A DNA stretch of 64,000 nucleotides from Rufibacter glacialis (GTDB taxonomy: Bacteria; Bacteroidota; Bacteroidia; Cytophagales; Hymenobacteraceae). Every line of letters begins with the position of its first letter. Position 1 is the first letter of the stretch. Of the stretch, positions 1 through 64,000 are shown piece after piece. The notes beneath the pieces were generated by a model. That model searched no databases. It saw nothing but the letters and a program-made list of their open reading frames with translations, and was not told the DNA's origin. The stretch spans positions 372,001 through 436,000 of the forward strand of contig NZ_VKKZ01000022.1 in the NCBI RefSeq assembly GCF_008271745.1, read 5' to 3'. The position numbers and the translations under genes are program-made.

Positions 1-1701
1 GACCAGAACGAGGCTGATTCCCAGACTTCCTCCCCTAAAAACAAGCCTAACATCCTATTTATCGTGGTAGACGACCTGGGGTACTCAGACCTGTCGCCGT
101 TCGGCGGAGAGATCCGCACCCCTAACATCCAACGCCTGGCTAGTAACGGCCTGATTGTGCAACATTGCTATACTTCACCACTTTGTGCCCCCTCCCGTGC
201 CATGTTCCTATCCGGTATGGACAACCACATCAGCGGTGTTGGTGCCATGCCTCCATTTCAGGCTGCCAGCCAGTACCAGCAGCCCGGTTATGAGGGGTAT
301 CTGAACGACCGGGTCATGACCCTGCCCGAAACCTTGCGGGAAAACGGCTACCACACCTACATGAGTGGCAAGTGGCACTTGGGGCACGAAGAAGGAAGGC
401 GGCCGTTTGAGGAAGGCTTTGAACGCAGTTTCTCCTTCTTGGGTGGAGGAGTCAGTCACTTCAATAATATTTTCCCGTTAGGGCCTGAAGAAGTAATCCA
501 CACTGTGTATTATGATGACAGCGTGCAGCTGAAAAAGCTGCCGAATGATTTTTACTCTTCTGACTACTACGCCGATAAAATGATCCAGTACATCACCGAG
601 CAGAAGGACGATGCGCCCTTCTTCGGCTACCTGGCTTTTACGGCGCCCCACGATCCACTGCATGTGCCAGCCGACTGGAAGGATAAGTACAAGGGAGCAT
701 ATGACCAAGGGTACGACCACATCCGCCAGGTTCGGATGGACAACATGAAAAGGCTGGGCCTGATAGCCAAAGATCTTCCGATGAACCCTGGTTCAGGAGA
801 ATATAAAAAGTGGAATGAGCTCTCAGAGAAGGAGAAAAAGTTACAGGCCCGTAGGATGGAACTCTACGCCGCCATGATTGAAATCATGGACCTCAACATC
901 GGCCGGGTGTTGGAGACCCTGCAAAAAGCAGGCAAGCTGGAAAATACACTGGTCATCTTGATCGGTGACAACGGCGCCAACCCCAAAGACCCTTCGTTTT
1001 ATAAAACAAACATGAAGCCGTTTAATAACAGCCTGGAAAACATGGGCAACCCGGACTCTTTCGTTTCACTGGAAGGGGCGTGGGCAGAGGTAACCGCTAC
1101 GCCATATTCTTATTTTAAAACCACTACGGGCGAGGGGGGTGTCCGGGTACCCTTCATTATCTCCGGGCCGGGCGTTACCCTGAAAGGAGTGGATGCCACC
1201 AATAAGATTTTAGGCACTGACATTATGCCCACGCTGCTCGATATCACAGGGACCAATCGCCCAGATACGTTTAAAAACAACAAGTTAGCCGCCATGACAG
1301 GTATTTCCTTTAATGAAATGTTAATCAATAAACGAAGTACCGTAAGGGACAAGGACACTGGGTTTGGGATTGAGAGCCTGGAAAATAAAGCTTACCTCAA
1401 AGGCGACTGGAAAATCCGGTTTCTGATGCCTCCATTTGGGGAAGGAAGGAATTGGCAACTATTTAACGTGAAAGAGGACCCCCGAGAGCAACGTGACCTT
1501 GCTCTGCAACACCCGGAAAAGCTCCACGAAATGTTGAGCGGCTGGATGGGCTATACGCAGTCAGTGGGTTACATCCCATTTCACGGGGGCAGAGCCTTTG
1601 AAGTGCTGGGACCAAAAAACTTCTTTAAAGCAGAATTGGACTCCGCAAACCAGGCCCTCCTGGGAAGAGCTGCGTTGGATCTGGTACGTGGTGGAGAGTA
1701 A
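1..1701 (+). CDS. Arylsulfatase-like sulfatase (5' end outside window)
   Basis: Family S1 formylglycine-dependent sulfatase that hydrolyses sulfate esters, probably of polysaccharides or glycosides. The frame is open from base 1 and already encodes the hallmark N-terminal strand KPNILFIVVDDLGYSD, whose Asp pair binds the metal, so the real start and any signal peptide lie left of the window; the GTG at 64 is inside the conserved core and cannot be the start. The catalytic motif CAPSR is at bases 184-198; its Cys would be converted to formylglycine. KWHLGH and the GDNGA metal-binding motif follow in the normal order, and a complete C-terminal domain ends at 1701. Substrate cannot be read from the sequence. 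No sulfatase-maturing enzyme is nearby. Confidence 0.93.
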   Translation, partial: DQNEADSQTSSPKNKPNILFIVVDDLGYSDLSPFGGEIRTPNIQRLASNGLIVQHCYTSPLCAPSRAMFLSGMDNHISGVGAMPPFQAASQYQQPGYEGYLNDRVMTLPETLRENGYHTYMSGKWHLGHEEGRRPFEEGFERSFSFLGGGVSHFNNIFPLGPEEVIHTVYYDDSVQLKKLPNDFYSSDYYADKMIQYITEQKDDAPFFGYLAFTAPHDPLHVPADWKDKYKGAYDQGYDHIRQVRMDNMKRLGLIAKDLPMNPGSGEYKKWNELSEKEKKLQARRMELYAAMIEIMDLNIGRVLETLQKAGKLENTLVILIGDNGANPKDPSFYKTNMKPFNNSLENMGNPDSFVSLEGAWAEVTATPYSYFKTTTGEGGVRVPFIISGPGVTLKGVDATNKILGTDIMPTLLDITGTNRPDTFKNNKLAAMTGISFNEMLINKRSTVRDKDTGFGIESLENKAYLKGDWKIRFLMPPFGEGRNWQLFNVKEDPREQRDLALQHPEKLHEMLSGWMGYTQSVGYIPFHGGRAFEVLGPKNFFKAELDSANQALLGRAALDLVRGGE

Positions 1702-1911
1702 GATTCAAAATTACCTTGTAAGTTGAATTGCCTGTTCTCAAGGCCGCCCTACCTGGCTAAAGAAGAGCCGCAATAAAAGCTAATCCTAATTGCTATAATC
1801 GTGGATAAAAAATGCTTTAGGATGGTTTTAGGGCTTTATATATGTTTTAGGAAATCAATTTCTATTTCCTTTTTCCGGGGTTCGTGTTTAGACGCTTATT
1901 TATTATAACGA

Positions 1912-2201
1912 ATGGAGGCAAACTTGATGCTTTGTGCAATTGGCAAAGTTGAAGTAGACCACGGAGATTCTTTTGACTCTTCAAGAGAGCCGGTAAATGG
2001 ATATTTTTGACGGGCCAGAGCTTTTACAGATTGCCTTTAAGGCAAATAACCAGCCCTATATTTTTGAAATTTCCGGCAGCGGGGAGGAACTCTGTGAATC
2101 GGGTGCCTATAGTCACCCTACCCGAAGATGGCAATCCAATTGTCTGGGCTGTTTCCAAACTCCTTAAATTTTTTTATGGAGTGTTAGAGGGTGAAGTGTA
2201 A
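1912..2201 (+). pseudogene. Possible degraded gene, frame-broken
   Basis: Three short plus-strand frames follow each other and overlap: 1912-2010 (32 codons), 1997-2167 (56 codons, beginning MDIFDGPELLQIAFKANN) and the frame of 2007-2201 (ending IVWAVSKLLKFFYGVLEGEV). Each has protein-like composition and each picks up where the previous stops, as expected of one small gene broken by frameshifts. I do not recognise the family. It could equally be three chance frames in non-coding DNA. Confidence 0.3.
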
Positions 2202-2219
2202 ATTAAACTCCAAAGGTAA

Positions 2220-2297
2220 GAAAAAAGCCGCTCCATTTGCATGAAGCGGCTTTTTAGTAGACCGGAGGAGTGAATAATTGAACCTTATTCACAATGA
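2220..2297. repeat. 78-bp direct repeat, copy A (terminator plus tRNA-3'-end-like sequence)
   Basis: Matches bases 4688-4765 almost base for base (offset 2468). It starts with a hairpin terminator (2222-2255) and continues with AGTAG then a segment shaped like the 3' half of a tRNA gene read on the minus strand. The intact tRNA-Glu at 11293 has the same order of parts: terminator, TTTTAGTAG, then the T-arm complement. In this copy bases 2269-2291 have closed into a perfect 8-bp hairpin around the former T-loop. Confidence 0.7.
2222..2255. terminator. Bidirectional hairpin terminator
   Basis: Fifteen-base arms built on GCCGCT / AGCGGC with one mismatch, loop TTGC, A-run on the left and T-run on the right, so it can end transcription from either side. 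Confidence 0.75.
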
Positions 2298-2371
2298 CTT
2301 TAAGTTGCTCCAGGAATTTCTGGAACAGAATATCTACTTCCTGAACTCTGCATCATGAGCTTTGTATGCTT

Positions 2372-2521
2372 CTAGAAGTAATTCACGAAGTAGGAAAGGT
2401 TATCTAAACTCACACTGTACCCCATCTTTTTAATTTTTTTATTTTGGAGTGCAGCCAAAGCAGCTGTGTCTCCAACCTCAGTCGTTCTTGAACCATCTGG
2501 AAGGAGGCTTTCCCTTAAGCT
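2372..2521 (-). pseudogene. Possible minus-strand gene remnant
   Basis: A minus-strand frame of about 50 codons with no start codon near its beginning reads as plausible protein (for example TEVGDTAALAALQNKKIKKMG) and stops at 2372. Another protein-like stretch (LIEEKNPKRFR) lies just upstream in a different frame, near 2600-2700, with stops between. Probably the tail of a decayed gene; family unknown. Confidence 0.25.
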
Positions 2522-2724
2522 AGCCGGTGCTGCCAGATAGATTTCTGTAGGAAATACCTATTAATAGCGTGTACTTGGTCACCGAAAGCGTTTGGGGTTT
2601 TTCTCCTCAATCAGGTGCACGAATTTGGTCAGATGCCCTTTTAGGTATCCGACGCAAAAGGTCCATAAGGAGTGATCTACTCATAATGGTTTTCCTATCA
2701 CTGAATCTGGATCAGAAATGCCTC

Positions 2725-4392
2725 CTATCTAACAATATTTACCCAACCCTTCATGGTCTTATTTTCTTTTTCCAGGTATAGAATGTAAAAATAGGTTCCG
2801 TCCGACAGCCCGGTTGCTTCCCAATTGTTTTGGTAAGAAGGGCTGTGGTATACTTGTTTTCCCCAACGGTTATAGAGTACCAAAGAATTCTTTTGGTCTT
2901 TATTCAAATTGATAATTTCAAAGAATTGGTTTTTATCATCACCATTGGGTGTGAAAATATTAGGGATAGTTATTTGTTTCTCTTCCTCGGGTTCAGGCTC
3001 AATGACTAATTTGGGATCAAGAATAGAGAGTTTCTCTTTATATAAGAATATGTCTAAGTCATTGGTGGGTTTTGTGGAAATCACATTATTCAACTGAAGG
3101 GTGGAGGAAACGGTAATACCTACCAAGTAAAACTCCTTTTGTTGATTTATAAAGAGCTTTGATGGTATAGTTGTGCCGTCTGAATTAGATTGCAGCGCCC
3201 CCGCCACTTGGCCGTCTGGTTGTATTTTTGTCAAGAAGGCTTCTCCATCTGTGGCTCTTTGTTGGGTGGTCAAGAAAGTGTTTCCAAAGGTGACGTTTCC
3301 TTTGAAAGCTCCCGTCAAAAGAATGGAGTTATCTTCTTTGTTCAACTTAATTGCACTTGCATAGATGCCTCCAGTATTTTCGACAGTGGTTTTTCTAGCA
3401 ACCTGAAAATTCCAAGTTCTTGCCCCTTCCGGATGATATTTTTGTATTAAAGAAATATTGTCAGATTTATGCGAGAAACTGCCTGTTAAGTATATGTTCT
3501 CCAGTTCATCTAAAACTAAGCTAGTAGGTAAATTATATTGCTCACTTTCTCCCACCTGGGCGGCCCACTTAACGGAGCCGTCAGCATTACATTTAAGTAG
3601 AAAGGCATTTGCCAGATTGCGGCCTTCCAACAGTTTGCTCCCAATAATCATTGAAAACATGAATTGCCCCGTAATAATGGGCTGTTGCTTAGAATCCACA
3701 ATAATGTCACGGAGGTGGGTAACTCCGGAGGTTGTGTTGCTGGATAGAATGCTTTCTAACAGCGGGGCTCCGTCCTTGTCAAATTTGTAGAGTACCAGCC
3801 GGGTAGTTATTACAGAAGTACTAGTTGATCTGCCTTGGCGGCACGCAAAGTATAGATTGTTTTTGGTGTCAATGGTAAATACAACCTCTATGTTCACCTC
3901 CCCAGGGACATACTGTAACCACAATGGATTACCCGAAGCGTCATATTTGGCAACAAAATAGCGCGGAATGTAGGAATCTTCGGTATATGTTTTATCTCTA
4001 AAAGTTAACTCCCCATGAAAGCTACCAAGGGCATAAATATTTCCTTCTGAATCAAGGACGATATCTTCAAATGCGCCATATCTGTTACTTTCCAAAATAC
4101 GACTCCATTCTACTTTTCCGTCCGCTTTGAACCTCGCTAAAAAGCCACATCTGGCATTCTTCGGGGCTTTGCTTATTAAAAGGACGTTATCAATTGGCAT
4201 TTGACCCTTTCCATAAATGAAAGAGCCAGACATGATTAATTCGCCTGCCGCATTCATTGTAGCGGAAGTGACAGCGTTTTCCTCTTCACTGCCTAAGCGT
4301 TTAAGCCTTTGTGCTTCTTGCCCACTTGCTTGATAAACTTTACTGAAAAGCAGTAAAAACAATGAAAATATAAGCCTGTTTAGATGGGGCAT
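2725..4392 (-). CDS. Secreted repeat protein with type IX secretion C-terminal sorting domain
   Basis: Exported surface or extracellular protein of about 555 residues. ATG at 4392 gives a clean signal peptide (MPHLNRLIFSLFLLLF, cleavage near ASGQ); the frame also extends nine codons up to a TTG at 4419, which is less likely. The body is a chain of beta-propeller-like repeats with units such as DSEGNIYALGSF, DELENIYLTGSF and KYDASGNPLW, the SBBP / delta-60 pattern. The last 90 residues are a gliding-motility-type (type B, CHU_C) sorting domain: IPNIFTPNGDDKNQFFEI, YNRWGKQVY and DGTYFYILYL. This means export by the type IX system. Function is unknown, likely surface adhesion or structure. The gene stands alone between the two 78-bp repeats. 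Confidence 0.88.
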   Translation of the reverse strand: MPHLNRLIFSLFLLLFSKVYQASGQEAQRLKRLGSEEENAVTSATMNAAGELIMSGSFIYGKGQMPIDNVLLISKAPKNARCGFLARFKADGKVEWSRILESNRYGAFEDIVLDSEGNIYALGSFHGELTFRDKTYTEDSYIPRYFVAKYDASGNPLWLQYVPGEVNIEVVFTIDTKNNLYFACRQGRSTSTSVITTRLVLYKFDKDGAPLLESILSSNTTSGVTHLRDIIVDSKQQPIITGQFMFSMIIGSKLLEGRNLANAFLLKCNADGSVKWAAQVGESEQYNLPTSLVLDELENIYLTGSFSHKSDNISLIQKYHPEGARTWNFQVARKTTVENTGGIYASAIKLNKEDNSILLTGAFKGNVTFGNTFLTTQQRATDGEAFLTKIQPDGQVAGALQSNSDGTTIPSKLFINQQKEFYLVGITVSSTLQLNNVISTKPTNDLDIFLYKEKLSILDPKLVIEPEPEEEKQITIPNIFTPNGDDKNQFFEIINLNKDQKNSLVLYNRWGKQVYHSPSYQNNWEATGLSDGTYFYILYLEKENKTMKGWVNIVR

Positions 4393-4419
4393 GCGGAGAA
4401 GAATGTGTATGGGAAGCAA

Positions 4420-4687
4420 TAAATAAACTTAGATCTTCTGAGGAATAAGTTATGAAACATTCTTAAGTATGGTTCATAATCAAATGCTGCGCTTTCTCTA
4501 CAGCGTTTGAATAGAAAATACCGTTTAGCTTTTTAATTTTTAGGAGGTACGTTAAAATAGCTGGATTTTAGCTTAGAGAATGTGTTCGTAAGATATAGGC
4601 AAATTACCAAATTAAAAATAGAAGCGTTATTAGCATTGGTTTCGTTTGTGACCTGGATTATGGTCGTTAATGGAATGGCTTAAAAAT
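4420..4687. other. AT-rich intergenic stretch
   Basis: No open frame, RNA gene or convincing promoter seen. It separates the start of the T9SS-sorted gene from repeat copy B. Confidence 0.5.
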
Positions 4688-4765
4688 AAAAAAAGCCGCT
4701 TCATTTGCATGAAGCGGCTTTTTAGTAGTCAGTAGGAGTGAATTATCGAACCTTATCCACAAAGA
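4688..4765. repeat. 78-bp direct repeat, copy B
   Basis: Second copy of the repeat at 2220-2297. Here the T-loop complement is intact (ATCGAACC, as in a real tRNA) while the surrounding stem is degraded, so the two copies have decayed independently. No complete tRNA cloverleaf can be folded from either copy. Confidence 0.7.
4690..4723. terminator. Bidirectional hairpin terminator
   Basis: Perfect 15-bp arms around loop TTGC with A-run and T-run flanks. It may end the AraC-type gene reading leftward. Confidence 0.75.
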
Positions 4766-4914
4766 TATGGCCCTGTTACAAGACTATTGCAGTAGAGGAG
4801 GAGACTGCCTTAAAGGTGTCCTAATAAACATAACTTGCGTTATAGGCTAGCTGATTCCTCAGGTTTGCGTAAAGGTGGTGGGAGAGTATTTAATTAATAG
4901 CCATTCAATTAATA

Positions 4915-5772
4915 TTACCCCAATCGATTCCTAAAATCACTAGGAGTGATTCCCAATATTTTTTTTACGTACCGAGTGAAAAATGACCGGCTTGAAAAAT
5001 TCATTTCATCGGCAATTTGGGAAATGTTCAGGTTTTTGTCTTGTAAAAGAAGAATGATCCTTTCTTTGGTATAGCGCTGTATCCAGTCAGAGGCGGTCAC
5101 ATCCGTGTTCTGTTTACAGATGTAATTCAGATGTTTAGCGGTAATGTGAAGCCTTTTGGCATAAAAATGAACTTCCCGCTCTTTCATGCAATGTTCCTGC
5201 ACCAATTGCATGAAACGCTCATAATGGGTCCCACTTTCTAAGGTTCGCTTTCGGTGTTCATACTCATTAGCAAACGTGTGCCACATCTCTAAAATGAATA
5301 CCTGCATCTGCAAACTCAAGACCTCGTTGTAAAAACGATGGTCTGTCTCCAAGAATTTAGAGTGCAAGAGCTGGAAATTTGAAAGCACCCTCTTCTTGTC
5401 GTCTTTATTGCTCAGATGCAGAACAGGGTTTTCTTTCGAGTGAAGTAGAGCATCGATACTCCACCTTTGGTCAGGAATATTAAAATCTAGGAAATCCTTT
5501 TCCACACACAAGACTGTTGCTTTTATATTTTTAGAAAAAGTCAAACCTGTCAGCTTGCTGTCAGCAAACCAGAACACAAATTCCCCAGCTTCGCATTTAT
5601 ATGGCCTGTCATTAAAAGAGAAGGATATCCTTCCTCGGTGGCAGAAGATATGAATGTGAAAACGATTCTGTAAATATTCAGGAAGATGCTTATTGCCAAG
5701 CACTTCAAACAAAACTATGCTATCTTTTTTTATTATGTCCATTATAATTGAAGGATATGTAATATGTGACAT
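4915..5772 (-). CDS. AraC-family transcriptional regulator
   Basis: DNA-binding regulator of 285 residues. The N-terminal part (about 1-170) has a cupin-like sensor fold pattern (HIHIFCHRGRISFSF, then a CEAGEFVFW turn). The C-terminal 95 residues hold the paired AraC helix-turn-helix units, with ISQIADEMNFSSRSFFTRYVKK as the second recognition unit followed by the family ending GITPSDFR. It is divergent from the acetyltransferase gene at 5846 with 73 bases between them, so it very likely controls that cluster. The effector is not predictable. ATG at 5772 is used; ATG at 5742 is possible. Confidence 0.9.
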   Translation of the reverse strand: MSHITYPSIIMDIIKKDSIVLFEVLGNKHLPEYLQNRFHIHIFCHRGRISFSFNDRPYKCEAGEFVFWFADSKLTGLTFSKNIKATVLCVEKDFLDFNIPDQRWSIDALLHSKENPVLHLSNKDDKKRVLSNFQLLHSKFLETDHRFYNEVLSLQMQVFILEMWHTFANEYEHRKRTLESGTHYERFMQLVQEHCMKEREVHFYAKRLHITAKHLNYICKQNTDVTASDWIQRYTKERIILLLQDKNLNISQIADEMNFSSRSFFTRYVKKILGITPSDFRNRLG

Positions 5773-5814
5773 TATGCACGTTAAAAGTGTAATATATCAG
5801 ACAAGTATAGCTAG

Positions 5815-5822
5815 TATCTTTG
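5815..5822 (+). promoter_or_regulatory. Candidate -7 promoter element for the 5846 cluster
   Basis: TATCTTTG is an exact match to the Bacteroidota -7 box TAnnTTTG and ends 23 bases before the ATG at 5846. No clear -33 TTTG is present at the usual spacing, which would fit a promoter that needs an activator such as the divergent AraC protein. Confidence 0.5.
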
Positions 5823-5845
5823 CATAAGTAAAATATGACACGAAG

Positions 5846-6415
5846 ATGGAAAGGCAACACATAGATATTTTTGAAAGACTACTGACGGGTGAAGCGGTTC
5901 CGTTCAATGATGCAGATTATCATAAGATCGACAGCGCCTGTAGCGAGACCAGAAGACTGCTCATCCAGTTGAACAGCGAAGCAGACTCGAAGAAGATCAG
6001 GGAGTTGTTAAATATCATCACCGGCTCTCAGATTGAAGAGACTACCACTGTTTTCCCTCCCTTTCAAATCAACTACGGAAAGAACACCAGAATCGGGAAA
6101 TGTGTAATTATCAATTTCGACTGCACCTTCCTGGATTTGGGAGGCATCACCATTGAAGACAATGTAATGATTGCCCCTAAGGTAAGCCTGCTTTCGGAAG
6201 GGCATCCTATTCCTATCGCCGCAAGACAAACCCTTACTGCAGGTAAAATCCATATCAAGAAGAATGCTTGGATTGGTGCCAGCGCCACCATTCTTCCAGG
6301 CGTGACCATCGGCGAAAATTCTGTGGTGGCGGCAGGTGCAGTGGTGTCCAAAGATGTGGCAGACAATACCGTTGTAGGCGGAATCCCGGCAAGAGTTATC
6401 AAGACAATAGAGTAA
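5846..6415 (+). CDS. Maltose/galactoside O-acetyltransferase-like protein (left-handed beta-helix)
   Basis: Acetyl-CoA-dependent sugar O-acetyltransferase of the Maa / NodL / LacA type, 189 residues, cytoplasmic. The N-terminal Mac-type domain (about 1-60) is followed by hexapeptide repeats: GKNTRIGKCVIINFDC, LGGITIEDNVMIAPKVSLLSEGHPI, with the catalytic His in the SEGHP segment, then KNAWIGASATILPGVTIGENSVVAAGAVVSKD. Full length for the family. First gene of a co-directional cluster continuing to 8731. The physiological acceptor of these enzymes is often unknown. Confidence 0.92.
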   Translation: MERQHIDIFERLLTGEAVPFNDADYHKIDSACSETRRLLIQLNSEADSKKIRELLNIITGSQIEETTTVFPPFQINYGKNTRIGKCVIINFDCTFLDLGGITIEDNVMIAPKVSLLSEGHPIPIAARQTLTAGKIHIKKNAWIGASATILPGVTIGENSVVAAGAVVSKDVADNTVVGGIPARVIKTIE

Positions 6416-6457
6416 GTATCCTTTTTCTAAGGGAGAATTCACCAAACTGAAATTGAA

Positions 6458-7555
6458 ATGAAAAGAATAGCAAGTATAGCGGTTATGTCCATCCTACTGT
6501 TTGGACTAGCCCATTCTCAGACCAAACAAAGAAAGGAAATCGTAAAAAGCGCAGAACAAAAAGAGGTGTTTACCTTTAAATTAAGCGACAAGGTTAGCCG
6601 CCAGGCGGTAACATTCAAGAACCGTTACGGTATCACAGTATCAGCCGACTTATACATCCCTAAGAATAGCGGAGGTAAGCGTTTGGCGGCACTTATCGTA
6701 AGCGGGCCGTTCGGTGCGGTGAAAGAGCAGTCCTCGGGGCTTTACGCGAACGAACTGGCCTCCAGAGGCTTCGTTACATTGGCATTTGACCCCTCCTTTA
6801 CAGGCGAAAGCGGCGGGGAAGTCCGTAACCTAGGCTCGCCTGAGATTTTCACGGAGGACTTCAGCGCAGCGGTAGACTACCTAGGCTTGTTGCCCTCCGT
6901 TGACCGGGAACGCATAGGGGCTGTAGGGATTTGCGGCTTGAGCGGCATGGAGATTACCGCTGCCACCAGTGACACCCGTATTAAAGCGATAGCCACGGCT
7001 TCCATGTATGATATGTCCCGTAGCATCAGTCGCAGTCATAAGGACAGTTATACCTTAGAGCAGCGCAAAAAAGTGATTGATTACCTAAGCCAGCAGCGCT
7101 GGGCAGATGCCGAGAACGGTAAGTATTCCTTGGGCTTACACGAGGTTCCGTTTGACGAAAAGGGCAATGTTGTCAAAGGAGACCGAGTGCTTCCTGAGAC
7201 GCTTCCCCAAAATCAGAACCCCGTCTTAGCCTCTTTCTTCGATTATTACAGGACACCGCGTGGGTTCCACCCCAGGTCGATTAACTCCACAACGGCGTGG
7301 ACAGCCACAACACCAACATCCTTCTTCAATTTCCCGATGATGGCAAACATTGAGTTGATTTCCCCCCGTCCGGTAATGTTGATAGCTGGAGAGAATGCCC
7401 ACTCACGTTATTACTCTGAAGATGTGTATAAAATGTTATCCGGGCCAAAGGAATTGGTTATTGTTCCCAAGGCAGACCACGTTGATCTATATGACAAAGT
7501 AGAGTTGATTCCCTTTGACAAAATGGTATCCTTCTTCACGCAAAACTTGAAATAA
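6458..7555 (+). CDS. Exported alpha/beta-hydrolase (dienelactone hydrolase-like)
   Basis: Secreted or periplasmic hydrolase of 365 residues with signal peptide MKRIASIAVMSILLFGLAHSQ. The nucleophile elbow is VGICGLSGMEI; Cys159 or Ser162 is the nucleophile, and the GICG form is seen in the dienelactone-hydrolase-like branch. The acid is probably in the segment GENAHSRYYSED and the catalytic His is in PKADHVDLYD near the C terminus. It starts 42 bases after the acetyltransferase and is probably co-transcribed. Substrate unknown; related genes recur with cupin and cyclophilin-like partners in Bacteroidota. Confidence 0.87.
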   Translation: MKRIASIAVMSILLFGLAHSQTKQRKEIVKSAEQKEVFTFKLSDKVSRQAVTFKNRYGITVSADLYIPKNSGGKRLAALIVSGPFGAVKEQSSGLYANELASRGFVTLAFDPSFTGESGGEVRNLGSPEIFTEDFSAAVDYLGLLPSVDRERIGAVGICGLSGMEITAATSDTRIKAIATASMYDMSRSISRSHKDSYTLEQRKKVIDYLSQQRWADAENGKYSLGLHEVPFDEKGNVVKGDRVLPETLPQNQNPVLASFFDYYRTPRGFHPRSINSTTAWTATTPTSFFNFPMMANIELISPRPVMLIAGENAHSRYYSEDVYKMLSGPKELVIVPKADHVDLYDKVELIPFDKMVSFFTQNLK

Positions 7556-7695
7556 GTAAGCAAGAGAAGCTAATCGGTGAAGAGTAAATCACCACGTCTT
7601 TATTACACAATTACAGACTTAATTCTGCCATCAGCCTTACCCTGGTAGAGCTGATGGCAGAATGGCTAACATTTGACACCCTTAATTAAAAAGGT

Positions 7696-8199
7696 ATGAG
7701 ACTAAGAACAATGAAAGCTCCCTTTAAGGCTGCATTTTTTATCGCAGCCTTGTTGACCCTTGGTTGCAAGGAACAAACAATTCCTCAAGCAGGGGAGGTG
7801 AATGAATTACAAGCCATCTTTCCGAAAGGTGAACCGGGACCAGCAGAGAATTTCACTGGCAAGGCTTGGAATTACGGGGTGGTTGATAATGACAGCACTT
7901 ACAATACCCTGGTAGGTAACGTATATTTTGAGCCTGGCGCCAGAAGTAATTGGCATATACACCCTAGCGGGCAAATCTTAATCATCACAGATGGTGAGGG
8001 ATACCACCAGATAGAGGGTGAGCCTAGGCAGGCTCTTAAGAAAGGAGATGTGGTGAAGTGTCCGCCCAATGTGATGCACTGGCATGGCGCAAGCCCCACT
8101 ATCGGAATGCAACAAATGTACATTCTACCCAAAACAGAGAAAGGGATTGTGAAATGGCTACACCCTGTCACAGACGAAGAATATCAAAATGAGAATTAG
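7696..8199 (+). CDS. Cupin-domain lipoprotein
   Basis: Lipoprotein of 167 residues: signal peptide with lipobox LLTLGC, so anchored in the periplasm or on the outer membrane. A single cupin barrel carries the metal-binding motif HIHPSGQILIITDGEG and the second motif PPNVMHWHG, the arrangement found in cupins paired with carboxymuconolactone-decarboxylase-like proteins. Likely a small metal-dependent enzyme or ligand-binding protein. ATG at 7696 is used, with ATG at 7711 (MKAPFKAAFF) equally possible. Same strand as the hydrolase, 140 bases downstream. Confidence 0.87.
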   Translation: MRLRTMKAPFKAAFFIAALLTLGCKEQTIPQAGEVNELQAIFPKGEPGPAENFTGKAWNYGVVDNDSTYNTLVGNVYFEPGARSNWHIHPSGQILIITDGEGYHQIEGEPRQALKKGDVVKCPPNVMHWHGASPTIGMQQMYILPKTEKGIVKWLHPVTDEEYQNEN

Positions 8200-8251
8200 G
8201 TTGCGGATGCCTTGCTGAGGCAAACATGATTTAAAACAAACCATAGGCACT

Positions 8252-8731
8252 ATGAAGTACCCATTGATAGTAATCCTCTCCTTATTTACTCTTTTAGTGA
8301 GCTATGCATCATGTGATAAAGATGCCCCTATACTTGATAGACCGGATACAGAAAGTGATAATGGAAACAATAACCCTTCAGGTAGCCTAATGAAAATTAA
8401 GATTGGGTCTAACACCTTCACAGCAACGCTCCATGATAACGCTGCTGCAGCGGCCTTCAAAGCCCGGTTGCCAATGACTGTTGATATGAGAGAGCTAAAC
8501 GGTAATGAGAAATATTTTGATCTGTCAGCCAGTCTCCCTACAAATGCCTCTAACCCAGGAGCAATCCAAACCGGCGATCTGATGCTGTATGGTTCTAAAA
8601 CTCTGGTGCTATTCTATAAAGGCTTTTCTACCTCTTATAGCTACACTAGGTTAGGGCGCATCAACGATCCTTTAGGACTTGCTGCGGCAGTGGGGTCTGG
8701 AAACGTCACCATTACATTTGAGCTTCAATAA
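8252..8731 (+). CDS. Cyclophilin-like-fold lipoprotein
   Basis: Lipoprotein of 159 residues with lipobox SYASC after a hydrophobic signal. After a Ser/Asn/Pro linker the domain from MKIKIGSNTFTATLHDN onward matches the bacterial cyclophilin-like family (formerly DUF369 / PF18050): TLHDNAAAAAFKARLP, GDLMLYGSKTLVLFYKGF and a C-terminal RLGRINDP. Members have the cyclophilin barrel but usually lack prolyl-isomerase active-site residues. It closes the AraC-linked cluster. Confidence 0.85.
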   Translation: MKYPLIVILSLFTLLVSYASCDKDAPILDRPDTESDNGNNNPSGSLMKIKIGSNTFTATLHDNAAAAAFKARLPMTVDMRELNGNEKYFDLSASLPTNASNPGAIQTGDLMLYGSKTLVLFYKGFSTSYSYTRLGRINDPLGLAAAVGSGNVTITFELQ

Positions 8732-9333
8732 AACTAAGACCTTTAGATGGATTGGAAAAGGTCAGCGAAAGCAGTATATCAAATAAATCCCTCTCCCAAT
8801 ACACCTCTAAAAATCCACTTCTATGGCAAATAAAATTGGAACAGAGGCTGCAGAGATGGCGATTTAACATTGGTAGGAAGGCCAGGGACGCCGGTCCCGG
8901 TAGCTGCGTTCAGCCTTAATTTAATAACCAATAGGAAAATCAGGTATACTCAGGTATATATCTATATATCGCATCTAGCTGATAGACGATAATTAGTGGT
9001 TAAGTATAAGATTTTTAATTTTTCAGGAATCGGTATTGAGATTGGCTACCGTCAGGTTTGAGCTCGGGTTCTAGTTTAGCTCATGACCTGGATGTACCCG
9101 TTTTTAATGGAGGATAAAAATTTTCTTTTGGGGAATTCTGAAAGAATACAAACAAAAGAAACACTCTGCTCTTACCAAGTGTTTGAGTGATGATTGGTTA
9201 TTGTGATTTTTGGCACCTTCTACTGGATATACTCCTCTAAAGCATAATCAACCGTTGTTGTCATCTAGAAATATGTTCTAACCTTCTAGGTGACTTCATT
9301 TCTAATTGTCACTTCATGTTTATAAACTTCAGA
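8732..9333. other. Intergenic region without a gene
   Basis: No coding frame or RNA gene found in 600 bases. There is a short AT stretch with repeated CAGGTATA near 8942 and a small GC hairpin near 8890 that could be a weak terminator for the preceding cluster. Confidence 0.45.
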
Positions 9334-10443
9334 ATGAATAAAAAATATAGCTTAAGCCTTGTTGTTACCGTCGTTCTCCTTGCTTTAGGTGGAACTGGTT
9401 GTTATGTGAATAATCAAATTGGCAAATTAAAGTCTAGTGACGAACGTTTAGGAGCATATTCCAAACATGCCTATTATTCACCTGAAAAAAATGAATTTGT
9501 AAGCCCAAAGGAGATCGTGTATTATGAAGAGAAGGTAACTGGGGGTAAATCTGGGTTCTGGAGGTTCTTCACAAAATCTCCCAATGCCCCAGTGTATGAA
9601 CTCCCGAGACAGGTACTAACAAAAAAGGACTTTTCGGGAGTACCCTCTCCGTTTGCCGCGTATTGGCTGGGGCATTCCACTGCTATCATTGAGCTGGACG
9701 GGAAACGTATTTTGATAGACCCAGTGTTCGAGAACGCGGGTCCTTTACCTATGATTGCCAAAAGAATGAGTGTCTCTCCTTTGCATCGGGAAGAACTCCC
9801 AGCGGTTGATATTGTCATCATCACCCATGACCACTATGACCATCTGGAAACCGAGACCATGAAGTTTTTAGCAGATAAAAACATACAGTTCATCGTGCCG
9901 CTGGCCGTAGGAGCCAGATTGCAGGGTTGGGGTGTTCCGAAGGATAAGATTGCCGAGCTGGCCTGGCATCAATCTGTCACCCATGGTTCACTGAAGATAA
10001 CCGCTGCCCCTACGGTGCACTACTCTGGAAGAAGCTATAATGACAGAAACAAAACGCTGTGGGCTTCCTATGTAATCAAAGGCAAAGAGAAGAATCTGTA
10101 CTGGAGCGGCGATACGGGATACGGCGAGCATTTCAAGGAGATCGGTAGCAAGTACGGTCCCTTTGACCTAGCTTTTATGGAGATAGATGCATGGAACAAC
10201 GGGTGGCCCAATACCCACCTTTTTCCAGAGCAGGTAGTCAAAGCCACCCGTGAGGTAGACGCTAAGCTCTTGTTCCCTATCCATTTTTCGACCTTTGATC
10301 TGGCGTTACATGCTTGGGATGAGTCAATCAACATGGTTGCTGAATTGGCGGCACGAAACAACATAGGACTTGTGACACCCATCATGGGACAGAAAGTGGT
10401 GCCGGGGATAACCCCAACCGAAAAATGGTGGGTGCGCAAATAG
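9334..10443 (+). CDS. MBL-fold metallohydrolase lipoprotein (NAPE-PLD / UlaG-like)
   Basis: Metallo-beta-lactamase-fold hydrolase of about 369 residues. Starting at ATG 9334 gives a lipoprotein signal (MNKKYSLSLVVTVVLLALGGTGC); an in-frame ATG at 9316 adds six residues. The metal site is THDHYDHLE (about residues 163-171), preceded by WLGHSTAIIELDGKRILIDPVF, which is characteristic of the N-acyl-phosphatidylethanolamine phospholipase D-like branch. A later His is in YWSGDTGYGEHF and the last in LFPIHFSTFDLALH. Substrate in bacteria is not settled; possibly a phosphodiester or lipid. Confidence 0.88.
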   Translation: MNKKYSLSLVVTVVLLALGGTGCYVNNQIGKLKSSDERLGAYSKHAYYSPEKNEFVSPKEIVYYEEKVTGGKSGFWRFFTKSPNAPVYELPRQVLTKKDFSGVPSPFAAYWLGHSTAIIELDGKRILIDPVFENAGPLPMIAKRMSVSPLHREELPAVDIVIITHDHYDHLETETMKFLADKNIQFIVPLAVGARLQGWGVPKDKIAELAWHQSVTHGSLKITAAPTVHYSGRSYNDRNKTLWASYVIKGKEKNLYWSGDTGYGEHFKEIGSKYGPFDLAFMEIDAWNNGWPNTHLFPEQVVKATREVDAKLLFPIHFSTFDLALHAWDESINMVAELAARNNIGLVTPIMGQKVVPGITPTEKWWVRK

Positions 10444-11255
10444 ATACATCACATGGATAAAAGTCACCTATGGTTGCAAGGTGCCTGAGAACAGTATAAA
10501 GATGCTGGCAGACTTCCGGTAAAAATATAGATATTCAGGAAATCACACTTCAATATAATCCCTGCTTTAAATACTAGGTTCTTTGCATTTCTACTTAAGT
10601 TCTTTCGCTTCAAGTCTAGCAAATACCAGAAATTACGTCAGTTAAAAGGAAAGAACCATCTGTCAATACAATGACTTTTGAGCCGTGTAGCCCATCTTTA
10701 TTGTCAGTTGAGTGGTTTGTGCTGCTCTGTGCTTTCAAGCCTCACCAGTCCGCTAATCGTTAGCTTTCACCTGTCCCGTTAAACGGCAGTTTCCTGAGAC
10801 AGGGCAGGGGCTTCCGTTATCTGCCCTAATTGGCACATTGATTTCTCTTTTTGCCGTCTCATAAATCAAAGATCGCTTTTAAAAAATGAGATGGATAGGA
10901 GAGACTGCATCTAAAGATTCCCTAGATTCAATAAGGGCCTTCGCCTTAGCCGATGAGGGTGGAGAAAAGCCAGCTTCCTATTCTTCAATCTCCAGTTATC
11001 GATGCAGGGTATTTACTTATATATGCCGTTTACTAAATTATCGGTGGATTATATGATGTTCAGTCCTATGTTCAATTTACTTATATATGGATGGAACATG
11101 AGCAGAGGATTCATGTCAAAGCTGGATTGCAGAGGGAATAAGAGGTATTAAATGGACACTGGGTGCCGTGCTTTGACTAAAGGAAGGAACTAAGTTTTGC
11201 GGAATATAAGAACCATTGGTGCAGTGGAAACCTTAATTGGTGTCCGAAGTGAAAT
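10444..11255. other. Intergenic region without a gene
   Basis: About 810 bases with no convincing coding frame on either strand. A 15-base direct repeat, ATTTACTTATATATG, occurs at 11011-11025 and again near 11074. No function assigned. Confidence 0.45.
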
Positions 11256-11290
11256 AAAAAGGCCCCTCAGCGTTAACTGAGGGGCCTTTT
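11256..11290 (-). terminator. Terminator of tRNA-Glu
   Basis: Strong hairpin AAGGCCCCTCAG / CTGAGGGGCCTT with a six-base loop and A/T runs on both sides, immediately after the 3' end of the tRNA in its direction of transcription. Confidence 0.85.
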
Positions 11291-11292
11291 AG

Positions 11293-11364
11293 TAGTCCGT
11301 AGGGGAATCGAACCCCTGTTACCAGAATGAAAATCTGGTGTCCTAACCCCTAGACGAACGGACC
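11293..11364 (-). tRNA. tRNA-Glu (anticodon TTC)
   Basis: The reverse complement folds into a full cloverleaf: acceptor GGTCCGT / ACGGACT, anticodon arm CCAGA-TTTTCAT-TCTGG giving anticodon TTC, and T-arm AGGGG-TTCGATT-CCCCT. The discriminator is A and CCA is not encoded, as is usual in Bacteroidota. It is the only intact tRNA in the window. Confidence 0.96.
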
Positions 11365-11384
11365 ATCTTTCGGTTTTGATGGTG

Positions 11385-11415
11385 CAAATATAGCGGGGTG
11401 ATTTTGATTTGCAAA
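11385..11415 (-). promoter_or_regulatory. Promoter of tRNA-Glu
   Basis: On the minus strand TTTG (complement of 11412-11415), a 19-base spacer, then TATATTTG (complement of 11385-11392). This is an exact match to the Bacteroidota primary-sigma consensus TTTG-N19-TAnnTTTG, and it ends 20 bases before the tRNA 5' end. Confidence 0.8.
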
Positions 11416-11683
11416 ACCTAGGGCCAAAAAAAGTTCTGGTTTTAGGCCGTTTTCTAACCTTTTCCTTCAAGGGCTTGAAAATGAGGAAGAATAAATTAGA
11501 GCCATCCTGAAAGTTTTTTCAGTTCTTTCCCTGTTTTTCTGGAAACAGGCCAAAAACGAACTTAGGTTCACCCGTCAAAACCGGAAACGGAATGGTCTCT
11601 ATCGTCCATTAAGGAAAGCCAATATTCCAGAAGGCTTACCTTTGCAGTGCGCAAGACCATTTCTTCCATTTTAAGGAAGCCAC

Positions 11684-11720
11684 CGTTTAAGGCCCGTTTT
11701 CCTAAAACGCGCCCTAAACG
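11684..11720. repeat. Hairpin-family repeat (GTTTTAGGGC type)
   Basis: Seventeen-base arms around loop CCT with two mismatches, running from CGTTTAAGGCCCGTTTT to AAAACGCGCCCTAAACG. It belongs to the family of intergenic hairpins described in the findings. Confidence 0.6.
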
Positions 11721-11795
11721 GAGGTTCAAAAGGGAGGCTTTGCTAAAACCCTCCCAAGCGGTGGAAGGACTTTGGGAGGAACTTCCGGCAAGGTA

Positions 11796-13115
11796 TTACT
11801 TCAGCCCGGGCTGGTTTCCCAGTTGCTGAAGCGTATGTAGGTGCTGGGCCAGTTCAAACAAAACAGGATGGTCCAAGCCGCTTACCTGACGGGCTTCCCT
11901 TTCAGACAGGCCGGCCTCATAGGAGGTAAGGTACTTTTGGTAGCCACTGGTAAGCTGGCCAAAAAGAGTGTGGAGTTTCTTTTGGGATACCTCCGCTGGG
12001 TCTTTGTCCATGGCACCTTTGGGTAAAACCTCCTCCACCAGGTAAAACTCCTCCTGCATGATCTGGTGGGTACCGTCTTCGCCCAACACCAAGGGTTTAT
12101 ACACCTTGAACGTATGCTGGTCCACCAGCAGGGTGCAGCCGGTAGCGTCTTCCAGCATAACCACCACCGGGGTGTCAGAAGCAGCAGAAGAGGGGTTTTG
12201 AGGGGCCGGGGGAAGTACTTGCTGGTCGTGCCCCAGGTAATGGGTGAACAGGGCGTACAGGTCCTCAAACTCGAAACCCAGGGAAATCCTCTTGCGCACG
12301 GTTCCTGTGTGGAGCAGGCCATTCACGGTCACCGCCGTATCCTCGCCGTATACGATCTTCTCTATCTCTAGCGTGTCTGCCAGCAGGATGGACTCTGGGC
12401 AATAGGTAGAAGGATCTATGTTGTCTTCCTGGGGAAGGTCAATCTCTGGCAGGGCCGCTAGCTGGGCCAGTAGCTGGGCATCTTTGTCTTCCCTCTGGAA
12501 AAGGCTAGACACAAAAATGCTGTGCTCACTGCTGTCGCCTAAGGCCTGGAGCTGAAGGAGGTAGGTGTCCAGGAACTGGAGCTGCGGCTTCAGCTTTTTG
12601 TAAATCTTGGTTTTCCTGAAAGACTTGCGGTGGTTGTACAGCAGGGTGGCCACCTCTCCATAACAGTCCAATTCTTTCACTTTTTCCATTTCCTGCAGCA
12701 CTTGCTCAGGGGTAGCCCTGCTTTTGAGCAACATTTCCTCAAACAGAAAAATGGGATAATCATGGGTGGGTTGGCCAATCTCAGGCAGCACGTTGAAGGC
12801 GCTCAGTTTCTCGGTCTTGGCTTCCAATAACACCTCCAGGTCCGTTTTCACGGGCGCCATGAGGTGCTCGGTAGCGGCTTCTCTCAACTGCTGCTCGGTT
12901 TCCTCTATGGCTTCCTCAGAAAGGGGCACCGCCTCGGTGAGTTGCCAAAGGATCTGCAGGTGGGTGTGCGAAGGCGGCAGCCCGAACACCGACATGATGT
13001 CTTCCTCCAGTTCCACCACTGATTCAAACAGTTCCGTGTTTTCTTCGGGGCCGCCTTTCTCCTTTAAATCTTGGTAATAATGGTAATATGTCTTAAGTTT
13101 TTCGGTTACCTGCAT
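11796..13115 (-). CDS. Hypothetical acidic protein, 439 residues
   Basis: I do not recognise this protein. It is soluble and acidic, with no signal peptide or membrane segment. The N-terminal half is rich in helical, Glu/Leu-rich segments (KLKTYYHYYQDLKEK, EEDIMSVFGLPPSH, SEEAIEETEQQLREAATEH). The second half looks more beta-rich (VTVNGLLHTGTVRKRISLGFE, VVVMLEDATGCTLLVDQHT) and a helical tail ends it. Codon use matches the GC-rich neighbours and the long frame is uninterrupted, so it is a real gene. ATG at 13115 is the only good start. It stands alone. Confidence 0.75.
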   Translation of the reverse strand: MQVTEKLKTYYHYYQDLKEKGGPEENTELFESVVELEEDIMSVFGLPPSHTHLQILWQLTEAVPLSEEAIEETEQQLREAATEHLMAPVKTDLEVLLEAKTEKLSAFNVLPEIGQPTHDYPIFLFEEMLLKSRATPEQVLQEMEKVKELDCYGEVATLLYNHRKSFRKTKIYKKLKPQLQFLDTYLLQLQALGDSSEHSIFVSSLFQREDKDAQLLAQLAALPEIDLPQEDNIDPSTYCPESILLADTLEIEKIVYGEDTAVTVNGLLHTGTVRKRISLGFEFEDLYALFTHYLGHDQQVLPPAPQNPSSAASDTPVVVMLEDATGCTLLVDQHTFKVYKPLVLGEDGTHQIMQEEFYLVEEVLPKGAMDKDPAEVSQKKLHTLFGQLTSGYQKYLTSYEAGLSEREARQVSGLDHPVLFELAQHLHTLQQLGNQPGLK

Positions 13116-13519
13116 AGCCAGTTAGGTTCTTTCTATGGTTAAAAGAAGACGTTCCTTTGCTTTGGGCGCTCGCGCAAAGCAAAACCTAGTACTACCAGGC
13201 CGGCACAGAGGTGACAGCCTGGCAAGGGGAGGTACCAGTTATAACGGTCTGGCCACCGAAGCTTGTACGCAAAGCTTCCGGGCGAAGTCTTGTATTTTTA
13301 GGATAATTTGTAGCGGCCCCGCAAAAGCAGGGGCGTAGCGCGGGGTATTCAGGTCCCAACGGCGCCCGGTAAAGACCAAGGTTTACCGGCAGATGTTCCT
13401 ACCACCCTTTATCTTTGGCCCACATTTACTAAAAAGAGGTGGCAAACGCCTGATGAACGCCTGAGGATAAAACAAAGGGTGGCTTCTGGTAAGAAACCAG
13501 CGGCCCACATAGCAATAAC
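13116..13519. other. Divergent intergenic region
   Basis: No gene seen. It holds the probable promoter of the 13520 gene (13410-13417) and a short hairpin with GCGCCCGGTAAA near 13364. Confidence 0.45.
13410..13417 (+). promoter_or_regulatory. Candidate -7 promoter element
   Basis: TATCTTTG, an exact TAnnTTTG match, about 100 bases before the start of the inosine/xanthosine triphosphatase gene. No clear -33 box. Confidence 0.4.
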
Positions 13520-14065
13520 ATGGACACAAAAGAAAAAAGCGTGGTGGTTTCTTCCACCAACCCGGTGAAAGTACAAGCCGCCCTTTCCGGATTTGAGCGC
13601 ATGATGCCGAGCCAGGCGTTTACGGTGACGGGGATTTCTGTTCCTTCAGAGGTGGCAGACCAACCCATGACAGAGGAAGAGACACTGCAGGGAGCCTTGA
13701 ACCGGGTCCAGAATGCCCGCGTAGCACACCCTTCCGCCGATTATTGGGTGGGGATTGAGGGAGGCGTAGAGGTGGTGCAAGGGGAATTAGCTACGTTTGC
13801 CTGGGTGGTCATCGCGGGCCAGAGTATCGAGGGAAAAGCCCGGTCCGGCACGTTTTTCCTGCCTCCGGCCGTAGCCGAGCTGGTGCAGCAGGGCCTGGAG
13901 CTGGGCAGTGCCAATGACCAGATCTTCCGGCAGTTGAACTCCAAGCAGAAGGGCGGGGCCATAGGCATCCTCTCCAACGGTGCCCTCACCAGAAAAGAGC
14001 TGTATGAGCAGGCCGTGGTGCTGGCGCTGCTTCCTTTCTTGCAAGAAGAGTTGTATGCCCGCTAA
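13520..14065 (+). CDS. yjjX: Inosine/xanthosine triphosphatase (YjjX/DUF84 family)
   Basis: House-cleaning nucleotidase of 181 residues that hydrolyses ITP and XTP so deaminated purines are not incorporated into nucleic acid. Recognised by the N-terminal SSTNPVKVQAALSGF nucleotide-binding strand and loop, the SEVADQPMTEEETLQGALNRV segment, YWVGIEGGVE, and the C-terminal GAIGILSNGALTRKELYEQAV. Full length for the family. Cytoplasmic. Convergent with kptA; no operon partner. Confidence 0.93.
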   Translation: MDTKEKSVVVSSTNPVKVQAALSGFERMMPSQAFTVTGISVPSEVADQPMTEEETLQGALNRVQNARVAHPSADYWVGIEGGVEVVQGELATFAWVVIAGQSIEGKARSGTFFLPPAVAELVQQGLELGSANDQIFRQLNSKQKGGAIGILSNGALTRKELYEQAVVLALLPFLQEELYAR

Positions 14066-14195
14066 TCTTTGTATTGCCTACCCTTTTTGAAAATTACGGT
14101 GAAAACACCCCTCTTAGCGAATGTCCTGATAAGGGTGCTTGGTTGTTTCGCGGCTGTTTTGAACAAACAAGGAGAAAAACCATTGGCCGGATAAG

Positions 14196-14750
14196 CTAAG
14201 GAAGAGCAAGACCGGTATGTGTTTTCAAGTAGACGGGGGCCACAAAGTGGGTGAGCCAGACGTGGTTTTCAGAAAGGAAAAAGTCAACGCCGTCTTGGTG
14301 CATCTGTCCGCTTTCCACTAGAAAAACAACGGGTTTTCCGTGCCGGGCGCCTACTTTCATGGCCGTTTCAACCTCCGCGGAAAGGTGCACGTACTGCCGG
14401 TTCTGTTTTTTAAGGCCTTCTTGCTGAATGGCGGCGGCGAACCGCTGCGCCGTGCCGTGGTACAGGACGGGTGGTGGCGCGAGGGGCTGTAATTTCAGGT
14501 CTACTGCCAGAGAATGCCCTTGGCTGGCCCTGATCAGGGTCTGGTCTTGATTGAAAGAGAACCGTTGTTTGTCATTGGTGGCTACTACTTCCTTAAGTTT
14601 CTCCAGGGTAATGCCTTTTCCCCTGGCCTGCATTTTCTGCAACAGAACCTCCACGTTGGTCCAGCCTTCCGGGTCCAGTACTATGCCCAAGGCTTCCGGT
14701 TTGTGCCGCAAGACCAAACTAAGGAATTTACTGATGTCTTTGTCTTTCAT
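14196..14750 (-). CDS. kptA: RNA 2'-phosphotransferase (Tpt1/KptA)
   Basis: Transfers an RNA internal 2'-phosphate to NAD+, forming ADP-ribose 1'',2''-cyclic phosphate. 184 residues from the ATG at 14750, which has AAAGG just upstream; the frame continues to 14810 but those residues precede the conserved start MKDKDISKFLSLVLRHKPE. Family landmarks: LRHKPEALGIVLDPEGW, LYHGTAQRF (NAD-binding His), QYVHLSAEVETAMKVGARHGKPVVF and FFLSENHVWLTHFVAPVY. Eukaryotic Tpt1 finishes tRNA splicing; the bacterial substrate is uncertain. Confidence 0.94.
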   Translation of the reverse strand: MKDKDISKFLSLVLRHKPEALGIVLDPEGWTNVEVLLQKMQARGKGITLEKLKEVVATNDKQRFSFNQDQTLIRASQGHSLAVDLKLQPLAPPPVLYHGTAQRFAAAIQQEGLKKQNRQYVHLSAEVETAMKVGARHGKPVVFLVESGQMHQDGVDFFLSENHVWLTHFVAPVYLKTHTGLALP

Positions 14751-14831
14751 GCCTTTCAAATGTGTCCTGATGGCAGATGGATTATACCGATTTTGATATG
14801 GTAATAACAACCCATTGAAACTATACCCATT

Positions 14832-14918
14832 GGCATTCTGGAAGGATCTTGTGGACGAACTAGAAAGGCTCTTTTAAACCGTTCTTACCGTTCGCTCCCA
14901 AGAACCTTTCAGAATGAC
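14832..14918. repeat. 87-bp palindromic repeat, copy 1
   Basis: Inverted-repeat element with outer arms of about 20 bp (CATTCTGGAAGGATCTTG and its near complement) and inner arms ACGAAC / GTTCGCT. It is the most degraded of three copies (others at 22996 and 23335). Confidence 0.75.
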
Positions 14919-15065
14919 AGAGAAACAGAGTAGGAGTATATTTGTCTCTTTGAAATAGGGAAAGAGTAGGCTTTTCTAATGATTTTTCAGAAAAGAAGCT
15001 GAAACAAGTGCGGTCAGCTAATCTTCAAACTTGCATTCTCCAAACTGGATGTACGAAAACCTCCT

Positions 15066-15104
15066 AAAAAGTAAAAGCCCGGTATGACCGGGCTTTTACT
15101 TTTT
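15066..15104. terminator. Strong terminator after the tricorn-like gene
   Basis: Perfect hairpin with arms AAAAAGTAAAAGCCCGGT and complement around a three-base centre, T-run on either side; ends the minus-strand gene at 15112. Confidence 0.88.
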
Positions 15105-15111
15105 AGAGAGA

Positions 15112-18100
15112 TTACTTTATTTCCTTCAGAAGCTCTTGCACGGCTACTTCCAGTTGTTGGTCTTTGCCTTTGCTGACCAGGTGGTACTCGTTCATCACTT
15201 TCACGTCTGGTTCGGTCTGAAGGTTCTCCAGGTAGCGGTTCTGCACGTCTTTCACGCCCAGCGGCGGCACGCCCCATCTAATGCTGTTGTCTTGGAGGCT
15301 TTCCCAGCCGGCGAAGGTACAGGTGCCCGGCACCGGCATACCCACCAATTTACCCAGTTTCAGGTCTTGGTAGCTGAACGCGAAGCAGTGGCCGTCTGAA
15401 TAGTTGGCTTCGTTGGCCAGGGCAATGGAAGGCTTGTTCCAGCGGAAAGACGGTTCCATGCCCACCGACCGGTTGTCGGTGGTGTAGCTCAGGAACATTT
15501 TGCCACTCAGGAACATGGCCAGATCCGCTACCAGGTCACCCCCGGCGTTGTTGCGCGAATCCACTACCATGCCTTTCCGGTTCGCATATTTACCCATTAC
15601 TTCCTCATAGACGGTGCGGTAGCTGGGGTCGCTCATGTTGGGAATATGCACGTAGCCCAGTTGCCCGTTGCTGAGGCGGTCTACTTCCTCGGCGTTGCGG
15701 CGCACCCAACGCTTGTAAAGAAGCGCATTCTCTTCGCCCGCCGAAATAGGCTTCACGGTGATTTCGCGGCGTTTTTTGAATTTAGGGTCGAAAACGGTGA
15801 GTAGCACATTCTTGCCGGCTTTCCGGTTCATGAACTGCGCGTAGTCTTTCTCGGGAGTTAAGGTTTCGCCATCGATTTTCTCAATGATCATGCCCGCCGT
15901 CACGTCCAGGCCAGCTTTCTGGAGCGGACCTTCCAGGAGAACTTCGTCTATCTTGAGGCCGTTGCCGGTAAAGTTCTGGTCGTAGAAAACACCTAAGGAA
16001 GCCGTGGCATCGGCGTTTGCCGGCACATTGGAGAAGCTAGCCCCGGAGTGCGACACGTTCAATTCGCCCAGCAACTCGCTCAGCAGCTCAGTGAATTCAT
16101 AGTTGTTGCTGATGTGGGGCAGGTACTTCTCGTAGTCGGGCTTCAGTTCCTCCCACTTGGCGCCGTGGAAGCCGGCGGTGTAGAAGGTCTTCTGGGTGCG
16201 GCGCCACACGTGCTCTAGCATAAAGGCGCGTTCTGCGGCCACGTTCAGGTTCATGTCGCCGCTGATGGCCACGTTCTCCTGCTTGTTGGCGGCGGGGTCT
16301 AATTTAATCACCCGGCCATCGGCGAGCAGGAAGATGTTCTTCAGGTCTTTGTCCCACTCCATGGAGGCACGGTTGGCGTTGAGGGTCACGGCCATCTTAG
16401 TTTCCTTGGTGCGCAAATTCGTGCTCCAGAGGTTGAAGCCTTTCTCAAAGCGGGCCAGGTAATAAAGCGTCTCGCCGTCTTTAGACACCAGCGCATCGGC
16501 CAGGTTAGAGGAATGCAGGGTAAGGCGTGCCTTGCGGGTTTTCAGGCCTTCCCAGTCAATGGGGAGTGCCTCGTCTTCTTTTTTCTTCTTCTTGTCTTTC
16601 TCCTTTTCTTTGGCGGCTTTCTCTTCCTGCTCTTTGATCAGGGCATAGTCTTCTTTGCTCAGCCTGAATTTGTCATAGGCATCCTGCGTCAGGAACATGG
16701 CGAATACATCTGACTGGGCCCCCCCGCTGTTGGCCTGGGAGCGCATGCCTTCGCGGGTGCTTTGCCAGATGAGCATCTTGCCGTTCAGCATCCATTGCGG
16801 CTCAGAATCCTGGTAGCCGCTCTCGGTGAGGTTGATTTTCTTTCCTTTTCCGTCAGCAGAGATGATGCCCACCTCGCCGTTCCAGTAGCCGGGCTCCGAG
16901 AACTCAAACGAGATCCACTTGCTGTCTGGGCTCCAGGTGAAGTACAGGTCATTGTCGCGCATGGAGAACAGTTCATTGGTGGTGAGCAGGGTGCGCACCT
17001 TCTTGTCTTTGAGGTTGTACACCTTCAACGTCATGCGGTCTTCCACAAAGCCAACCTCTTTGCCGTCAGGCGAGAACTGGGGTTGGTAGTTCTCTTTGTC
17101 ATTGTCAATGAGGGCGGTTTCTTTGAGCAGGGTGGAGGCATAGAAATAAGGTTCGCCTTCCCGCTCCATCTGGGTCTGGTAGATTTTCCAGCCTTTGCCG
17201 CGCTCACTGGAGTAGAGCAGGGTCTTGCCGTCTGGCGAGAAGCTCACGCTGCGTTCCTGCTCTGGCGTGTTGGTGATGCGCTTGGTAGCGGTGCCTTCCA
17301 CGGCAGAAACAAACACCTCACCGCGGTAAATAAAAGCGATTTCCTTGCCGTTAGGCGAAACCGCCAAATCCTGCACGCCCGCACCAGCCACGGGCACGAT
17401 GCGCTCGTTGTTGGTCCTGCCCTCGGTGGCCAGCACGATGTTCACCTTCTGCGGCGTGCCGTTCGGCTGCATGGTGTACACGTCCCCGTCAAATCCGAAA
17501 CACAAGACCCCGTTGTTGGCCGCGGTCAGAAAGCGGACTGGGTGTTTGGTGAACTTGGTGAGTTGGGTGGAAGGGCCGGGTTTGTCAGCGGCCATGCGGT
17601 GTACGTTGAACGAGCCGCTCTCCTCGCTTAAATAATAGATGGTTTTGTCATTGTTGGCAAAAACCGGGGTACGGTCTTCGCCGGCGTAGGTGGTGAGTTT
17701 GGTGTGTTGGCCGGTTTTGGTGTCATAGCGCCACAGGTCCCGGGCCACCGAAGACACGTGGTGTTTCCGCCACTGGTTCTCGCCGCCTTTTTTATCCTGG
17801 TACAGGATCACCTGGCCGTCTTTGCTCAGTTTTACTTCCTCTGCCGGAGTGGTCAGCACTTGCTGCACCCGTCCGCCGGCCAAAGCTACCTTGTACAGCT
17901 CGGGCTGCGCAAAGGTGGGGAATTGGCGGTTAGAGGCCATGTCTAGCCGGGTAGACCCGAAGTAGACCGTCTTGTTGTCGGGGCTGATCTCATAGGGGTA
18001 CTCGTTGGACGAGTGGAAGGTCATGCGCTGGGCCTCGCCGCCGGTGGCAGGCATCTGGAACAAATCAAAGTTGCCGTACCGGTCAGAGGCAAACACAATG

Positions 18101-18336
18101 GTTTTGCCGTCTTTGCTCCAAACGGGCATGAAATCATGGGCCTCGTGCGCCGTGAGCGGAATAGCCGTGCCACCGCTGGCCGGTACCCGGAACAAGTCGC
18201 CTTTGTAGGTGAAGACAATGGTTTGCCCGTCGGGCGAAATAGAAGAATAGCGCAGCCACGATGGCGCGTTCTGGGCATTGGCCGCCCCAAGAGAGCCAGC
18301 CACTAATGCCCCGGCAAAAAACAGTTTCCTTAACAT
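15112..18336 (-). CDS. Tricorn-like S41 family protease with WD40-like and PDZ domains
   Basis: Periplasmic protease of 1074 residues with signal peptide ending SLGAANAQ. Residues about 25-560 form two beta-propellers of TolB/PD40 repeats (ISPDGQTIVFTYKGDLFRV, SPDGKTLLYSSERGKGWK, WSPDSKWISF). A charged Lys/Glu linker follows near 590-615, then the tricorn C1 helical domain, a PDZ domain (LGVFYDQNFTGNGLKIDEV, GLDVTAGMIIEKIDGE) and the S41 protease core with GQLGYVHIPNMSD and SRNNAGGD. The probable nucleophile is the Ser in NYSDGHCF. It probably degrades peptides in the periplasm. Monocistronic, with its own terminator. Confidence 0.92.
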   Translation of the reverse strand: MLRKLFFAGALVAGSLGAANAQNAPSWLRYSSISPDGQTIVFTYKGDLFRVPASGGTAIPLTAHEAHDFMPVWSKDGKTIVFASDRYGNFDLFQMPATGGEAQRMTFHSSNEYPYEISPDNKTVYFGSTRLDMASNRQFPTFAQPELYKVALAGGRVQQVLTTPAEEVKLSKDGQVILYQDKKGGENQWRKHHVSSVARDLWRYDTKTGQHTKLTTYAGEDRTPVFANNDKTIYYLSEESGSFNVHRMAADKPGPSTQLTKFTKHPVRFLTAANNGVLCFGFDGDVYTMQPNGTPQKVNIVLATEGRTNNERIVPVAGAGVQDLAVSPNGKEIAFIYRGEVFVSAVEGTATKRITNTPEQERSVSFSPDGKTLLYSSERGKGWKIYQTQMEREGEPYFYASTLLKETALIDNDKENYQPQFSPDGKEVGFVEDRMTLKVYNLKDKKVRTLLTTNELFSMRDNDLYFTWSPDSKWISFEFSEPGYWNGEVGIISADGKGKKINLTESGYQDSEPQWMLNGKMLIWQSTREGMRSQANSGGAQSDVFAMFLTQDAYDKFRLSKEDYALIKEQEEKAAKEKEKDKKKKKEDEALPIDWEGLKTRKARLTLHSSNLADALVSKDGETLYYLARFEKGFNLWSTNLRTKETKMAVTLNANRASMEWDKDLKNIFLLADGRVIKLDPAANKQENVAISGDMNLNVAAERAFMLEHVWRRTQKTFYTAGFHGAKWEELKPDYEKYLPHISNNYEFTELLSELLGELNVSHSGASFSNVPANADATASLGVFYDQNFTGNGLKIDEVLLEGPLQKAGLDVTAGMIIEKIDGETLTPEKDYAQFMNRKAGKNVLLTVFDPKFKKRREITVKPISAGEENALLYKRWVRRNAEEVDRLSNGQLGYVHIPNMSDPSYRTVYEEVMGKYANRKGMVVDSRNNAGGDLVADLAMFLSGKMFLSYTTDNRSVGMEPSFRWNKPSIALANEANYSDGHCFAFSYQDLKLGKLVGMPVPGTCTFAGWESLQDNSIRWGVPPLGVKDVQNRYLENLQTEPDVKVMNEYHLVSKGKDQQLEVAVQELLKEIK

Positions 18337-18787
18337 AGAATCATGAAATGACGCAGTAAGTTACGGAGAGGCAAGGGGATTTGAAAACGATGGCGGGCGG
18401 TTTGGACTTCTTTAAAGAAAAGGAGCCGGGAAACGAAAAAGAATAGAGGAAGGAAGAAGGCAAATAGATCAGGAGGAAGATCAACCAGTCTTGAAGCGCT
18501 TTGGAAGGAGCAGGAACAGTAAGGTCGTTTTAGACCCCTTTCCTAAAAATGGGGCAGAATCTTCCTGCTACTTACCTAAGTTAGCATAGGGTAGTAACCA
18601 ATGCCTATCTCTATTACATATTTCTAATCGTGTTTCTCAAAATAGCCCCGAAATGTAAAAGGTGGGACAAGGCCATTTGCGAAACAGCAGTGGAATGTCA
18701 GAGTACCCAGTAAGTCTGTGCGAAAACAAAGCGATGTTGTCGCCTTCTCAAATAAGTTCCGTTCGGCCTTAAAAACTTTCCTTCATT

Positions 18788-18806
18788 ATTTGGACTTGAT
18801 CTAAAT
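18788..18806. promoter_or_regulatory. Fur-like operator 1 overlapping the -33 box
   Basis: Inverted repeat ATTTGGA-N5-TCTAAAT (one mismatch from perfect). It lies before a siderophore receptor, overlaps the proposed -33 element, and has a sister site 39 bases downstream. Confidence 0.6.
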
Positions 18807-18820
18807 AGATAGTTAGTTTG
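18789..18820 (+). promoter_or_regulatory. Candidate promoter of the siderophore receptor
   Basis: TTTG at 18789-18792, a 20-base spacer and TTAGTTTG at 18813-18820 (one base off TAnnTTTG). The two palindromes bracket it, a layout expected of repression. Confidence 0.5.
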
Positions 18821-18826
18821 CTGCTG

Positions 18827-18843
18827 TTTAGAAGAAATCTAAA
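18827..18843. promoter_or_regulatory. Fur-like operator 2 at the presumed transcription start
   Basis: Perfect inverted repeat TTTAGA-AGAAA-TCTAAA just downstream of the -7 box and 100 bases before the receptor ATG. Confidence 0.62.
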
Positions 18844-18942
18844 TAGCGGTGGCGCTGGCTGACGAGTGAGGCGCCCTGTCGCATAAAAAGGAAAGCACCT
18901 GATAAGTTGGGAAAGCGCCTTTGATTAACCAATCCCTCTGTC

Positions 18943-21390
18943 ATGCTTAAAAATATTACCCTTTATAGCTTTCTCTTACTCTTTACCCAGATTGTTTTCG
19001 CCCAACGCCATACATCCCTCATAAAAGGAACCATCACCCAGGAAAACGGAGCTCCCGTTGCCTACGCTACTGTTGCCTTGGTAGGAACCGCCTACGGCAC
19101 CTCTACCACCGAAAACGGATCTTTTGAGATCAAACCCTTGGCAGAGGGTCCATACCAGATTAGAGTATCTATGATTGGGTTTCAGACGATAGACCAGAAG
19201 TTCCAACTGCAGGGAAACCAGGAACTGGAATTATCCTTCGCCCTGAAGCCTGTTACGAATGAAATTAAGCAGGTAGAGGTCTTTGGCGAACGGCAGCGGC
19301 AGCCAGACAAGTTAGATGCCATCACCCGCCTTCCCTTGAAACCCATTGACCAGATCCAGTCCATTTCAGTTATCTCTGACCGCCTGATAGAGCAGCAAGG
19401 GGCCTTGACGGTAATGGATGCGGCCCGCAACGTGCCAGGCGTGTACACCTATGCCACCTATGGCGGGGTGCGGGAAAGCATTTCTTCGCGCGGATTCAGA
19501 GGAATCCCTACCCTTAAGAACGGCGTGCGCGTGCAGTCAGACTTCAGAGGTATGGGCTTTGTCTCTGATATGCAGGGCGTGGAAAGCATCCAGGTCTTAA
19601 AAGGCTCCAGTGCCGTGACCATGGGTGCCGCCACCGATTTAGGCGGCCCGGGCGGGATTGTGAACGTGGTGACCAAAACGCCTAAGTTTGAAAATTCCGG
19701 CAACGTGTCTATGCGCGTGGGCAGCTTCGGTTTGGTACGGCCAACCTTTGATGTGCAGAATGTCCTGAATGAAACCGGCACGGTGGCTTTCCGGCTGAAC
19801 GGGGCCTATGAAACCGGCGGCAAGTACCGGGCACACATGATGAACGAGTCGTTCTACATCAATCCCTCTCTGGAGTGGCGGCCGAATGCTAAAACCACCT
19901 TCACCCTGGAGATGGATTACCTCAATGACAACCAATCCATTGATGCGGGTACGGTGAACATGTCGGTGGGCAATGTGGCGAACCAGATCTTTGACATCCC
20001 CCATGACCTGAACCTGGGGTTCAAGTCAGACATCCAGATGGTGAAGCACACCACCTACGCCGCCCGCTTCAAGCGATACCTGGATGAGAACAACAAACTC
20101 TACGTGCGGGGTGCCTATTTCCAGTCTGACTACGACCAGGATGCCATCAGAACCACCTTGACGGCGCTACCCAAAGTTGATGGCGTGAACACAGATCGCC
20201 TTACCTTCTTCAGACGGTCCATCGGGCATAACCAGACCCGCGTAGACAAAAACAAAGTCATTCAACTGGATTTGGTGGGCGACGAGGTAGTGACAGGCCC
20301 GGTGCGGCACACGTTCCAGGTAGGCGTTGATTTCCGGACGACGGATCTATATCAGCCTACCTTCAACTCTATCGCCATTCCCGGTCAGATCAATATCCTG
20401 GACCCTGCCACCATCTCCAATGAACTGCCGGCTGGTATCCCCAATTTTACCTCAACCGGCGGCACTCAGAGCAATGATACCAGAATGGGGGTGACGGCGC
20501 AGAATGTGATCCATGTGGCTAATTGGATGAAAGTATTTGGAGGCATCAGGTACAGCACGAACCAAAGCAGCACGCCCACTTCGGCCCTAATTAGCCGGGC
20601 CAGTTACTGGAACCCTTTGGCAGGAGTGATGTTCACGGTGAAACCCGGCTTGAACGTATTTGGCTCTTATACCAACAGCACTTCCCCGGAAAGCACCACT
20701 CAACTGGATGAAGCGGGCAATACCTTCGGGAATTCTACCATTGACCAGTGGGAGACGGGTCTGAAGTCTGAATGGCTGAACCAACGCCTGCGCTTCAACC
20801 TGACCCTGTACCACATTGAGGAGAAAAACATTATCCAGCAACTGTACGGGGCCGACAACCAGCCTGTCCTGGTGAACGGAAGAACCGTCTTTCGCCAGGC
20901 CGGAGATGATGTGCGCAAAGGCGCCGAGGTGGAATTGACCGGCCGCTTGCTGGAGAACCTGGAGATGATCCTGGGCTATTCTTACATTGATGCCCGGTTC
21001 CAGAACACTCTGGTGAATGTGGAGGGCTCAGCCCCCAATAACACCCCCAAACACACTTACAACGCCTGGGCCAACTATCGGGTGAATTCCGGTGCCTTGA
21101 GAGGAGTGAACGTAGGTTTGGGCGTGTACCACCTGGGCGAGCGCCCTTACAATGACTGGACGCAGGTGGGCTACCTCACCCACGGCGTAGACACCAGTAA
21201 AAAGCCCTGGTACAACAAAGCCTATACTACCTTGAATGCGCAGCTAGGCTATGACTTTGCCCAGCATTGGGGCGTGCGGGTTCTGTTCAACAACATCACA
21301 GACGCCGTGGGGTATGATGCCTACCGCACCAGCTTTATTGACCGCATTCAACCCAGAAACTTCTCCGGTACGGTAACCTACCGTTTTTAA
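18943..21390 (+). CDS. TonB-dependent siderophore receptor
   Basis: Outer-membrane receptor of 815 residues that imports a ferric siderophore using TonB energy. Signal peptide MLKNITLYSFLLLFTQIVFAQ; a carboxypeptidase-regulatory-like domain (about 25-110, KGTITQENGAPVAYATVALVGT); a TonB-box/plug region with GVYTYATYGGVRESISSRGFRG and GVESIQVLKGSSAVTMGA ... GGIVNVVTKTP; then the 22-strand barrel ending in the aromatic FSGTVTYRF. Similar in architecture to ferrichrome/ferric-hydroxamate receptors. Followed 91 bases later by a PepSY protein, the usual iron-uptake partner, and preceded by Fur-like sites. Confidence 0.94.
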   Translation: MLKNITLYSFLLLFTQIVFAQRHTSLIKGTITQENGAPVAYATVALVGTAYGTSTTENGSFEIKPLAEGPYQIRVSMIGFQTIDQKFQLQGNQELELSFALKPVTNEIKQVEVFGERQRQPDKLDAITRLPLKPIDQIQSISVISDRLIEQQGALTVMDAARNVPGVYTYATYGGVRESISSRGFRGIPTLKNGVRVQSDFRGMGFVSDMQGVESIQVLKGSSAVTMGAATDLGGPGGIVNVVTKTPKFENSGNVSMRVGSFGLVRPTFDVQNVLNETGTVAFRLNGAYETGGKYRAHMMNESFYINPSLEWRPNAKTTFTLEMDYLNDNQSIDAGTVNMSVGNVANQIFDIPHDLNLGFKSDIQMVKHTTYAARFKRYLDENNKLYVRGAYFQSDYDQDAIRTTLTALPKVDGVNTDRLTFFRRSIGHNQTRVDKNKVIQLDLVGDEVVTGPVRHTFQVGVDFRTTDLYQPTFNSIAIPGQINILDPATISNELPAGIPNFTSTGGTQSNDTRMGVTAQNVIHVANWMKVFGGIRYSTNQSSTPTSALISRASYWNPLAGVMFTVKPGLNVFGSYTNSTSPESTTQLDEAGNTFGNSTIDQWETGLKSEWLNQRLRFNLTLYHIEEKNIIQQLYGADNQPVLVNGRTVFRQAGDDVRKGAEVELTGRLLENLEMILGYSYIDARFQNTLVNVEGSAPNNTPKHTYNAWANYRVNSGALRGVNVGLGVYHLGERPYNDWTQVGYLTHGVDTSKKPWYNKAYTTLNAQLGYDFAQHWGVRVLFNNITDAVGYDAYRTSFIDRIQPRNFSGTVTYRF

Positions 21391-21481
21391 GTAAGGACGA
21401 AGAAAAACAAAGCGTAACGGCTGCCGGTGCTTGGGGACCGGCAGCTTTTCTGCCAAAAATTAAAAACTAACCGCAAAACAC

Positions 21482-22795
21482 ATGAAAAAGGGGTTCACCT
21501 GGCGAAAATTATTCAATGACATCCACCTGTGGCTGGGGCTGGCCAGCGGTCTGGTGCTGTTTGTGGTTTGCCTTACCGGCACCATCTTCACCTTCCACAC
21601 AGAGATAGAGGAAATGCTGGAGCCGGAAAAATACAAGGTGGAGGTGCCGGCCAACGCCGTAGCCCTCTCGCCGGATGTGCTCATAGGCCAATTGCAGGCC
21701 GCCCAGAAAGGCAAAGTAACCGCGCTCCAGATTCCGCAAGACCCGGCCAAACCCTACCGGCTTACCCTTAAAAAAGGAGAGGGGGGCAAAGGCGGTAAAC
21801 CCGAAGGAGCCAAAGCCAAAACCGGGGAAGGCCCTAAAGCCGAAGCTGCTGGTCCTGTTGCCGGGAAAGGCGGTAAAGGGGGCAAGGGCGGCCCTGGCGG
21901 CGGACGAGGCACCACTTACCTGGTGAACCAATATACCGGCGAAGTAAAAGGAACCACTGAAGGCCCCGCCCATGGCTTTTTTGAGGCCGTGGAAGGCCTG
22001 CACCGGACCTTGCTGGTGAAGCGTGAATCAGGGGAGCTGAACCCCGGTAAAATCATTGTAGGCGCCTCTACCATTATTTTCGTGTTCATCATCTTGACCG
22101 GACTGGTGATCTGGTTCCCCAAGAAGCTGAAGAACTGGAAGCAGGGACTCAAGGTGAAAACCAGCGGCAACTGGAAACGCATCAACCATGACTTGCACAA
22201 CTCCCTTGGGTTCTATTCCTCGTTTCTTTTGTTGATCATGGCCTTGACAGGACTATGCTGGTCTTTTGACTGGTACCGCCAAGGAGCCAGCGCCGTACTG
22301 GGAGACCAGATCTTCAAGCAGCGCTCTGAAAAACCAATGACCTCAGATCTGGCTGCCATTTCCAACCAGAAACCGGGGTTGTCTCAATTGATCCAAACCA
22401 CCAACGGCCTCTTGCCCTATGAGGGCAACTACCGCATCACCTTGCCCGCCGATTCTGCCGCTGCCGTGGTGCTGAGCAAAACCCAGAGCGGCTTCTTCGC
22501 GCTGTCAGCAGCCGACAAGGTGCAGTTAGACCAATACACCGGCCAGCCCCTGAAGGTGGAGAAATTCGCCGACAAGAAGTGGAACGAGAAAGTAGCCGCC
22601 TCTGTCAAAGCCTTGCACCTTGGTGATATCTTCGGGACTTTCTCCAAGATCATTTATTTTATCTGCTGCCTCATTGCCACCAGTCTGCCTATCACCGGAA
22701 CCCTGATCTGGTGGAACAAGCTCAAAAAGAAATCCAAACAGCAACAGGTGCCTACCCGGCCTGCTGTCACGTCACCCGCTGTTTCCCAGGTATAG
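21482..22795 (+). CDS. PepSY-associated transmembrane protein (putative ferric-siderophore reductase)
   Basis: Inner-membrane protein of 437 residues of the PepSY_TM family, often encoded with siderophore receptors and thought to reduce or process imported ferric siderophores. Membrane segments: LWLGLASGLVLFVVCLTGTIF (about 16-36), IIVGASTIIFVFIILTGLVIWF (about 190-212), a third around LGFYSSFLLLIMALTGLCW, and a fourth around IIYFICCLIATSLPITGTLIW near the C terminus. Conserved His in WRKLFNDIHLW and in VEGLHRTLL. Unusual: about 100-145 is a Lys/Gly-rich insertion (repeats of KGGKGG and GPKAEAAG) in the periplasmic loop. Confidence 0.88.
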   Translation: MKKGFTWRKLFNDIHLWLGLASGLVLFVVCLTGTIFTFHTEIEEMLEPEKYKVEVPANAVALSPDVLIGQLQAAQKGKVTALQIPQDPAKPYRLTLKKGEGGKGGKPEGAKAKTGEGPKAEAAGPVAGKGGKGGKGGPGGGRGTTYLVNQYTGEVKGTTEGPAHGFFEAVEGLHRTLLVKRESGELNPGKIIVGASTIIFVFIILTGLVIWFPKKLKNWKQGLKVKTSGNWKRINHDLHNSLGFYSSFLLLIMALTGLCWSFDWYRQGASAVLGDQIFKQRSEKPMTSDLAAISNQKPGLSQLIQTTNGLLPYEGNYRITLPADSAAAVVLSKTQSGFFALSAADKVQLDQYTGQPLKVEKFADKKWNEKVAASVKALHLGDIFGTFSKIIYFICCLIATSLPITGTLIWWNKLKKKSKQQQVPTRPAVTSPAVSQV

Positions 22796-22809
22796 CCAAG
22801 CAGCAGCAA

Positions 22810-22842
22810 TTTTGGGGCTGTTTTCAGAAAACGGCCCCAAAA
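22810..22842. repeat. Hairpin-family repeat just after the PepSY gene
   Basis: Fifteen-base arms TTTTGGGGCTGTTTT / AAAACGGCCCCAAAA around loop CAG, one G-T pair. It begins 14 bases after the stop codon at 22795 and may act as its terminator. Confidence 0.6.
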
Positions 22843-22900
22843 ACCCCACCGACTGCCTAATGAAAAGCGGGTGCCGGTAAAGGTCATCTAACGTCGCATG

Positions 22901-22935
22901 AAAAAGGGCTTAAACCATTGGTTTAAGCCCTTTTT
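22901..22935. terminator. Bidirectional hairpin terminator
   Basis: Perfect 17-bp arms (AAAAAGGGCTTAAACCA and complement) around a single central base, with T-run. A diverged copy lies at 23254-23290. Confidence 0.8.
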
Positions 22936-22995
22936 CTATTCTAGGTACAAGGAAAACTAACTAAGTATAAGGACAAAAATAACCTACTTTTCATT

Positions 22996-23082
22996 GTCAC
23001 CCTGAAAGGATCATATGGGCGAACTAGAAAGGTGTTCCAGAATTGTCCTTGCCGTCCGCTACCTATATCCTTTCAAGATGAC
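22996..23082. repeat. 87-bp palindromic repeat, copy 2
   Basis: Outer arms GTCACCCTGAAAGGATCATA and TATCCTTTCAAGATGAC with inner GGGCGAAC / GTCCGCT. Aligns throughout with the copy at 23335. Confidence 0.8.
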
Positions 23083-23141
23083 AAAATAGGAGAGACCAAT
23101 TAGCTCCCTCGATGTAAAATTGCCATTGAGTTTAAGCCGCC

Positions 23142-23210
23142 TTTGTTGGTGTTTTCACCAACAAACCCAAAGGAGGGGCTATTCTGCTTGTTGGTGAGAA
23201 CACCAACAAG
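23142..23210. repeat. Double hairpin with TTGTTGGTG arms
   Basis: Two perfect 10-bp hairpins, TTTGTTGGTG-TTTT-CACCAACAAA (23142-23165) and CTTGTTGGTG-AGAA-CACCAACAAG (23187-23210). The same pair, more diverged, is at 46882-46954. Confidence 0.65.
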
Positions 23211-23334
23211 GGCAAAGAAAGCGGGGGTCGGAAAGGTTCATCTAACGTCGTAAGAAATAGGGCTTAAACCAATGGTTCAAGCCTTTTTTCTTTGGTTTGG
23301 TACTGGAACTAAAATAACCATGCCTTTTTTCTTT

Positions 23335-23421
23335 GTCATCCTGAAAGGATCTTGTGGGCGAACTAGAAAGGCTCTTTTGAACCGTTCTTGCCGTTCGCTA
23401 CCAAGATCCTTTCAGGATGAC
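23335..23421. repeat. 87-bp palindromic repeat, copy 3 (best preserved)
   Basis: Perfect 20-bp terminal inverted repeats (GTCATCCTGAAAGGATCTTG and complement), then inner inverted repeats GCGAAC / GTTCGC, with a 30-base central segment. No open frame, so it could only move or spread in trans. Confidence 0.82.
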
Positions 23422-23469
23422 ATAATAGGGGAGACCAATGGCTAACCTTGATGCAAGGTTAACCACTGG

Positions 23470-23505
23470 GTTTAGGAGCAGTTATTCCTAAAACAAGCCC
23501 TAAAC
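23470..23505. repeat. Hairpin-family repeat
   Basis: Imperfect arms GTTTAGGAGCAGTTATT / AAAACAAGCCCTAAAC around CCT, seven bases before the stop codon end of the minus-strand amidase. Confidence 0.5.
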
Positions 23506-23511
23506 AGCTTC

Positions 23512-25152
23512 CTAAGACGGAATAGTGGTTTTCAGGAACTGCGGGGCTTTCCGGTTTTTGGAGACTTGCTCGTAGGCGAAGGCCATGCCCAGCAGCTGAG
23601 GCTCAGAATACGCGCCGCCGAAGAAGGAGATGCCTACCGGCAAGCCTTGCACCTGGCCCAGGGGAACCGTGATGTGCGGGTAGCCAGAGATAGCCGCCGG
23701 GGTAGAAAGTCCGTAACCGGTAAAGGAATCGCCGTTCACCAGGTCAATGCACCAGGACGGACCGTAAGTAGGGCCAGAGATGGCATCCAGGTTGTGCTCT
23801 TTCATGATCTGGTCAATGGCGGCCTGGGAACCGGATACCTGTTTCTTCACCGCCTCCTGGTATTCCTTCGTGTTCAGGTCGCCCAGTTTTTCAGACATTT
23901 CCAGGATTTCCTGCTTGAAGAAAGGCATGGAGGTGGCCTCGTGCTGCTTGTTCCATTCAATCACGTCCTTCAAGGATTTAACCTGGGCATTGGCGGTGGC
24001 CAGGTACTTGTTCACCCCGTCTTTGAATTCATACTGGAGAACCTTGAAACTGGAGCCCGAGACTTCCCTGATCTTTTTCATGACCTCCACTTCCACAATG
24101 GTGGCACCTTTGCTCTTCAATTGTTCTAAGGCCTGCTGCAACAGGGCGTCAATGGCCACGTGGCCTTTCAGAAAGGATTTCTCCACCCCAATCCGTTTGC
24201 CCTGCAGCGCATTGGCATCCAGGAAGCGGGTGTAGTCTTTGTGTGCTTTGCCGGTGCTTTCCTTAGTGACAGCATCCTGGGCATCAACGCCTGCCAGTAC
24301 GCCCAGCAGAATGGCCGCATCGGTGACGGTGCGGGCAATGGGACCAGCGGTATCCTGGGTGTGGGAGATAGGAATAATACCGGTTCTGCTTACCAAGCCC
24401 ACGGTAGGTTTGAAGCCCACCACGCCACTTACTGCCGAAGGGCAGACAATAGACCCGTTGGTTTCGGTGCCTACGGCCACGGCGCAGAGGTTGGCAGAAA
24501 CGGCCACGCCTGACCCAGAACTAGACCCGCAGGGCGTGCGGTCCAGCACGTAGGCGTTTTTGGTTTGCCCGCCCCGGCCGCTCCAGCCGCTGGAAGACTC
24601 CGTAGACCGGAAATTGGCCCATTCGCTCAGGTTGGTTTTCCCGATCAAGACGGCACCTGCGGCCCGTAATTGACTTACAATGAAGGCATCTTTGGCGGCT
24701 TTGTTATCGGCTAAGGCCAAAGCCCCCGCCGAAGTGCTCATTTTGTCATGGGTGTCTACGTTGTCTTTTACCATGACCGGAATACCGTGTAACGGGCCGC
24801 GTACCTTGCCTGCCTTGCGTTCCTGGTCCATGGCCTCGGCAATCTGCAGGGCGTCTGGGTTGACTTCAATGACCGATTTCGTTTTGGGGCCATTTTGGTC
24901 TACCGCTTTAATGCGGTCCAGGTACAGTTGCGTGATAGCCTTGGAAGTAAGTTCACCGCGCTGCATTCTGCGTTGCAGGTCAGGGATGGTGGCCTCATTG
25001 AGCGAAAAGGTTTCCGGGCCGGTTTCCGCAGCAGAGGCGGATTCTGCTTTGACCTCATTTCCGGTGGAGGAGGTGGCGCAGGCGCCTATTCCCAAGGCTG
25101 AAAAAGTTATGCCGGCCAAAGAGCCGGTTCTTATGAAATTCCGTCTGTTCAT
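23512..25152 (-). CDS. Amidase (amidase-signature family) lipoprotein
   Basis: Hydrolase of carboxylic amides, about 546 residues. ATG at 25152 gives a twin-arginine-like N terminus (MNRRNFIRTGSLAGITFSALGIGAC), with a Cys placed for lipidation; thirteen further codons upstream are not needed. The catalytic Ser-Ser-Lys elements are present: Lys in PVMVKDNVDT, and the Gly/Ser-rich signature CGSSSGSGVAVSANLCAVAVG with the Ser in GTETNGSIVCPS. Related proteins are called 6-aminohexanoate-cyclic-dimer hydrolase or Glu-tRNA amidotransferase A-like, but the export signal argues against the GatA role. Substrate unknown. Confidence 0.92.
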   Translation of the reverse strand: MNRRNFIRTGSLAGITFSALGIGACATSSTGNEVKAESASAAETGPETFSLNEATIPDLQRRMQRGELTSKAITQLYLDRIKAVDQNGPKTKSVIEVNPDALQIAEAMDQERKAGKVRGPLHGIPVMVKDNVDTHDKMSTSAGALALADNKAAKDAFIVSQLRAAGAVLIGKTNLSEWANFRSTESSSGWSGRGGQTKNAYVLDRTPCGSSSGSGVAVSANLCAVAVGTETNGSIVCPSAVSGVVGFKPTVGLVSRTGIIPISHTQDTAGPIARTVTDAAILLGVLAGVDAQDAVTKESTGKAHKDYTRFLDANALQGKRIGVEKSFLKGHVAIDALLQQALEQLKSKGATIVEVEVMKKIREVSGSSFKVLQYEFKDGVNKYLATANAQVKSLKDVIEWNKQHEATSMPFFKQEILEMSEKLGDLNTKEYQEAVKKQVSGSQAAIDQIMKEHNLDAISGPTYGPSWCIDLVNGDSFTGYGLSTPAAISGYPHITVPLGQVQGLPVGISFFGGAYSEPQLLGMAFAYEQVSKNRKAPQFLKTTIPS

Positions 25153-25316
25153 TCGTTTGGATTTTGTAGAAAGATACTTCAAACAGGGCATAAATGAAAT
25201 GCTTTCTGCCGGTGTTTGTACGGTAAATTAAAGTGCTTTTTGATGGGCGAAGGCCCCAGAAGAGGAGTTTTTTCCCGGAGAAACAATAGATTTACCGGGC
25301 TAACGGTCCCTTGCGT

Positions 25317-26462
25317 ATGAAACAGTTCCCGCTACTTCTACTTCTGATGATGCTCATGGTATCTACAAGCCCGGCCAGTGCCCAGGAACGGAAACGGCTT
25401 CGTGAATACGGAGCCAAGATTGGCGTGCTGCCTACCGGCAAAGAAAACGCGATCACAGACGTGGCCGGGGTGCTGGTGGGGCAGGTGACACTCCAACAAG
25501 GCCAGCAGGTACGCACCGGGGTCACCGCCATTCTTCCGCACGCCGGGAACTTGTTCCAGGAGAAAGTGCCGGCGGCCGTGTACGTGGGCAACGGGTTCGG
25601 GAAGTTGGCCGGCAGTACGCAGGTGCAGGAACTAGGCAACCTGGAGACGCCCATCATCTTAACCAATACTTTGAGCGTGGCCACCGCCATGCACGCCGTG
25701 ATCACGCACACGCTGCAACAACCGGGCAATGAAAAGGTGCAGTCGGTGAACGCGCTGGTAGGGGAAACGAATGACGGCGGCCTGAACGACATCAGAGGGC
25801 GGCATGTCACGGAGAAACACGTGCTGGAAGCGATCAGAAAAGCAGCGGCCGGACCCGTGGCAGAAGGCAATGTGGGCGCGGGCACTGGAACCATCTGCTT
25901 TGGGTACAAAGGCGGCATTGGTACCTCGTCCCGTAAACTACCTGCCAATCTGGGCGGCTACACGGTAGGGGTGCTGGTGCAATCCAATTTTGGGGGGGTG
26001 TTGCAAATTGCCGGGGTGCCGGTAGGGCAGGAACTGGGGCGTTTCTCTTTCCGGCAGCAGATCCTGGAAAAAGCCGACGGCTCCTGCATGATCGTGGTGG
26101 CTACCGATGCGCCCCTGGATGCCCGTAACCTGGAGCGCCTGGCCAGCCGCGCCATGCTAGGCCTGGGGAAAACCGGTGGCCTTGCCTCCAACGGCAGCGG
26201 CGATTATGTGATCGCCTTTTCCACGCACCCGGGCCTGCGCGTTCCGTATGAAACCAAGGATAAAACCCAGACCATGACCCTGCTGCGCAACGACGAGATG
26301 TCTTCCTTGTTCATGGGCGCCATAGAAGCTACTGAGGAAGCCATTCTCAACTCGTTGTTTAAAGCTGAGACCACCATCGGCAAAGATAAAACCAAGGTAG
26401 AAGCTTTGCCCCTTGATAAAACCATAGACCTCTTAAAGAAACACCATGTCCTCAACCCATAA
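25317..26462 (+). CDS. P1-family (DmpA/BapA-like) aminopeptidase
   Basis: Self-cleaving Ntn-type aminopeptidase of 381 residues, exported (signal MKQFPLLLLLMMLMVSTSPASAQ). ATG at 25317 is preferred; a TTG six bases earlier is also in frame. Family landmarks: NAITDVAGVLVGQVTL, NDGGLNDIRGRHVTEKHV, GFxKGGIGTSSR-type segment (GYKGGIGTSSRKL) and DGSCMIVVATDAPLDARNL. By comparison with DmpA, Ser256 in DGSCM should become the N-terminal nucleophile after autocleavage. Such enzymes release N-terminal D- or L-residues or beta-amino acids. Overlaps the next gene by 17 bases. Confidence 0.92.
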   Translation: MKQFPLLLLLMMLMVSTSPASAQERKRLREYGAKIGVLPTGKENAITDVAGVLVGQVTLQQGQQVRTGVTAILPHAGNLFQEKVPAAVYVGNGFGKLAGSTQVQELGNLETPIILTNTLSVATAMHAVITHTLQQPGNEKVQSVNALVGETNDGGLNDIRGRHVTEKHVLEAIRKAAAGPVAEGNVGAGTGTICFGYKGGIGTSSRKLPANLGGYTVGVLVQSNFGGVLQIAGVPVGQELGRFSFRQQILEKADGSCMIVVATDAPLDARNLERLASRAMLGLGKTGGLASNGSGDYVIAFSTHPGLRVPYETKDKTQTMTLLRNDEMSSLFMGAIEATEEAILNSLFKAETTIGKDKTKVEALPLDKTIDLLKKHHVLNP

Positions 26463-27297
26463 ACTGTACGCCTACCTGCACGAGGAGATTTTGCCCCTTG
26501 AAAGCGCCTATTTGCACGTCAGCGACCTGTCTATCCAACGCGGGTACGGAATCTTCGACTTCTTCAAAACCCTAAACGGCCAACCTCTTTTCCTGGAAGA
26601 GTATCTGAACCGGTTCTATGCCTCGGCCTTGCTCATGGGCTTGCAGGTGCCCCTCTCTGAGGAAGAATTGACGGCTACCCTTACCCAATTGATCCAAATG
26701 AACGGGCTTATTGATTCCGGGGTGAAAATGATTTTAACGGGCGGCTACTCGGCGAACGGGTATGACCCCGGCCCGCCCAACCTGATCATCCTCCAGCAGC
26801 CGCTCACCATGCCCTCAGAAGCCCAGCTGGCCACGGGTATCAAAGTGATCACCCATGACTATGTGCGCGAGTTGGCAGCCGCCAAGACCATCAACTACAC
26901 GGTGGGCATCCGGTTGATTCAGCAGATCAAAGCAAAAGGGGCAGATGATGTCCTGTATCACCAGAACGGCGTGGTGTCTGAGTTTCCGCGCAGCAATTTC
27001 TTTCTGGTGAAGGAAGACGGCACCTTGGTTACCCCCGCCCGGGAAATCCTGCACGGAGTCACCCGCAAAAACGTGCTGGAACTGGCCAGAAAGAAATATA
27101 AGGTAGAGGAAGGCACCATAACCCTGGAGGATATCGCCCAGGCAAAAGAGGCGTTCATGACCAGCACCACCAAACGCATTCTGCCCATTGTGGAGGTAGA
27201 CGGCAAATCAGTAGGCAACGGAAAGCCCGGCACCGTTTCGCTTGACTTGCTCCAGGACCTGATCGCTTTGGAAGAAGCGCAGATCAGGGCTTTGTAG
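26446..27297 (+). CDS. Class IV aminotransferase (D-amino acid / branched-chain type)
   Basis: PLP-dependent fold-type IV aminotransferase or aminodeoxychorismate-lyase-like enzyme, 283 residues, cytoplasmic. The PLP Lys is K147 (AAAKTINYTVG), and the signature VVSEFPRSNFFLVKEDGTLVTPAREILHGVTRKNVLEL follows in order. The N terminus has ISDLSIQRGYGIFDFFK-like phosphate-binding context (VSDLSIQRGYGIFDFF). The ATG lies inside the preceding peptidase gene, so translation is probably coupled; a shared role in metabolising unusual amino acids is inferred. Exact substrate cannot be told between D-alanine, branched-chain and 4-amino-4-deoxychorismate types. Confidence 0.88.
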   Translation: MSSTHKLYAYLHEEILPLESAYLHVSDLSIQRGYGIFDFFKTLNGQPLFLEEYLNRFYASALLMGLQVPLSEEELTATLTQLIQMNGLIDSGVKMILTGGYSANGYDPGPPNLIILQQPLTMPSEAQLATGIKVITHDYVRELAAAKTINYTVGIRLIQQIKAKGADDVLYHQNGVVSEFPRSNFFLVKEDGTLVTPAREILHGVTRKNVLELARKKYKVEEGTITLEDIAQAKEAFMTSTTKRILPIVEVDGKSVGNGKPGTVSLDLLQDLIALEEAQIRAL

Positions 27298-27411
27298 CCT
27301 GAGGAGAATTTCCTGCAGCCCACTTTTAGTGAGCTCTATTTAGAAAAGCATATGAACTCTAAGTTAAAGAACCTACCTGATTGAATGCCCAAAGGAGAAC
27401 CAGAAACGCCT

Positions 27412-27487
27412 CATAAACACTCCTCTTTAGAGCTGCGCTCGCTGCCTTAAACTCTCGTTTGGGCAATCCTCAAGGGGAGAATCTACT
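27412..27487. repeat. 73-bp repeat, copy 1
   Basis: Starts near TAAACACTCCTCTTTAGAG and ends CAAGGGGAGAATCT. Nearly identical to 46716-46788, including GCTGCGCTCGCTGCC and CTCGTTTGGGCAATCC. Non-coding; found between convergent genes. Confidence 0.75.
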
Positions 27488-27502
27488 AATTTGACGAAGT
27501 CC

Positions 27503-27566
27503 CAAAATGCCCCTTGGTTTAGAGGCTGTTTTCAGAAAAACAGCCTCTAAACCAAGGGGCATTTTG
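27503..27566. terminator. Perfect 30-bp hairpin between convergent genes
   Basis: Arms of 30 bases with no mismatch around loop CAGA. The inner core is GGCTGTTTT / AAAACAGCC, that of the window-wide hairpin family, extended outward by CCCCTTGGTTTAGA. It sits 31 bases after the stop-proximal end of the GH10 gene and can serve both converging transcripts. Confidence 0.8.
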
Positions 27567-27597
27567 AATAGAAGGGCCTTTCTGCTTTGAGACTGCG

Positions 27598-28725
27598 TTA
27601 TTTCTTCTGTACCGCTTGCACAATGGCCTGCAGAGCGGGCTTGGGCTGGTAGTTGCGGTCGAAGATCAAGGGGTAGCTGGTGCGGCCTTTGATGGGCCAG
27701 TTGTTCAGCCAGGAGTCCGCGTCAGTCACGCCCCAGAACGTTACCCGGCTAATCTTGTCGCGGTGCTTGTGGAACAGGGCGAAGATCTCAGCGTAACGCT
27801 TGGTCAGTTTCTGCTGCACCTCATTGGGCAAGCCGGTGGTGTATATGTTGTATTTCTGGTCAAACTCAAAGGTAGCGTCAATGTCGGCGCCCTGGCGGTT
27901 GCTGGGGTTGGGCAGCACGTCAATGTCCAGTTCGGTGATCATTACCTTGCCCAAAGCCGAGAATTTCACAATGCTTTCCTCAATCTGCTGGATGGAAGGG
28001 TGCTCCAGGCCATAGTGCCCCTGCATACCGATGCCGTCTACTTTAAGTCCCTTGGCTTGCAGGCTTTTGACCAGCTTTACGGCTCCATCGGCTTTGGCCG
28101 GCTTCCACATGTTGTAGTCATTGTAGTACAGCTCTGCTTTGGGGTCTGCTTTGCGGGCAGTTTCAAAGGCTTTGGCCAAATACTCTTCACCGGTGATCTG
28201 GTGCCATTTGCTTTTGCGGAGAGTTCCGTCATCGTTCAGGGCCTCGTTTACCACGTCCCAGCCGTTGATCTGGCCTTTGTACCTGCCTGCCACCGTCATG
28301 ATGTGTTCTTCCATGCGCTTGAGCAGTTTGTCTTTGGTGACCGGTTGGCCGGGTTGGCTTTCAAAAACCCAGTCTGGGGTTTGTTGGTGCCACACCAGGG
28401 TGTGCCCAATGATGAACTGCTTGTGTTTCTTGCCCAGCGCCACGTAATCATCGGCGGGTTTGAAGTTGTATTTGTCTGGCTGCGGGTGCACGTTGCCCCA
28501 CTTGAGCAGGTTCTCTGGGGTGATGGTATTGAAGTGCTGGGCAATGATAGCCTCGGCCTTGGGGTCTTTGCCCGATGCCTGTTGGTAGTTGAGGGCCGCG
28601 CCCACGTAGAACGCGTCTTTGAAGACGGTCTTGAGCGAAGGTTCTGCCCGGCGGGTCTGGCTGGACACGCAGGCCAGAGAGGCAAGGGCCACGCTGGCTG
28701 CTAACAAAATTCTACTTTTTCTCAT
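27598..28725 (-). CDS. Endo-1,4-beta-xylanase, GH10
   Basis: Cuts the xylan backbone. 375 residues with a lipoprotein signal (LAASVALASLACVSS), so probably outer-membrane or periplasmic. GH10 landmarks in order: FYVGAALNY, HFNTITPENLLKWGNVHP, FIIGHTLVWHQQTPDW, acid/base Glu in WDVVNEALND, GMQGHYGLEHPS, nucleophile Glu in MITELDIDVLP, and VTFWGVTDADSWL. Full length, single domain, no binding module. Reads in the same direction as the SDR, GH67 and LacI genes, 160 bases after the SDR. Confidence 0.96.
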   Translation of the reverse strand: MRKSRILLAASVALASLACVSSQTRRAEPSLKTVFKDAFYVGAALNYQQASGKDPKAEAIIAQHFNTITPENLLKWGNVHPQPDKYNFKPADDYVALGKKHKQFIIGHTLVWHQQTPDWVFESQPGQPVTKDKLLKRMEEHIMTVAGRYKGQINGWDVVNEALNDDGTLRKSKWHQITGEEYLAKAFETARKADPKAELYYNDYNMWKPAKADGAVKLVKSLQAKGLKVDGIGMQGHYGLEHPSIQQIEESIVKFSALGKVMITELDIDVLPNPSNRQGADIDATFEFDQKYNIYTTGLPNEVQQKLTKRYAEIFALFHKHRDKISRVTFWGVTDADSWLNNWPIKGRTSYPLIFDRNYQPKPALQAIVQAVQKK

Positions 28726-28885
28726 GGAATAATACGTTTTCAGCTATATGATCATTGAATAAAGTCAGAAGGGTGACCCAGGAAGTAGTCCAATGTTATC
28801 CTTCTGTTAAAAATGCCTCAGGTTTGGTTTTCTGCCCATTTTCAGAAAAAAGCCTCAAAATAAGGGATGCCCGGGTCATCCTGCC

Positions 28886-29653
28886 TTAGAACCCGATGGA
28901 GTTTCCGCCGTCTACGGGTAACACGGTGCCGGTTACATAGCGGGCGCCTTCGGTGGCGAAGAAGTACACGGAGTCAGCCACATCTGCCGGCGTCCCGAAT
29001 TTGCCCATGGGCGTGCGGCCCAAGGCTTTGTTTTTGCGTTCAGGGTCACTGTCCATGGCTTTCGCCGACATGGCGGTGGCGATGAAACCCGGGGCCACGC
29101 AATTGATCCGGAGGCCCAGCGGCGACAGTTCAGTGGCCATGGCCCGGGTCATGCCCTCAATGGCAGATTTGGAGGCGGTGTAGGCAATCACCTTCGGGAT
29201 GCCGTACTGGGAGGCCATGGAACTGATGTTCACAATGGCGCCTTCGCCGTAGGGAAGCATCACCTTGACCACTTCGCGGCTCAGAGAGAAGACAGCGCTC
29301 ACGTTGGTGAGCAGAATGCGCTGGAAATCCTCGTCTGTCACCTCCACCAGAGGTTTTTTCATGTTCACACCGGCGTTGTTCACCAGAATGTCCAGTTGGC
29401 CGTGCTCCTGCGCCAGCCGTTCCACCAGAGCCGGAATCCCGGCCAGATGGTTCAAGTCAAAGGCTTCGGTGATGCAGAGCGGACCAAAACGCTCCCTGGT
29501 TGCCTGTAGTTTCTGTTCATCCCGGCCAATGACAATGGTTTTGATGTTTTCCTGGATGAATTTCTCCACAATTGCCAAGCCTATTCCTGAGGCGCCCCCG
29601 GTGACAATGGCAGTTCTGGTAGTTGGAAGCGGAGATGGGGTTATGTTTTGCAT
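28886..29653 (-). CDS. SDR-family oxidoreductase, possible D-fructuronate reductase
   Basis: NAD(P)-dependent short-chain dehydrogenase of 255 residues. Cofactor motif TGGASGIGLAI, NNAGVN, catalytic Ser in VNISSMASQYG and YTASKSAIEGM supplying Tyr and Lys, and a C-terminal VLPVDGGNSIGF ending typical of the classical family. Tightly packed (11 bases) behind the alpha-glucuronidase and near a mannonate dehydratase gene, with no classical UxuB in view. I infer it may reduce fructuronate to mannonate, as SDR proteins do in other uronate loci; sequence alone only supports the SDR family. Confidence 0.85.
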   Translation of the reverse strand: MQNITPSPLPTTRTAIVTGGASGIGLAIVEKFIQENIKTIVIGRDEQKLQATRERFGPLCITEAFDLNHLAGIPALVERLAQEHGQLDILVNNAGVNMKKPLVEVTDEDFQRILLTNVSAVFSLSREVVKVMLPYGEGAIVNISSMASQYGIPKVIAYTASKSAIEGMTRAMATELSPLGLRINCVAPGFIATAMSAKAMDSDPERKNKALGRTPMGKFGTPADVADSVYFFATEGARYVTGTVLPVDGGNSIGF

Positions 29654-29663
29654 GGTGTCTGGG

Positions 29664-31829
29664 TTAAATGCCCGGGGAGAATTTGGGCTCTATTTTCATA
29701 TACTCCTCTAAAGTGCCCTGCGGCTTCTCCAGTTCTTGGGGAATGGGTCTTTTGGAAAACGTCTGGAAGTACAGCAGGCAGGCGTCTCGCCACCAGCGGG
29801 CATCTTTCTCCTGGATGGCCAGGTATTGCTTCACTTGGTGGTGCCGTTCCTTGTCCACCTGACCCGCCAGGGAATCCCAGGTTTTCTGCATGGTGCGCAC
29901 CGAGTCCACGCCCCCGGAGTAGCGGTAGCAGAGCTCGTCCCAAAGGGTGCGGCCAGATTTGGTTTTAGCGTCCCAAGCTACGTGGTGGAACCAAAGCAGG
30001 AACTCTTCTGGGCAGGTAGCCGGGTTTTGCCACTGGGCCTGCACCTCGGGTGCGTACTGCGACAAAGCGTTACTGCCGGTTTTGGTGCGGTCAAAACCTA
30101 TCCCTTTCTCGGTGGCGCGGTGGTAGTATACGGAGGTCCAGTCTGCCCGGGGTTTGTCTTTGATCCAGGGACCCGGACCGTAATGGTGGCTCCAGCCCAT
30201 GAGGTGGTGCAGCCCCATGGGGGTCATGTAGTTCACCACCGCTTCGCGGGAACCCATCATCATTTTCCTAACGGCGGGTACCAAGGAAGGTGAGCTGGAG
30301 AAGGTCATCTTGATCCACTCGTCGGCGATGGCTTCTGAGGTAAGGTCATAATCCCAGGCCAACCGCCCGAAGGCATACCAGTTGGCTTGCCCAAACGGGT
30401 GGCTGGTCCAATTGATGTCATTGCCAATGTTGGCCACGCCGGCCATGCCGGAAATGGGGTGGCGGTCCAGGCTGCCGTCCACCACCTTGGCTACGGTAGA
30501 GCCTTTTCCTTTGGCGTAGGTGTCTGCTTCCAGGGTTTCTTTGAACATAGGGGCCAGATAGGCCAGGTGGGTGCCCTGCCCCAGGTATTCCTGCGTGATC
30601 TGGAACTCCATCATGAGCGGCGTCTTGGGCATGGCGCCAAATAAGGGGTGAAACGGCTCGCGGGGCTGGAAGTCAATGGCCCCGTTTTTCACCTGCACCA
30701 TCACATTTCCCTTGAAGGTGCCGTCCAGCGGTTTGAACTCGGTATAGGCTTGTTTGTGCCGGTCATCCGGTACGTTGTTGTCATAGACGAAGGCCCGCCA
30801 CATCACAATGCCACCTTTGGGCGCCAACACCTCGGCCAGCATGTTGGCCCCGTCAGCGTGGGACCGGTTGTAATTCTGTGGGCCCGGTTGCCCTTCAGAG
30901 TTCGCCTTTACCGTAAAACCGCCAAAATCAGGCACGTAGGTGTAAATCTCGTTTACTTTGTTTTTCCACCACTCCTTTACCTCGGGGTTCAGGGGATCAG
31001 CGGTTTTGAGTTTGCCTAATTCAATGGGGGAACTGAAACGGGCCGTCAGGTAGACTTTGATGCCATAGGGCCGGAAAACGTCTGCCAGAGCCTTGACCTT
31101 TTTCAGGTACTCAGGCGTAAGCACGAGGGAGTTGGCGTTCACGTTGGTCAATACCGTGCCGTTGATCCCAATGGAGGCATTGGCGCGGGCATAGTCTAAG
31201 TAGCGCTGGTCTATGTAGTCAGGGAGTTTGTGCCAGTCCCAGATGGAAAAGCCGGCGTACCCGCGCTCCACGGTGCGGTCCAGGTTGTCCCAGTGGTTCA
31301 GGATGCGGAGCTTGGTTTTGGGGCTGTTGCTAACCTTCAGGTTTTGGATGTCCTGTTGGGTCTTCAGCAGCCGGAGGAGATGGAAGGTGCCGTACAGCAC
31401 CCCTTTTTCGGTGTTGGCCGCAATAACGGTATAGCTTTTTCCCTTGTGTTTTTGCGAAAGAAGCAGGAAACCCTCTTGTCCCACTTCCTTTAACTGAGGT
31501 TCCAGAGAGAGGTCTTTGACGAGGGAAGAGGTAGCCGGCGTGCCCGCCACTAAGGCAGCTTTTTTCGAAACCGCGCCTGAAACGGCCACCTTAGAACCCA
31601 GCAACCCGGTCAGAGCCATCTCTAATTCCTCTTTCACCACCGTGAGGGTAGGGGAGGCGCCCTGCACCACCACCTGTCCCAGGCTTTTCCTGTACTGTTG
31701 CAGCCGTTCTTTGTCCTGCACCAGATCATACCGTTGCCATAGCCGGTAGCCATCTTCGGCTTGGGCGTTTCCCTGGCAAAAGAACAGAAACAGCAAAAAA
31801 GCGAAACGGAAGAGGTGGGTCTTGCTCAT
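29664..31829 (-). CDS. Alpha-glucuronidase, GH67
   Basis: Removes (4-O-methyl)glucuronic acid from the non-reducing end of xylo-oligosaccharides. 721 residues with signal peptide ending QGNAQAEDG. The N-terminal GH67N domain is followed by the catalytic TIM barrel with NHWDNLDRTVERGYAGFS, GGFTVKANSEGQPGP, VQVKNGAIDFQPREPFHPLFG (catalytic Asp region) and MMEFQITQEYLGQGTHL (catalytic Glu), then the C-terminal helical GH67C domain with GLHHLMGWSHHYGPGPW. Full length. First enzyme gene after the LacI regulator on this strand. Confidence 0.96.
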   Translation of the reverse strand: MSKTHLFRFAFLLFLFFCQGNAQAEDGYRLWQRYDLVQDKERLQQYRKSLGQVVVQGASPTLTVVKEELEMALTGLLGSKVAVSGAVSKKAALVAGTPATSSLVKDLSLEPQLKEVGQEGFLLLSQKHKGKSYTVIAANTEKGVLYGTFHLLRLLKTQQDIQNLKVSNSPKTKLRILNHWDNLDRTVERGYAGFSIWDWHKLPDYIDQRYLDYARANASIGINGTVLTNVNANSLVLTPEYLKKVKALADVFRPYGIKVYLTARFSSPIELGKLKTADPLNPEVKEWWKNKVNEIYTYVPDFGGFTVKANSEGQPGPQNYNRSHADGANMLAEVLAPKGGIVMWRAFVYDNNVPDDRHKQAYTEFKPLDGTFKGNVMVQVKNGAIDFQPREPFHPLFGAMPKTPLMMEFQITQEYLGQGTHLAYLAPMFKETLEADTYAKGKGSTVAKVVDGSLDRHPISGMAGVANIGNDINWTSHPFGQANWYAFGRLAWDYDLTSEAIADEWIKMTFSSSPSLVPAVRKMMMGSREAVVNYMTPMGLHHLMGWSHHYGPGPWIKDKPRADWTSVYYHRATEKGIGFDRTKTGSNALSQYAPEVQAQWQNPATCPEEFLLWFHHVAWDAKTKSGRTLWDELCYRYSGGVDSVRTMQKTWDSLAGQVDKERHHQVKQYLAIQEKDARWWRDACLLYFQTFSKRPIPQELEKPQGTLEEYMKIEPKFSPGI

Positions 31830-31873
31830 ATGAATAGGCGAATGGTGTCTGATGTTGAAAGAACCTAAAAGCT

Positions 31874-31909
31874 GTTTAAGGCCTCTTTTGGCTGAAACAA
31901 GCCCTAAAC
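31874..31909. repeat. Hairpin-family repeat
   Basis: Imperfect arms GTTTAAGGCCTCTTTT / AAACAAGCCCTAAAC in the gap between the GH67 and LacI genes. Confidence 0.5.
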
Positions 31910-31985
31910 GACTCTGCTGAAGGGTTTTCTTAGCACTAAAAAGAAGTAAGTACCCACTGGGCGCCCTGGCACAATTGCTCTTGGC

Positions 31986-33041
31986 TTAGGAAAGCACTGC
32001 TTTCTTTTTGGTGTTGCCTACCTTGCTTCGCACCGAGGATTCCCGGATGATCAACTCGGATCTAAGGTTGATGGTGTTGCTGGGAATCCCTTCCACGGTG
32101 CCGGACATCTGCATGAGCAGTACCCTTACGGCTACCTCGCCCATTTCCTGGCCGGGGTAATTGACCGTGGTCAGGTTGGGTTCCACCACCCGGGAGATGG
32201 CGTCATTGTTGAAACCTGCTATAGCAATGTCTTTAGGCACTGAGACACCCGCTTGTTTCAGGGTTTTAAGACAGCTTACCGCACAAGTGTCATTTGACAC
32301 GAACACGCCATCTGGCATAGGATTCATGGCCAGGATCTTTCTGGCCGCCTCCTCGCCCGCCTCCTCACTCAGGTTGTTGATCATGATGTTACGGTCATCA
32401 TACGGCAGGTCATGGTCCACCAAGGCATATTTATAGCCTTTGAGTCGGTCTGAGTACACGTTCCTGTTCAGGTTACCGGTAATATGGACGATGTTGGTGC
32501 AGCCTTGCTCAATCAGGTGCGAGGTGGCCTGGTAAGCGGCCTGCAGGTTGTCTATCACAATGCTGGTGCAGCTTGGGTGCTCGGCCACCCGGTCATAGAA
32601 AATCACGGGAATGCCTTTGTTGATGATACTCTGGAAGTGGTCCAGATTCTCGGTTTCATACGACAAGGACACCAGCACGCCGTCTACCCGGCTGTTGAAC
32701 ATGGTTTTGGCGTTGGCGATCTCCTTCTGCAGGGTCTCCAGGGACTGGCTGATGATGAGGTTGTAGCCCGCGTCGTTGGCTACTTTCTCCATGCCAGACA
32801 GCACCGAGGACATGAAAGGGCTATTGAGGCGGGGGACAATCACCCCGATGGTATTGGTATGTTGCTTTCTTAAGTTGCTGGCGAACAGGTTGGAACGGTA
32901 GCCCATGCGGGCGGCCGCCTCAGAGATCCTTTGTTTTGTCTTCTGGTTTACGGCAGGATGGTCATTCAAAGCCCGGCTTACCGTGGTAGGCGACAGGTTC
33001 AACTCCCTTGCAATATCATATATGGTGATGTCTTTCTCCAT
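31986..33041 (-). CDS. LacI-family regulator of the glucuronoxylan locus
   Basis: Transcriptional regulator of 351 residues from the ATG at 33041; the frame extends to a TTG at 33065 but MEKDITIYDIARELNLS is the family start. The HTH (ITIYDIARELNLSPTTVSRALNDHPAVN) and hinge (RKQHTNTIGVIVPRL) precede a periplasmic-binding-protein-like sensor. Divergent from SusC, co-directional with GH67, SDR and GH10. Palindromes at 33071 and 33342 are its likely operators, the first adjoining its own -7 box. The inducer is probably a xylo-oligosaccharide or uronate intermediate (inference). Confidence 0.94.
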   Translation of the reverse strand: MEKDITIYDIARELNLSPTTVSRALNDHPAVNQKTKQRISEAAARMGYRSNLFASNLRKQHTNTIGVIVPRLNSPFMSSVLSGMEKVANDAGYNLIISQSLETLQKEIANAKTMFNSRVDGVLVSLSYETENLDHFQSIINKGIPVIFYDRVAEHPSCTSIVIDNLQAAYQATSHLIEQGCTNIVHITGNLNRNVYSDRLKGYKYALVDHDLPYDDRNIMINNLSEEAGEEAARKILAMNPMPDGVFVSNDTCAVSCLKTLKQAGVSVPKDIAIAGFNNDAISRVVEPNLTTVNYPGQEMGEVAVRVLLMQMSGTVEGIPSNTINLRSELIIRESSVRSKVGNTKKKAVLS

Positions 33042-33062
33042 GCGGCAAAAATCGTTTGGAAA

Positions 33063-33070
33063 CAAATGTA
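33063..33070 (-). promoter_or_regulatory. Candidate -7 box of the LacI gene
   Basis: Complement reads TACATTTG, an exact TAnnTTTG match, 21 bases before the ATG at 33041 and directly next to operator 33071-33084, which would occupy the -7/-33 spacer. Confidence 0.6.
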
Positions 33071-33084
33071 TGAAATCGGTTTCA
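33071..33084. promoter_or_regulatory. LacI-type operator 1
   Basis: TGAAATCGGTTTCA: palindromic arms TGAAA / TTTCA with a central CG step, the usual LacI-family form. Lies 30 bases before the regulator start, implying autoregulation. Confidence 0.65.
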
Positions 33085-33341
33085 ATAATAATAGCGTTTT
33101 ATGCATTTCAGGCCTTCCAAGCCCTTTCCTTGATTTGGTGCCAAGGTATATTCAAATGTAGCGAATTCTGACTTGAAATAGGATGAAGTCCTGGTAAATC
33201 ATGACATAAATAGGTTTAACGCCATGTTTTGGGTAGAACTGGTGTGGTTTTTCAAAGTTATACAACTTAGTTGAGGGTAGTTTGATTCAAATTTTTCAAA
33301 AATACTTGCTCATTATGATGGTATTTTTTTGAAATAACTTA

Positions 33342-33355
33342 TGAAATCGGTTGTA
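33342..33355. promoter_or_regulatory. LacI-type operator 2 (SusC side)
   Basis: TGAAATCGGTTGTA repeats the first ten bases of operator 1 exactly. It lies between a TTTG (33328-33331) and AATATTTG (33355-33362), a near match to the Bacteroidota promoter on the plus strand, about 360 bases before susC. Confidence 0.55.
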
Positions 33356-33721
33356 ATATTTGAAAATAATATCCAAGTTTGTAAAGGCAGGAAGGGAAAC
33401 CAATCAGTTCCTCCTTATAGAGCATCGGAAGACGAAAAGGAAGACACTTCCATAATCCTTCTGGCAGCCTAAAGTAGGAGGGAGGTTCTTCTGCCTTGTG
33501 AAGAAGATTCAAGCCAAGGCTCTTTCTAAGATAGGAGGGTTTTTCTTGGGGAAGCTTCCTTTAAGTGTTCCTTCTGGAAAGTACCCTGAATCTTGAGGTC
33601 CAGGGAAGACCCAGAGAAAAGCCCCGCTGAATTCTTTGATCGTGGTGCTTGGCAGGGGACCTGCTTCTAACACACCTATTGCTTATAACCGCTTACCTCT
33701 ACCAACTTAACAAACTTATGT

Positions 33722-36700
33722 ATGAAAGGTAACAGTACCCAAAATCCAAGATCACTGATTTCGCTTCTCCGGAAGCCAGAAATCTTGAAACTAGCTATGT
33801 TGCTGGTGGTCTCTCTGCTGATGGGTGTACAAGCCATGGCGCAGAGCCTTACTGTAAAAGGGAGAGTCACTGATTCCTCAGGAGGAGGCTTGCCCGGGGT
33901 AACCGTGCTTCTCAAAGGAACCACCACCGCCGCACCTACTGATGTAGAAGGAAATTACTCCATCACAGTCCCTAACGGCACCGGTACCCTGGTCTACTCT
34001 TTCATTGGATATGTCACCCAAGAGGTAGCCATCAACAACAGAAGTACGGTGAATGTCACCCTACCCACCGACCAGCAGACCATTGAAGAGGTAGTAGTGG
34101 TGGGGTATGGTACCCAGAGCGCCGAGGCAGTTACCGGTTCGGTTGCTTCCATCAAAGGAGAGGAACTGCGGGAGGTACCTGCGGCCAATATTTCCCAGGC
34201 TCTGCAGGGGCGTTTGCCAGGCGTGGAGTTCTCGCAATCCTCCTCTCAGCCGGGTGCTACCATGCAAATCAGAATCCGGGGGGCACGTTCCCTCAATGCC
34301 AGCAATGACCCATTGGTGGTACTAGACGGAATTCCTTTCGCCGGTTCAATCGGGGACATCAACCCAAATGATATTACCAGTATTGATATCTTGAAAGATG
34401 CCTCTGCCACCGCCATTTACGGTTCACGCGGTGCCAACGGCGTGATTTTGGTCACCACCAACCGGGGAAGACAAGGGCAGGAAGCCAAACTGAGCTACAA
34501 CAGCTTTGTAGGCATAAAAGATGTTTTTGCCAAATACCCTATGATGAACGGTGCTGAGTTTGTTGCCCTTCGCAAGGCGGCCCGTATTTACAACAACGCC
34601 GTGGATGAAGCGGATGATGTGGACACGGATTGGCAAGACCTGCTGTACAAAAAAGGCATGGTCAACAGTCATGATCTGGGTGTAGCCGGAGGTACTGAAA
34701 AAGGGAGCTATAATTTCAATGCCGGGTACTACAATGAGAAAGGGGTAATCCCCACCCAACAATACACCCGTTATTCGGTTCGTGGTTCCCTTGACCAGGG
34801 GGTAGGGAAATACCTCCGGTTGGGCTTCACCACTTATAATACCTATAGTGTTTCTGAAGGTTCAAACGTAGGTCTTTACGGCATTTTGAGCATGTCGCCT
34901 ATTGCCAATCCCTATAAGGCAGACGGCACCTGGAAAAGAACCGTGAAGATGCCACTTGATGAGCAATGGGTGTTTTCAAGAGACATTGTAGAAGATTTAA
35001 GTGACAGCTGGTTAAGCGAAACCAGAGCGTTCGGAACCTACAACACCATGTATGGGGAGATCCAAATCCCTGGCATAGAAGGTTTAAAGTATCGTGCCAA
35101 CCTTGGCATTAATTACCGTCAGAGCAACGGTGGGGCCTATACTGCCCAGGGCATTGGCAGTTCCACTGCCACCACTCCCTCCACTGCTTCGGTTAGTAAC
35201 TCCCATACCACTGACTGGACCATTGAAAACCTGTTGACCTATGACCGCACCATTGCTGAGAAGCACATGATTAACGTGGTTGGTTTATACTCTGCCTCAG
35301 AAAGCAAATTCAACAGATCACGCATGGCGGCCAGAGATATTCCTTCTGATGCTTTCCAGTTCTACAACCTGGGTTTGGCTGCCGGTGAAATCACTGTAGC
35401 CCCTGGTGACCAGCAATACTGGAAGAGTGGATTGATGTCCTGGATGGGCCGCGTGATGTACTCCTATGATGACCGCTACATGTTGACGGCCACTGTACGG
35501 TCAGACGGTTCTTCCAGACTGGCTCCAGGACACAAATGGCATACCTACCCGGCCATTTCAGTTGGTTGGAACATTGCCCGCGAGTCCTTTATGGAAGGGG
35601 TGAGCCTGGTGAACATGATGAAACTCCGGGCGGGTTATGGGAAAACCTCCAACCAGTCCATTGATCCCTACGCTACCCTTGGTCGCCTGAGCACCAGACC
35701 TTATAACTTTGGTCCTGATAACTACCAAACCGGGCTGTTTATAACCGAACTGCCCAACCCTAACCTAGGATGGGAATTCTCTGAAACCTTCAATTACGGG
35801 TTAGACTTCGCTCTTTTAAATAACCGTCTTTCCGGAACGGTGGAGTACTATGTCACCAAAACCAATGATATCTTATTGAGAGTAGGTCTGCCGGCTACCA
35901 CAGGGGTGGGGAGCTACGTAGCCAACATTGGCAAAACCCAGAACAAGGGGGTGGAACTCTCCCTTAATGGCGTGATCCTGGACAACCTGAACGGCTGGAC
36001 CTGGGAAGCTGGCTTCAACATGTATGCCAACCGCAACAAACTGGTAGCCCTGGCCGGCGGCCAACAGCGCGATGAAGGGAACTGGTGGTTTGTGGGCCAT
36101 CCGATCAATGTGATCTATGACTACGAGAAAGTAGGCCTATGGCAAGCCGAAGACCCCTATAGAAATATTCTGGAACCAGGAACAGATGACCAGATAGTAG
36201 GTACCATCAAGGTGAAATATACCGGCGGGTTCAATCCTGATGGAACCCCTGTTAGAAGAATAGGGCCTGACGATCGCCAGATCATGGACGTGAATCCTGA
36301 TTTCCAGGGAGGCTTCAATACCCGGGTTTCTTTCAAAGGGTTTGACTTAAGCGCAGTGGGGGCCTTCCAGGGCGGTGGTCTTCTCAATAGCACGCTGTAT
36401 GGGTCGTCTGGGTACCTCAATATGATGACCGGCCGCCGGGGGAACGTAAAGGTAGACTACTGGACGCCAGAAAATACCGATGCCAAATATCCTAACCCTG
36501 CCGGGAAAAGAAGCGGCGATAACCCTAACTACGGCAGTACCTTGGGGTACTTTGATGCCTCTTATCTGAAAATACGCACTATTTCCCTGGGGTATAACTT
36601 TGATAACAACAACTGGTTGAAAGGGGCTGGTTTTGATAGACTGCGGGTGTACGCCACGGCCCAGAACCCATTCGTGTTTTTCTCGCCTTATAACAAAGAA

Positions 36701-36844
36701 TCAGGCATGGACCCTGAAACCAACTCCTTCGGTAATGAGAATGCGGCAGTGCCCTTGTCTGATAACCTGAGACGTTTGTTGACTTTAGGTACAAACTCAC
36801 CTGCCACACGCGGTTTCCTGGTTGGTTTAAATGTTACTTTCTAA
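33722..36844 (+). CDS. SusC/RagA-family TonB-linked outer-membrane transporter
   Basis: Outer-membrane importer of xylo-oligosaccharides (substrate inferred from neighbours), 1040 residues. Signal region ends VQAMAQS; then a carboxypeptidase-regulatory-like domain (LTVKGRVTDSSGGGLPGVTVLLKG), the SusC TonB box/linker EEVVVVGYGTQ, the plug with LQGRLPGVEFSQSSSQPG and DASATAIYGSRGANGVILVTT, and a barrel with the SusC-type C terminus. It works with the SusD protein that starts 11 bases after its stop. A long 5' leader (about 360 bases from the proposed promoter) is unusual. Confidence 0.96.
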   Translation: MKGNSTQNPRSLISLLRKPEILKLAMLLVVSLLMGVQAMAQSLTVKGRVTDSSGGGLPGVTVLLKGTTTAAPTDVEGNYSITVPNGTGTLVYSFIGYVTQEVAINNRSTVNVTLPTDQQTIEEVVVVGYGTQSAEAVTGSVASIKGEELREVPAANISQALQGRLPGVEFSQSSSQPGATMQIRIRGARSLNASNDPLVVLDGIPFAGSIGDINPNDITSIDILKDASATAIYGSRGANGVILVTTNRGRQGQEAKLSYNSFVGIKDVFAKYPMMNGAEFVALRKAARIYNNAVDEADDVDTDWQDLLYKKGMVNSHDLGVAGGTEKGSYNFNAGYYNEKGVIPTQQYTRYSVRGSLDQGVGKYLRLGFTTYNTYSVSEGSNVGLYGILSMSPIANPYKADGTWKRTVKMPLDEQWVFSRDIVEDLSDSWLSETRAFGTYNTMYGEIQIPGIEGLKYRANLGINYRQSNGGAYTAQGIGSSTATTPSTASVSNSHTTDWTIENLLTYDRTIAEKHMINVVGLYSASESKFNRSRMAARDIPSDAFQFYNLGLAAGEITVAPGDQQYWKSGLMSWMGRVMYSYDDRYMLTATVRSDGSSRLAPGHKWHTYPAISVGWNIARESFMEGVSLVNMMKLRAGYGKTSNQSIDPYATLGRLSTRPYNFGPDNYQTGLFITELPNPNLGWEFSETFNYGLDFALLNNRLSGTVEYYVTKTNDILLRVGLPATTGVGSYVANIGKTQNKGVELSLNGVILDNLNGWTWEAGFNMYANRNKLVALAGGQQRDEGNWWFVGHPINVIYDYEKVGLWQAEDPYRNILEPGTDDQIVGTIKVKYTGGFNPDGTPVRRIGPDDRQIMDVNPDFQGGFNTRVSFKGFDLSAVGAFQGGGLLNSTLYGSSGYLNMMTGRRGNVKVDYWTPENTDAKYPNPAGKRSGDNPNYGSTLGYFDASYLKIRTISLGYNFDNNNWLKGAGFDRLRVYATAQNPFVFFSPYNKESGMDPETNSFGNENAAVPLSDNLRRLLTLGTNSPATRGFLVGLNVTF

Positions 36845-36854
36845 AAAGAATTCA

Positions 36855-38813
36855 ATGAAACGATATCTTAATATAAAAGCCTTTGTAGGAGCAGCCGTGA
36901 TCTCCATGTTTTCAGTGGGGTGCTCAGATATTCTGGAAGAGGAGCCACGTAGCCTTTATACCCCCGGATTTTTCCAAACGGAAAGGGGTATCAACGGCGG
37001 AATTACCTCTATGTATGCTCACTTGCGTTACATTTACGGGCAAGCCTACTATTACAACGCAACCCTGACCGGTACTGATGAAGTGACCTATGCCAGTGAT
37101 GCCGACGAGAACTTTAGAGTCATGGACCTTTCTAACCAAGGGGCCCTGACTTCTACCAACAGCCGGGCCGATGTTCTGTGGGGAGCTGCCTTCCCTAACA
37201 TCAACACCGCCAGCGGGGTCATTGAGAATGCCACCACCATGGGCACTATTTCGCCAGCGCTTATTGCTGAAGCCAGATTCTTCCGCGCCTTTGATTATTT
37301 TCAACTGGTGCAAACGTTTGGGGGAGTGCCTCTGGATCTAGGCAATGGGGAATTGAAGTATAACCCCAATCCAGCGAGAACCTCTGTGCGTAACACGGTA
37401 CCAGAGGTATATACCAAAGCCATCTTCCCGGATCTCCTGCAGGCCATCACCGACTTGCCAGAAAGAGGCCGTGTAACTGGTGGTGCTACTAAAACACTGG
37501 CCCGTCTTTATTTGGCAAAAGCTTACCTGACTTACGGTTGGTGGCTCCAAAACCCGAACAATATCCCTACTTATCCTGCCACTCCGCGCACAGACCCTAA
37601 CGGAAAGGATGCGCAGTGGTATTTCCAACAAGCCTATGATATAGCAGTCACGGCTATCAACAATCCAGGTCCTTTTGGGTTGCAACCTACTTACTATGAT
37701 GTGAACGTGGGCTCAAACGACAGAAACTCGGAGATTCTTTTGTACGCGGACCATACCGAGAAAAGCGAGTTTTACAATGGAGGTAGCCTTACCTTCGGGA
37801 GTGGCGGTGCCCCGGATAACTTTGCGGGCTGGATGATGACCTGGAACTATACCAACATCAGGAGCTATACCAACGCCAACGGGACGGGACCTTTTAGCTC
37901 TGTCCAACGGGAAGCTTCTCAAGATTTAGGACGTCCCTGGACCCGTATGGCGCCCACCATCAACGTGATCCAGAACACATTCGCCGACAAAACAAATGAT
38001 TCCCGTTACGACGGAACCTTTACCACCGTTTACCGGGCCAACTGGCCAAAAGCTGGCGGTACCGTAGCCCCGGTGCTGTATAACGCCAACCTTTTGCCAG
38101 TACGGCCGGGTGAACCAGTCTTGACTTTCCTGAATGAAGAACCAGCTACTGCTATTGCTTACCCGTCTGGGGCAGGTAGAAGCAACATTGGAGCTGGAGA
38201 GGTACCCGGAAGAGCGGATTATGTGATATCGCCCAATGGCATAAGCCGGATCGTGTATCCTAAGCTTTGGAAACTTGGTACCTACCGAACCGACAATGGC
38301 ACCGGATTAGGGCAGCCGAACGCGGGCAGCACCCGTCCGTTCAACATTGCCAAATTCTCTGAACTGTACTTCATCGCCGCCGAGGCTGCCGTGAAGGGGG
38401 CCACTACCCAGGCCGGTAAATCCGCCAGAGACCTGATCAACGTGCTCCGGGCCAGGGCCGGTAAGTGGCGTTTTGACAACAACGGGAATATGGCTAAAGT
38501 AGCCGACAATAGCGCTGCTATGGTAGCGGCTACCCCGGCCACCATTGACATCAACTACATTCTGGCAGAACGTTCGCGTGAGTTCTATGGCGAAGGGTAC
38601 CGTTGGTTTGATTTGGTACGCACGCAAAAGTGGAATGAACTCGCCACCACCTACCGCATTGCCGGAAGTACCTACGGAAACCATACCCCTGTAACAGTCA
38701 CTCGTACCATTAAACCGGAACACTACCTGCGCCCTATTCCGCAAAGCCAGTTAGACGCCATGAACATGACCGCCGCAGAAAAATCCAACTATCAGAACCC
38801 AGGCTATAACTAA
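36855..38813 (+). CDS. SusD/RagB-family nutrient-binding lipoprotein
   Basis: Surface lid protein of the SusCD complex, about 652 residues. ATG at 36855 gives a lipoprotein signal (MKRYLNIKAFVGAAVISMFSVGC followed by acidic SDILEEEP); an ATG at 36831 overlaps the susC stop and is less likely. Typical features: LIAEARFFRAFDYFQLVQTFGGVPL, TKTLARLYLAKAYL TPR-like helices, and the C-terminal ILAERSREFYGEGYRWFDLVR and LRPIPQSQLDAM. Longer than the average SusD because of a large central insertion (about 250-430). Confidence 0.96.
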   Translation: MKRYLNIKAFVGAAVISMFSVGCSDILEEEPRSLYTPGFFQTERGINGGITSMYAHLRYIYGQAYYYNATLTGTDEVTYASDADENFRVMDLSNQGALTSTNSRADVLWGAAFPNINTASGVIENATTMGTISPALIAEARFFRAFDYFQLVQTFGGVPLDLGNGELKYNPNPARTSVRNTVPEVYTKAIFPDLLQAITDLPERGRVTGGATKTLARLYLAKAYLTYGWWLQNPNNIPTYPATPRTDPNGKDAQWYFQQAYDIAVTAINNPGPFGLQPTYYDVNVGSNDRNSEILLYADHTEKSEFYNGGSLTFGSGGAPDNFAGWMMTWNYTNIRSYTNANGTGPFSSVQREASQDLGRPWTRMAPTINVIQNTFADKTNDSRYDGTFTTVYRANWPKAGGTVAPVLYNANLLPVRPGEPVLTFLNEEPATAIAYPSGAGRSNIGAGEVPGRADYVISPNGISRIVYPKLWKLGTYRTDNGTGLGQPNAGSTRPFNIAKFSELYFIAAEAAVKGATTQAGKSARDLINVLRARAGKWRFDNNGNMAKVADNSAAMVAATPATIDINYILAERSREFYGEGYRWFDLVRTQKWNELATTYRIAGSTYGNHTPVTVTRTIKPEHYLRPIPQSQLDAMNMTAAEKSNYQNPGYN

Positions 38814-38820
38814 ACCTCTA

Positions 38821-38868
38821 CCTCCTGCCTGCTTGTCCTTTGCGGCAGACAGGCAGGAGGCTTTTTTT
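38821..38868 (+). terminator. Terminator after susCD
   Basis: Arms CCTCCTGCCTG / CAGGCAGGAGG followed by C and a run of seven T, starting seven bases after the susD stop codon. Confidence 0.85.
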
Positions 38869-39175
38869 AAGGTACAGGGCTTCCGTGGTACTTTAAGTAA
38901 ATCACAAGAAAAGCAGCCTGCCTTATGAAGATGGGCAAGGGCCGGAAACAGCTTGGAAGAAGAAGTTTCCTGAAATATAATGGAAGGGCGGAGCGGCAAG
39001 TTTGGAAACAGAGCTTGCCGTTTTTGTCTTTCTGGAGAAAGGCCCGTCTTAGAAGGGATTTCTCTGTCTTGCCCATACATAAGGAAGGTACCCACTGACG
39101 AGGGGAAGGAGAGGCTTTCTGAAAAGTCTGCTGGGTTTTTCTTCGGGTAATCAATAAAAAATTAAACGTTAGAAC

Positions 39176-40348
39176 ATGTCATTACTGCAAAGTTGGAGAT
39201 GGTACGGCCCCAATGACCCCGTTACCCTGCAAGATGTGAAACAGGCCGGTGCCACGGGTATTGTAAGTGCTTTACACCATATCCCGCACGGGGAAATGTG
39301 GCCCTTGGCCGAAATCCAGGAGCGCAAGCGCATTATTGAGGAAGCCGGGCTTACCTGGGCTGTGGTAGAAAGCGTACCGGTGCACGAGTCCATCAAAACC
39401 CGGGCCGCAGATTGTGAGCTGTTTTTAGAAAACTACCGCCAATCGCTCCGCAACCTGGCAGCCTGTGGCCTGCACATCATCTGCTACAATTTCATGCCCG
39501 TGCTGGACTGGACCAGAACCAACCTGGCCTATGAACTGAAGAACGGGGCCAAAGCCCTGTACTTTGACTGGGCAGACTTGGCGGTCTTTGATCTCTTTAT
39601 CCTGAAAAGGGAAGGCGCAGCCCAGGACTATGCCCCACCCGTGGTGCAACTGGCCCAGGAAAGAAGTAAGACGTATTCCCAGGAAAAACTGGAGCAGCTG
39701 AGCGAGATCATCCGGATGGGCGTACCCATGGAAGGATTCATCACCCTGGAGCACCTCACCCAGAGCATCAGCATCTACAAAGAGATTGGCCACGCCGGCC
39801 TGCGGGAGAACCTGGCTTATTTCCTTGAGTCGATTATGGGCGTTTGTGAGGAAAACGGCCTGAAAATGACCATCCATCCAGATGACCCCCCGTACCCCAT
39901 TTTAGGCCTGCCCCGCATTGCGTCTAACAAAGAAGACCTGCTCTTCATCCTGAAAAGGGTAGACCGCGCACCCAACGGCATCTGTTTCTGCACGGGTTCC
40001 TTAGGGGCTGGCGGCCATAACAACCCCGTTGAAATCCTGAAAGCGGTAGGGGAGCGGGTGTACTTCGCGCACCTGCGCAATGTGTTGAAAAACCACCAGG
40101 GCAACTTCTATGAATCTGACCACCTGGCCGGCGACGTGGACATGTATGGGGTGATGCGGGAGTTGGTCAGAATCAACCAAACCCGGCCAGAACCCATTCC
40201 CTTCCGGCCCGACCACGGGCACCAGATGCTGGATGACCTGCACAAGGTGACCAACCCTGGGTATTCGGCCATTGGTCGCCTGCGGGGTTTAGCGGAGCTG
40301 AGAGGCCTGGAAATGGGCATTGAGCGCACCTTATACCCTGCCCCTTAA
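39176..40348 (+). CDS. uxuA: Mannonate dehydratase UxuA
   Basis: Dehydrates D-mannonate to 2-keto-3-deoxygluconate in glucuronate breakdown. 390 residues, cytoplasmic, full length. Recognised by the N terminus LLQSWRWYGPNDPVTLQDVKQAGATGIVSALHHIPHGE, then YNFMPVLDWTRTNL, MTIHPDDPPYPILGLPRI, CTGSLGAGGHNNP (with metal ligands), HLRNVLKN and FRPDHGHQMLDD. Its presence shows that glucuronate released by GH67 and GH115 is meant to be consumed. Separated from susD by a terminator, so it likely has its own promoter. Confidence 0.96.
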   Translation: MSLLQSWRWYGPNDPVTLQDVKQAGATGIVSALHHIPHGEMWPLAEIQERKRIIEEAGLTWAVVESVPVHESIKTRAADCELFLENYRQSLRNLAACGLHIICYNFMPVLDWTRTNLAYELKNGAKALYFDWADLAVFDLFILKREGAAQDYAPPVVQLAQERSKTYSQEKLEQLSEIIRMGVPMEGFITLEHLTQSISIYKEIGHAGLRENLAYFLESIMGVCEENGLKMTIHPDDPPYPILGLPRIASNKEDLLFILKRVDRAPNGICFCTGSLGAGGHNNPVEILKAVGERVYFAHLRNVLKNHQGNFYESDHLAGDVDMYGVMRELVRINQTRPEPIPFRPDHGHQMLDDLHKVTNPGYSAIGRLRGLAELRGLEMGIERTLYPAP

Positions 40349-40515
40349 ACAATCGCAGAATCCGCCCCAACCTGCCTGAATTTTACGTGTTTTTTGAAAA
40401 TCAGGCTATTAACAGATGGCCACTGGGCAGGAAAGGGGAGCCTGAAAGCACCTCCGCCAGCTACTGGCGTTTTTAAGCACTTACGTTTATGGTCCATTTT
40501 AACTGAACCTCCCTC

Positions 40516-43446
40516 ATGCGTACTCTTCCTCAAAACCATGCCCGCAGAATGAACCAGTTGTTACGCAGTTGGCAAAAAATCCTATTCCTTTTTATAGGAC
40601 TTTCCATCACGCCGGCCGCCTTCGCGCTGGATGATGTTTCCTATGTCTTTTTCCAAAAGAAGGCCAATTCCTTCGCGCTCGCCGAGGGCGGGAAAAGCGC
40701 CCCGTTCTACATCAGTGACCGGGATCATGCGGGAGTGATCAGGGCCTTGCGCGATTTCCAGGCTGATCTCAAGAAAGTGACCAACGCTGAACCGTCCTTG
40801 ACGGTGGGCGGAAAGATGCCGAAAGCCCGCACCATGGTGTTGGTAGGCACCTTGGGCCAAAGCCCGCTCATTGACCAACTGATGAAAAGCAAGAAACTGG
40901 ATCTGAAAGAGCTGGCCGGTAAGTGGGAAACGTTTGCAGTGCAGGTGGTGAAGAAGCCCATGAAAGGCGTAGAAGAGGCCCTCGTGATTGTGGGCAGCGA
41001 CAAACGCGGTACCATCTACGGCATTTATGACGTGTCGGCTCAGATTGGCGTCTCGCCTTGGTATTGGTGGGCTGATGTGCCGGTCAAGCCCCAGGCGAAC
41101 GTGTACGTGGCCGAAGGCCGCCACACCAAAGGCACCCCCGCCGTGAAGTACCGGGGCATCTTCATCAATGACGAGGCTCCGGCGCTCTCCAACTGGGCCA
41201 GGGAGCAGTTTGGCGGCTTCAACCACAAGTTCTACGAGAAGGTGTTTGAGCTGATTTTGCGCATGAAGGGCAATTACCTGTGGCCCGCCATGTGGGGCAG
41301 CGCCTTCAACGACGATGACAAAATTAACCCGCAGGTAGCTGATCTGTATGGCATTGTGATGGGCACCTCTCACCACGAACCCCTCAGTCGCGCCCACGAT
41401 GAGTGGCGGCGCTACGGGTCCGGCCCCTGGAACTACAGCACCAACCCAGAGAAACTGCGCGAGTTCTGGAAAGGCGGCATCCAACGCATGAACGGGTACG
41501 AAAGCATTGTGACCGTGGGCATGCGCGGCGACGGCGATGAACCCATGAGCGAGGAAAGCAACATCGGGCTGCTGGAGCGCATTGTGGCCGACCAACGCAA
41601 GATCATCTCTGAGGTGACGGGCAAAGATGCCTCCCAAACGCCGCAGATTTGGGCCCTGTACAAAGAGGTGCAGGACTACTATGACAAAGGCATGCGCGTG
41701 CCCGATGATGTGACCCTTTTGCTAGCCGATGACAACTGGGGGAACATCCGTAAACTCCCCAAGGTAGGCGAGAAACAGCATTCCGGCGGCTACGGCATCT
41801 ATTACCACTTTGACTACGTGGGCGGTCCCCGGAACTACAAATGGCTCAACACCAATCCTATTGCCCGCGTCTGGGAACAGATGCACCTGGCCTACCAGCA
41901 CAAGGCCGACCGCATCTGGATCGTGAACGTAGGCGATATCAAGCCTATGGAGTTCCCCACCGAGTTTTTCCTGGACTATGCCTGGAACCCGGAAAAATGG
42001 CCTGCTGACCGGCTGGCAGAATACACCAGGCGATGGGCCGAGCGCCAGTTCGGTCCGGAACACGCCCCCGCCATTGCCCACCTCCTGGCCAGATACACCA
42101 AGTTCAACGGCCGCCGCAAACCAGAACTGCTGGCCCCCAACACCTACAGCCATACCAACTACCTGGAGGCTGAGACGGTGGTCAGGGAGTACAACCAACT
42201 GGCCGAAGAGGCGGAGCGGATTGCCAAGGCCTTGCCTGCCCAGTACCGAGACGCCTATTACCAGCTGGTGCTGTTCCCGGTGCAGGCCAGTGCCAACCTC
42301 AATGAATTGCATATCACCACGGGCCGGAACCACTGGTACGCGCAGCAAGGCAGGGCCACCACCAACGACCTAGCGGACCAAGTGAAACGCCTCTTTGACC
42401 GTGATGCCGCCCTCACCCAGGTGTACCACAAAGAAATAGCCGGCGGCAAATGGAACCACATGATGTCGCAGACGCACATCAGTTACACGTACTGGCAACA
42501 ACCGGAGAAAGATGTCCTGCCGGAGTTGAAGCAGCTTTCTTTGCCGGTTGCGGCTGAGATGGGCGTGGCCCTTAAGGGAACCGACAAATGGTGGCCACAG
42601 GAAAAAGGAGAAGCCGTTTTACCTGAGTTTTCCCCTTTCCAGACCCAAAACCACTACCTGGAGATCTTTAACCGCGGGCAGCAGCCTTTTACGTATTCCA
42701 TTCAGACCGGAGCCCCTTGGCTGAAGGTGTCGCACCCAACTGGTACGGTGGCCAAGGAGCAGCGCGTGGGGGTGACGGTGGATTGGGCCCAGGTTCCGAA
42801 CGGAACCCAAAGGGAACCCCTGACTATCACCAGTTCCACCGGTAAAAAAGTGGTGGTGCAGGCAGTGGTGGTTCATCCAAAAGACCCCAACCTTCGGCAG
42901 TTCAATGGTTTTGTAGAGAGCAACGGCTATATTTCCATGGAAGCGGACCATTTTACCCGCGCGGTAGACGCAAACAACATCCAGTGGAAACGGATCCCGG
43001 ACCTGGGCCGCACGGGATCAGCCATGACCACCTTTCCGGTGACCGCTCCCAGCCAGACACCCGGGTCCGGCAGTCCGCACCTGGCCTATCAGGTGTACCT
43101 GCACCAAGGGGGCGAGGTGAACGTGCAGGTATTCTTATCGCCTACCCTCAACTTCCACAACACGCAGGGCCTGCGCTACGCCATCTCTTTTAATGAGGAG
43201 CCCCCGCAGATCATCAACATCCACGCAAACAAGACAGAAGGGGAGTGGAACCGCAACGTGGCCAACAACATCAACCTCACCATCTCCAGGCATCAACTCA
43301 AGAAGCCAGGGGAGCAGGTGCTTAAATTCTGGATGGTAGACTCAGGCGTGGTGTTGCAGAAGATCGTGATTGACGCCGGTGGCCTGAAACCCAGCTACCT
43401 GGGGCCTCCGGAAAGCATGAATCCAGCGGCCAAGCCAGTAGAATAA
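40516..43446 (+). CDS. Xylan alpha-1,2-glucuronidase, GH115
   Basis: Removes (methyl)glucuronic acid from internal and terminal xylose units of polymeric xylan, complementing GH67. 976 residues with signal peptide (KILFLFIGLSITPAAFA). ATG 40516 or ATG 40549 could be used. GH115 landmarks: KYRGIFINDEAPALSNWAREQFGGFNHKFYEKVFELILRMKGNYLWPAMW, GTSHHEPL, MRGDGDEPM, LLLADDNWGNIRKLP, and HFDYVGGPRNYKWLNT. A beta-sandwich from about 730 (LEIFNRGQQPFTYSIQTGAPWL) and the C-terminal GH115 accessory domain complete it. Confidence 0.94.
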   Translation: MRTLPQNHARRMNQLLRSWQKILFLFIGLSITPAAFALDDVSYVFFQKKANSFALAEGGKSAPFYISDRDHAGVIRALRDFQADLKKVTNAEPSLTVGGKMPKARTMVLVGTLGQSPLIDQLMKSKKLDLKELAGKWETFAVQVVKKPMKGVEEALVIVGSDKRGTIYGIYDVSAQIGVSPWYWWADVPVKPQANVYVAEGRHTKGTPAVKYRGIFINDEAPALSNWAREQFGGFNHKFYEKVFELILRMKGNYLWPAMWGSAFNDDDKINPQVADLYGIVMGTSHHEPLSRAHDEWRRYGSGPWNYSTNPEKLREFWKGGIQRMNGYESIVTVGMRGDGDEPMSEESNIGLLERIVADQRKIISEVTGKDASQTPQIWALYKEVQDYYDKGMRVPDDVTLLLADDNWGNIRKLPKVGEKQHSGGYGIYYHFDYVGGPRNYKWLNTNPIARVWEQMHLAYQHKADRIWIVNVGDIKPMEFPTEFFLDYAWNPEKWPADRLAEYTRRWAERQFGPEHAPAIAHLLARYTKFNGRRKPELLAPNTYSHTNYLEAETVVREYNQLAEEAERIAKALPAQYRDAYYQLVLFPVQASANLNELHITTGRNHWYAQQGRATTNDLADQVKRLFDRDAALTQVYHKEIAGGKWNHMMSQTHISYTYWQQPEKDVLPELKQLSLPVAAEMGVALKGTDKWWPQEKGEAVLPEFSPFQTQNHYLEIFNRGQQPFTYSIQTGAPWLKVSHPTGTVAKEQRVGVTVDWAQVPNGTQREPLTITSSTGKKVVVQAVVVHPKDPNLRQFNGFVESNGYISMEADHFTRAVDANNIQWKRIPDLGRTGSAMTTFPVTAPSQTPGSGSPHLAYQVYLHQGGEVNVQVFLSPTLNFHNTQGLRYAISFNEEPPQIINIHANKTEGEWNRNVANNINLTISRHQLKKPGEQVLKFWMVDSGVVLQKIVIDAGGLKPSYLGPPESMNPAAKPVE

Positions 43447-43447
43447 C

Positions 43448-43483
43448 GTTTTAGGCCTGATTTCTTTAAAACGGCTTAAAAAC
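43448..43483. repeat. Hairpin-family repeat directly after the GH115 stop
   Basis: GTTTTAGGCCTGATTT / AAAACGGCTTAAAAAC around a short loop, one base after the stop codon at 43446. Confidence 0.55.
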
Positions 43484-43584
43484 CGGCTGGAAGGAAAGAA
43501 GGAAATAAGGGATGACTGATCAATGGTACTTAGGCTTCGGCTTGTAAGGAAAAGCAGCCTCTAAACCCTTCGATGGCGCTGAGC

Positions 43585-43776
43585 TTACTTCCGGGTCTTG
43601 TAATCCTGGGAAGTCACGGAAGTAACCTCTGCGCTATTGCCGATGTAGGCTTTACCAAGGAAAGGAGAATGGAAACCCATGGAGAAAGCCACCCGAGAGA
43701 TTCCGCTTAAACCTAAGAGATTTTCCAAAGGTGCCAGTAAATTTAATTGATCTTCAGCGGAAAGGAATTTCCACAA
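43585..43776 (-). CDS. Possible small protein or gene fragment, 63 residues
   Basis: Minus-strand frame in an otherwise empty 400-base gap, reading MWKFLSAEDQLNLLAPLENL then GISRVAFSMGFHSPFLGKAYIG. Composition is protein-like, but there is no clear ribosome site and I do not recognise it. It may be the tail of a lost gene. Confidence 0.3.
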   Translation of the reverse strand: MWKFLSAEDQLNLLAPLENLLGLSGISRVAFSMGFHSPFLGKAYIGNSAEVTSVTSQDYKTRK

Positions 43777-43854
43777 AAGATTTGTATACCTGTTTCAGCC
43801 TTTGTTTTAAGAAAAGAAGCCAATAAATAGAATTTGATCCTCAGTTAAATAAAT

Positions 43855-45600
43855 ATGTTAAATAAAATAAATCTTAGGTCTACAGGTTACCTGCGGCGAA
43901 CGCTATCTCTGGTGGTGGTGGTACTTCTGGCGCTGTTTGGGGCTGTTTCGGTTAAGGCGCAGCAAAAACAGGAGTTCCAGAACCCGATCTTCCCGGGTTT
44001 TTACCCTGACCCCAGCATCTGCCGGGTGGGGGAGGATTATTACCTGATCACCTCCACGTTCGCCTATTTTCCGGGTGTGCCCATTTTTCATAGCAAAGAC
44101 TTGGTGAACTGGACGCAGATTGGGAACATCCTGGACCGTCCAGAGCAGCTGAACCTGGCGGGGCATGACGTTTCCCGGGGCATTTTTGCGCCCACTATCT
44201 CCTACAAAGACGGCACGTTCTACATGGTGACCACCCTTATTGACAGAGGTGGCAACTTCGTGGTGACGGCCACCAATCCGGCCGGGCCCTGGTCTAACCC
44301 GCACTGGCTTCCCAACGTGAGCGGCATTGATCCCTCGCTCTTCCATGATGAAGACGGGAAATCGTATATCATGTACAATTCAGAGGCCCCGGATAATAAA
44401 CCCTTGTACGACGGGCACCGCACCATCCGGATGTTTGAGTTCGACCTGAAGACCATGAAAACCGTGGGGCCGCAGCATTTGCTGGTGAACGGGGGCGTGG
44501 ATCTGTCTAAGAAACCGGTCTGGATTGAGGGGCCGCACATCTACAAAGTGAACGGGTATTACTACCTCATGGCCGCCGAAGGGGGTACCAGCGTCAATCA
44601 TTCTGAAGTGATCCTGCGCAGCAAAACGGTTACCGGACCGTATGTGCCCTATGAGAAGAACCCCATCCTGACCCAGCGCCACCTACCTGCCAACCGGCCC
44701 AACCCTGTTTCGGCCACCGGCCACGCGGACCTGGTGCAGACCCAGAAGGGCGAATGGTGGGCAATCTTCCTGGCCACGCGTCCTTACGATGGTCCCGGTG
44801 ATTACTACAACACCGGCCGCGAGACCTTTCTGGCGCCGGTGACCTGGCAAGACGGCTGGCCCATCATCAATGCCGACCATGACCTGGTGCAGTATTCGTA
44901 CCCAGTACCCAACCTGCCGGCCCAGATGACCCCTGCTTTCCCGCTCACAGGCAACTTCACCTACCGGGAAGACTTTGTATCTGGCACCTTGCCTATGTAC
45001 TGGCTACAGCTTAGAACCCCTGGTACCACCTGGTACAGTTTAAGCCAACCCAAAGGAAAGCTGACGCTGCAGGTGCGGCCCGAGAGTTTCACGGAAAAAG
45101 TGAATGTCTCTTTCCTGGCCCGGCGGCAGCAACACCTCACGGGAAGCGCCAGCACCCAACTGGAGTTCCAACCCGAAAAAGCAAACGAGTTTGCCGGCCT
45201 GGTCGCTTTCCAGAACAGCCAGCACCACTACGCCCTGGGCAAGACCAAAAAAGGCCAGGAGGCGGTGGTACAGCTCTTGAAAGCTGACCAAACGGTGCTG
45301 GCTGAAATTGCCTTGTCTAAAAAAGAAAGCCGGAAACCGCTTTTCCTTAAAATTGAATTCAACCGAGACACCTACGCTTTTTATTACAGCACCCAAAAAG
45401 GCAAATGGCGCCTGCTCAAAGGAGACGTAGACGGCAAATACCTCAGTACTCGTGTAGCCGGGGGCTTTGTAGGCGTGACCCTGGGCATGTACGCTACCTC
45501 CCATGGCCAGCCTTCCCAGAACAAAGCCGCTTTTGATTGGTTTGACTATGAGGGCAAGGATGCTACCTATGCACGACCTGAGGTGTCACAAAAGCAATAG
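43855..45600 (+). CDS. Glycoside hydrolase family 43 (beta-xylosidase/arabinofuranosidase)
   Basis: Releases xylose and/or arabinose from xylo-oligosaccharides. 581 residues with signal peptide ending VSVKAQQ. Five-blade propeller with the catalytic base Asp in NPIFPGFYPDPSICRV, the pKa-modulating Asp in GIDPSLFHDEDGK and the acid Glu in WIEGPHIYKVNGYYYL. The C-terminal beta-sandwich (about 365-570, FTYREDFVSGTLPMYWLQLRTPG) is the GH43-associated domain that closes the active site. Full length. Convergent with nothing and 180 bases before the aldolase gene. Confidence 0.94.
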   Translation: MLNKINLRSTGYLRRTLSLVVVVLLALFGAVSVKAQQKQEFQNPIFPGFYPDPSICRVGEDYYLITSTFAYFPGVPIFHSKDLVNWTQIGNILDRPEQLNLAGHDVSRGIFAPTISYKDGTFYMVTTLIDRGGNFVVTATNPAGPWSNPHWLPNVSGIDPSLFHDEDGKSYIMYNSEAPDNKPLYDGHRTIRMFEFDLKTMKTVGPQHLLVNGGVDLSKKPVWIEGPHIYKVNGYYYLMAAEGGTSVNHSEVILRSKTVTGPYVPYEKNPILTQRHLPANRPNPVSATGHADLVQTQKGEWWAIFLATRPYDGPGDYYNTGRETFLAPVTWQDGWPIINADHDLVQYSYPVPNLPAQMTPAFPLTGNFTYREDFVSGTLPMYWLQLRTPGTTWYSLSQPKGKLTLQVRPESFTEKVNVSFLARRQQHLTGSASTQLEFQPEKANEFAGLVAFQNSQHHYALGKTKKGQEAVVQLLKADQTVLAEIALSKKESRKPLFLKIEFNRDTYAFYYSTQKGKWRLLKGDVDGKYLSTRVAGGFVGVTLGMYATSHGQPSQNKAAFDWFDYEGKDATYARPEVSQKQ

Positions 45601-45620
45601 GTTTTGATAAGGAATTCCCC

Positions 45621-45652
45621 TTTCAGGGCTGTTTTTAAAAAATAACACCTAA
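45621..45652. repeat. Hairpin-family repeat (degenerate)
   Basis: TTTCAGGGCTGTTTTTAAAA then AATAACACCTAA, 20 bases after the GH43 stop codon. Confidence 0.4.
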
Positions 45653-45782
45653 TTGTCGGTACAGGAGGCAACCTCTGCCTTCAGGAGGTGTAACATGAAA
45701 GAGCGGTCTGCAGCCGTTTCAGAAGGTAGGGGAGGTTCTGCCTAAATAATTGAGTATAAAGAAGTAACTAAACTACAAGCAT

Positions 45783-46457
45783 ATGAAATTTTTCATTGAC
45801 ACAGCCAATCTGGCTCATATCAGAGAAGCCCATGACCTGGGAATCCTGGACGGCGTCACTACCAACCCTTCGCTCATGGCCAAAGAAGGCATCAAAGGCG
45901 AGCAGGCAACTCTAGACCACTACAAAGCCATCTGCGAGATAGTGGACGGTGACATCAGTGCCGAGGTGTTGTCCACAGATTTTGATTCGATGGTGGCCGA
46001 GGGCAAGATTCTGGCGGCCTTGCACCCCAACATTGTGGTGAAGGTTCCCATGATCAAAGACGGTCTCAAGGCCATCAAGTATTTCACTGACAACGGCATC
46101 AAGACCAACTGCACCCTCATTTTCTCTGCGGGACAAGCCATTCTGGCGGCCAAAGCAGGGGCCACTTACGTTTCCCCTTTCCTGGGCCGGGTAGATGACA
46201 TCGGTTGGGACGGGGTGGAACTCATTGCCCAGATCGCCAACATCTTCGCCATCCAGGGCTATGACACCCAGATTCTGGCAGCCTCTATCCGCAGCTCCAT
46301 GCATATAGTCAAATGTGCCGAAGCCGGCGCCCATGTCTGCACCTGTCCGCTGGAGCCTATTTTAGGGCTGCTGAACCACCCGCTCACCGCCAGTGGCCTG
46401 GCCAAATTCGTGGCAGACGCTGAGAAAATGAAAGAGATCATGCAGGAGCAGGCGTAG
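45783..46457 (+). CDS. Transaldolase / fructose-6-phosphate aldolase-like protein
   Basis: Class I aldolase of the small transaldolase (TalC/Fsa) family, 224 residues, cytoplasmic. MKFFIDTANLAHIREAHDLGILDGVTTNPSL is the family start, the Schiff-base Lys is K87 (VVKVPMIKDGLKAIK), and SPFLGRVDDIGWDG and ILAASIRSSMHI follow. In this locus it most likely acts as transaldolase in the pentose-phosphate steps that consume xylulose 5-phosphate made by XylB. Sequence alone does not separate transaldolase from fructose-6-phosphate aldolase activity. Confidence 0.93.
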   Translation: MKFFIDTANLAHIREAHDLGILDGVTTNPSLMAKEGIKGEQATLDHYKAICEIVDGDISAEVLSTDFDSMVAEGKILAALHPNIVVKVPMIKDGLKAIKYFTDNGIKTNCTLIFSAGQAILAAKAGATYVSPFLGRVDDIGWDGVELIAQIANIFAIQGYDTQILAASIRSSMHIVKCAEAGAHVCTCPLEPILGLLNHPLTASGLAKFVADAEKMKEIMQEQA

Positions 46458-46526
46458 TCCGCACCTTTACTTTTTGATGCCAGTTTTTGCTTAGATCCAG
46501 AAAAGGGCACTTAAAACAAACTCTGT

Positions 46527-46555
46527 AAATCAGGCTCCGAAAGAGCCTGATTTTT
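46527..46555 (+). terminator. Terminator after the transaldolase-like gene
   Basis: ATCAGGCTC / GAGCCTGAT hairpin with loop CGAAA and a run of seven T, 70 bases after the stop codon. Confidence 0.85.
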
Positions 46556-46584
46556 TTATGGCTTTGGTCCTTCTATTTCTGTAT

Positions 46585-46786
46585 GATTCTCCCCTTGAGG
46601 GAGATAAAGAGGGGGTATTTACACAGGAGAGCACGCATTGCAGTCTGTTTCAAAGAGGAAATCGTTCTTGATACTTCCTTGAACTGGTTAACGGGAGATG
46701 CGTGTACCAGCAGATGTAAACACCCCTCTTTAGAGCTGCGCTCGCTGCCTCAAACTCTCGTTTGGGCAATCCTCAAGGGGAGAATC
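46585..46786. repeat. ~200-bp element with terminal inverted repeats
   Basis: Begins GATTCTCCCCTTGAGG and ends CCTCAAGGGGAGAATC, perfect 16-bp terminal inverted repeats, with inner GAGGGGGTATTTAC / GTAAACACCCCTC also inverted. Its right third (46716-46788) is the 73-bp sequence also found at 27412. Non-coding; resembles a miniature inverted-repeat element. Confidence 0.65.
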
Positions 46787-46881
46787 TATTGAATCACCCG
46801 CAGCAGGGTTTATGACTAGTATTTATGGCTTTTAAACTCTGAGCCTGTTTAGTAAAGAAACCGCCACTAACTACTCTTACC

Positions 46882-46954
46882 CTTGCTGCGTGTTTTCACC
46901 AGCAAGCGAAAAGGCTTCTGCGTCTGGATTGTTGGTCTCTGGGAACACCAACAA
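46882..46954. repeat. Double hairpin with TTGTTGGTG arms, second locus
   Basis: CTTGCTG...CAGCAAG around a GTGTTTTCAC core, then TTGTTGGT / ACCAACAA. Same two-hairpin design as 23142-23210. Confidence 0.55.
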
Positions 46955-47065
46955 GGACGGCTGAGCTGTCTATTTTGTTCAGTACTAAACAGGTCCTCTA
47001 TTAGTTCATCAGTTTCCATTTATACACAAACACCAAAGTACTTGCTACAAAGTAATTAGGAATAG

Positions 47066-47100
47066 AAAAAGGGCTGTCTCTCCTAGAGGCAGCCCTTTTT
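47066..47100. terminator. Terminator after xylA
   Basis: AAAAAGGGCTG / CAGCCCTTTTT hairpin, 66 bases after the end of xylA in its direction of transcription; A/T runs on both sides make it bidirectional. Confidence 0.82.
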
Positions 47101-47166
47101 GGGTATTTACATGAAAAATCAATAAAAGTGTTCCCTTCTTTGACAGAGGAGAAGAGAAACGGGTGA

Positions 47167-48498
47167 CTAGATATAGCGGTTGATGAGGTTCTCCATGTAC
47201 TCCTGGCGGCCGCTTTTCACAGCTGGTTCCCCTTGCTCCAAGGCGTAGGCGCGCAGGTCTTCCAAGGTCAGTTTGCCTTGCTCAAATTCCTGGCCTTTGC
47301 CGCTGTCAAAAGATGCATACCGCTCTTCCCGCACCTGGCGGTAGTCTGATTTCTGCAGGATATTGTCGGCGGTGATCAGGGCGCGGGCAAAGGAATCGGC
47401 CCCTCCGATGTGCGCGTAGAACAAGTCAGCAGGATCTGTGGAGTTTCTTCTGATCTTGGCATCAAAGTTTACGCCACCACCTTGCATACCCCCGGCCTCT
47501 AAGAAGACCAGCATGGCCTCGGTCAGTTCGTTCAGGTTGTTCGGGAATTGGTCAGTGTCCCAGCCGTTTTGGTAATCCCCGCGGTTGGCGTCTACTGAAC
47601 CCAATACGCCGGCATCAGCAGCAACTTGGAGCTCGTGTTGGAAGGTGTGGCCGGCCAGGGTGGCGTGGTTGACCTCAATGTTGATTTTGAAATCGCCCAG
47701 TAGATCATGCTGGCGCAGGAAACCGATCACCGTGGCGCAGTCATAGTCATATTGGTGCTTGGTGGGCTCCATGGGCTTGGGTTCAATGAAGAACGTGCCT
47801 TTGAACCCTTGGGCACGGGCGTAGTCTTTGGCCGAATGCAGGAAACGGGCCAAATGCTCCTGCTCACGTTTCATGTTCGTGTTCAACAGGGTCATGTAGC
47901 CTTCGCGGCCGCCCCAGAACACGTAGTTCTCGCCGCCCAGGGCGATAGTGGCATCCAGGGCACCTTTTACCTGCGCCGCCGCATGGGCCAGCACGTGGAA
48001 ATCTGGGTTGGTGGAAGCTCCGTTCATGTAGCGCTCGTGCGAGAACACATTGGCCGTGCCCCACAGCAGTTTTACCCCGCTTTCAGCTTGTTTTTGCTTC
48101 GCGTATTCCACCATGGCCTGCAGGCGGCGGTCGTTTTCCTTGATATCATTGCCATAGTCTACCACGTCTACGTCATGGAAGCAGTAATAGGGCAGGCCCA
48201 ATTTGGTGATGAATTCAAATGCGGCATCCATTTTGGCCTTTGCGCGGGTGATCACGTCAGAGCTCTCGTCCCATGCGAAGTTCAGCGTTGGCCCCCCGAA
48301 CGGGTCTGAGCCGTTGGCGTTGAACGAGTGCCAGTAAGCCACCGAGAACTTGAAATGGTCTTTGAGAGTTTTCCCGGCCACCACGCGGTTTTCGTCATAC
48401 CAGCGGTACGCCAAAGGGTTGTCGGTCTCGGGGCCCTCAAATTTTATCTGTCCTATTCCTTTGAAATACTCTTTTTCTCCTACTGTTAGGTTTGCCAT
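47167..48498 (-). CDS. xylA: Xylose isomerase
   Basis: Converts D-xylose to D-xylulose. 443 residues, cytoplasmic, class II length. Active-site landmarks: [12 protein letters not shown] (catalytic His and Asp), [39 protein letters not shown] (metal-binding Glu), [18 protein letters not shown] (metal-binding Glu and His) and [20 protein letters not shown]. Second gene of the xylB-xylA operon, 24 bases after xylB; controlled presumably by the LacI-type protein at 50384. Confidence 0.98.
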
Positions 48499-48522
48499 GG
48501 CTTTGCGGTTATGGTTGGAAAA

Positions 48523-50004
48523 TTAGTTGTTCAGTTGTTTTTCAAGCAGGGCCTTCCAGTCCTGGAAAGCTTCCTCATACGCGGGGGACTGCGTGGGCTC
48601 AATCACCTTCAATCGCTCAAAGCGGCTAAAGGCTTCCTGCGCAGAGGCGAAGGTCTGGGCCCCAATGCCCGCCCCCAGGGCTGCGCCCACGCTGCCGTCG
48701 TTCTGGTAGAGTTCTACCGGTACGTGGGTGGCGTTCACGAAAGCCTCGGCAAAGAGCGGGCTCAGGAAAAGGTTCGCCTGCCCGGCCCTGATCACCTGCG
48801 GGTTCATGCCGTTCTCGCGCATGATGTCAAGCCCGTACCGGAAGGTGAACGCGATGCCCTCCTGCACCGCCCGGAACACGTGGGCCTTGCTGTGCAGGTT
48901 TAAATCCAGGCGGTGGAACTGCGCCCCCAGAATGCGGTTGTTGAACACCCGCTCTGCCCCGTTCCCGAAGGGGAACAGGCGCAGGCCCTGGCTCCCGATG
49001 GGGGTATTGAGTGCTTCGTCGTTCATCTGCGGGTAGGAGAGGCCGTGGCCCAGGTTCTCCTTGACCCAGCTGTTCATGATGCCCGTGCCGTTGATGTTCA
49101 TGAGCACGCCCACCCGCTTAGAGGCTGGAGAGTAATTCACGTGCGCGAAGGTGTTCACCCGCGACTGCGGATCAGATACCAGTTGGTCGCTCACGCCGTA
49201 GATCACGCCGGAGGTTCCGGCCGTGGCCGCCACTTCACCGGGGTTGAGCACGTTCAAAGACAGTGCGTTGTTGGGTTGGTCCCCAGCCTTGTAAGTAACC
49301 GGAATACCTGCTTTCAAAGACAAGGCCGCCGCCACTTCCGGCTTTACCTCGCCGTGCGAAGAGAACAAGGGCCGCACCTGCGGGATGATCTCTTGGCTAA
49401 AGCCGAAGAAGCCCATCACATCCTTAGACACCTCGTCTTGCTGGAAATCCCAGAAAATTCCCTCCGACAACGCCGACACGCTGGTGGTGATCTCGCCGGT
49501 CAGTTTCATGGCCAGGTAATCACCGGGCAGCATGATCTTGTGGATTCTGTTGAACGTTTCCGGCTCGTTTTCCTTTACCCAGGCCAGTTTGGCGGCCGTG
49601 AAGTTACCCGGTGAGTTGAGCAGCCGCGTCAAGCTTTGTTCCTGCCCAATGTGCTCTAGTGCTTGCTGGCCGTAGGGCACCGCCCGGCTGTCGCACCAGA
49701 TGATGGATTCCCGCAGCACCTCCTGGTGCTGGTCTACTATGACCAACCCGTGCATCTGGTACGCGATCCCGATGGCCCCGATGTCCTGCGGATCATAGGC
49801 GCCCGTGGCATTGGCTTTTAGGATGGCTTTCTGCGCATGTTCCCACCACATCTCCGGTGCCTGCTCTGCCCAACCGGGCTGCCGGGAATTGATTTTTGAC
49901 TCAGTTTCCGGAAACTGGGCCGAAGTCAGGGCTTTCTGGGTGGCAGCGTCTACCACTGAGACTTTGATGGAGGAGGTGCCTACGTCTATTCCAAGTAAAA
50001 GCAT
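48523..50004 (-). CDS. xylB: Xylulokinase
   Basis: Phosphorylates D-xylulose to xylulose 5-phosphate. 493 residues, FGGY kinase family. N-terminal phosphate loop LLLGIDVGTSSIKVSVVDA, AIGIAYQMHGLVIVD, IIWCDSRAVPYG, then PGDYLAMKLTGE, TYKAGDQPNNALSLNVLNPGEVAATAGTSGVIYG (nucleotide-binding) and the C-terminal VGAALGAGIGAQ. First gene of the operon; a perfect 14-base palindrome lies 84 bases before its start. Confidence 0.97.
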   Translation of the reverse strand: MLLLGIDVGTSSIKVSVVDAATQKALTSAQFPETESKINSRQPGWAEQAPEMWWEHAQKAILKANATGAYDPQDIGAIGIAYQMHGLVIVDQHQEVLRESIIWCDSRAVPYGQQALEHIGQEQSLTRLLNSPGNFTAAKLAWVKENEPETFNRIHKIMLPGDYLAMKLTGEITTSVSALSEGIFWDFQQDEVSKDVMGFFGFSQEIIPQVRPLFSSHGEVKPEVAAALSLKAGIPVTYKAGDQPNNALSLNVLNPGEVAATAGTSGVIYGVSDQLVSDPQSRVNTFAHVNYSPASKRVGVLMNINGTGIMNSWVKENLGHGLSYPQMNDEALNTPIGSQGLRLFPFGNGAERVFNNRILGAQFHRLDLNLHSKAHVFRAVQEGIAFTFRYGLDIMRENGMNPQVIRAGQANLFLSPLFAEAFVNATHVPVELYQNDGSVGAALGAGIGAQTFASAQEAFSRFERLKVIEPTQSPAYEEAFQDWKALLEKQLNN

Positions 50005-50087
50005 ATGCCGAGAAGGGGTTAAAGCGAAACGTGCGAGTCAGATTCTTTACGTGGCCTGACCAATTCTTATCTAAATCCAATGGTTTG

Positions 50088-50101
50088 TGCCAACGTTGGC
50101 A
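50088..50101. promoter_or_regulatory. LacI-type operator before xylBA
   Basis: TGCCAACGTTGGCA, a perfect 14-bp palindrome with central CG as LacI-family operators require. Located in the divergent xylB / regulator intergenic region; its sequence differs from the operators at 33071 and 33342, which fits two separate regulators. Confidence 0.75.
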
Positions 50102-50356
50102 TAAGTTTACGGTTTATTTTTTACATTCGAAAATAATGTGCCGGGGAATTAACAAAGATGCTCAAATCTGCTACTAGGGAAGGGGGCAGTTCAGTAGGTC
50201 CAGCCGGGAAAAGGACAAAGCATTCTTCCCTCCACAGTTGGCAAATGTGCTTCTGCATGAGGGTATTGGTTGGTTCTTTTGGCCTTCCATTTAGTAAAGT
50301 GCAAGCGAAGGCGCGAATAGGAGTACCGGGAAAGTGGGTTCAGAAAGTGATTTGAG

Positions 50357-50364
50357 TATCTTTG
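50357..50364 (+). promoter_or_regulatory. Candidate -7 box of the 50384 regulator gene
   Basis: TATCTTTG, an exact TAnnTTTG match, 19 bases before the TTG start; the downstream gene would have an almost leaderless, short 5' end. No clear -33 TTTG. Confidence 0.55.
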
Positions 50365-50383
50365 CCTTTATATTACCAAAGCC

Positions 50384-51403
50384 TTGAAGCGAACTACCAT
50401 ACATGACATAGCCCGGGAACTGGACGTGACGTTCTCCACGGTGGCGCGGGCCTTGAATGACCACCCGGCCATTAGTGTGGCCACCAAGGCGGCAGTGCTG
50501 GAAACGGCCAAGCGGCTGAACTACCAACAGAACAAGCTCGCCTCCTCGCTGAGGTCGGGCCGCACCAACGTCATCGGGATTATTGTGCCCAGCCTGGACA
50601 CCAGCTTTTTCAGCTCGGTGGTACACGGCATTGAAAAAGTCATGACCGACAATGGCTACAGCATCCTCTTATACCAGACCGGCGAATCGCTGTCGCAGGA
50701 GCAGAAAGGCATAGACACGTTCCTGCAATCCCGGGTTGACGGGATTATATCGTCGGTGTCCAGTGAGGCCGAAGGGGCGGGTTTCTATGAACAGATCTGC
50801 AAGCGGCAGGTACCGCTGCTTTTCTTTGACCGCGCCATTGGCCAGTTGCCCGTTCCCTCGGTGACCATCAACGACTACCAGGCGGGGTTTGTGGCCACGG
50901 AGCACCTGCTCCAGCAGGGATACCGCCGCATTGTGCACCTTACCTCAGACCAGGACCTTACCATTTTCAAAGAACGGTTCAGGGGGTATAAAGCGGCCAT
51001 GAAACAACACGGGCTGCCGGTGCCCAAGAAAATGACCTTGAAGGGAAGGCTTTCATTGGAATTCGGCAGGGCCTCTGTGCAGCAACTTCTGGACGAGAAA
51101 ATACCATTTGACGCGGTGTTCGCGGCCGAGGACTATACCGCCATGGGCGCTTTGCAACTCTTGCTGGAGAAAGGCATTAAGGTGCCGGAACAGGTAGGGG
51201 TAATGGGGTTTGCGAACGAGGCCTTTGGGGCTTTCGTGACGCCGTCTTTGTCTACGGTAGACCAGCAGACCGTGAAAATGGGGGAGATGACGGCCCAGCT
51301 TTTCTTGAAACTCATTGGGGAGAAAGACTACTATAAAGCTGCCCAGGAGCACATTGTGTTAGACCCTATCCTTATTCCCCGCGCGTCTTCCCTGCCAAAA
51401 TAG
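50384..51403 (+). CDS. LacI-family regulator, probable xylose regulator
   Basis: Regulator of 339 residues. Start is TTG at 50384: it begins exactly at the family start MKRTTIHDIARELDVT, no in-frame ATG lies upstream, and a -7 box is 20 bases before. HTH IHDIARELDVTFSTVARALNDHPAIS, hinge RSGRTNVIGIIVPSL, then a sugar-binding sensor domain ending with GEKDYYKAAQEHIVLDPILIPR. Divergent from xylBA, whose intergenic region has the palindrome at 50088. It probably represses xylBA until xylose or a derivative binds (inference from position). Confidence 0.93.
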   Translation: MKRTTIHDIARELDVTFSTVARALNDHPAISVATKAAVLETAKRLNYQQNKLASSLRSGRTNVIGIIVPSLDTSFFSSVVHGIEKVMTDNGYSILLYQTGESLSQEQKGIDTFLQSRVDGIISSVSSEAEGAGFYEQICKRQVPLLFFDRAIGQLPVPSVTINDYQAGFVATEHLLQQGYRRIVHLTSDQDLTIFKERFRGYKAAMKQHGLPVPKKMTLKGRLSLEFGRASVQQLLDEKIPFDAVFAAEDYTAMGALQLLLEKGIKVPEQVGVMGFANEAFGAFVTPSLSTVDQQTVKMGEMTAQLFLKLIGEKDYYKAAQEHIVLDPILIPRASSLPK

Positions 51404-51741
51404 CACATTTGGCAGCACTTCGTTTGGCCGGTACTTTTAAGAAATCAAGTAGTAAGCACCCTTTCCAGTTTCTGACCTTTTTTGAAAAAGAAGGGCAGGA
51501 ACCGGCTGTTTCTTCGTGCTTCAGCTTCCATGGGAATTCCTGCTCTTGGCTACGATTATGCCTTGGTAAGTTTTCAGGGTAATCTATAAATAGTAGTCTG
51601 TGCCGATACTTAGACTAGAGGAGTGCTCATTCAGACGGCCAGGGCTTATCTTAAAACCTATGTTAAGTAAAACTGGGTTGAAATAATTTGCTGGGTACAG
51701 GCGAAAGGGAATGAGGGAAACTTCCTTAATTTTGCCTTGAT
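51404..51741. other. Intergenic region without a gene
   Basis: Nothing recognisable in 338 bases apart from a weak AAAAGAAGGGC stretch near 51486. No convincing frame on either strand. Confidence 0.45.
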
Positions 51742-52629
51742 ATGGGGTTGAAGATAACATCGTTGGCATCGGGGAGTAACGGGAATTGCTATTACATTGG
51801 CAATGAAGAGGAGGCGGTGCTGATAGACGCGGGAATTTCGTGCCGCGAAACGGAGGGGAGAATGCGGAGATTGGGCCTTTCCATGACCCAAGTGAAAGCC
51901 ATCTTTGTTTCCCATGAGCACTCCGACCATATCAAAGGACTGCCGGTGCTGGCCAAGAAATACCAGTTGCCGGTGTACATCACCCCGGGTACCTACAATC
52001 GGCTTCGGTTTGGGTTGGATACCCAGTTGCTCCGGTCTTTTTCGGCTTATGAGCCCGCGCAGGTAGGCAATCTATCCATTACCGGCTTTCCCAAGCGGCA
52101 CGACGCCGCCGACCCGCATTCCTTTCTGATCTCAGCCAATGGCATCAACGTGGGCGTGTTTACGGACATCGGATCGCCGTGCGACCACGTGATCCGCCAG
52201 TTCCAGTTGTGCCATGCGGCTTTTCTGGAGACCAATTATGATGAGGAAATGCTGGAGAATGGCCGTTACCCATACCACCTCAAAGCCCGGATCAGGGGCA
52301 ACCACGGGCACCTTTCTAACCGGCAGGCCCTGAACCTGTTTACGGGCTACAAACCCAGCTTCATGAGCCACGTATTGCTGGGCCACCTTTCCAAAGACAA
52401 TAACTGCCCCAAGCTGGTGCAGAACCTTTTCTCTACCCACGCAGATGGCACCCAGGTAGTAGTGGCCTCGCGCTACGAAGAGACTCCTGTGTTCACCATT
52501 GAAGGCCCACCCGTTCTACTCCAAGTTCCACCTCTCCAGGAAGTCCAGAAAGAGTCTGTTCCTGCTCTCAAGGTTTCCAGGCGCAAGCCCAAACAAGCCC
52601 CTTCCCAACTAACCCTAGATCTTTTCTAA
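51742..52629 (+). CDS. MBL-fold metallohydrolase (YycJ/WalJ-like)
   Basis: Cytoplasmic metallo-beta-lactamase-fold protein of 295 residues. N terminus LKITSLASGSNGNCYYIGN and DAGISCRETEGRM, metal site VSHEHSDHIKGL, then PKRHDAADPHSF and GVFTDIGSPCDHV, which are typical of the YycJ/WalJ family (a possible 5'-3' exonuclease linked to DNA repair and cell-wall regulation in Firmicutes). The last 45 residues (VPPLQEVQKESVPALKVSRRKPKQ) form a basic, Pro-rich tail not part of the fold. Confidence 0.9.
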   Translation: MGLKITSLASGSNGNCYYIGNEEEAVLIDAGISCRETEGRMRRLGLSMTQVKAIFVSHEHSDHIKGLPVLAKKYQLPVYITPGTYNRLRFGLDTQLLRSFSAYEPAQVGNLSITGFPKRHDAADPHSFLISANGINVGVFTDIGSPCDHVIRQFQLCHAAFLETNYDEEMLENGRYPYHLKARIRGNHGHLSNRQALNLFTGYKPSFMSHVLLGHLSKDNNCPKLVQNLFSTHADGTQVVVASRYEETPVFTIEGPPVLLQVPPLQEVQKESVPALKVSRRKPKQAPSQLTLDLF

Positions 52630-52983
52630 GAACCTGCTGCTGTTTCTGACCCACCTTTTTTCAGTTGTTTTTTGAAAACAGCCTTAAAACCCTTGGTTGT
52701 CTTTTCCTTTTTTAAGGAAGGCAAGGGATTATGCGGCCTTTATTCGGGCGGAATTAACAAGACCCCGTCTATTGCTACTCTGGAAACAGGGCTTTTTCAA
52801 TTTGAAGGGAGCGCTGTCTAGCTTGCGGATTGGTAGAGACGCATGATAATTCCCTCAGTAGAAGTAGGTAAAGTCTGCCCCAATCATGGGTGCCGCCTCA
52901 CTTCTTACGCATTTTAGCCAACCCTAGAATTGCTTCCTACGTTTTGATACCCATGTACCACCTATTAAAAACGAAATAAAACC
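52630..52983. other. Intergenic region with a hairpin-family sequence
   Basis: No gene seen. Bases 52655-52690 contain CAGTTGTTTTTTGAAAACAG followed by CCTTAAAAC, a degenerate member of the hairpin family, about 30 bases after the preceding stop codon. Confidence 0.45.
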
Positions 52984-53298
52984 ATGGATGCATCAAACTT
53001 GAAAGAAAAAGCCGATAACTTTAATCCAGAACATAAAGAAGGACCGGTAGCACGTACCATTGAGGAGTATACTGCCAAGTTACCTTCTGACCTTTTCCTG
53101 TGGGCCGCTCTAGGCTCAATGGCGGTTTCCGCTACTCTGAAAATCATGAAGAAGGACGATGAAGCCTTGTTCGTAGGACAGTGGCCCGCTCCTTTCCTAT
53201 TATTAGGCCTTTACAACAAGATCGTGAAAGTGGAAGGCCACGAAGGCGAGAAACGCGGCGACAAACGCCCAGGCGGAGCAGGAGGAGGAAATTCCTAA
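52984..53298 (+). CDS. Small membrane-associated hypothetical protein, 104 residues
   Basis: No function recognised. A charged N-terminal region (1-35) is followed by one or two hydrophobic segments, DLFLWAALGSMAVSATLKIM (about 38-57) and PAPFLLLGLYNKIVKV (about 70-85), and a Gly-rich tail (GEKRGDKRPGGAGGG). Probably an inner-membrane protein. Start MDASNLKEKADNFNP fits the only upstream ATG. Stands alone; a hairpin-family repeat follows 49 bases after its stop. Confidence 0.75.
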   Translation: MDASNLKEKADNFNPEHKEGPVARTIEEYTAKLPSDLFLWAALGSMAVSATLKIMKKDDEALFVGQWPAPFLLLGLYNKIVKVEGHEGEKRGDKRPGGAGGGNS

Positions 53299-53347
53299 TC
53301 AGCTTCAGCTAAAACAGAGAAGGGGAGGCCACGGCTTCCCCTTCTCT

Positions 53348-53382
53348 GTTTTAGGGCTGTTTTTGAAAAAAGGCATTAAAAC
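53348..53382. repeat. Hairpin-family repeat
   Basis: GTTTTAGGGCTGTTTTT / AAAAAAGGCATTAAAAC around GA. The left arm is the closest natural match to the family consensus. Confidence 0.55.
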
Positions 53383-53447
53383 CCATTTTTCTAAATGTCT
53401 TCTGTATGGGACCAGTTTTCCATCAATAGAAAGTTTTGTTCCTGAGT

Positions 53448-56000
53448 TTACCATCCTTGCGGCCGCTTTTTGGTGCCTCTGATGGGGACCGCCGAGAGCG
53501 GATCATCGGGCCAATGGTGCTTGGGATAACGGCCACGCAGGTCTTTGCGCACGTCAAAATACCCGCTGCTCCAGAAGCTGCTCAGGTCCCGGGTTACCTG
53601 TACCGGGCGCGAGGCGGGGGAGAGCAGGTGCAGCAGCACCGGCACGGTGCCTCCGCCAACGTGGGGTGTGTCCAGCATCCCGAATACTTCCTGCAGCCGC
53701 ACGGCCAGCACCGGGGTGGTTGGGTGTGAATAATCCAGGGGAATACGGGAGCCGCTGGGTACCTCCAGGTGCGTAGGGGCCAGCCGGTCCATCTCCTGCC
53801 GCTGCTCCCAGGAAAAATCAGCCAGCAGAATCTCCTTGAAATCTAACCGGGCCACTTGCTCCAGGGTTCTCAAGCCCAGCAGGTGCGGCAACAACCACTC
53901 TTCCAGGGTCATTTGCAGCTTGTTTTCTGAAAAGTCGGGCCATTGGGCGGGGGATTGGTGGTGCAGGAACGCCAACCGCCGCAACGTCTTTAGCGCTTCC
54001 TCAGACCATGGCAACCGGTCCACCCCTTTTTCCTGCAGGGCCTGCAAAAGCGCCTGGGCTACCAACTCTGGGTCAGGATTCGGCAAAGCCGATTCCTGCA
54101 AAGTCAGGGCCCCCATTCTGATGATCTGCCGGGCCACTACTTTCTCAGTAGCGGCCTCCCACCGTACTTCGGCCACGCGCTCTAGTTGGTCCGAAAAATG
54201 GGTCAGCAATTCTTCCTTCCGGACCGGGGCGGCCAACAGCACCCTGGGTTTGGTGCCTAGTTCCAGGTGCGCGATAGCGTAAAACTCCGCTTCCCCCAAT
54301 TGTTCGGTGGGCAAGGCGGCCCGTTGCCCCGAGATAAGCCTGACTCTACCCGAGGTTTCACGCTGCGCCAGGCGGTCTGGATAAGCCAGGGCCGTCAACA
54401 AGCCGGTGGCGCTGATGTCCAAAGGCGCTCTTTTCTCTCTGATCCGTTGCCGCAGGTTCTGGGCCTGCTCCCTGATTTTACGGAGGGTGTTGGCATCAAC
54501 GGCATACCCCGGGGTGGGCGGCGACTGCCCATCCAGGAGCTCCAGGCGCAAGGCGATATCCGGCAGAGGGTCAGACCAGGAAAGTTGCAGGGGCCGGAGG
54601 ATATCCCGGTCCGACAGGAGGGCGGCCAGATCACAGGCCGTGGTGCCCAGCCCCATGGCTTGGCCCCGCACCACCAGATGCCCTAGCCTAGGCGACAAAC
54701 CTAACGCGGCCAGGGCTTTCCCATGAGCGGTGGCCTTGCCGGAAGGATCCAGCGCCTGGAGCCGCACCAGTAAGTCATGAGCCAAGGAAAGTGCCGGGGC
54801 CGGGGGCATATCCAGCCATTTCAGGTCGCTGGCGTCCTGGGCGCCCCAGATCGCTAATTCCAGGGCCAGGCCGGTGAGGTCCGCTTCACAGATCTCAGGG
54901 GTAAGGCGGTCGGCGAGTTGTAATTGGTCAGCCGACGTCCACAGGCGGTAGCACACGCCCGGGCCTAAACGGCCTGCCCGGCCCCGGCGCTGATCGGCGG
55001 CGGCCCGCGAAACCGGAATGGTGGCCAGGGTAGTGAGCCCAATGCGCGGCACGAATTTAGGAACCCGGGCAAATCCGCCGTCAATGACCACTTTCACGCC
55101 CTCTATGGTCAAACTGGTTTCGGCGATGCTGGTGGCCAGCACCACCTTCCGCCTTCCGGCGGGGGCGGGCCTGATGGCGGCCAATTGTTGGGTCAGGTTC
55201 AGGTCGCCGTGCAGCAGGTGCAGGTCAACAGAAGAGGCCAGTTTTCCCTCCAAGGCTTGCGCTACCCGGCGCATTTCACTCATGCCGGGCAGGAAGACCA
55301 GCATATCCCCCTCGGCTTCCTGCTCCAGCGCCTTCCGGATGGCTTTGGGAACGAGGCCCACCAGGCGTTCAACGGGTCTGGGCCCTACGGCGGCCAGTTC
55401 AGCCGGGGAGAGGTAGTGGGTTTCCACCGGGAATTGCCGGCCTTCGCTCTTAATGATGGGGGCTTCAAGCCAATTGGCTACCAAGGCGGTGTCTAAGGTG
55501 GCACTCATAACCAACAGCCGCAGGTCGGGTCGCAGAATGGCCTGGGCATCCAGCGCCAGGGCCAGACCCACATCAGCTTGTAAGCTGCGTTCGTGGAACT
55601 CATCAAAGATGATGGCTGCCACGCCTTCCAGACCAGGGTCGCTCTGGAGGAGGCGGGTAAGGATGCCCTCGGTCACAACCTCAATCTTTGTTTTGTCAGA
55701 GACGATGTGCTCCATGCGCACCCAGTAACCTACCGTTTGGCCTACTTCCTCACCCAGGAGGTCAGACATGCGCTGGGCCGCCGCCCGGGCCGCGAGCCGC
55801 CGGGGTTCCAACATTAGGATCTTGCCCCCCTGGCGCCACTCAGCTTCCAGCAAGGCCAAAGGAACCAAGGTGGTCTTTCCGGCCCCGGGGGGCGCTTCCA
55901 ACACGGCGCGGGTATTGGTTTCCAGGGCGGTTAAGAGCTGCGGCAAAGCTTCCTTAACCGGTAAGCTGGGTAAAAGGGGAAGGAGAGAGGTAGCTGACAT
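53448..56000 (-). CDS. hrpB: ATP-dependent helicase HrpB
   Basis: DEAH/RHA-family helicase of 850 residues, probably acting on RNA. Walker A APPGAGKTTLVPLALL, motif Ia LEPRRLAARAAAQRM, DEFH in IIFDEFHERSLQAD, motif III MSATLD, then motif V VVLATSIAETSLTIEGVKVVIDGG and motif VI QRRGRAGRLGPGVCYRLW. The winged-helix and C-terminal HrpB-specific domain (from about 650, ending in GRYPKHHWPDDPLSA and PIRGTKKRP) identifies HrpB rather than HrpA. Full length, no partner gene. Confidence 0.96.
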   Translation of the reverse strand: MSATSLLPLLPSLPVKEALPQLLTALETNTRAVLEAPPGAGKTTLVPLALLEAEWRQGGKILMLEPRRLAARAAAQRMSDLLGEEVGQTVGYWVRMEHIVSDKTKIEVVTEGILTRLLQSDPGLEGVAAIIFDEFHERSLQADVGLALALDAQAILRPDLRLLVMSATLDTALVANWLEAPIIKSEGRQFPVETHYLSPAELAAVGPRPVERLVGLVPKAIRKALEQEAEGDMLVFLPGMSEMRRVAQALEGKLASSVDLHLLHGDLNLTQQLAAIRPAPAGRRKVVLATSIAETSLTIEGVKVVIDGGFARVPKFVPRIGLTTLATIPVSRAAADQRRGRAGRLGPGVCYRLWTSADQLQLADRLTPEICEADLTGLALELAIWGAQDASDLKWLDMPPAPALSLAHDLLVRLQALDPSGKATAHGKALAALGLSPRLGHLVVRGQAMGLGTTACDLAALLSDRDILRPLQLSWSDPLPDIALRLELLDGQSPPTPGYAVDANTLRKIREQAQNLRQRIREKRAPLDISATGLLTALAYPDRLAQRETSGRVRLISGQRAALPTEQLGEAEFYAIAHLELGTKPRVLLAAPVRKEELLTHFSDQLERVAEVRWEAATEKVVARQIIRMGALTLQESALPNPDPELVAQALLQALQEKGVDRLPWSEEALKTLRRLAFLHHQSPAQWPDFSENKLQMTLEEWLLPHLLGLRTLEQVARLDFKEILLADFSWEQRQEMDRLAPTHLEVPSGSRIPLDYSHPTTPVLAVRLQEVFGMLDTPHVGGGTVPVLLHLLSPASRPVQVTRDLSSFWSSGYFDVRKDLRGRYPKHHWPDDPLSAVPIRGTKKRPQGW

Positions 56001-56061
56001 GCGGCTTCAAATTTCCGGATTCTTCCGGTAACCTGTCCTGTACCGGCGGTTTATTTTTGCT

Positions 56062-56097
56062 GTTTAGGAGCAGTTTTCGCTAAAATGCCCTTAAAAC
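56062..56097. repeat. Hairpin-family repeat
   Basis: GTTTAGGAGCAGTTTT / AAAATGCCCTTAAAAC around CGCT, imperfect arms, overlapping the start of the next terminator. Confidence 0.5.
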
Positions 56098-56134
56098 AAA
56101 GAAGCCTGCTCTCTGGAGAGCAGGCTTCTTTGTT
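56095..56134. terminator. Strong terminator for the YciE-like gene
   Basis: Arms AACAAAGAAGCCTGCTCTC and complement around a two-base loop, T-rich end. It reads leftward off the minus-strand gene ending at 56155. Confidence 0.85.
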
Positions 56135-56154
56135 TAGCCGTGAGGCTGGAAAAC

Positions 56155-56646
56155 CTATTCGGCTTTCTCGTTGATATAGCTTTTCGCCAGGTCGTTCAAC
56201 AGGGTGTCTGTCTTTTGCTCCTCGGCCAGGGTTTGTCTCAGAAGCTCAGCAGCCTCTTTATGACCCAAACGCTCGGCAAAGTGCGCAGCCGTTCCGTAAC
56301 CGGCAATCTCATAGTGCTCAATGCGCTGGGCAGAGGCGATAAGACCGGCGTCTTTTACTTCGGGGGTAGCATCTTCCTCAATGGTTTCCTCGCCTTCCTC
56401 TACCAGGCCTTCCATGGCTTTGCACTTCATGCGGCCCGGGCTAATACCTACCAGTTCGCATACTTTTTCCAGACGGTCTTTCTGGGCTTTGGTTTCTTCT
56501 AAGTGCGTCTCAAAAGCGGATCTCAATTTTGGGTCTTCGGTCACCTTGGCCATTTTGGGTAGCGCGGCAATTAATTGTTTCTCAGCGCTATATAGGTCTT
56601 TTAATTGGTGTTCAAATAGATCTTCCAGTGTTTTTAGCTTTGCCAT
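56155..56646 (-). CDS. YciE/YciF-like ferritin-fold protein (DUF892)
   Basis: Four-helix-bundle protein of 163 residues in the ferritin-like superfamily, linked to stress in enterobacteria. Starts KLKTLEDLFEHQLKDLYSAEKQLIAALPKMAKVT, with Glu and His in LFEHQLKDLYSAEKQ as likely metal ligands; later ETHLEETKAQKDRLEKVC and AQRIEHYEIAGYGTAAHFAERLG supply the second metal half. Cytoplasmic, full length. Role likely in stationary-phase or oxidative stress, by family. Confidence 0.92.
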   Translation of the reverse strand: MAKLKTLEDLFEHQLKDLYSAEKQLIAALPKMAKVTEDPKLRSAFETHLEETKAQKDRLEKVCELVGISPGRMKCKAMEGLVEEGEETIEEDATPEVKDAGLIASAQRIEHYEIAGYGTAAHFAERLGHKEAAELLRQTLAEEQKTDTLLNDLAKSYINEKAE

Positions 56647-57082
56647 AGTTTTATGAATGGTATTGGTTTGTGTTTACAACGTCTATACGCGGAGGTAGGA
56701 AATGGGTTAAGGAAGAACCAAAGGCTAGGCCATTTTTTACCTGTTTTCTGAAATTCAAACCTAAAGCGGAAACTGGGTGCACCTGCCACCCAGTTGGCCC
56801 AAGACTTGGGTCCTTAAAGTTACCCATTGGTTTGCAGGGTTTTAGGTTAGATGTTGTATGGCCCAAAGGCCACGTTTTCCGGCTGTTTCTTGAAAAAGGG
56901 GGCCGAAATGAGTACCTTAGGTACCAAAGGGCAGCAAACCCCTCATCTGAAAAATTGGAACGTATCTTGTAGTCTGCCGGAGGAAATGCCCGTAAGACTA
57001 GAGCGGAATGATCCGGGGAATAGAATAAAAGCGGGCGGAAGGAGGTTATTCAACGGAAGAATCAGCCTGAAAGGAGGAGCGT
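56647..57082. other. Intergenic region without a gene
   Basis: No gene seen in about 430 bases between divergent genes. A GGCTGTTT...AAAAAGGGGGCC trace near 56881 is a weak hairpin-family resemblance. It must hold both promoters, but no TAnnTTTG match was found with confidence. Confidence 0.4.
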
Positions 57083-57991
57083 ATGACACACAACATTTGG
57101 AAATACCTGGGAACCCTGGGCCTGGTGGGCCTTACTTTGAACCTGTGCAGCCAACAACCACTGCAGCAGAGCGCAGCCGGACCGGATGCCCCTTTTGCCA
57201 GCGGTAGACTCATCAAGGCCCCTACCTTGCCCACGGCCATGTCGTTTGCCGGGGAACCCGTGCCTTTGGACGTGCCTGATGTGGCAGAGCGGTTAGACCG
57301 GGAACTGCTGGTGAATTCTTACCTGCAGGCCACTACCTTGCTGGGGCTGAAACGGATGCAGCGGTATATGCCGGAAATTGAGCGGCTGTTGAAAGAGAAT
57401 GACATACCCGCTGATTTTGTGTACCTCTCCTTGGCTGAGAGCCTTTTCAGTCAGGTGACCTCGCCGGCCGGGGCCTCCGGGTTTTGGCAGCTCATGCCCG
57501 ACACCGCCCGCGGCTACGGCTTGCAGGTGAATGGGGAGGTAGACGAACGCTTCCACGTAGAGAAATCCACCTTGGCGGCCTGCCGCTACCTCAAGTCCGC
57601 GAAAAAGAAATTCGGGTCCTGGACCAACGCCGCTGCTGCTTATAACCGGGGAGTAGGGGGCATTGACCGCGCCCTGGCGCAACAGAAGGTTAGCTCCTAT
57701 TATGACCTGTACCTCACCGACGAGACCTCGCGGTACATGTTCCGCATTCTGGCGCTAAAAGAAGTGTTGGGGAATCCGCAGAAGTATGGCTTTGACCTGC
57801 CCCAGGAGCAGGGGTATGAGGCGTTGCCCACCCGCTCTTTGACGGTTACATCCTCTATTCCAGATCTTGCCCAGTTTGCCGTGGACCAGGGCACCAACTA
57901 CAAAACCCTGCGCCTGTACAACCCCTGGATCAAGAACTACAAACTCACCGTGGCCCCGGGGAAACAATACGTCCTGCAACTGCCCAAATAA
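57083..57991 (+). CDS. Lytic transglycosylase (MltD/SLT-like)
   Basis: Cleaves peptidoglycan glycan strands to 1,6-anhydro ends. 302 residues, with a hydrophobic N terminus (LGTLGLVGLTLNLC) acting as a signal peptide, Cys possibly lipidated. SLT domain about residues 105-215: IPADFVYLSLAESLF with catalytic Glu, GASGFWQLMPDTARGYGL, and TNAAAAYNRGVGGID. The last 60 residues (YNPWIKNYKLTVAPGKQYVLQLP) resemble a degenerate LysM-like wall-binding region. Stands before the sigma factor gene by 170 bases. Confidence 0.9.
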   Translation: MTHNIWKYLGTLGLVGLTLNLCSQQPLQQSAAGPDAPFASGRLIKAPTLPTAMSFAGEPVPLDVPDVAERLDRELLVNSYLQATTLLGLKRMQRYMPEIERLLKENDIPADFVYLSLAESLFSQVTSPAGASGFWQLMPDTARGYGLQVNGEVDERFHVEKSTLAACRYLKSAKKKFGSWTNAAAAYNRGVGGIDRALAQQKVSSYYDLYLTDETSRYMFRILALKEVLGNPQKYGFDLPQEQGYEALPTRSLTVTSSIPDLAQFAVDQGTNYKTLRLYNPWIKNYKLTVAPGKQYVLQLPK

Positions 57992-58161
57992 CCCCTGGTG
58001 CAAAACGTTGGATTTAGACAGGATGATCCTTTTTCGCGCTTGAAAGCCTAGGTGCGCAGGTGCCTTTGCCTGCGGTTTGCGGAAATCACAGGCTTCCTGT
58101 ATCTTAGGGAAAACTTTAAATAATTGGGGTTGAAGGAAGAGGGTTTTGACATCAGCGGAGT

Positions 58162-58710
58162 ATGGTAGAAAATAGAATGGGGGGAGAGAGTGAACAGCGG
58201 CTGTTAGAAGCCATCAGGCTGGGGAAACAGGAAGCCTTCGGATTATTGTATGACGCCTACGCACCGGTGCTCATGGGCATGATCTCACGCATGGTACCTT
58301 CGTCTGAAGTGGCCGAAGAGGTCCTGAAGGAAACCTTCTTGGCCATTTGGTCGCGCATCCATATCTTTGACCCTTCCAAAACCCGATTCCTGACCTGGGC
58401 TTTGGCCCTTGGGCGGGGAATTGCCCTGGAAGCGCAGAAAACCGGCCTGTACGGTACCCTGTTGCACACCAATGGAACCGAAGAGCGGGCCAGGCAGGAA
58501 GAGGAGCGGCGTGCAAAAGAATTAGAAGAAGCCCGGGTAAAAGAGGCTTTCTGCCAATTGGCACCTCAGGAGAAAGCCATCATTGATTTGATCTACCTGA
58601 AAGGATATTCCTGTGCCCAGGCCGCCGAAGCCTTGGGTATCTCTGAACAACAACTGAAAAGCCACCTCAAACTGGCCTTTAAACACATAGGAGCGGAAAG
58701 AACTGCATGA
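58162..58710 (+). CDS. ECF-type RNA polymerase sigma factor
   Basis: Alternative sigma factor of 182 residues. Region 2 spans about 20-90 (EAFGLLYDAYAPVLMGMISRMV, ETFLAIWSRIHIFDPSKTRFLTWALALGRG) and region 4 about 130-180 (FCQLAPQEKAIIDLIYLKGYSCAQAAEALGISEQQLKSHLKLAF). Its stop codon overlaps the start of the anti-sigma gene (ATGA, four bases), so the two are translated together. Target promoters cannot be read from the window. Confidence 0.93.
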   Translation: MVENRMGGESEQRLLEAIRLGKQEAFGLLYDAYAPVLMGMISRMVPSSEVAEEVLKETFLAIWSRIHIFDPSKTRFLTWALALGRGIALEAQKTGLYGTLLHTNGTEERARQEEERRAKELEEARVKEAFCQLAPQEKAIIDLIYLKGYSCAQAAEALGISEQQLKSHLKLAFKHIGAERTA

Positions 58711-59318
58711 ACCCCATCACTGACTGCATAGAATCCGGGATTTTAGAGCTGTACGTCATGGCTGCCACCACGCCTGAGGAAACGCAGGAAGTAGAGGCAT
58801 TGGCGGCCGCGCACCCTGAGATCCGCCAGGAGATTGAGTCCATCCGTCAAAGCATAGAGGCCTATGCCCTGGCCCATGCCGTGGAACCAAGAAGCACGGT
58901 GAAACCGCTCGTGCTGGCCACCATAGATTACATGGAGCGCATGAAGAACGGTGAGCCCGTCTCGTCGCCCCCAGAACTTTCGCCGGCCATCAAGGTGAAG
59001 GACTTCGCGCCCTGGTTGACCCGGCAAGACCTGCAACTGGCCCCAGAGGCCGAAGATATCTACGTAAAGATCATTGGGTATACCCCCAGCGTGACCACCG
59101 CCATTGTCTGGCTCAAAGACATGGCCGAAGAGGAAGTGCACCATGACGAGCATGAACGCTTCTTTATTTTGGAAGGCACGTGTGACATCACAGTAGAGGA
59201 GGAGGTTTATTCTTTGAAGCCCGGTGACTTCTTCGCCATCCCGCTGCATAAGAAGCATATGCTCAAGGTGACGTCTGCGGAGCCGTGCAAGTGTATTCTG
59301 CAGCGGGTAGCGGCGTAG
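58707..59318 (+). CDS. Anti-sigma factor: RskA-like N-terminal domain fused to a cupin sensor
   Basis: Soluble regulator of 203 residues. The N-terminal segment (CIESGILELYVMAATTPEETQEVEALAAAHPEIRQEIESIRQSIEAYA) matches the sigma-binding anti-sigma domain of RskA-type proteins. A cupin barrel from about 110 carries the metal motif EVHHDEHERFFILEGTCDI and KPGDFFAIPLHKKHML. There is no transmembrane helix. The pairing resembles ChrR, where a cupin reports singlet oxygen or metal state, but the N-terminal domain is of a different type. Signal unknown. Confidence 0.85.
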   Translation: MNPITDCIESGILELYVMAATTPEETQEVEALAAAHPEIRQEIESIRQSIEAYALAHAVEPRSTVKPLVLATIDYMERMKNGEPVSSPPELSPAIKVKDFAPWLTRQDLQLAPEAEDIYVKIIGYTPSVTTAIVWLKDMAEEEVHHDEHERFFILEGTCDITVEEEVYSLKPGDFFAIPLHKKHMLKVTSAEPCKCILQRVAA

Positions 59319-59385
59319 GTTGGCATTCCATCTCTTTTCTTAAGGCTTAGCATTATTGAGCCATGCTGCTGCCGTTTTCCAAGCT

Positions 59386-59421
59386 AGTGTAAGGAGAAGT
59401 ATCTCCACTTCTCCTTACACT
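59386..59421. terminator. Terminator after the sigma/anti-sigma pair
   Basis: AGTGTAAGGAGAAGT / ACTTCTCCTTACACT with loop ATCTCC, 68 bases after the anti-sigma stop codon. No strong T-run follows, so it may act mainly as an RNA-stabilising hairpin. Confidence 0.65.
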
Positions 59422-59551
59422 TATCACCACCCTCTATTTACTTCTACGGGAACATAAACCTATATATTTTATTGTAATGATTGCCTATCTTGCTGGTAAT
59501 CAATTAATAGAATACCTATAAATAGGTATTGCATTGATAATGTCTTAAGTC

Positions 59552-59592
59552 TAAATTGCCTTAACAATATTTTAAATTGCCTTAACAATATT
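59552..59592. repeat. Tandem 20-bp repeat
   Basis: TAAATTGCCTTAACAATATT occurs twice in a row in the AT-rich gap before the histidine kinase gene. The gap (59422-59880) otherwise holds no gene; the copies could bind a regulator or just reflect slippage. Confidence 0.6.
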
Positions 59593-59880
59593 TATTTATC
59601 AAACCTGAAGTTATCCATTTGATTATATTTCTGTTTTTATAAATGCCGCAAGGCTTGCTTATAAATCATGTCCTTAAAGAAGGATTTGTATTTACTGAAT
59701 TATTTCATGTTAATTAATTCTATAAATTAATACAATAAAGTAGAAGGGCCAATAGCTGAAGCAGCCTTTGGTCTAAAGCTTTTATACCCGTCCAGATTGG
59801 AAAACGTCTTCCTCGTTTTTCCGGCCGTCTTGCATTGATGGAATAGGTCAAAATCAAACTCACCATAAACCTTCAAATTT

Positions 59881-60654
59881 ATGGTAATGACTGATTTGCT
59901 GGAAAACCTCCTAGCTTGGATGTACCAGCGCATGCAATTTTTAAATAAGAAAGTAAAGTTTCAGGAGTCCTACCGGCCCCAATTGCAATCGCTATTGGAA
60001 GCCCAGCATGAACGACAGGTAGCGGAATTGAAAGTAGAAAAATTTAAAAAGGAATTGCATGTACAACGCCAAAGGCTAGGGCGGGACTTGCATGATGGAT
60101 TTGGGTCTCAACTCACTCACCTTAACTCTCGGCTGGAATTGCTAGCCTACCGTAGAGTTCCAAATTCAGATCAACTTCTTCGCTTAAGTGAATTCACCCG
60201 CGAGATGAATCATACCCTCAGAGAAACCATTTGGCTTCTTGATCAGGAACAGATTACAGCAGAAGCTTTGGGAGGGCGAATGCACGGGTTATTACTCAAG
60301 GTTTGGGAAGACCGCAAATTGCCCAGTCTTAAATGGCAATTCATGGCTATTGAGGATACTTTAGAGGTCCATCCCTTGATTGCTAATCACTTGTTACGCA
60401 TTGCCCAGGAAGGAACTAACAATGCCCTAAAATATGCAGGTGCATTGGAGGTATCTGTAATCTTCAAGGTTTCTCATACAGAGGCATCACTTACTATCAC
60501 AGATAATGGTAAAGGTTTAGATGCTTTCTCTTCTAAAAATGGTTCTGGACTTACCAATATGCGTAAGCGTGCAGAAGAAGTACAAGGCGCGTTCACTCTA
60601 GATTCTTCTAATTCAGGTACTTGTATCAAGGTTTTACTCCCCATAAGGGCTTAA
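59881..60654 (+). CDS. Soluble NarL-type sensor histidine kinase
   Basis: Histidine kinase of 257 residues. A coiled-coil-like helix (about 15-65, rich in Glu/Lys/Gln) leads into the dimerisation/phosphoacceptor motif RLGRDLHDGFGSQLTHL with His71. A HATPase domain follows: LRIAQEGTNNALKYAGA (N box), LTITDNGKGL (G1) and GSGLTNMRKRAEEVQG (G2). Family members in this phylum usually have TPR or membrane sensor domains; here none is visible, so the signal must come from a partner or from the short N terminus. Paired with the response regulator 81 bases downstream. Codon use is AT-rich, unlike the genes before it. Confidence 0.9.
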   Translation: MVMTDLLENLLAWMYQRMQFLNKKVKFQESYRPQLQSLLEAQHERQVAELKVEKFKKELHVQRQRLGRDLHDGFGSQLTHLNSRLELLAYRRVPNSDQLLRLSEFTREMNHTLRETIWLLDQEQITAEALGGRMHGLLLKVWEDRKLPSLKWQFMAIEDTLEVHPLIANHLLRIAQEGTNNALKYAGALEVSVIFKVSHTEASLTITDNGKGLDAFSSKNGSGLTNMRKRAEEVQGAFTLDSSNSGTCIKVLLPIRA

Positions 60655-60735
60655 AAATACGTCATTTGCCGTATTTACAAGCTGCTTTACTCATTGTACC
60701 TTTCATCTGCAGAACAAATCATATTTCTACTTTGA

Positions 60736-61389
60736 ATGCAAAAGATAACCGTCGGCATCGTGGAAGACAATGTTCAATTAGGGCAAGACATCCGTGATAA
60801 GCTGGCGCTTAGCGAAGAGATGGAGGTGTTGTTTGAAGTTCAGAATGGGAAAATTTTACTACAAAGATTATCCATGGGTACTATACCAAAAGTGCTTCTG
60901 ATGGATATAAATATGCCTGAAGTAGATGGTATTGAAGCCACATGGAGAGTAAAAGAACTTTACCCAGTGATAAAAATAATAATACTTACAGTTATGGATG
61001 ATGAGAAGAAGCTATTTGAAGCGCTACAAGCTGGAGCCACAGGATATTTACTAAAAGATGCAAAACCACACCAATTACTTAACGCTGTTGATGAGGTTTT
61101 AGAAGGTGGTTTGCCGCTTTCACCGTCATTAGCTTATCAGGTACTTGCATATTTAAAAGGAGAAAAGCATGTCCCTAAACGACCTATAGCAGCATTCGAA
61201 GTTCTAAGTAAACGAGAGAAGGAAGTCATGGAATTTTTAAAACGGGGATTGCCTATAAAGCAGATATCAGAAGAACTTTTTATTGCGAATAAAACTGTAC
61301 GGAAGCACTTAGAAAATATTTATGAAAAATTACATATTCATTCATACAAAGAGCTTATAGCTAAGATAAATGGTGATGAAAGAAATTAG
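60736..61389 (+). CDS. NarL/LuxR-type response regulator
   Basis: Response regulator of 217 residues. Receiver domain (about 1-120) with acidic pocket VGIVEDN, phosphoacceptor Asp57 in LLMDINMPEVDG, switch residues LTVMDDEK and KDAKPH Lys. A LuxR-type HTH (about 150-215) follows: LSKREKEVMEFLKRGLPIKQISEELFIANKTVRKHLENIYEKL. Full length. It is the cognate partner of the kinase just upstream; it probably controls nearby genes such as the one after the 61489 palindrome. Confidence 0.94.
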   Translation: MQKITVGIVEDNVQLGQDIRDKLALSEEMEVLFEVQNGKILLQRLSMGTIPKVLLMDINMPEVDGIEATWRVKELYPVIKIIILTVMDDEKKLFEALQAGATGYLLKDAKPHQLLNAVDEVLEGGLPLSPSLAYQVLAYLKGEKHVPKRPIAAFEVLSKREKEVMEFLKRGLPIKQISEELFIANKTVRKHLENIYEKLHIHSYKELIAKINGDERN

Positions 61390-61488
61390 ATGCCCAAAGT
61401 GTGTATTTAATTAAGTTTGGTGATTTAAAAGATATAAACTTTAACTAATTTATTTAAGAATGGTCACTTTTTATAAAAGATATATAAA

Positions 61489-61520
61489 TGATTTTATAAA
61501 TGATATCATTTATAAAATCA
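61489..61520. promoter_or_regulatory. 32-bp perfect palindrome
   Basis: TGATTTTATAAATGAT followed directly by its exact complement, with no loop. It lies 100 bases after the response regulator and 82 bases before the next gene. The absence of a loop suits a dimeric protein site better than a terminator; the response regulator next door is an obvious candidate to bind it. Confidence 0.55.
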
Positions 61521-61601
61521 GAAAAGGATATATTAATAATTTTTTCTTTAGAGTGTAAGCTATTATTTATGTCATTTATATACAAAATATAAAGCCTTCC
61601 T

Positions 61602-62126
61602 ATGAAAATTTTCACTAAAACTACAAGTTCACTACCAAATGCGCCGGGAGCGCCAGGACTTGTAGAAACGCAAACTTCAACTTATGATTTACCAACATCA
61701 TCACTAGCTAAATTCGCTGCAATAGCAACTGCAATAGGAACAATCATTACTGCACTTGTTAGCTTTCTAAGTAGTTTGTGGAATTATCAAAATGATGATA
61801 GTTTACAGATTTTTAAAAGTAAATATTTTAATGTCTTATTGTTGGAGAGAGTTCTTGAAGACACCTCACTGGAAGAGCGGGCTAATTCTTTGAAGCTTTT
61901 GATGGCCACTGGTATACTTGAGGATCAAAAGTGTGAAATAATGAATTTGATAGAAAACAAGGATGTGCCGAGATGGACGTTGCGAAACATGAGTCCTATT
62001 GATAATATGTTAGTCCCCGCTATGTCCGGAAGCTCGAGCCTAAATTTTGGAACAACCTCCGGAACAACCTCCGGAACAACCTCCGGAACAACCTCATCAA
62101 AACTTCCAACTAAACCAGGTGGATAG
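61602..62126 (+). CDS. Unknown one-pass membrane protein with GTTS-repeat tail
   Basis: 174 residues; no family recognised. The N terminus is Ser/Thr/Pro-rich (MKIFTKTTSSLPNAPGAPG). A hydrophobic helix about 36-60 (SLAKFAAIATAIGTIITALVSFLSSL) is the single membrane segment. A helical cytoplasmic or periplasmic region with LLLERVLEDTSLEERANSLKLLMATGIL and IMNLIENKDVP follows, and the tail is four GTTS units encoded by 12-base repeats before a KLPTKPGG end. ATG is preceded by AT-rich DNA. It lies between the palindrome and the transglutaminase-like gene, on the same strand. Confidence 0.75.
   Translation: MKIFTKTTSSLPNAPGAPGLVETQTSTYDLPTSSLAKFAAIATAIGTIITALVSFLSSLWNYQNDDSLQIFKSKYFNVLLLERVLEDTSLEERANSLKLLMATGILEDQKCEIMNLIENKDVPRWTLRNMSPIDNMLVPAMSGSSSLNFGTTSGTTSGTTSGTTSSKLPTKPGG
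62048..62096. repeat. Four 12-bp tandem repeats inside the 61602 gene
   Basis: GGAACAACCTCC four times, in frame, encoding Gly-Thr-Thr-Ser units. The copies are almost identical at DNA level, so they arose recently and the number probably varies between strains. Confidence 0.75.
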
Positions 62127-62189
62127 GTTTTAGAATATGAATTAATTATTATTTACCATTTTTGTTTAATAAAATTTATAATACACATT

Positions 62190-63299
62190 ATGAGCAATTT
62201 TGTGAATACAATGCATATTTTAGGACGGTTTCCTGAGCTTAGTGATAACCAACCATTATTAAATTGGTTAGGAACTTATGGAGGGGATGTTTGGCATGAA
62301 ACACCTGTGTCAGATGAAGGATATATTACTGTTATAGTACAATCTAAAAGTAAGCTAAATATTTTTGCTGCTCTGTTGCAGCGCGATATAAGTCGGATTG
62401 ATGAAGGTATAATAGATAATAAACTTGTACGTACAGATGATTTTGATCTTACAATTCATGGAGCGCAAGCGGTTCCATCTGGTATGGCTGCACTGATAGT
62501 AGGAGCAGAAACAGGAGCATCAAGTACTAATATTCATGCAATAAGGCCAATAGTTGATCTTAGAGTAGATAAGCCTCAAATATCTTGGGAGGTAGAAGTA
62601 ATGTCAAATACTACGCTTAAAACCTTTAATATTAATTCTCAACAAGTTCTAACAAAGGTAAATGAGGTCAAATTAAAAAAAAGTGAAAGAATTGAAATTG
62701 CAAAGGAGAAAACAAAGCCTACTAGTGATTGGTTAGAAGAAAATGAATGCCACCATGTAACAACATGGAGTTCTTTAGCAAGACAAATGGCAGGTACTGC
62801 ATCTACAACCGCCGACCGGGCATTTGCAATTTGGGTCAGTGTTCGCCAAAGAATGGTTTATGATGGTAATATAACTAATATTAGTGAATTTACTTGTTCT
62901 GATAATTTAACAATCAATCAAAATGGATGGCGTGGAATATGTGATGAATGGGCAGTTGTCCAAATTACTCTTTTAAGAGCTTTAGGAATTCCTGCTACAT
63001 TAAAATTTTTAATATGGAATAACGGTGATGTCGGACATGCATGCCTTGAATGGAACGATAATGGCAATTGGCGCCATATGGATGCATTATGGAATGCTTT
63101 TGATGATAGGGCAATTTACAGGAAAAACGGTGCTTTAAATGTAACTGTAATGGATGGTACCTCGCCAAGAGATTCGCGTTATGGCGGCCTAGCATGGGGA
63201 GTACTTGACGTTCCAGGTGATCAAAGGTTTTATCCTTATGGAGACTTTATCATCAATCCAACTTACCCGGGAAATCAACGGCCAGGTTACAGTTACTAG
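62190..63299 (+). CDS. Transglutaminase-fold protein of unknown role
   Basis: 369 residues, cytosolic (no signal peptide or membrane helix). The N-terminal 190 residues are not recognised (DVWHETPVSDEGYITVIVQSK, beta-rich). The C-terminal part, about 205-330, has the transglutaminase-like papain fold: FAIWVSVRQRMVYDG, WRGICDEWAVVQITLLRALGIPATL, GDVGHACLEW and NWRHMDALWNAF. The predicted triad is Cys251-His283-Asp298, all present, so it is likely an active protease or acyltransferase. Strongly AT-rich codons suggest transfer. Follows the membrane protein by 63 bases and may share its transcript. Confidence 0.8.
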   Translation: MSNFVNTMHILGRFPELSDNQPLLNWLGTYGGDVWHETPVSDEGYITVIVQSKSKLNIFAALLQRDISRIDEGIIDNKLVRTDDFDLTIHGAQAVPSGMAALIVGAETGASSTNIHAIRPIVDLRVDKPQISWEVEVMSNTTLKTFNINSQQVLTKVNEVKLKKSERIEIAKEKTKPTSDWLEENECHHVTTWSSLARQMAGTASTTADRAFAIWVSVRQRMVYDGNITNISEFTCSDNLTINQNGWRGICDEWAVVQITLLRALGIPATLKFLIWNNGDVGHACLEWNDNGNWRHMDALWNAFDDRAIYRKNGALNVTVMDGTSPRDSRYGGLAWGVLDVPGDQRFYPYGDFIINPTYPGNQRPGYSY

Positions 63300-63648
63300 T
63301 TAAGTTAATGTGCAATTTTCAACTTTATAAATTAACCTGTAGCTTCCTAAAGATTATAAGTTAATAGTGCATTTAATCAATTTGCCGAACAGTTCTTTTG
63401 ATGACAATATCAACAAATGAAATTATCCGATAACGCTCTTAACGAATAGAAGTTGCGCTTCCATTTTTGTACTTAGTTGGCTACTAATTAAGCGGTATAA
63501 GTATGTGATTTTTAATATATCAGTGCAATAGGGATAATATGTTTGCTAATTGTGCATTTAGATAGTGTCCATACTGCTGCCTTAGTAATTATGTATTAAG
63601 AAAGTTTTGAGGGCATTCCTTTTTTGTAAAACAGTAAATAAAATAAAA
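63300..63648. other. AT-rich intergenic region without a gene
   Basis: No coding frame, repeat or structured RNA recognised in 349 bases. Confidence 0.4.
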
Positions 63649-64000
63649 ATGAAAACCCTTTATCTGATTTTAATGATAGTTTTAGTTACTAATTTAAATT
63701 CTTTGGGACAAAGTGTGAACAAAATTTTAGAAAACGGGAAACTAATTAAGAGGCAAGAAAAGATATTTTTAGAATATAATAATGGAAAATTATTTTACGA
63801 CTATGGTAAGGTTCCTGTTGATTTCAATCCTTTAACAGATTCAAGTATTTTTTTGATAGATAATACTTCTGTTAATATATGGATCAAATCATTGAATCCT
63901 CTAAAATTTAATAATAAATTTAATATAATTGAAATAGAAGATATAATTGAAAGTAATTACAATGAAGCATTCGGAAAATTAATTAAAGGATTATCAAGCC
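63649..64000 (+). CDS. Secreted protein of unknown function (3' end outside window)
   Basis: Begins ATG at 63649 with a clear signal peptide (MKTLYLILMIVLVTNLNSLG, then QSVNKILENG). The frame stays open through 117 codons to the window edge, so the gene is cut. The visible part is rich in Asn, Ile and Lys (SLNPLKFNNKFNIIEIEDIIE) and resembles no family I know. AT-rich like the three genes before it. Confidence 0.7.
   Translation, partial: MKTLYLILMIVLVTNLNSLGQSVNKILENGKLIKRQEKIFLEYNNGKLFYDYGKVPVDFNPLTDSSIFLIDNTSVNIWIKSLNPLKFNNKFNIIEIEDIIESNYNEAFGKLIKGLSS

Follow-up and report, generated by a model that had tools for sequence, protein, structure and literature searches.

A LacI-family regulator and its predicted operators at the glucuronoxylan utilization locus of Rufibacter glacialis

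Knowledge of PUL regulation comes mostly from gut Bacteroides, in which activators anchored in the membrane predominate. A review names HTCS, ECF systems and catabolite repression as the canonical PUL systems (PMC10766802), and work on Bacteroides tabulates xylose under an NrtR-type XylR and assigns PULs to HTCS, SusR-like and ECF systems (PMC3878776, PMC4052901). The same two sources give predicted uronate regulons for the LacI-family proteins UxuR, UxaR, KdgR and UxmR in Bacteroides, and the predicted regulon of ManR, a member of the GntR family, combines a SusC/SusD operon with intracellular sugar metabolism (PMC3878776). For xylan, the legend of Gramella flava PULs that contain aguA (GH67), GH10, GH43 and susC/susD and have xylan-induced genes also lists lacI (PMC5306329), and a 2025 paper mentions in passing beta-1,4-xylan systems with TonB-dependent transporters under LacI or HTCS (PMC12125979). 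No description of the glucuronoxylan regulon considered below was found in the literature searched, which left out most subscription papers.

In Rufibacter glacialis, a LacI-family gene on the minus strand and a susC gene on the plus strand diverge from one intergenic region, and two palindromes in this region, O1 and O2, are probably (about 85%) operators of the adjacent protein, here LacI1, which would repress a glucuronoxylan regulon as its local regulator. The initial annotation regarded LacI control of a SusCD locus as remarkable, on the grounds that other regulator types serve most such loci. Among the 32 susC genes above the cut-off in this genome, a LacI gene lies within 3 kb of three, and one AraC-type and one ECF-type regulator were found within 6 kb; among these three types of neighbour, LacI is thus the most frequent, and a susC under LacI control does not look out of the ordinary for this genome. 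The switch at the glucuronoxylan locus is conserved and ordinary in kind.

The locus and its regulator

The window, i.e. the whole 64-kb stretch of the 5.32 Mb genome that was analysed, contains the features listed in Table 1. The adjacent susC and susD, accompanied by GH67, GH10, GH115, GH43 and UxuA, constitute a SusC/SusD PUL, and this is a glucuronoxylan utilization locus, based on the established family roles of a xylanase, two alpha-glucuronidases, a xylosidase, an importer and steps for glucuronate and xylose. The short-chain dehydrogenase perhaps performs the fructuronate reductase step. Downstream of tal follow xylA, xylB (48523-50004) and a second LacI gene, LacI2 (50384-51403); the perfect palindrome TGCCAACGTTGGCA between xylB and LacI2 (50088-50101, its only exact place in the window) is likely the operator of LacI2, which is divergent from xylBA.

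Table 1. Features of the glucuronoxylan locus (positions in the window)
Feature	Position	Strand	Remarks
GH10 xylanase	27598..28725	-	
Short-chain dehydrogenase (SDR)	28886..29653	-	
GH67 alpha-glucuronidase	29664..31829	-	
LacI1, LacI-family regulator	31986..33041	-	351 aa; PF00356 1.3e-12, PF13377 2.9e-32
-7 box of the lacI promoter, TACATTTG	33063..33070	-	full match to TAnnTTTG
Operator O1 (putative), TGAAATCGGTTTCA	33071..33084	.	lacI side; fills the spacer beside the lacI -7 box
Operator O2 (putative), TGAAATCGGTTGTA	33342..33355	.	susC side
TTG, predicted -33 element of the susC promoter	33351..33353	+	inside O2
CAAGTTTG, predicted -7 box of the susC promoter	33374..33381	+	20 nt after TTG
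SusC/RagA TonB-linked outer membrane protein	33722..36844	+	TIGR04056
SusD-family lipoprotein	36831..38813	+	SusD_RagB
Terminator-like hairpin with T run	38821..38868	+	3' of susD; -29.1 kcal/mol, z -4.1
Second terminator-like hairpin	38990-39024		susD-uxuA gap
UxuA mannonate dehydratase	39176..40348	+	
GH115 alpha-glucuronidase	40516..43446	+	
GH43 beta-xylosidase	43855..45600	+	
Transaldolase / fructose-6-phosphate aldolase family (tal)	45783..46457	+	

LacI1 carries an N-terminal LacI HTH and a periplasmic-binding-protein-like sensor domain, as is typical of the LacI/GalR family. Its likely start codon is the ATG ending at 33041, the same codon being used in most orthologs. No equivalog name above the NCBIfam cut-off was obtained for LacI1, and its nearest solved structures, of the CcpA, PurR and RbsR types, do not settle the ligand.

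Predicted operators and promoters between lacI and susC

The two palindromes reported in the initial annotation are real and lie where it had placed them. They follow a palindromic consensus with a central CG, TGMAAYCGRTTKCA, or its slightly looser form TGMAAYCGRTTKYA. With a PWM built only from other genomes, O1 and O2 were the two top matches of the window (22.7 and 19.9, the next being 8.0), while the maxima in 15 random sequences matched to the window in length (64 kb) and first-order composition ranged from 7.0 to 15.9. A loose search of the window for TGAAATCGGTTNNA with two mismatches gave no enrichment (seven matches vs 5.2 expected), as chance palindromes would; the PWM scores above those of all 15 random sequences contradict such an origin, and conservation in 30 loci already refutes it, leaving its probability practically nil. 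Across the whole genome, the loose consensus was uninformative as well (192 forward vs 173 control matches), and a tighter consensus worked.

The 30 loci are the best 30 regulator matches, the window's own included, from a search of 150 family genomes. A lacI-side site that differs from TGMAAYCGRTTKCA by no more than one base is present in 29/30, and a susC-side site no more than 330 nt from the start codon in 26/30. A palindromic operator with a central CG, kept at the regulator's own promoter in 29/30 loci, is again characteristic of the LacI/GalR family. Alignment of 12 Rufibacter loci showed that the main conserved blocks were both 14-mers and the susC promoter stretch, the remaining DNA having diverged; by eye, the susC leader (roughly 330 nt) showed no conserved element from the -7 region up to the start codon in this alignment. 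The wider listing comprises at least 80 loci with regulators 52-82% identical, from Rufibacter, Pontibacter, Dyadobacter, Spirosoma, Mucilaginibacter, Chitinophagaceae, Zobellia and others. Among 80 listed loci (1.50 Mb), 57 exact sites were found vs none with the reversed pattern, and the genes nearby included relatives of SDR (51), UxuA (43), GH67 (36), GH10 (28), SusC (28) and GH115 (24), counts that include low-identity matches to paralogs.

On the lacI side, the claim that O1 adjoins the regulator's own -7 box was borne out, since TACATTTG lies directly next to O1. In most Rufibacter loci of the alignment, the lacI-side operator abuts TAYATTTG, so that a dimer bound there would extend over the spacer and obstruct the -7 box. 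By eye, no TTG was recognisable as a -33 element at 19-21 nt from this box. The TAnnTTTG type of -7 box has been confirmed in a flavobacterium (PMC9723704). An E. coli-type promoter scan returned 13 promoters vs 12.1 expected, its model not covering the promoters of this phylum.

On the susC side, the initial annotation proposed a near-consensus promoter with the -7 box AATATTTG (33355-33362). This box is poorly kept, with a mean TAnnTTTG match of 3.12/6 over 25 loci vs 4.48 for the downstream box CAAGTTTG, which replaces it as the predicted, conserved -7 box. CAAGTTTG deviates from the consensus at the first base; it starts 19 nt past the last base of O2, and both this distance and the A and TTT of the box are kept in 25/25 promoters. 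These susC promoter columns leave out 5/30 loci without a susC-side operator in this layout (L042, L043, L044, L054, L057), of which L042 has an operator site at -228. A TTG-to--7 distance of 20 nt is within known promoter spacing. As the TTG 20 nt before the conserved box lies inside O2, the operator would cover the -33 element. The arrangement first described, with each operator between -33 and -7, thus fits lacI, where the operator abuts the -7 box although the -33 is weak, and does not fit susC, where O2 overlaps the -33. The operator position corresponding to the G of TTG is G in 25/25 susC-side vs 7/24 lacI-side sites (p 5e-8, with independence overstated as the loci are related), a bias expected if the same base also serves as the -33.

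The pairing of the two sites had also led to a proposal of looping, in which a LacI tetramer or two dimers would loop the intervening DNA and switch importer and enzymes jointly. The distance of 257 bases then given between midpoints is the gap between the site edges, the centre distance being 271 bp. Among 24 locus pairs (L050, lacking a lacI-side site, was also left out), the O1-O2 centre spacing ranges from 158 to 276 bp. The spacings of the 12 Rufibacter loci show no helical phase preference (R 0.30 vs a null median of 0.24), and those of the 12 other loci are clustered (R 0.63 vs a null 95% point of 0.49), five of them being 236-238 bp in related genomes. Most orthologous loci retain both sites, a finding that together with the partial clustering outside Rufibacter would be compatible with a loop; the variable spacing and the missing phase preference in Rufibacter speak against it, as do the geometry of each operator, which blocks its own promoter alone, and the fact that most other regulon sites are single. 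Looping is therefore unlikely, and the spacing lends it no support.

Operator sites across genomes and possible cross-binding

The genome motif search suggested in the initial annotation was productive: TGMAAYCGRTTKYA occurs exactly at four places, before lacI1, susC, a secreted GH10 xylanase and a GH43 gene. The site on contig C2 is 93 nt before the GH10 gene, whose product carries a Por secretion-system sorting tail, and the site on contig C22 is 56 nt before the GH43 gene. Inside the window, no LacI1 operator was found before uxuA, GH115, GH43 or tal (best PWM score below 0), and uxuA-GH115-GH43-tal lies beyond the strong hairpin with a T run, which counts against the LacI1 regulon.

The abundance of exact TGMAAYCGRTTKCA sites follows the regulator. 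Genome group g3 contains a mean of 3.1 sites in 19 genomes with the regulator vs 0.29 in 31 without (Mann-Whitney p 1.6e-9). In g1 (Rufibacter), the mean is 2.9 in 13 genomes with the regulator, a count including G060 with its regulator gene split over two contigs, the reversed-pattern control being 0.23; the three without have 0, 0 and 2. For g4, the numbers are 0, 2, 2 and 1 with the regulator vs 0, 0, 0 and 0 without. Leaving out the R. glacialis genome and the lacI-susC pairs, 57 further sites were collected from other regulator-bearing genomes, 44 of which adjoin genes for SusC (14), GH43 (12), GH9-like proteins (7), CE15 glucuronoyl esterase (3), GH10 (2), GH3, GH2, xylB and uxuA (1 each) or LacI1-like proteins (2). 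Five of the remaining sites are beside unassigned genes and eight inside long ORFs, compared with 6/11 inside ORFs in genomes without the regulator (p 0.007). Cross-locus conservation and this regulon content strongly support the central proposal of the initial annotation, namely that both divergent promoters carry LacI operators through which the enzymes and the importer are controlled jointly.

The regulator and the xylan genes tend to occur in the same genomes, a GH43 gene being present in 35/36 genomes with the regulator vs 4/38 without, so the presence/absence comparison is confounded. In a gene-matched control, an operator (score >=18) was present in 16/30 GH43 upstream regions with the regulator vs 0/4 without (p 0.11), a small comparison from which 5/35 GH43 loci were left out.

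The GH43 sites show, by eye, a layout similar to that of susC (TTG, ~21 nt, TATNTTCA), and at the GH9-like genes the operator is ~21 nt before the ATG. The GH9-like proteins (~820 aa) occur in Rufibacter and Pontibacter relatives (L116, L119, L124, L133, L138, L144, L151) with the operator conserved, and the two that were scanned match Pfam CelD_N and, weakly, GH9. The operator positions at lacI, susC, GH43 and GH9-like genes are all blocking positions.

The overlap of O2 with the -33 at a strictly fixed position, together with the off-consensus first base of the susC -7 box, would also suit a LacI1 that activates susC from a class II-like position over the -33 instead of repressing it. O1 abutting the lacI -7 box and the operator close to the ATG of GH9-like genes are both blocking positions, and LacI proteins are mostly repressors; activation is accordingly very unlikely, and repression is the reading retained.

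The genome encodes seven LacI proteins, and a paralog of LacI1 might in principle be the main binder of O1 and O2. The locus on contig C24 (L077, contig position about 102533-102546) comprises divergent LacI and susC genes with kduI/kduD-like genes, named from reading the translation, and has a near-identical operator, CGCAACCGATTGCA, before its susC; this one-mismatch relative of the motif makes cross-binding possible. The C24 and O1/O2 loci together suggest that uronate LacI switches form a related family. Furthermore, genome G051 has no close LacI1 ortholog, yet a site lies between its LacI2 ortholog and xylB. Against binding by the C24 regulator or the xylAB-side LacI2 instead of the adjacent product, the site is kept at LacI1's own promoter in 29/30 loci, and the LacI2 intergenic region has a different perfect palindrome, as noted above. 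The third divergent LacI-susC pair, on contig C22 (L292, contig position about 110273), likewise has a perfect palindrome of its own between the genes, GGAAATCGATTTCC. Binding mainly by a paralog is thus very unlikely, and LacI1 remains the favoured binder of O1 and O2. In L129 (G051) and L125 (G063), TGAAACCGGTTTCA is inside a 313-codon ORF at the same relative place and is therefore probably a coding coincidence, not an operator.

Proposed switch and comparison with known systems

The analysis shows site conservation, regulator co-occurrence, regulon content and promoter geometry; DNA binding, a repressing instead of an activating role and the inducer are inferred. Most likely, LacI1 controls a small glucuronoxylan regulon by promoter blocking. 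Without inducer, a LacI1 dimer on O1 would block the lacI -7 box and lead to autorepression of lacI, and occupancy of O1 would also repress GH67-SDR-GH10, probably by read-through. A dimer on O2 would cover the -33 element of the susCD promoter, and single-operator promoters elsewhere, in this genome those of the secreted GH10 and the GH43 gene, would be repressed as well. LacI1 would be released once a glucuronate- or xylo-derived sugar from glucuronoxylan breakdown is present in the cytoplasm.

The balance of probability leans towards a broader role, in which LacI-family proteins of this kind are master repressors of glucuronoxylan use in Cytophagales, Chitinophagales, Sphingobacteriales and some Flavobacteriaceae. 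Genes for xylanases, glucuronoyl esterases, glucuronidases, importers and sugar-acid use at scattered places would then form one regulon, and the fused operator and -33 at susC would have the same bases read by repressor and RNA polymerase. If true, PUL control by soluble repressors instead of membrane sensors may be common outside gut Bacteroidota. A predictable 14-bp operator would mark the glucuronoxylan-digestion genes of an environmental bacterium, including those far from the locus, and would allow the annotation of unknown CAZymes such as the GH9-like genes.

Among described systems, the Gramella flava xylan PULs resemble the Rufibacter locus in having lacI beside GH67, GH10, GH43 and susC/susD, whereas the passages on them (PMC5306329) contain no account of an operator, a regulon or a test of the regulator. 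The Bacteroides proteins UxuR, UxaR, KdgR and UxmR are, like LacI1, LacI-family regulators of Bacteroidota tied to the catabolism of glucuronate and other uronates, but are presented in the parts of the sources considered as regulators of monosaccharide pathways. ManR shares with LacI1 the character of a cytoplasmic one-component regulator with a SusC/SusD operon as predicted target, while protein family, substrate and motif are all different in the account given. Finally, hybrid two-component, SusR and ECF/anti-sigma systems also control SusC/D and CAZyme genes (PMC10766802, PMC3878776); as portrayed in these passages, they employ membrane or periplasmic sensing and activation, whereas the Rufibacter locus would be governed by a soluble LacI protein.
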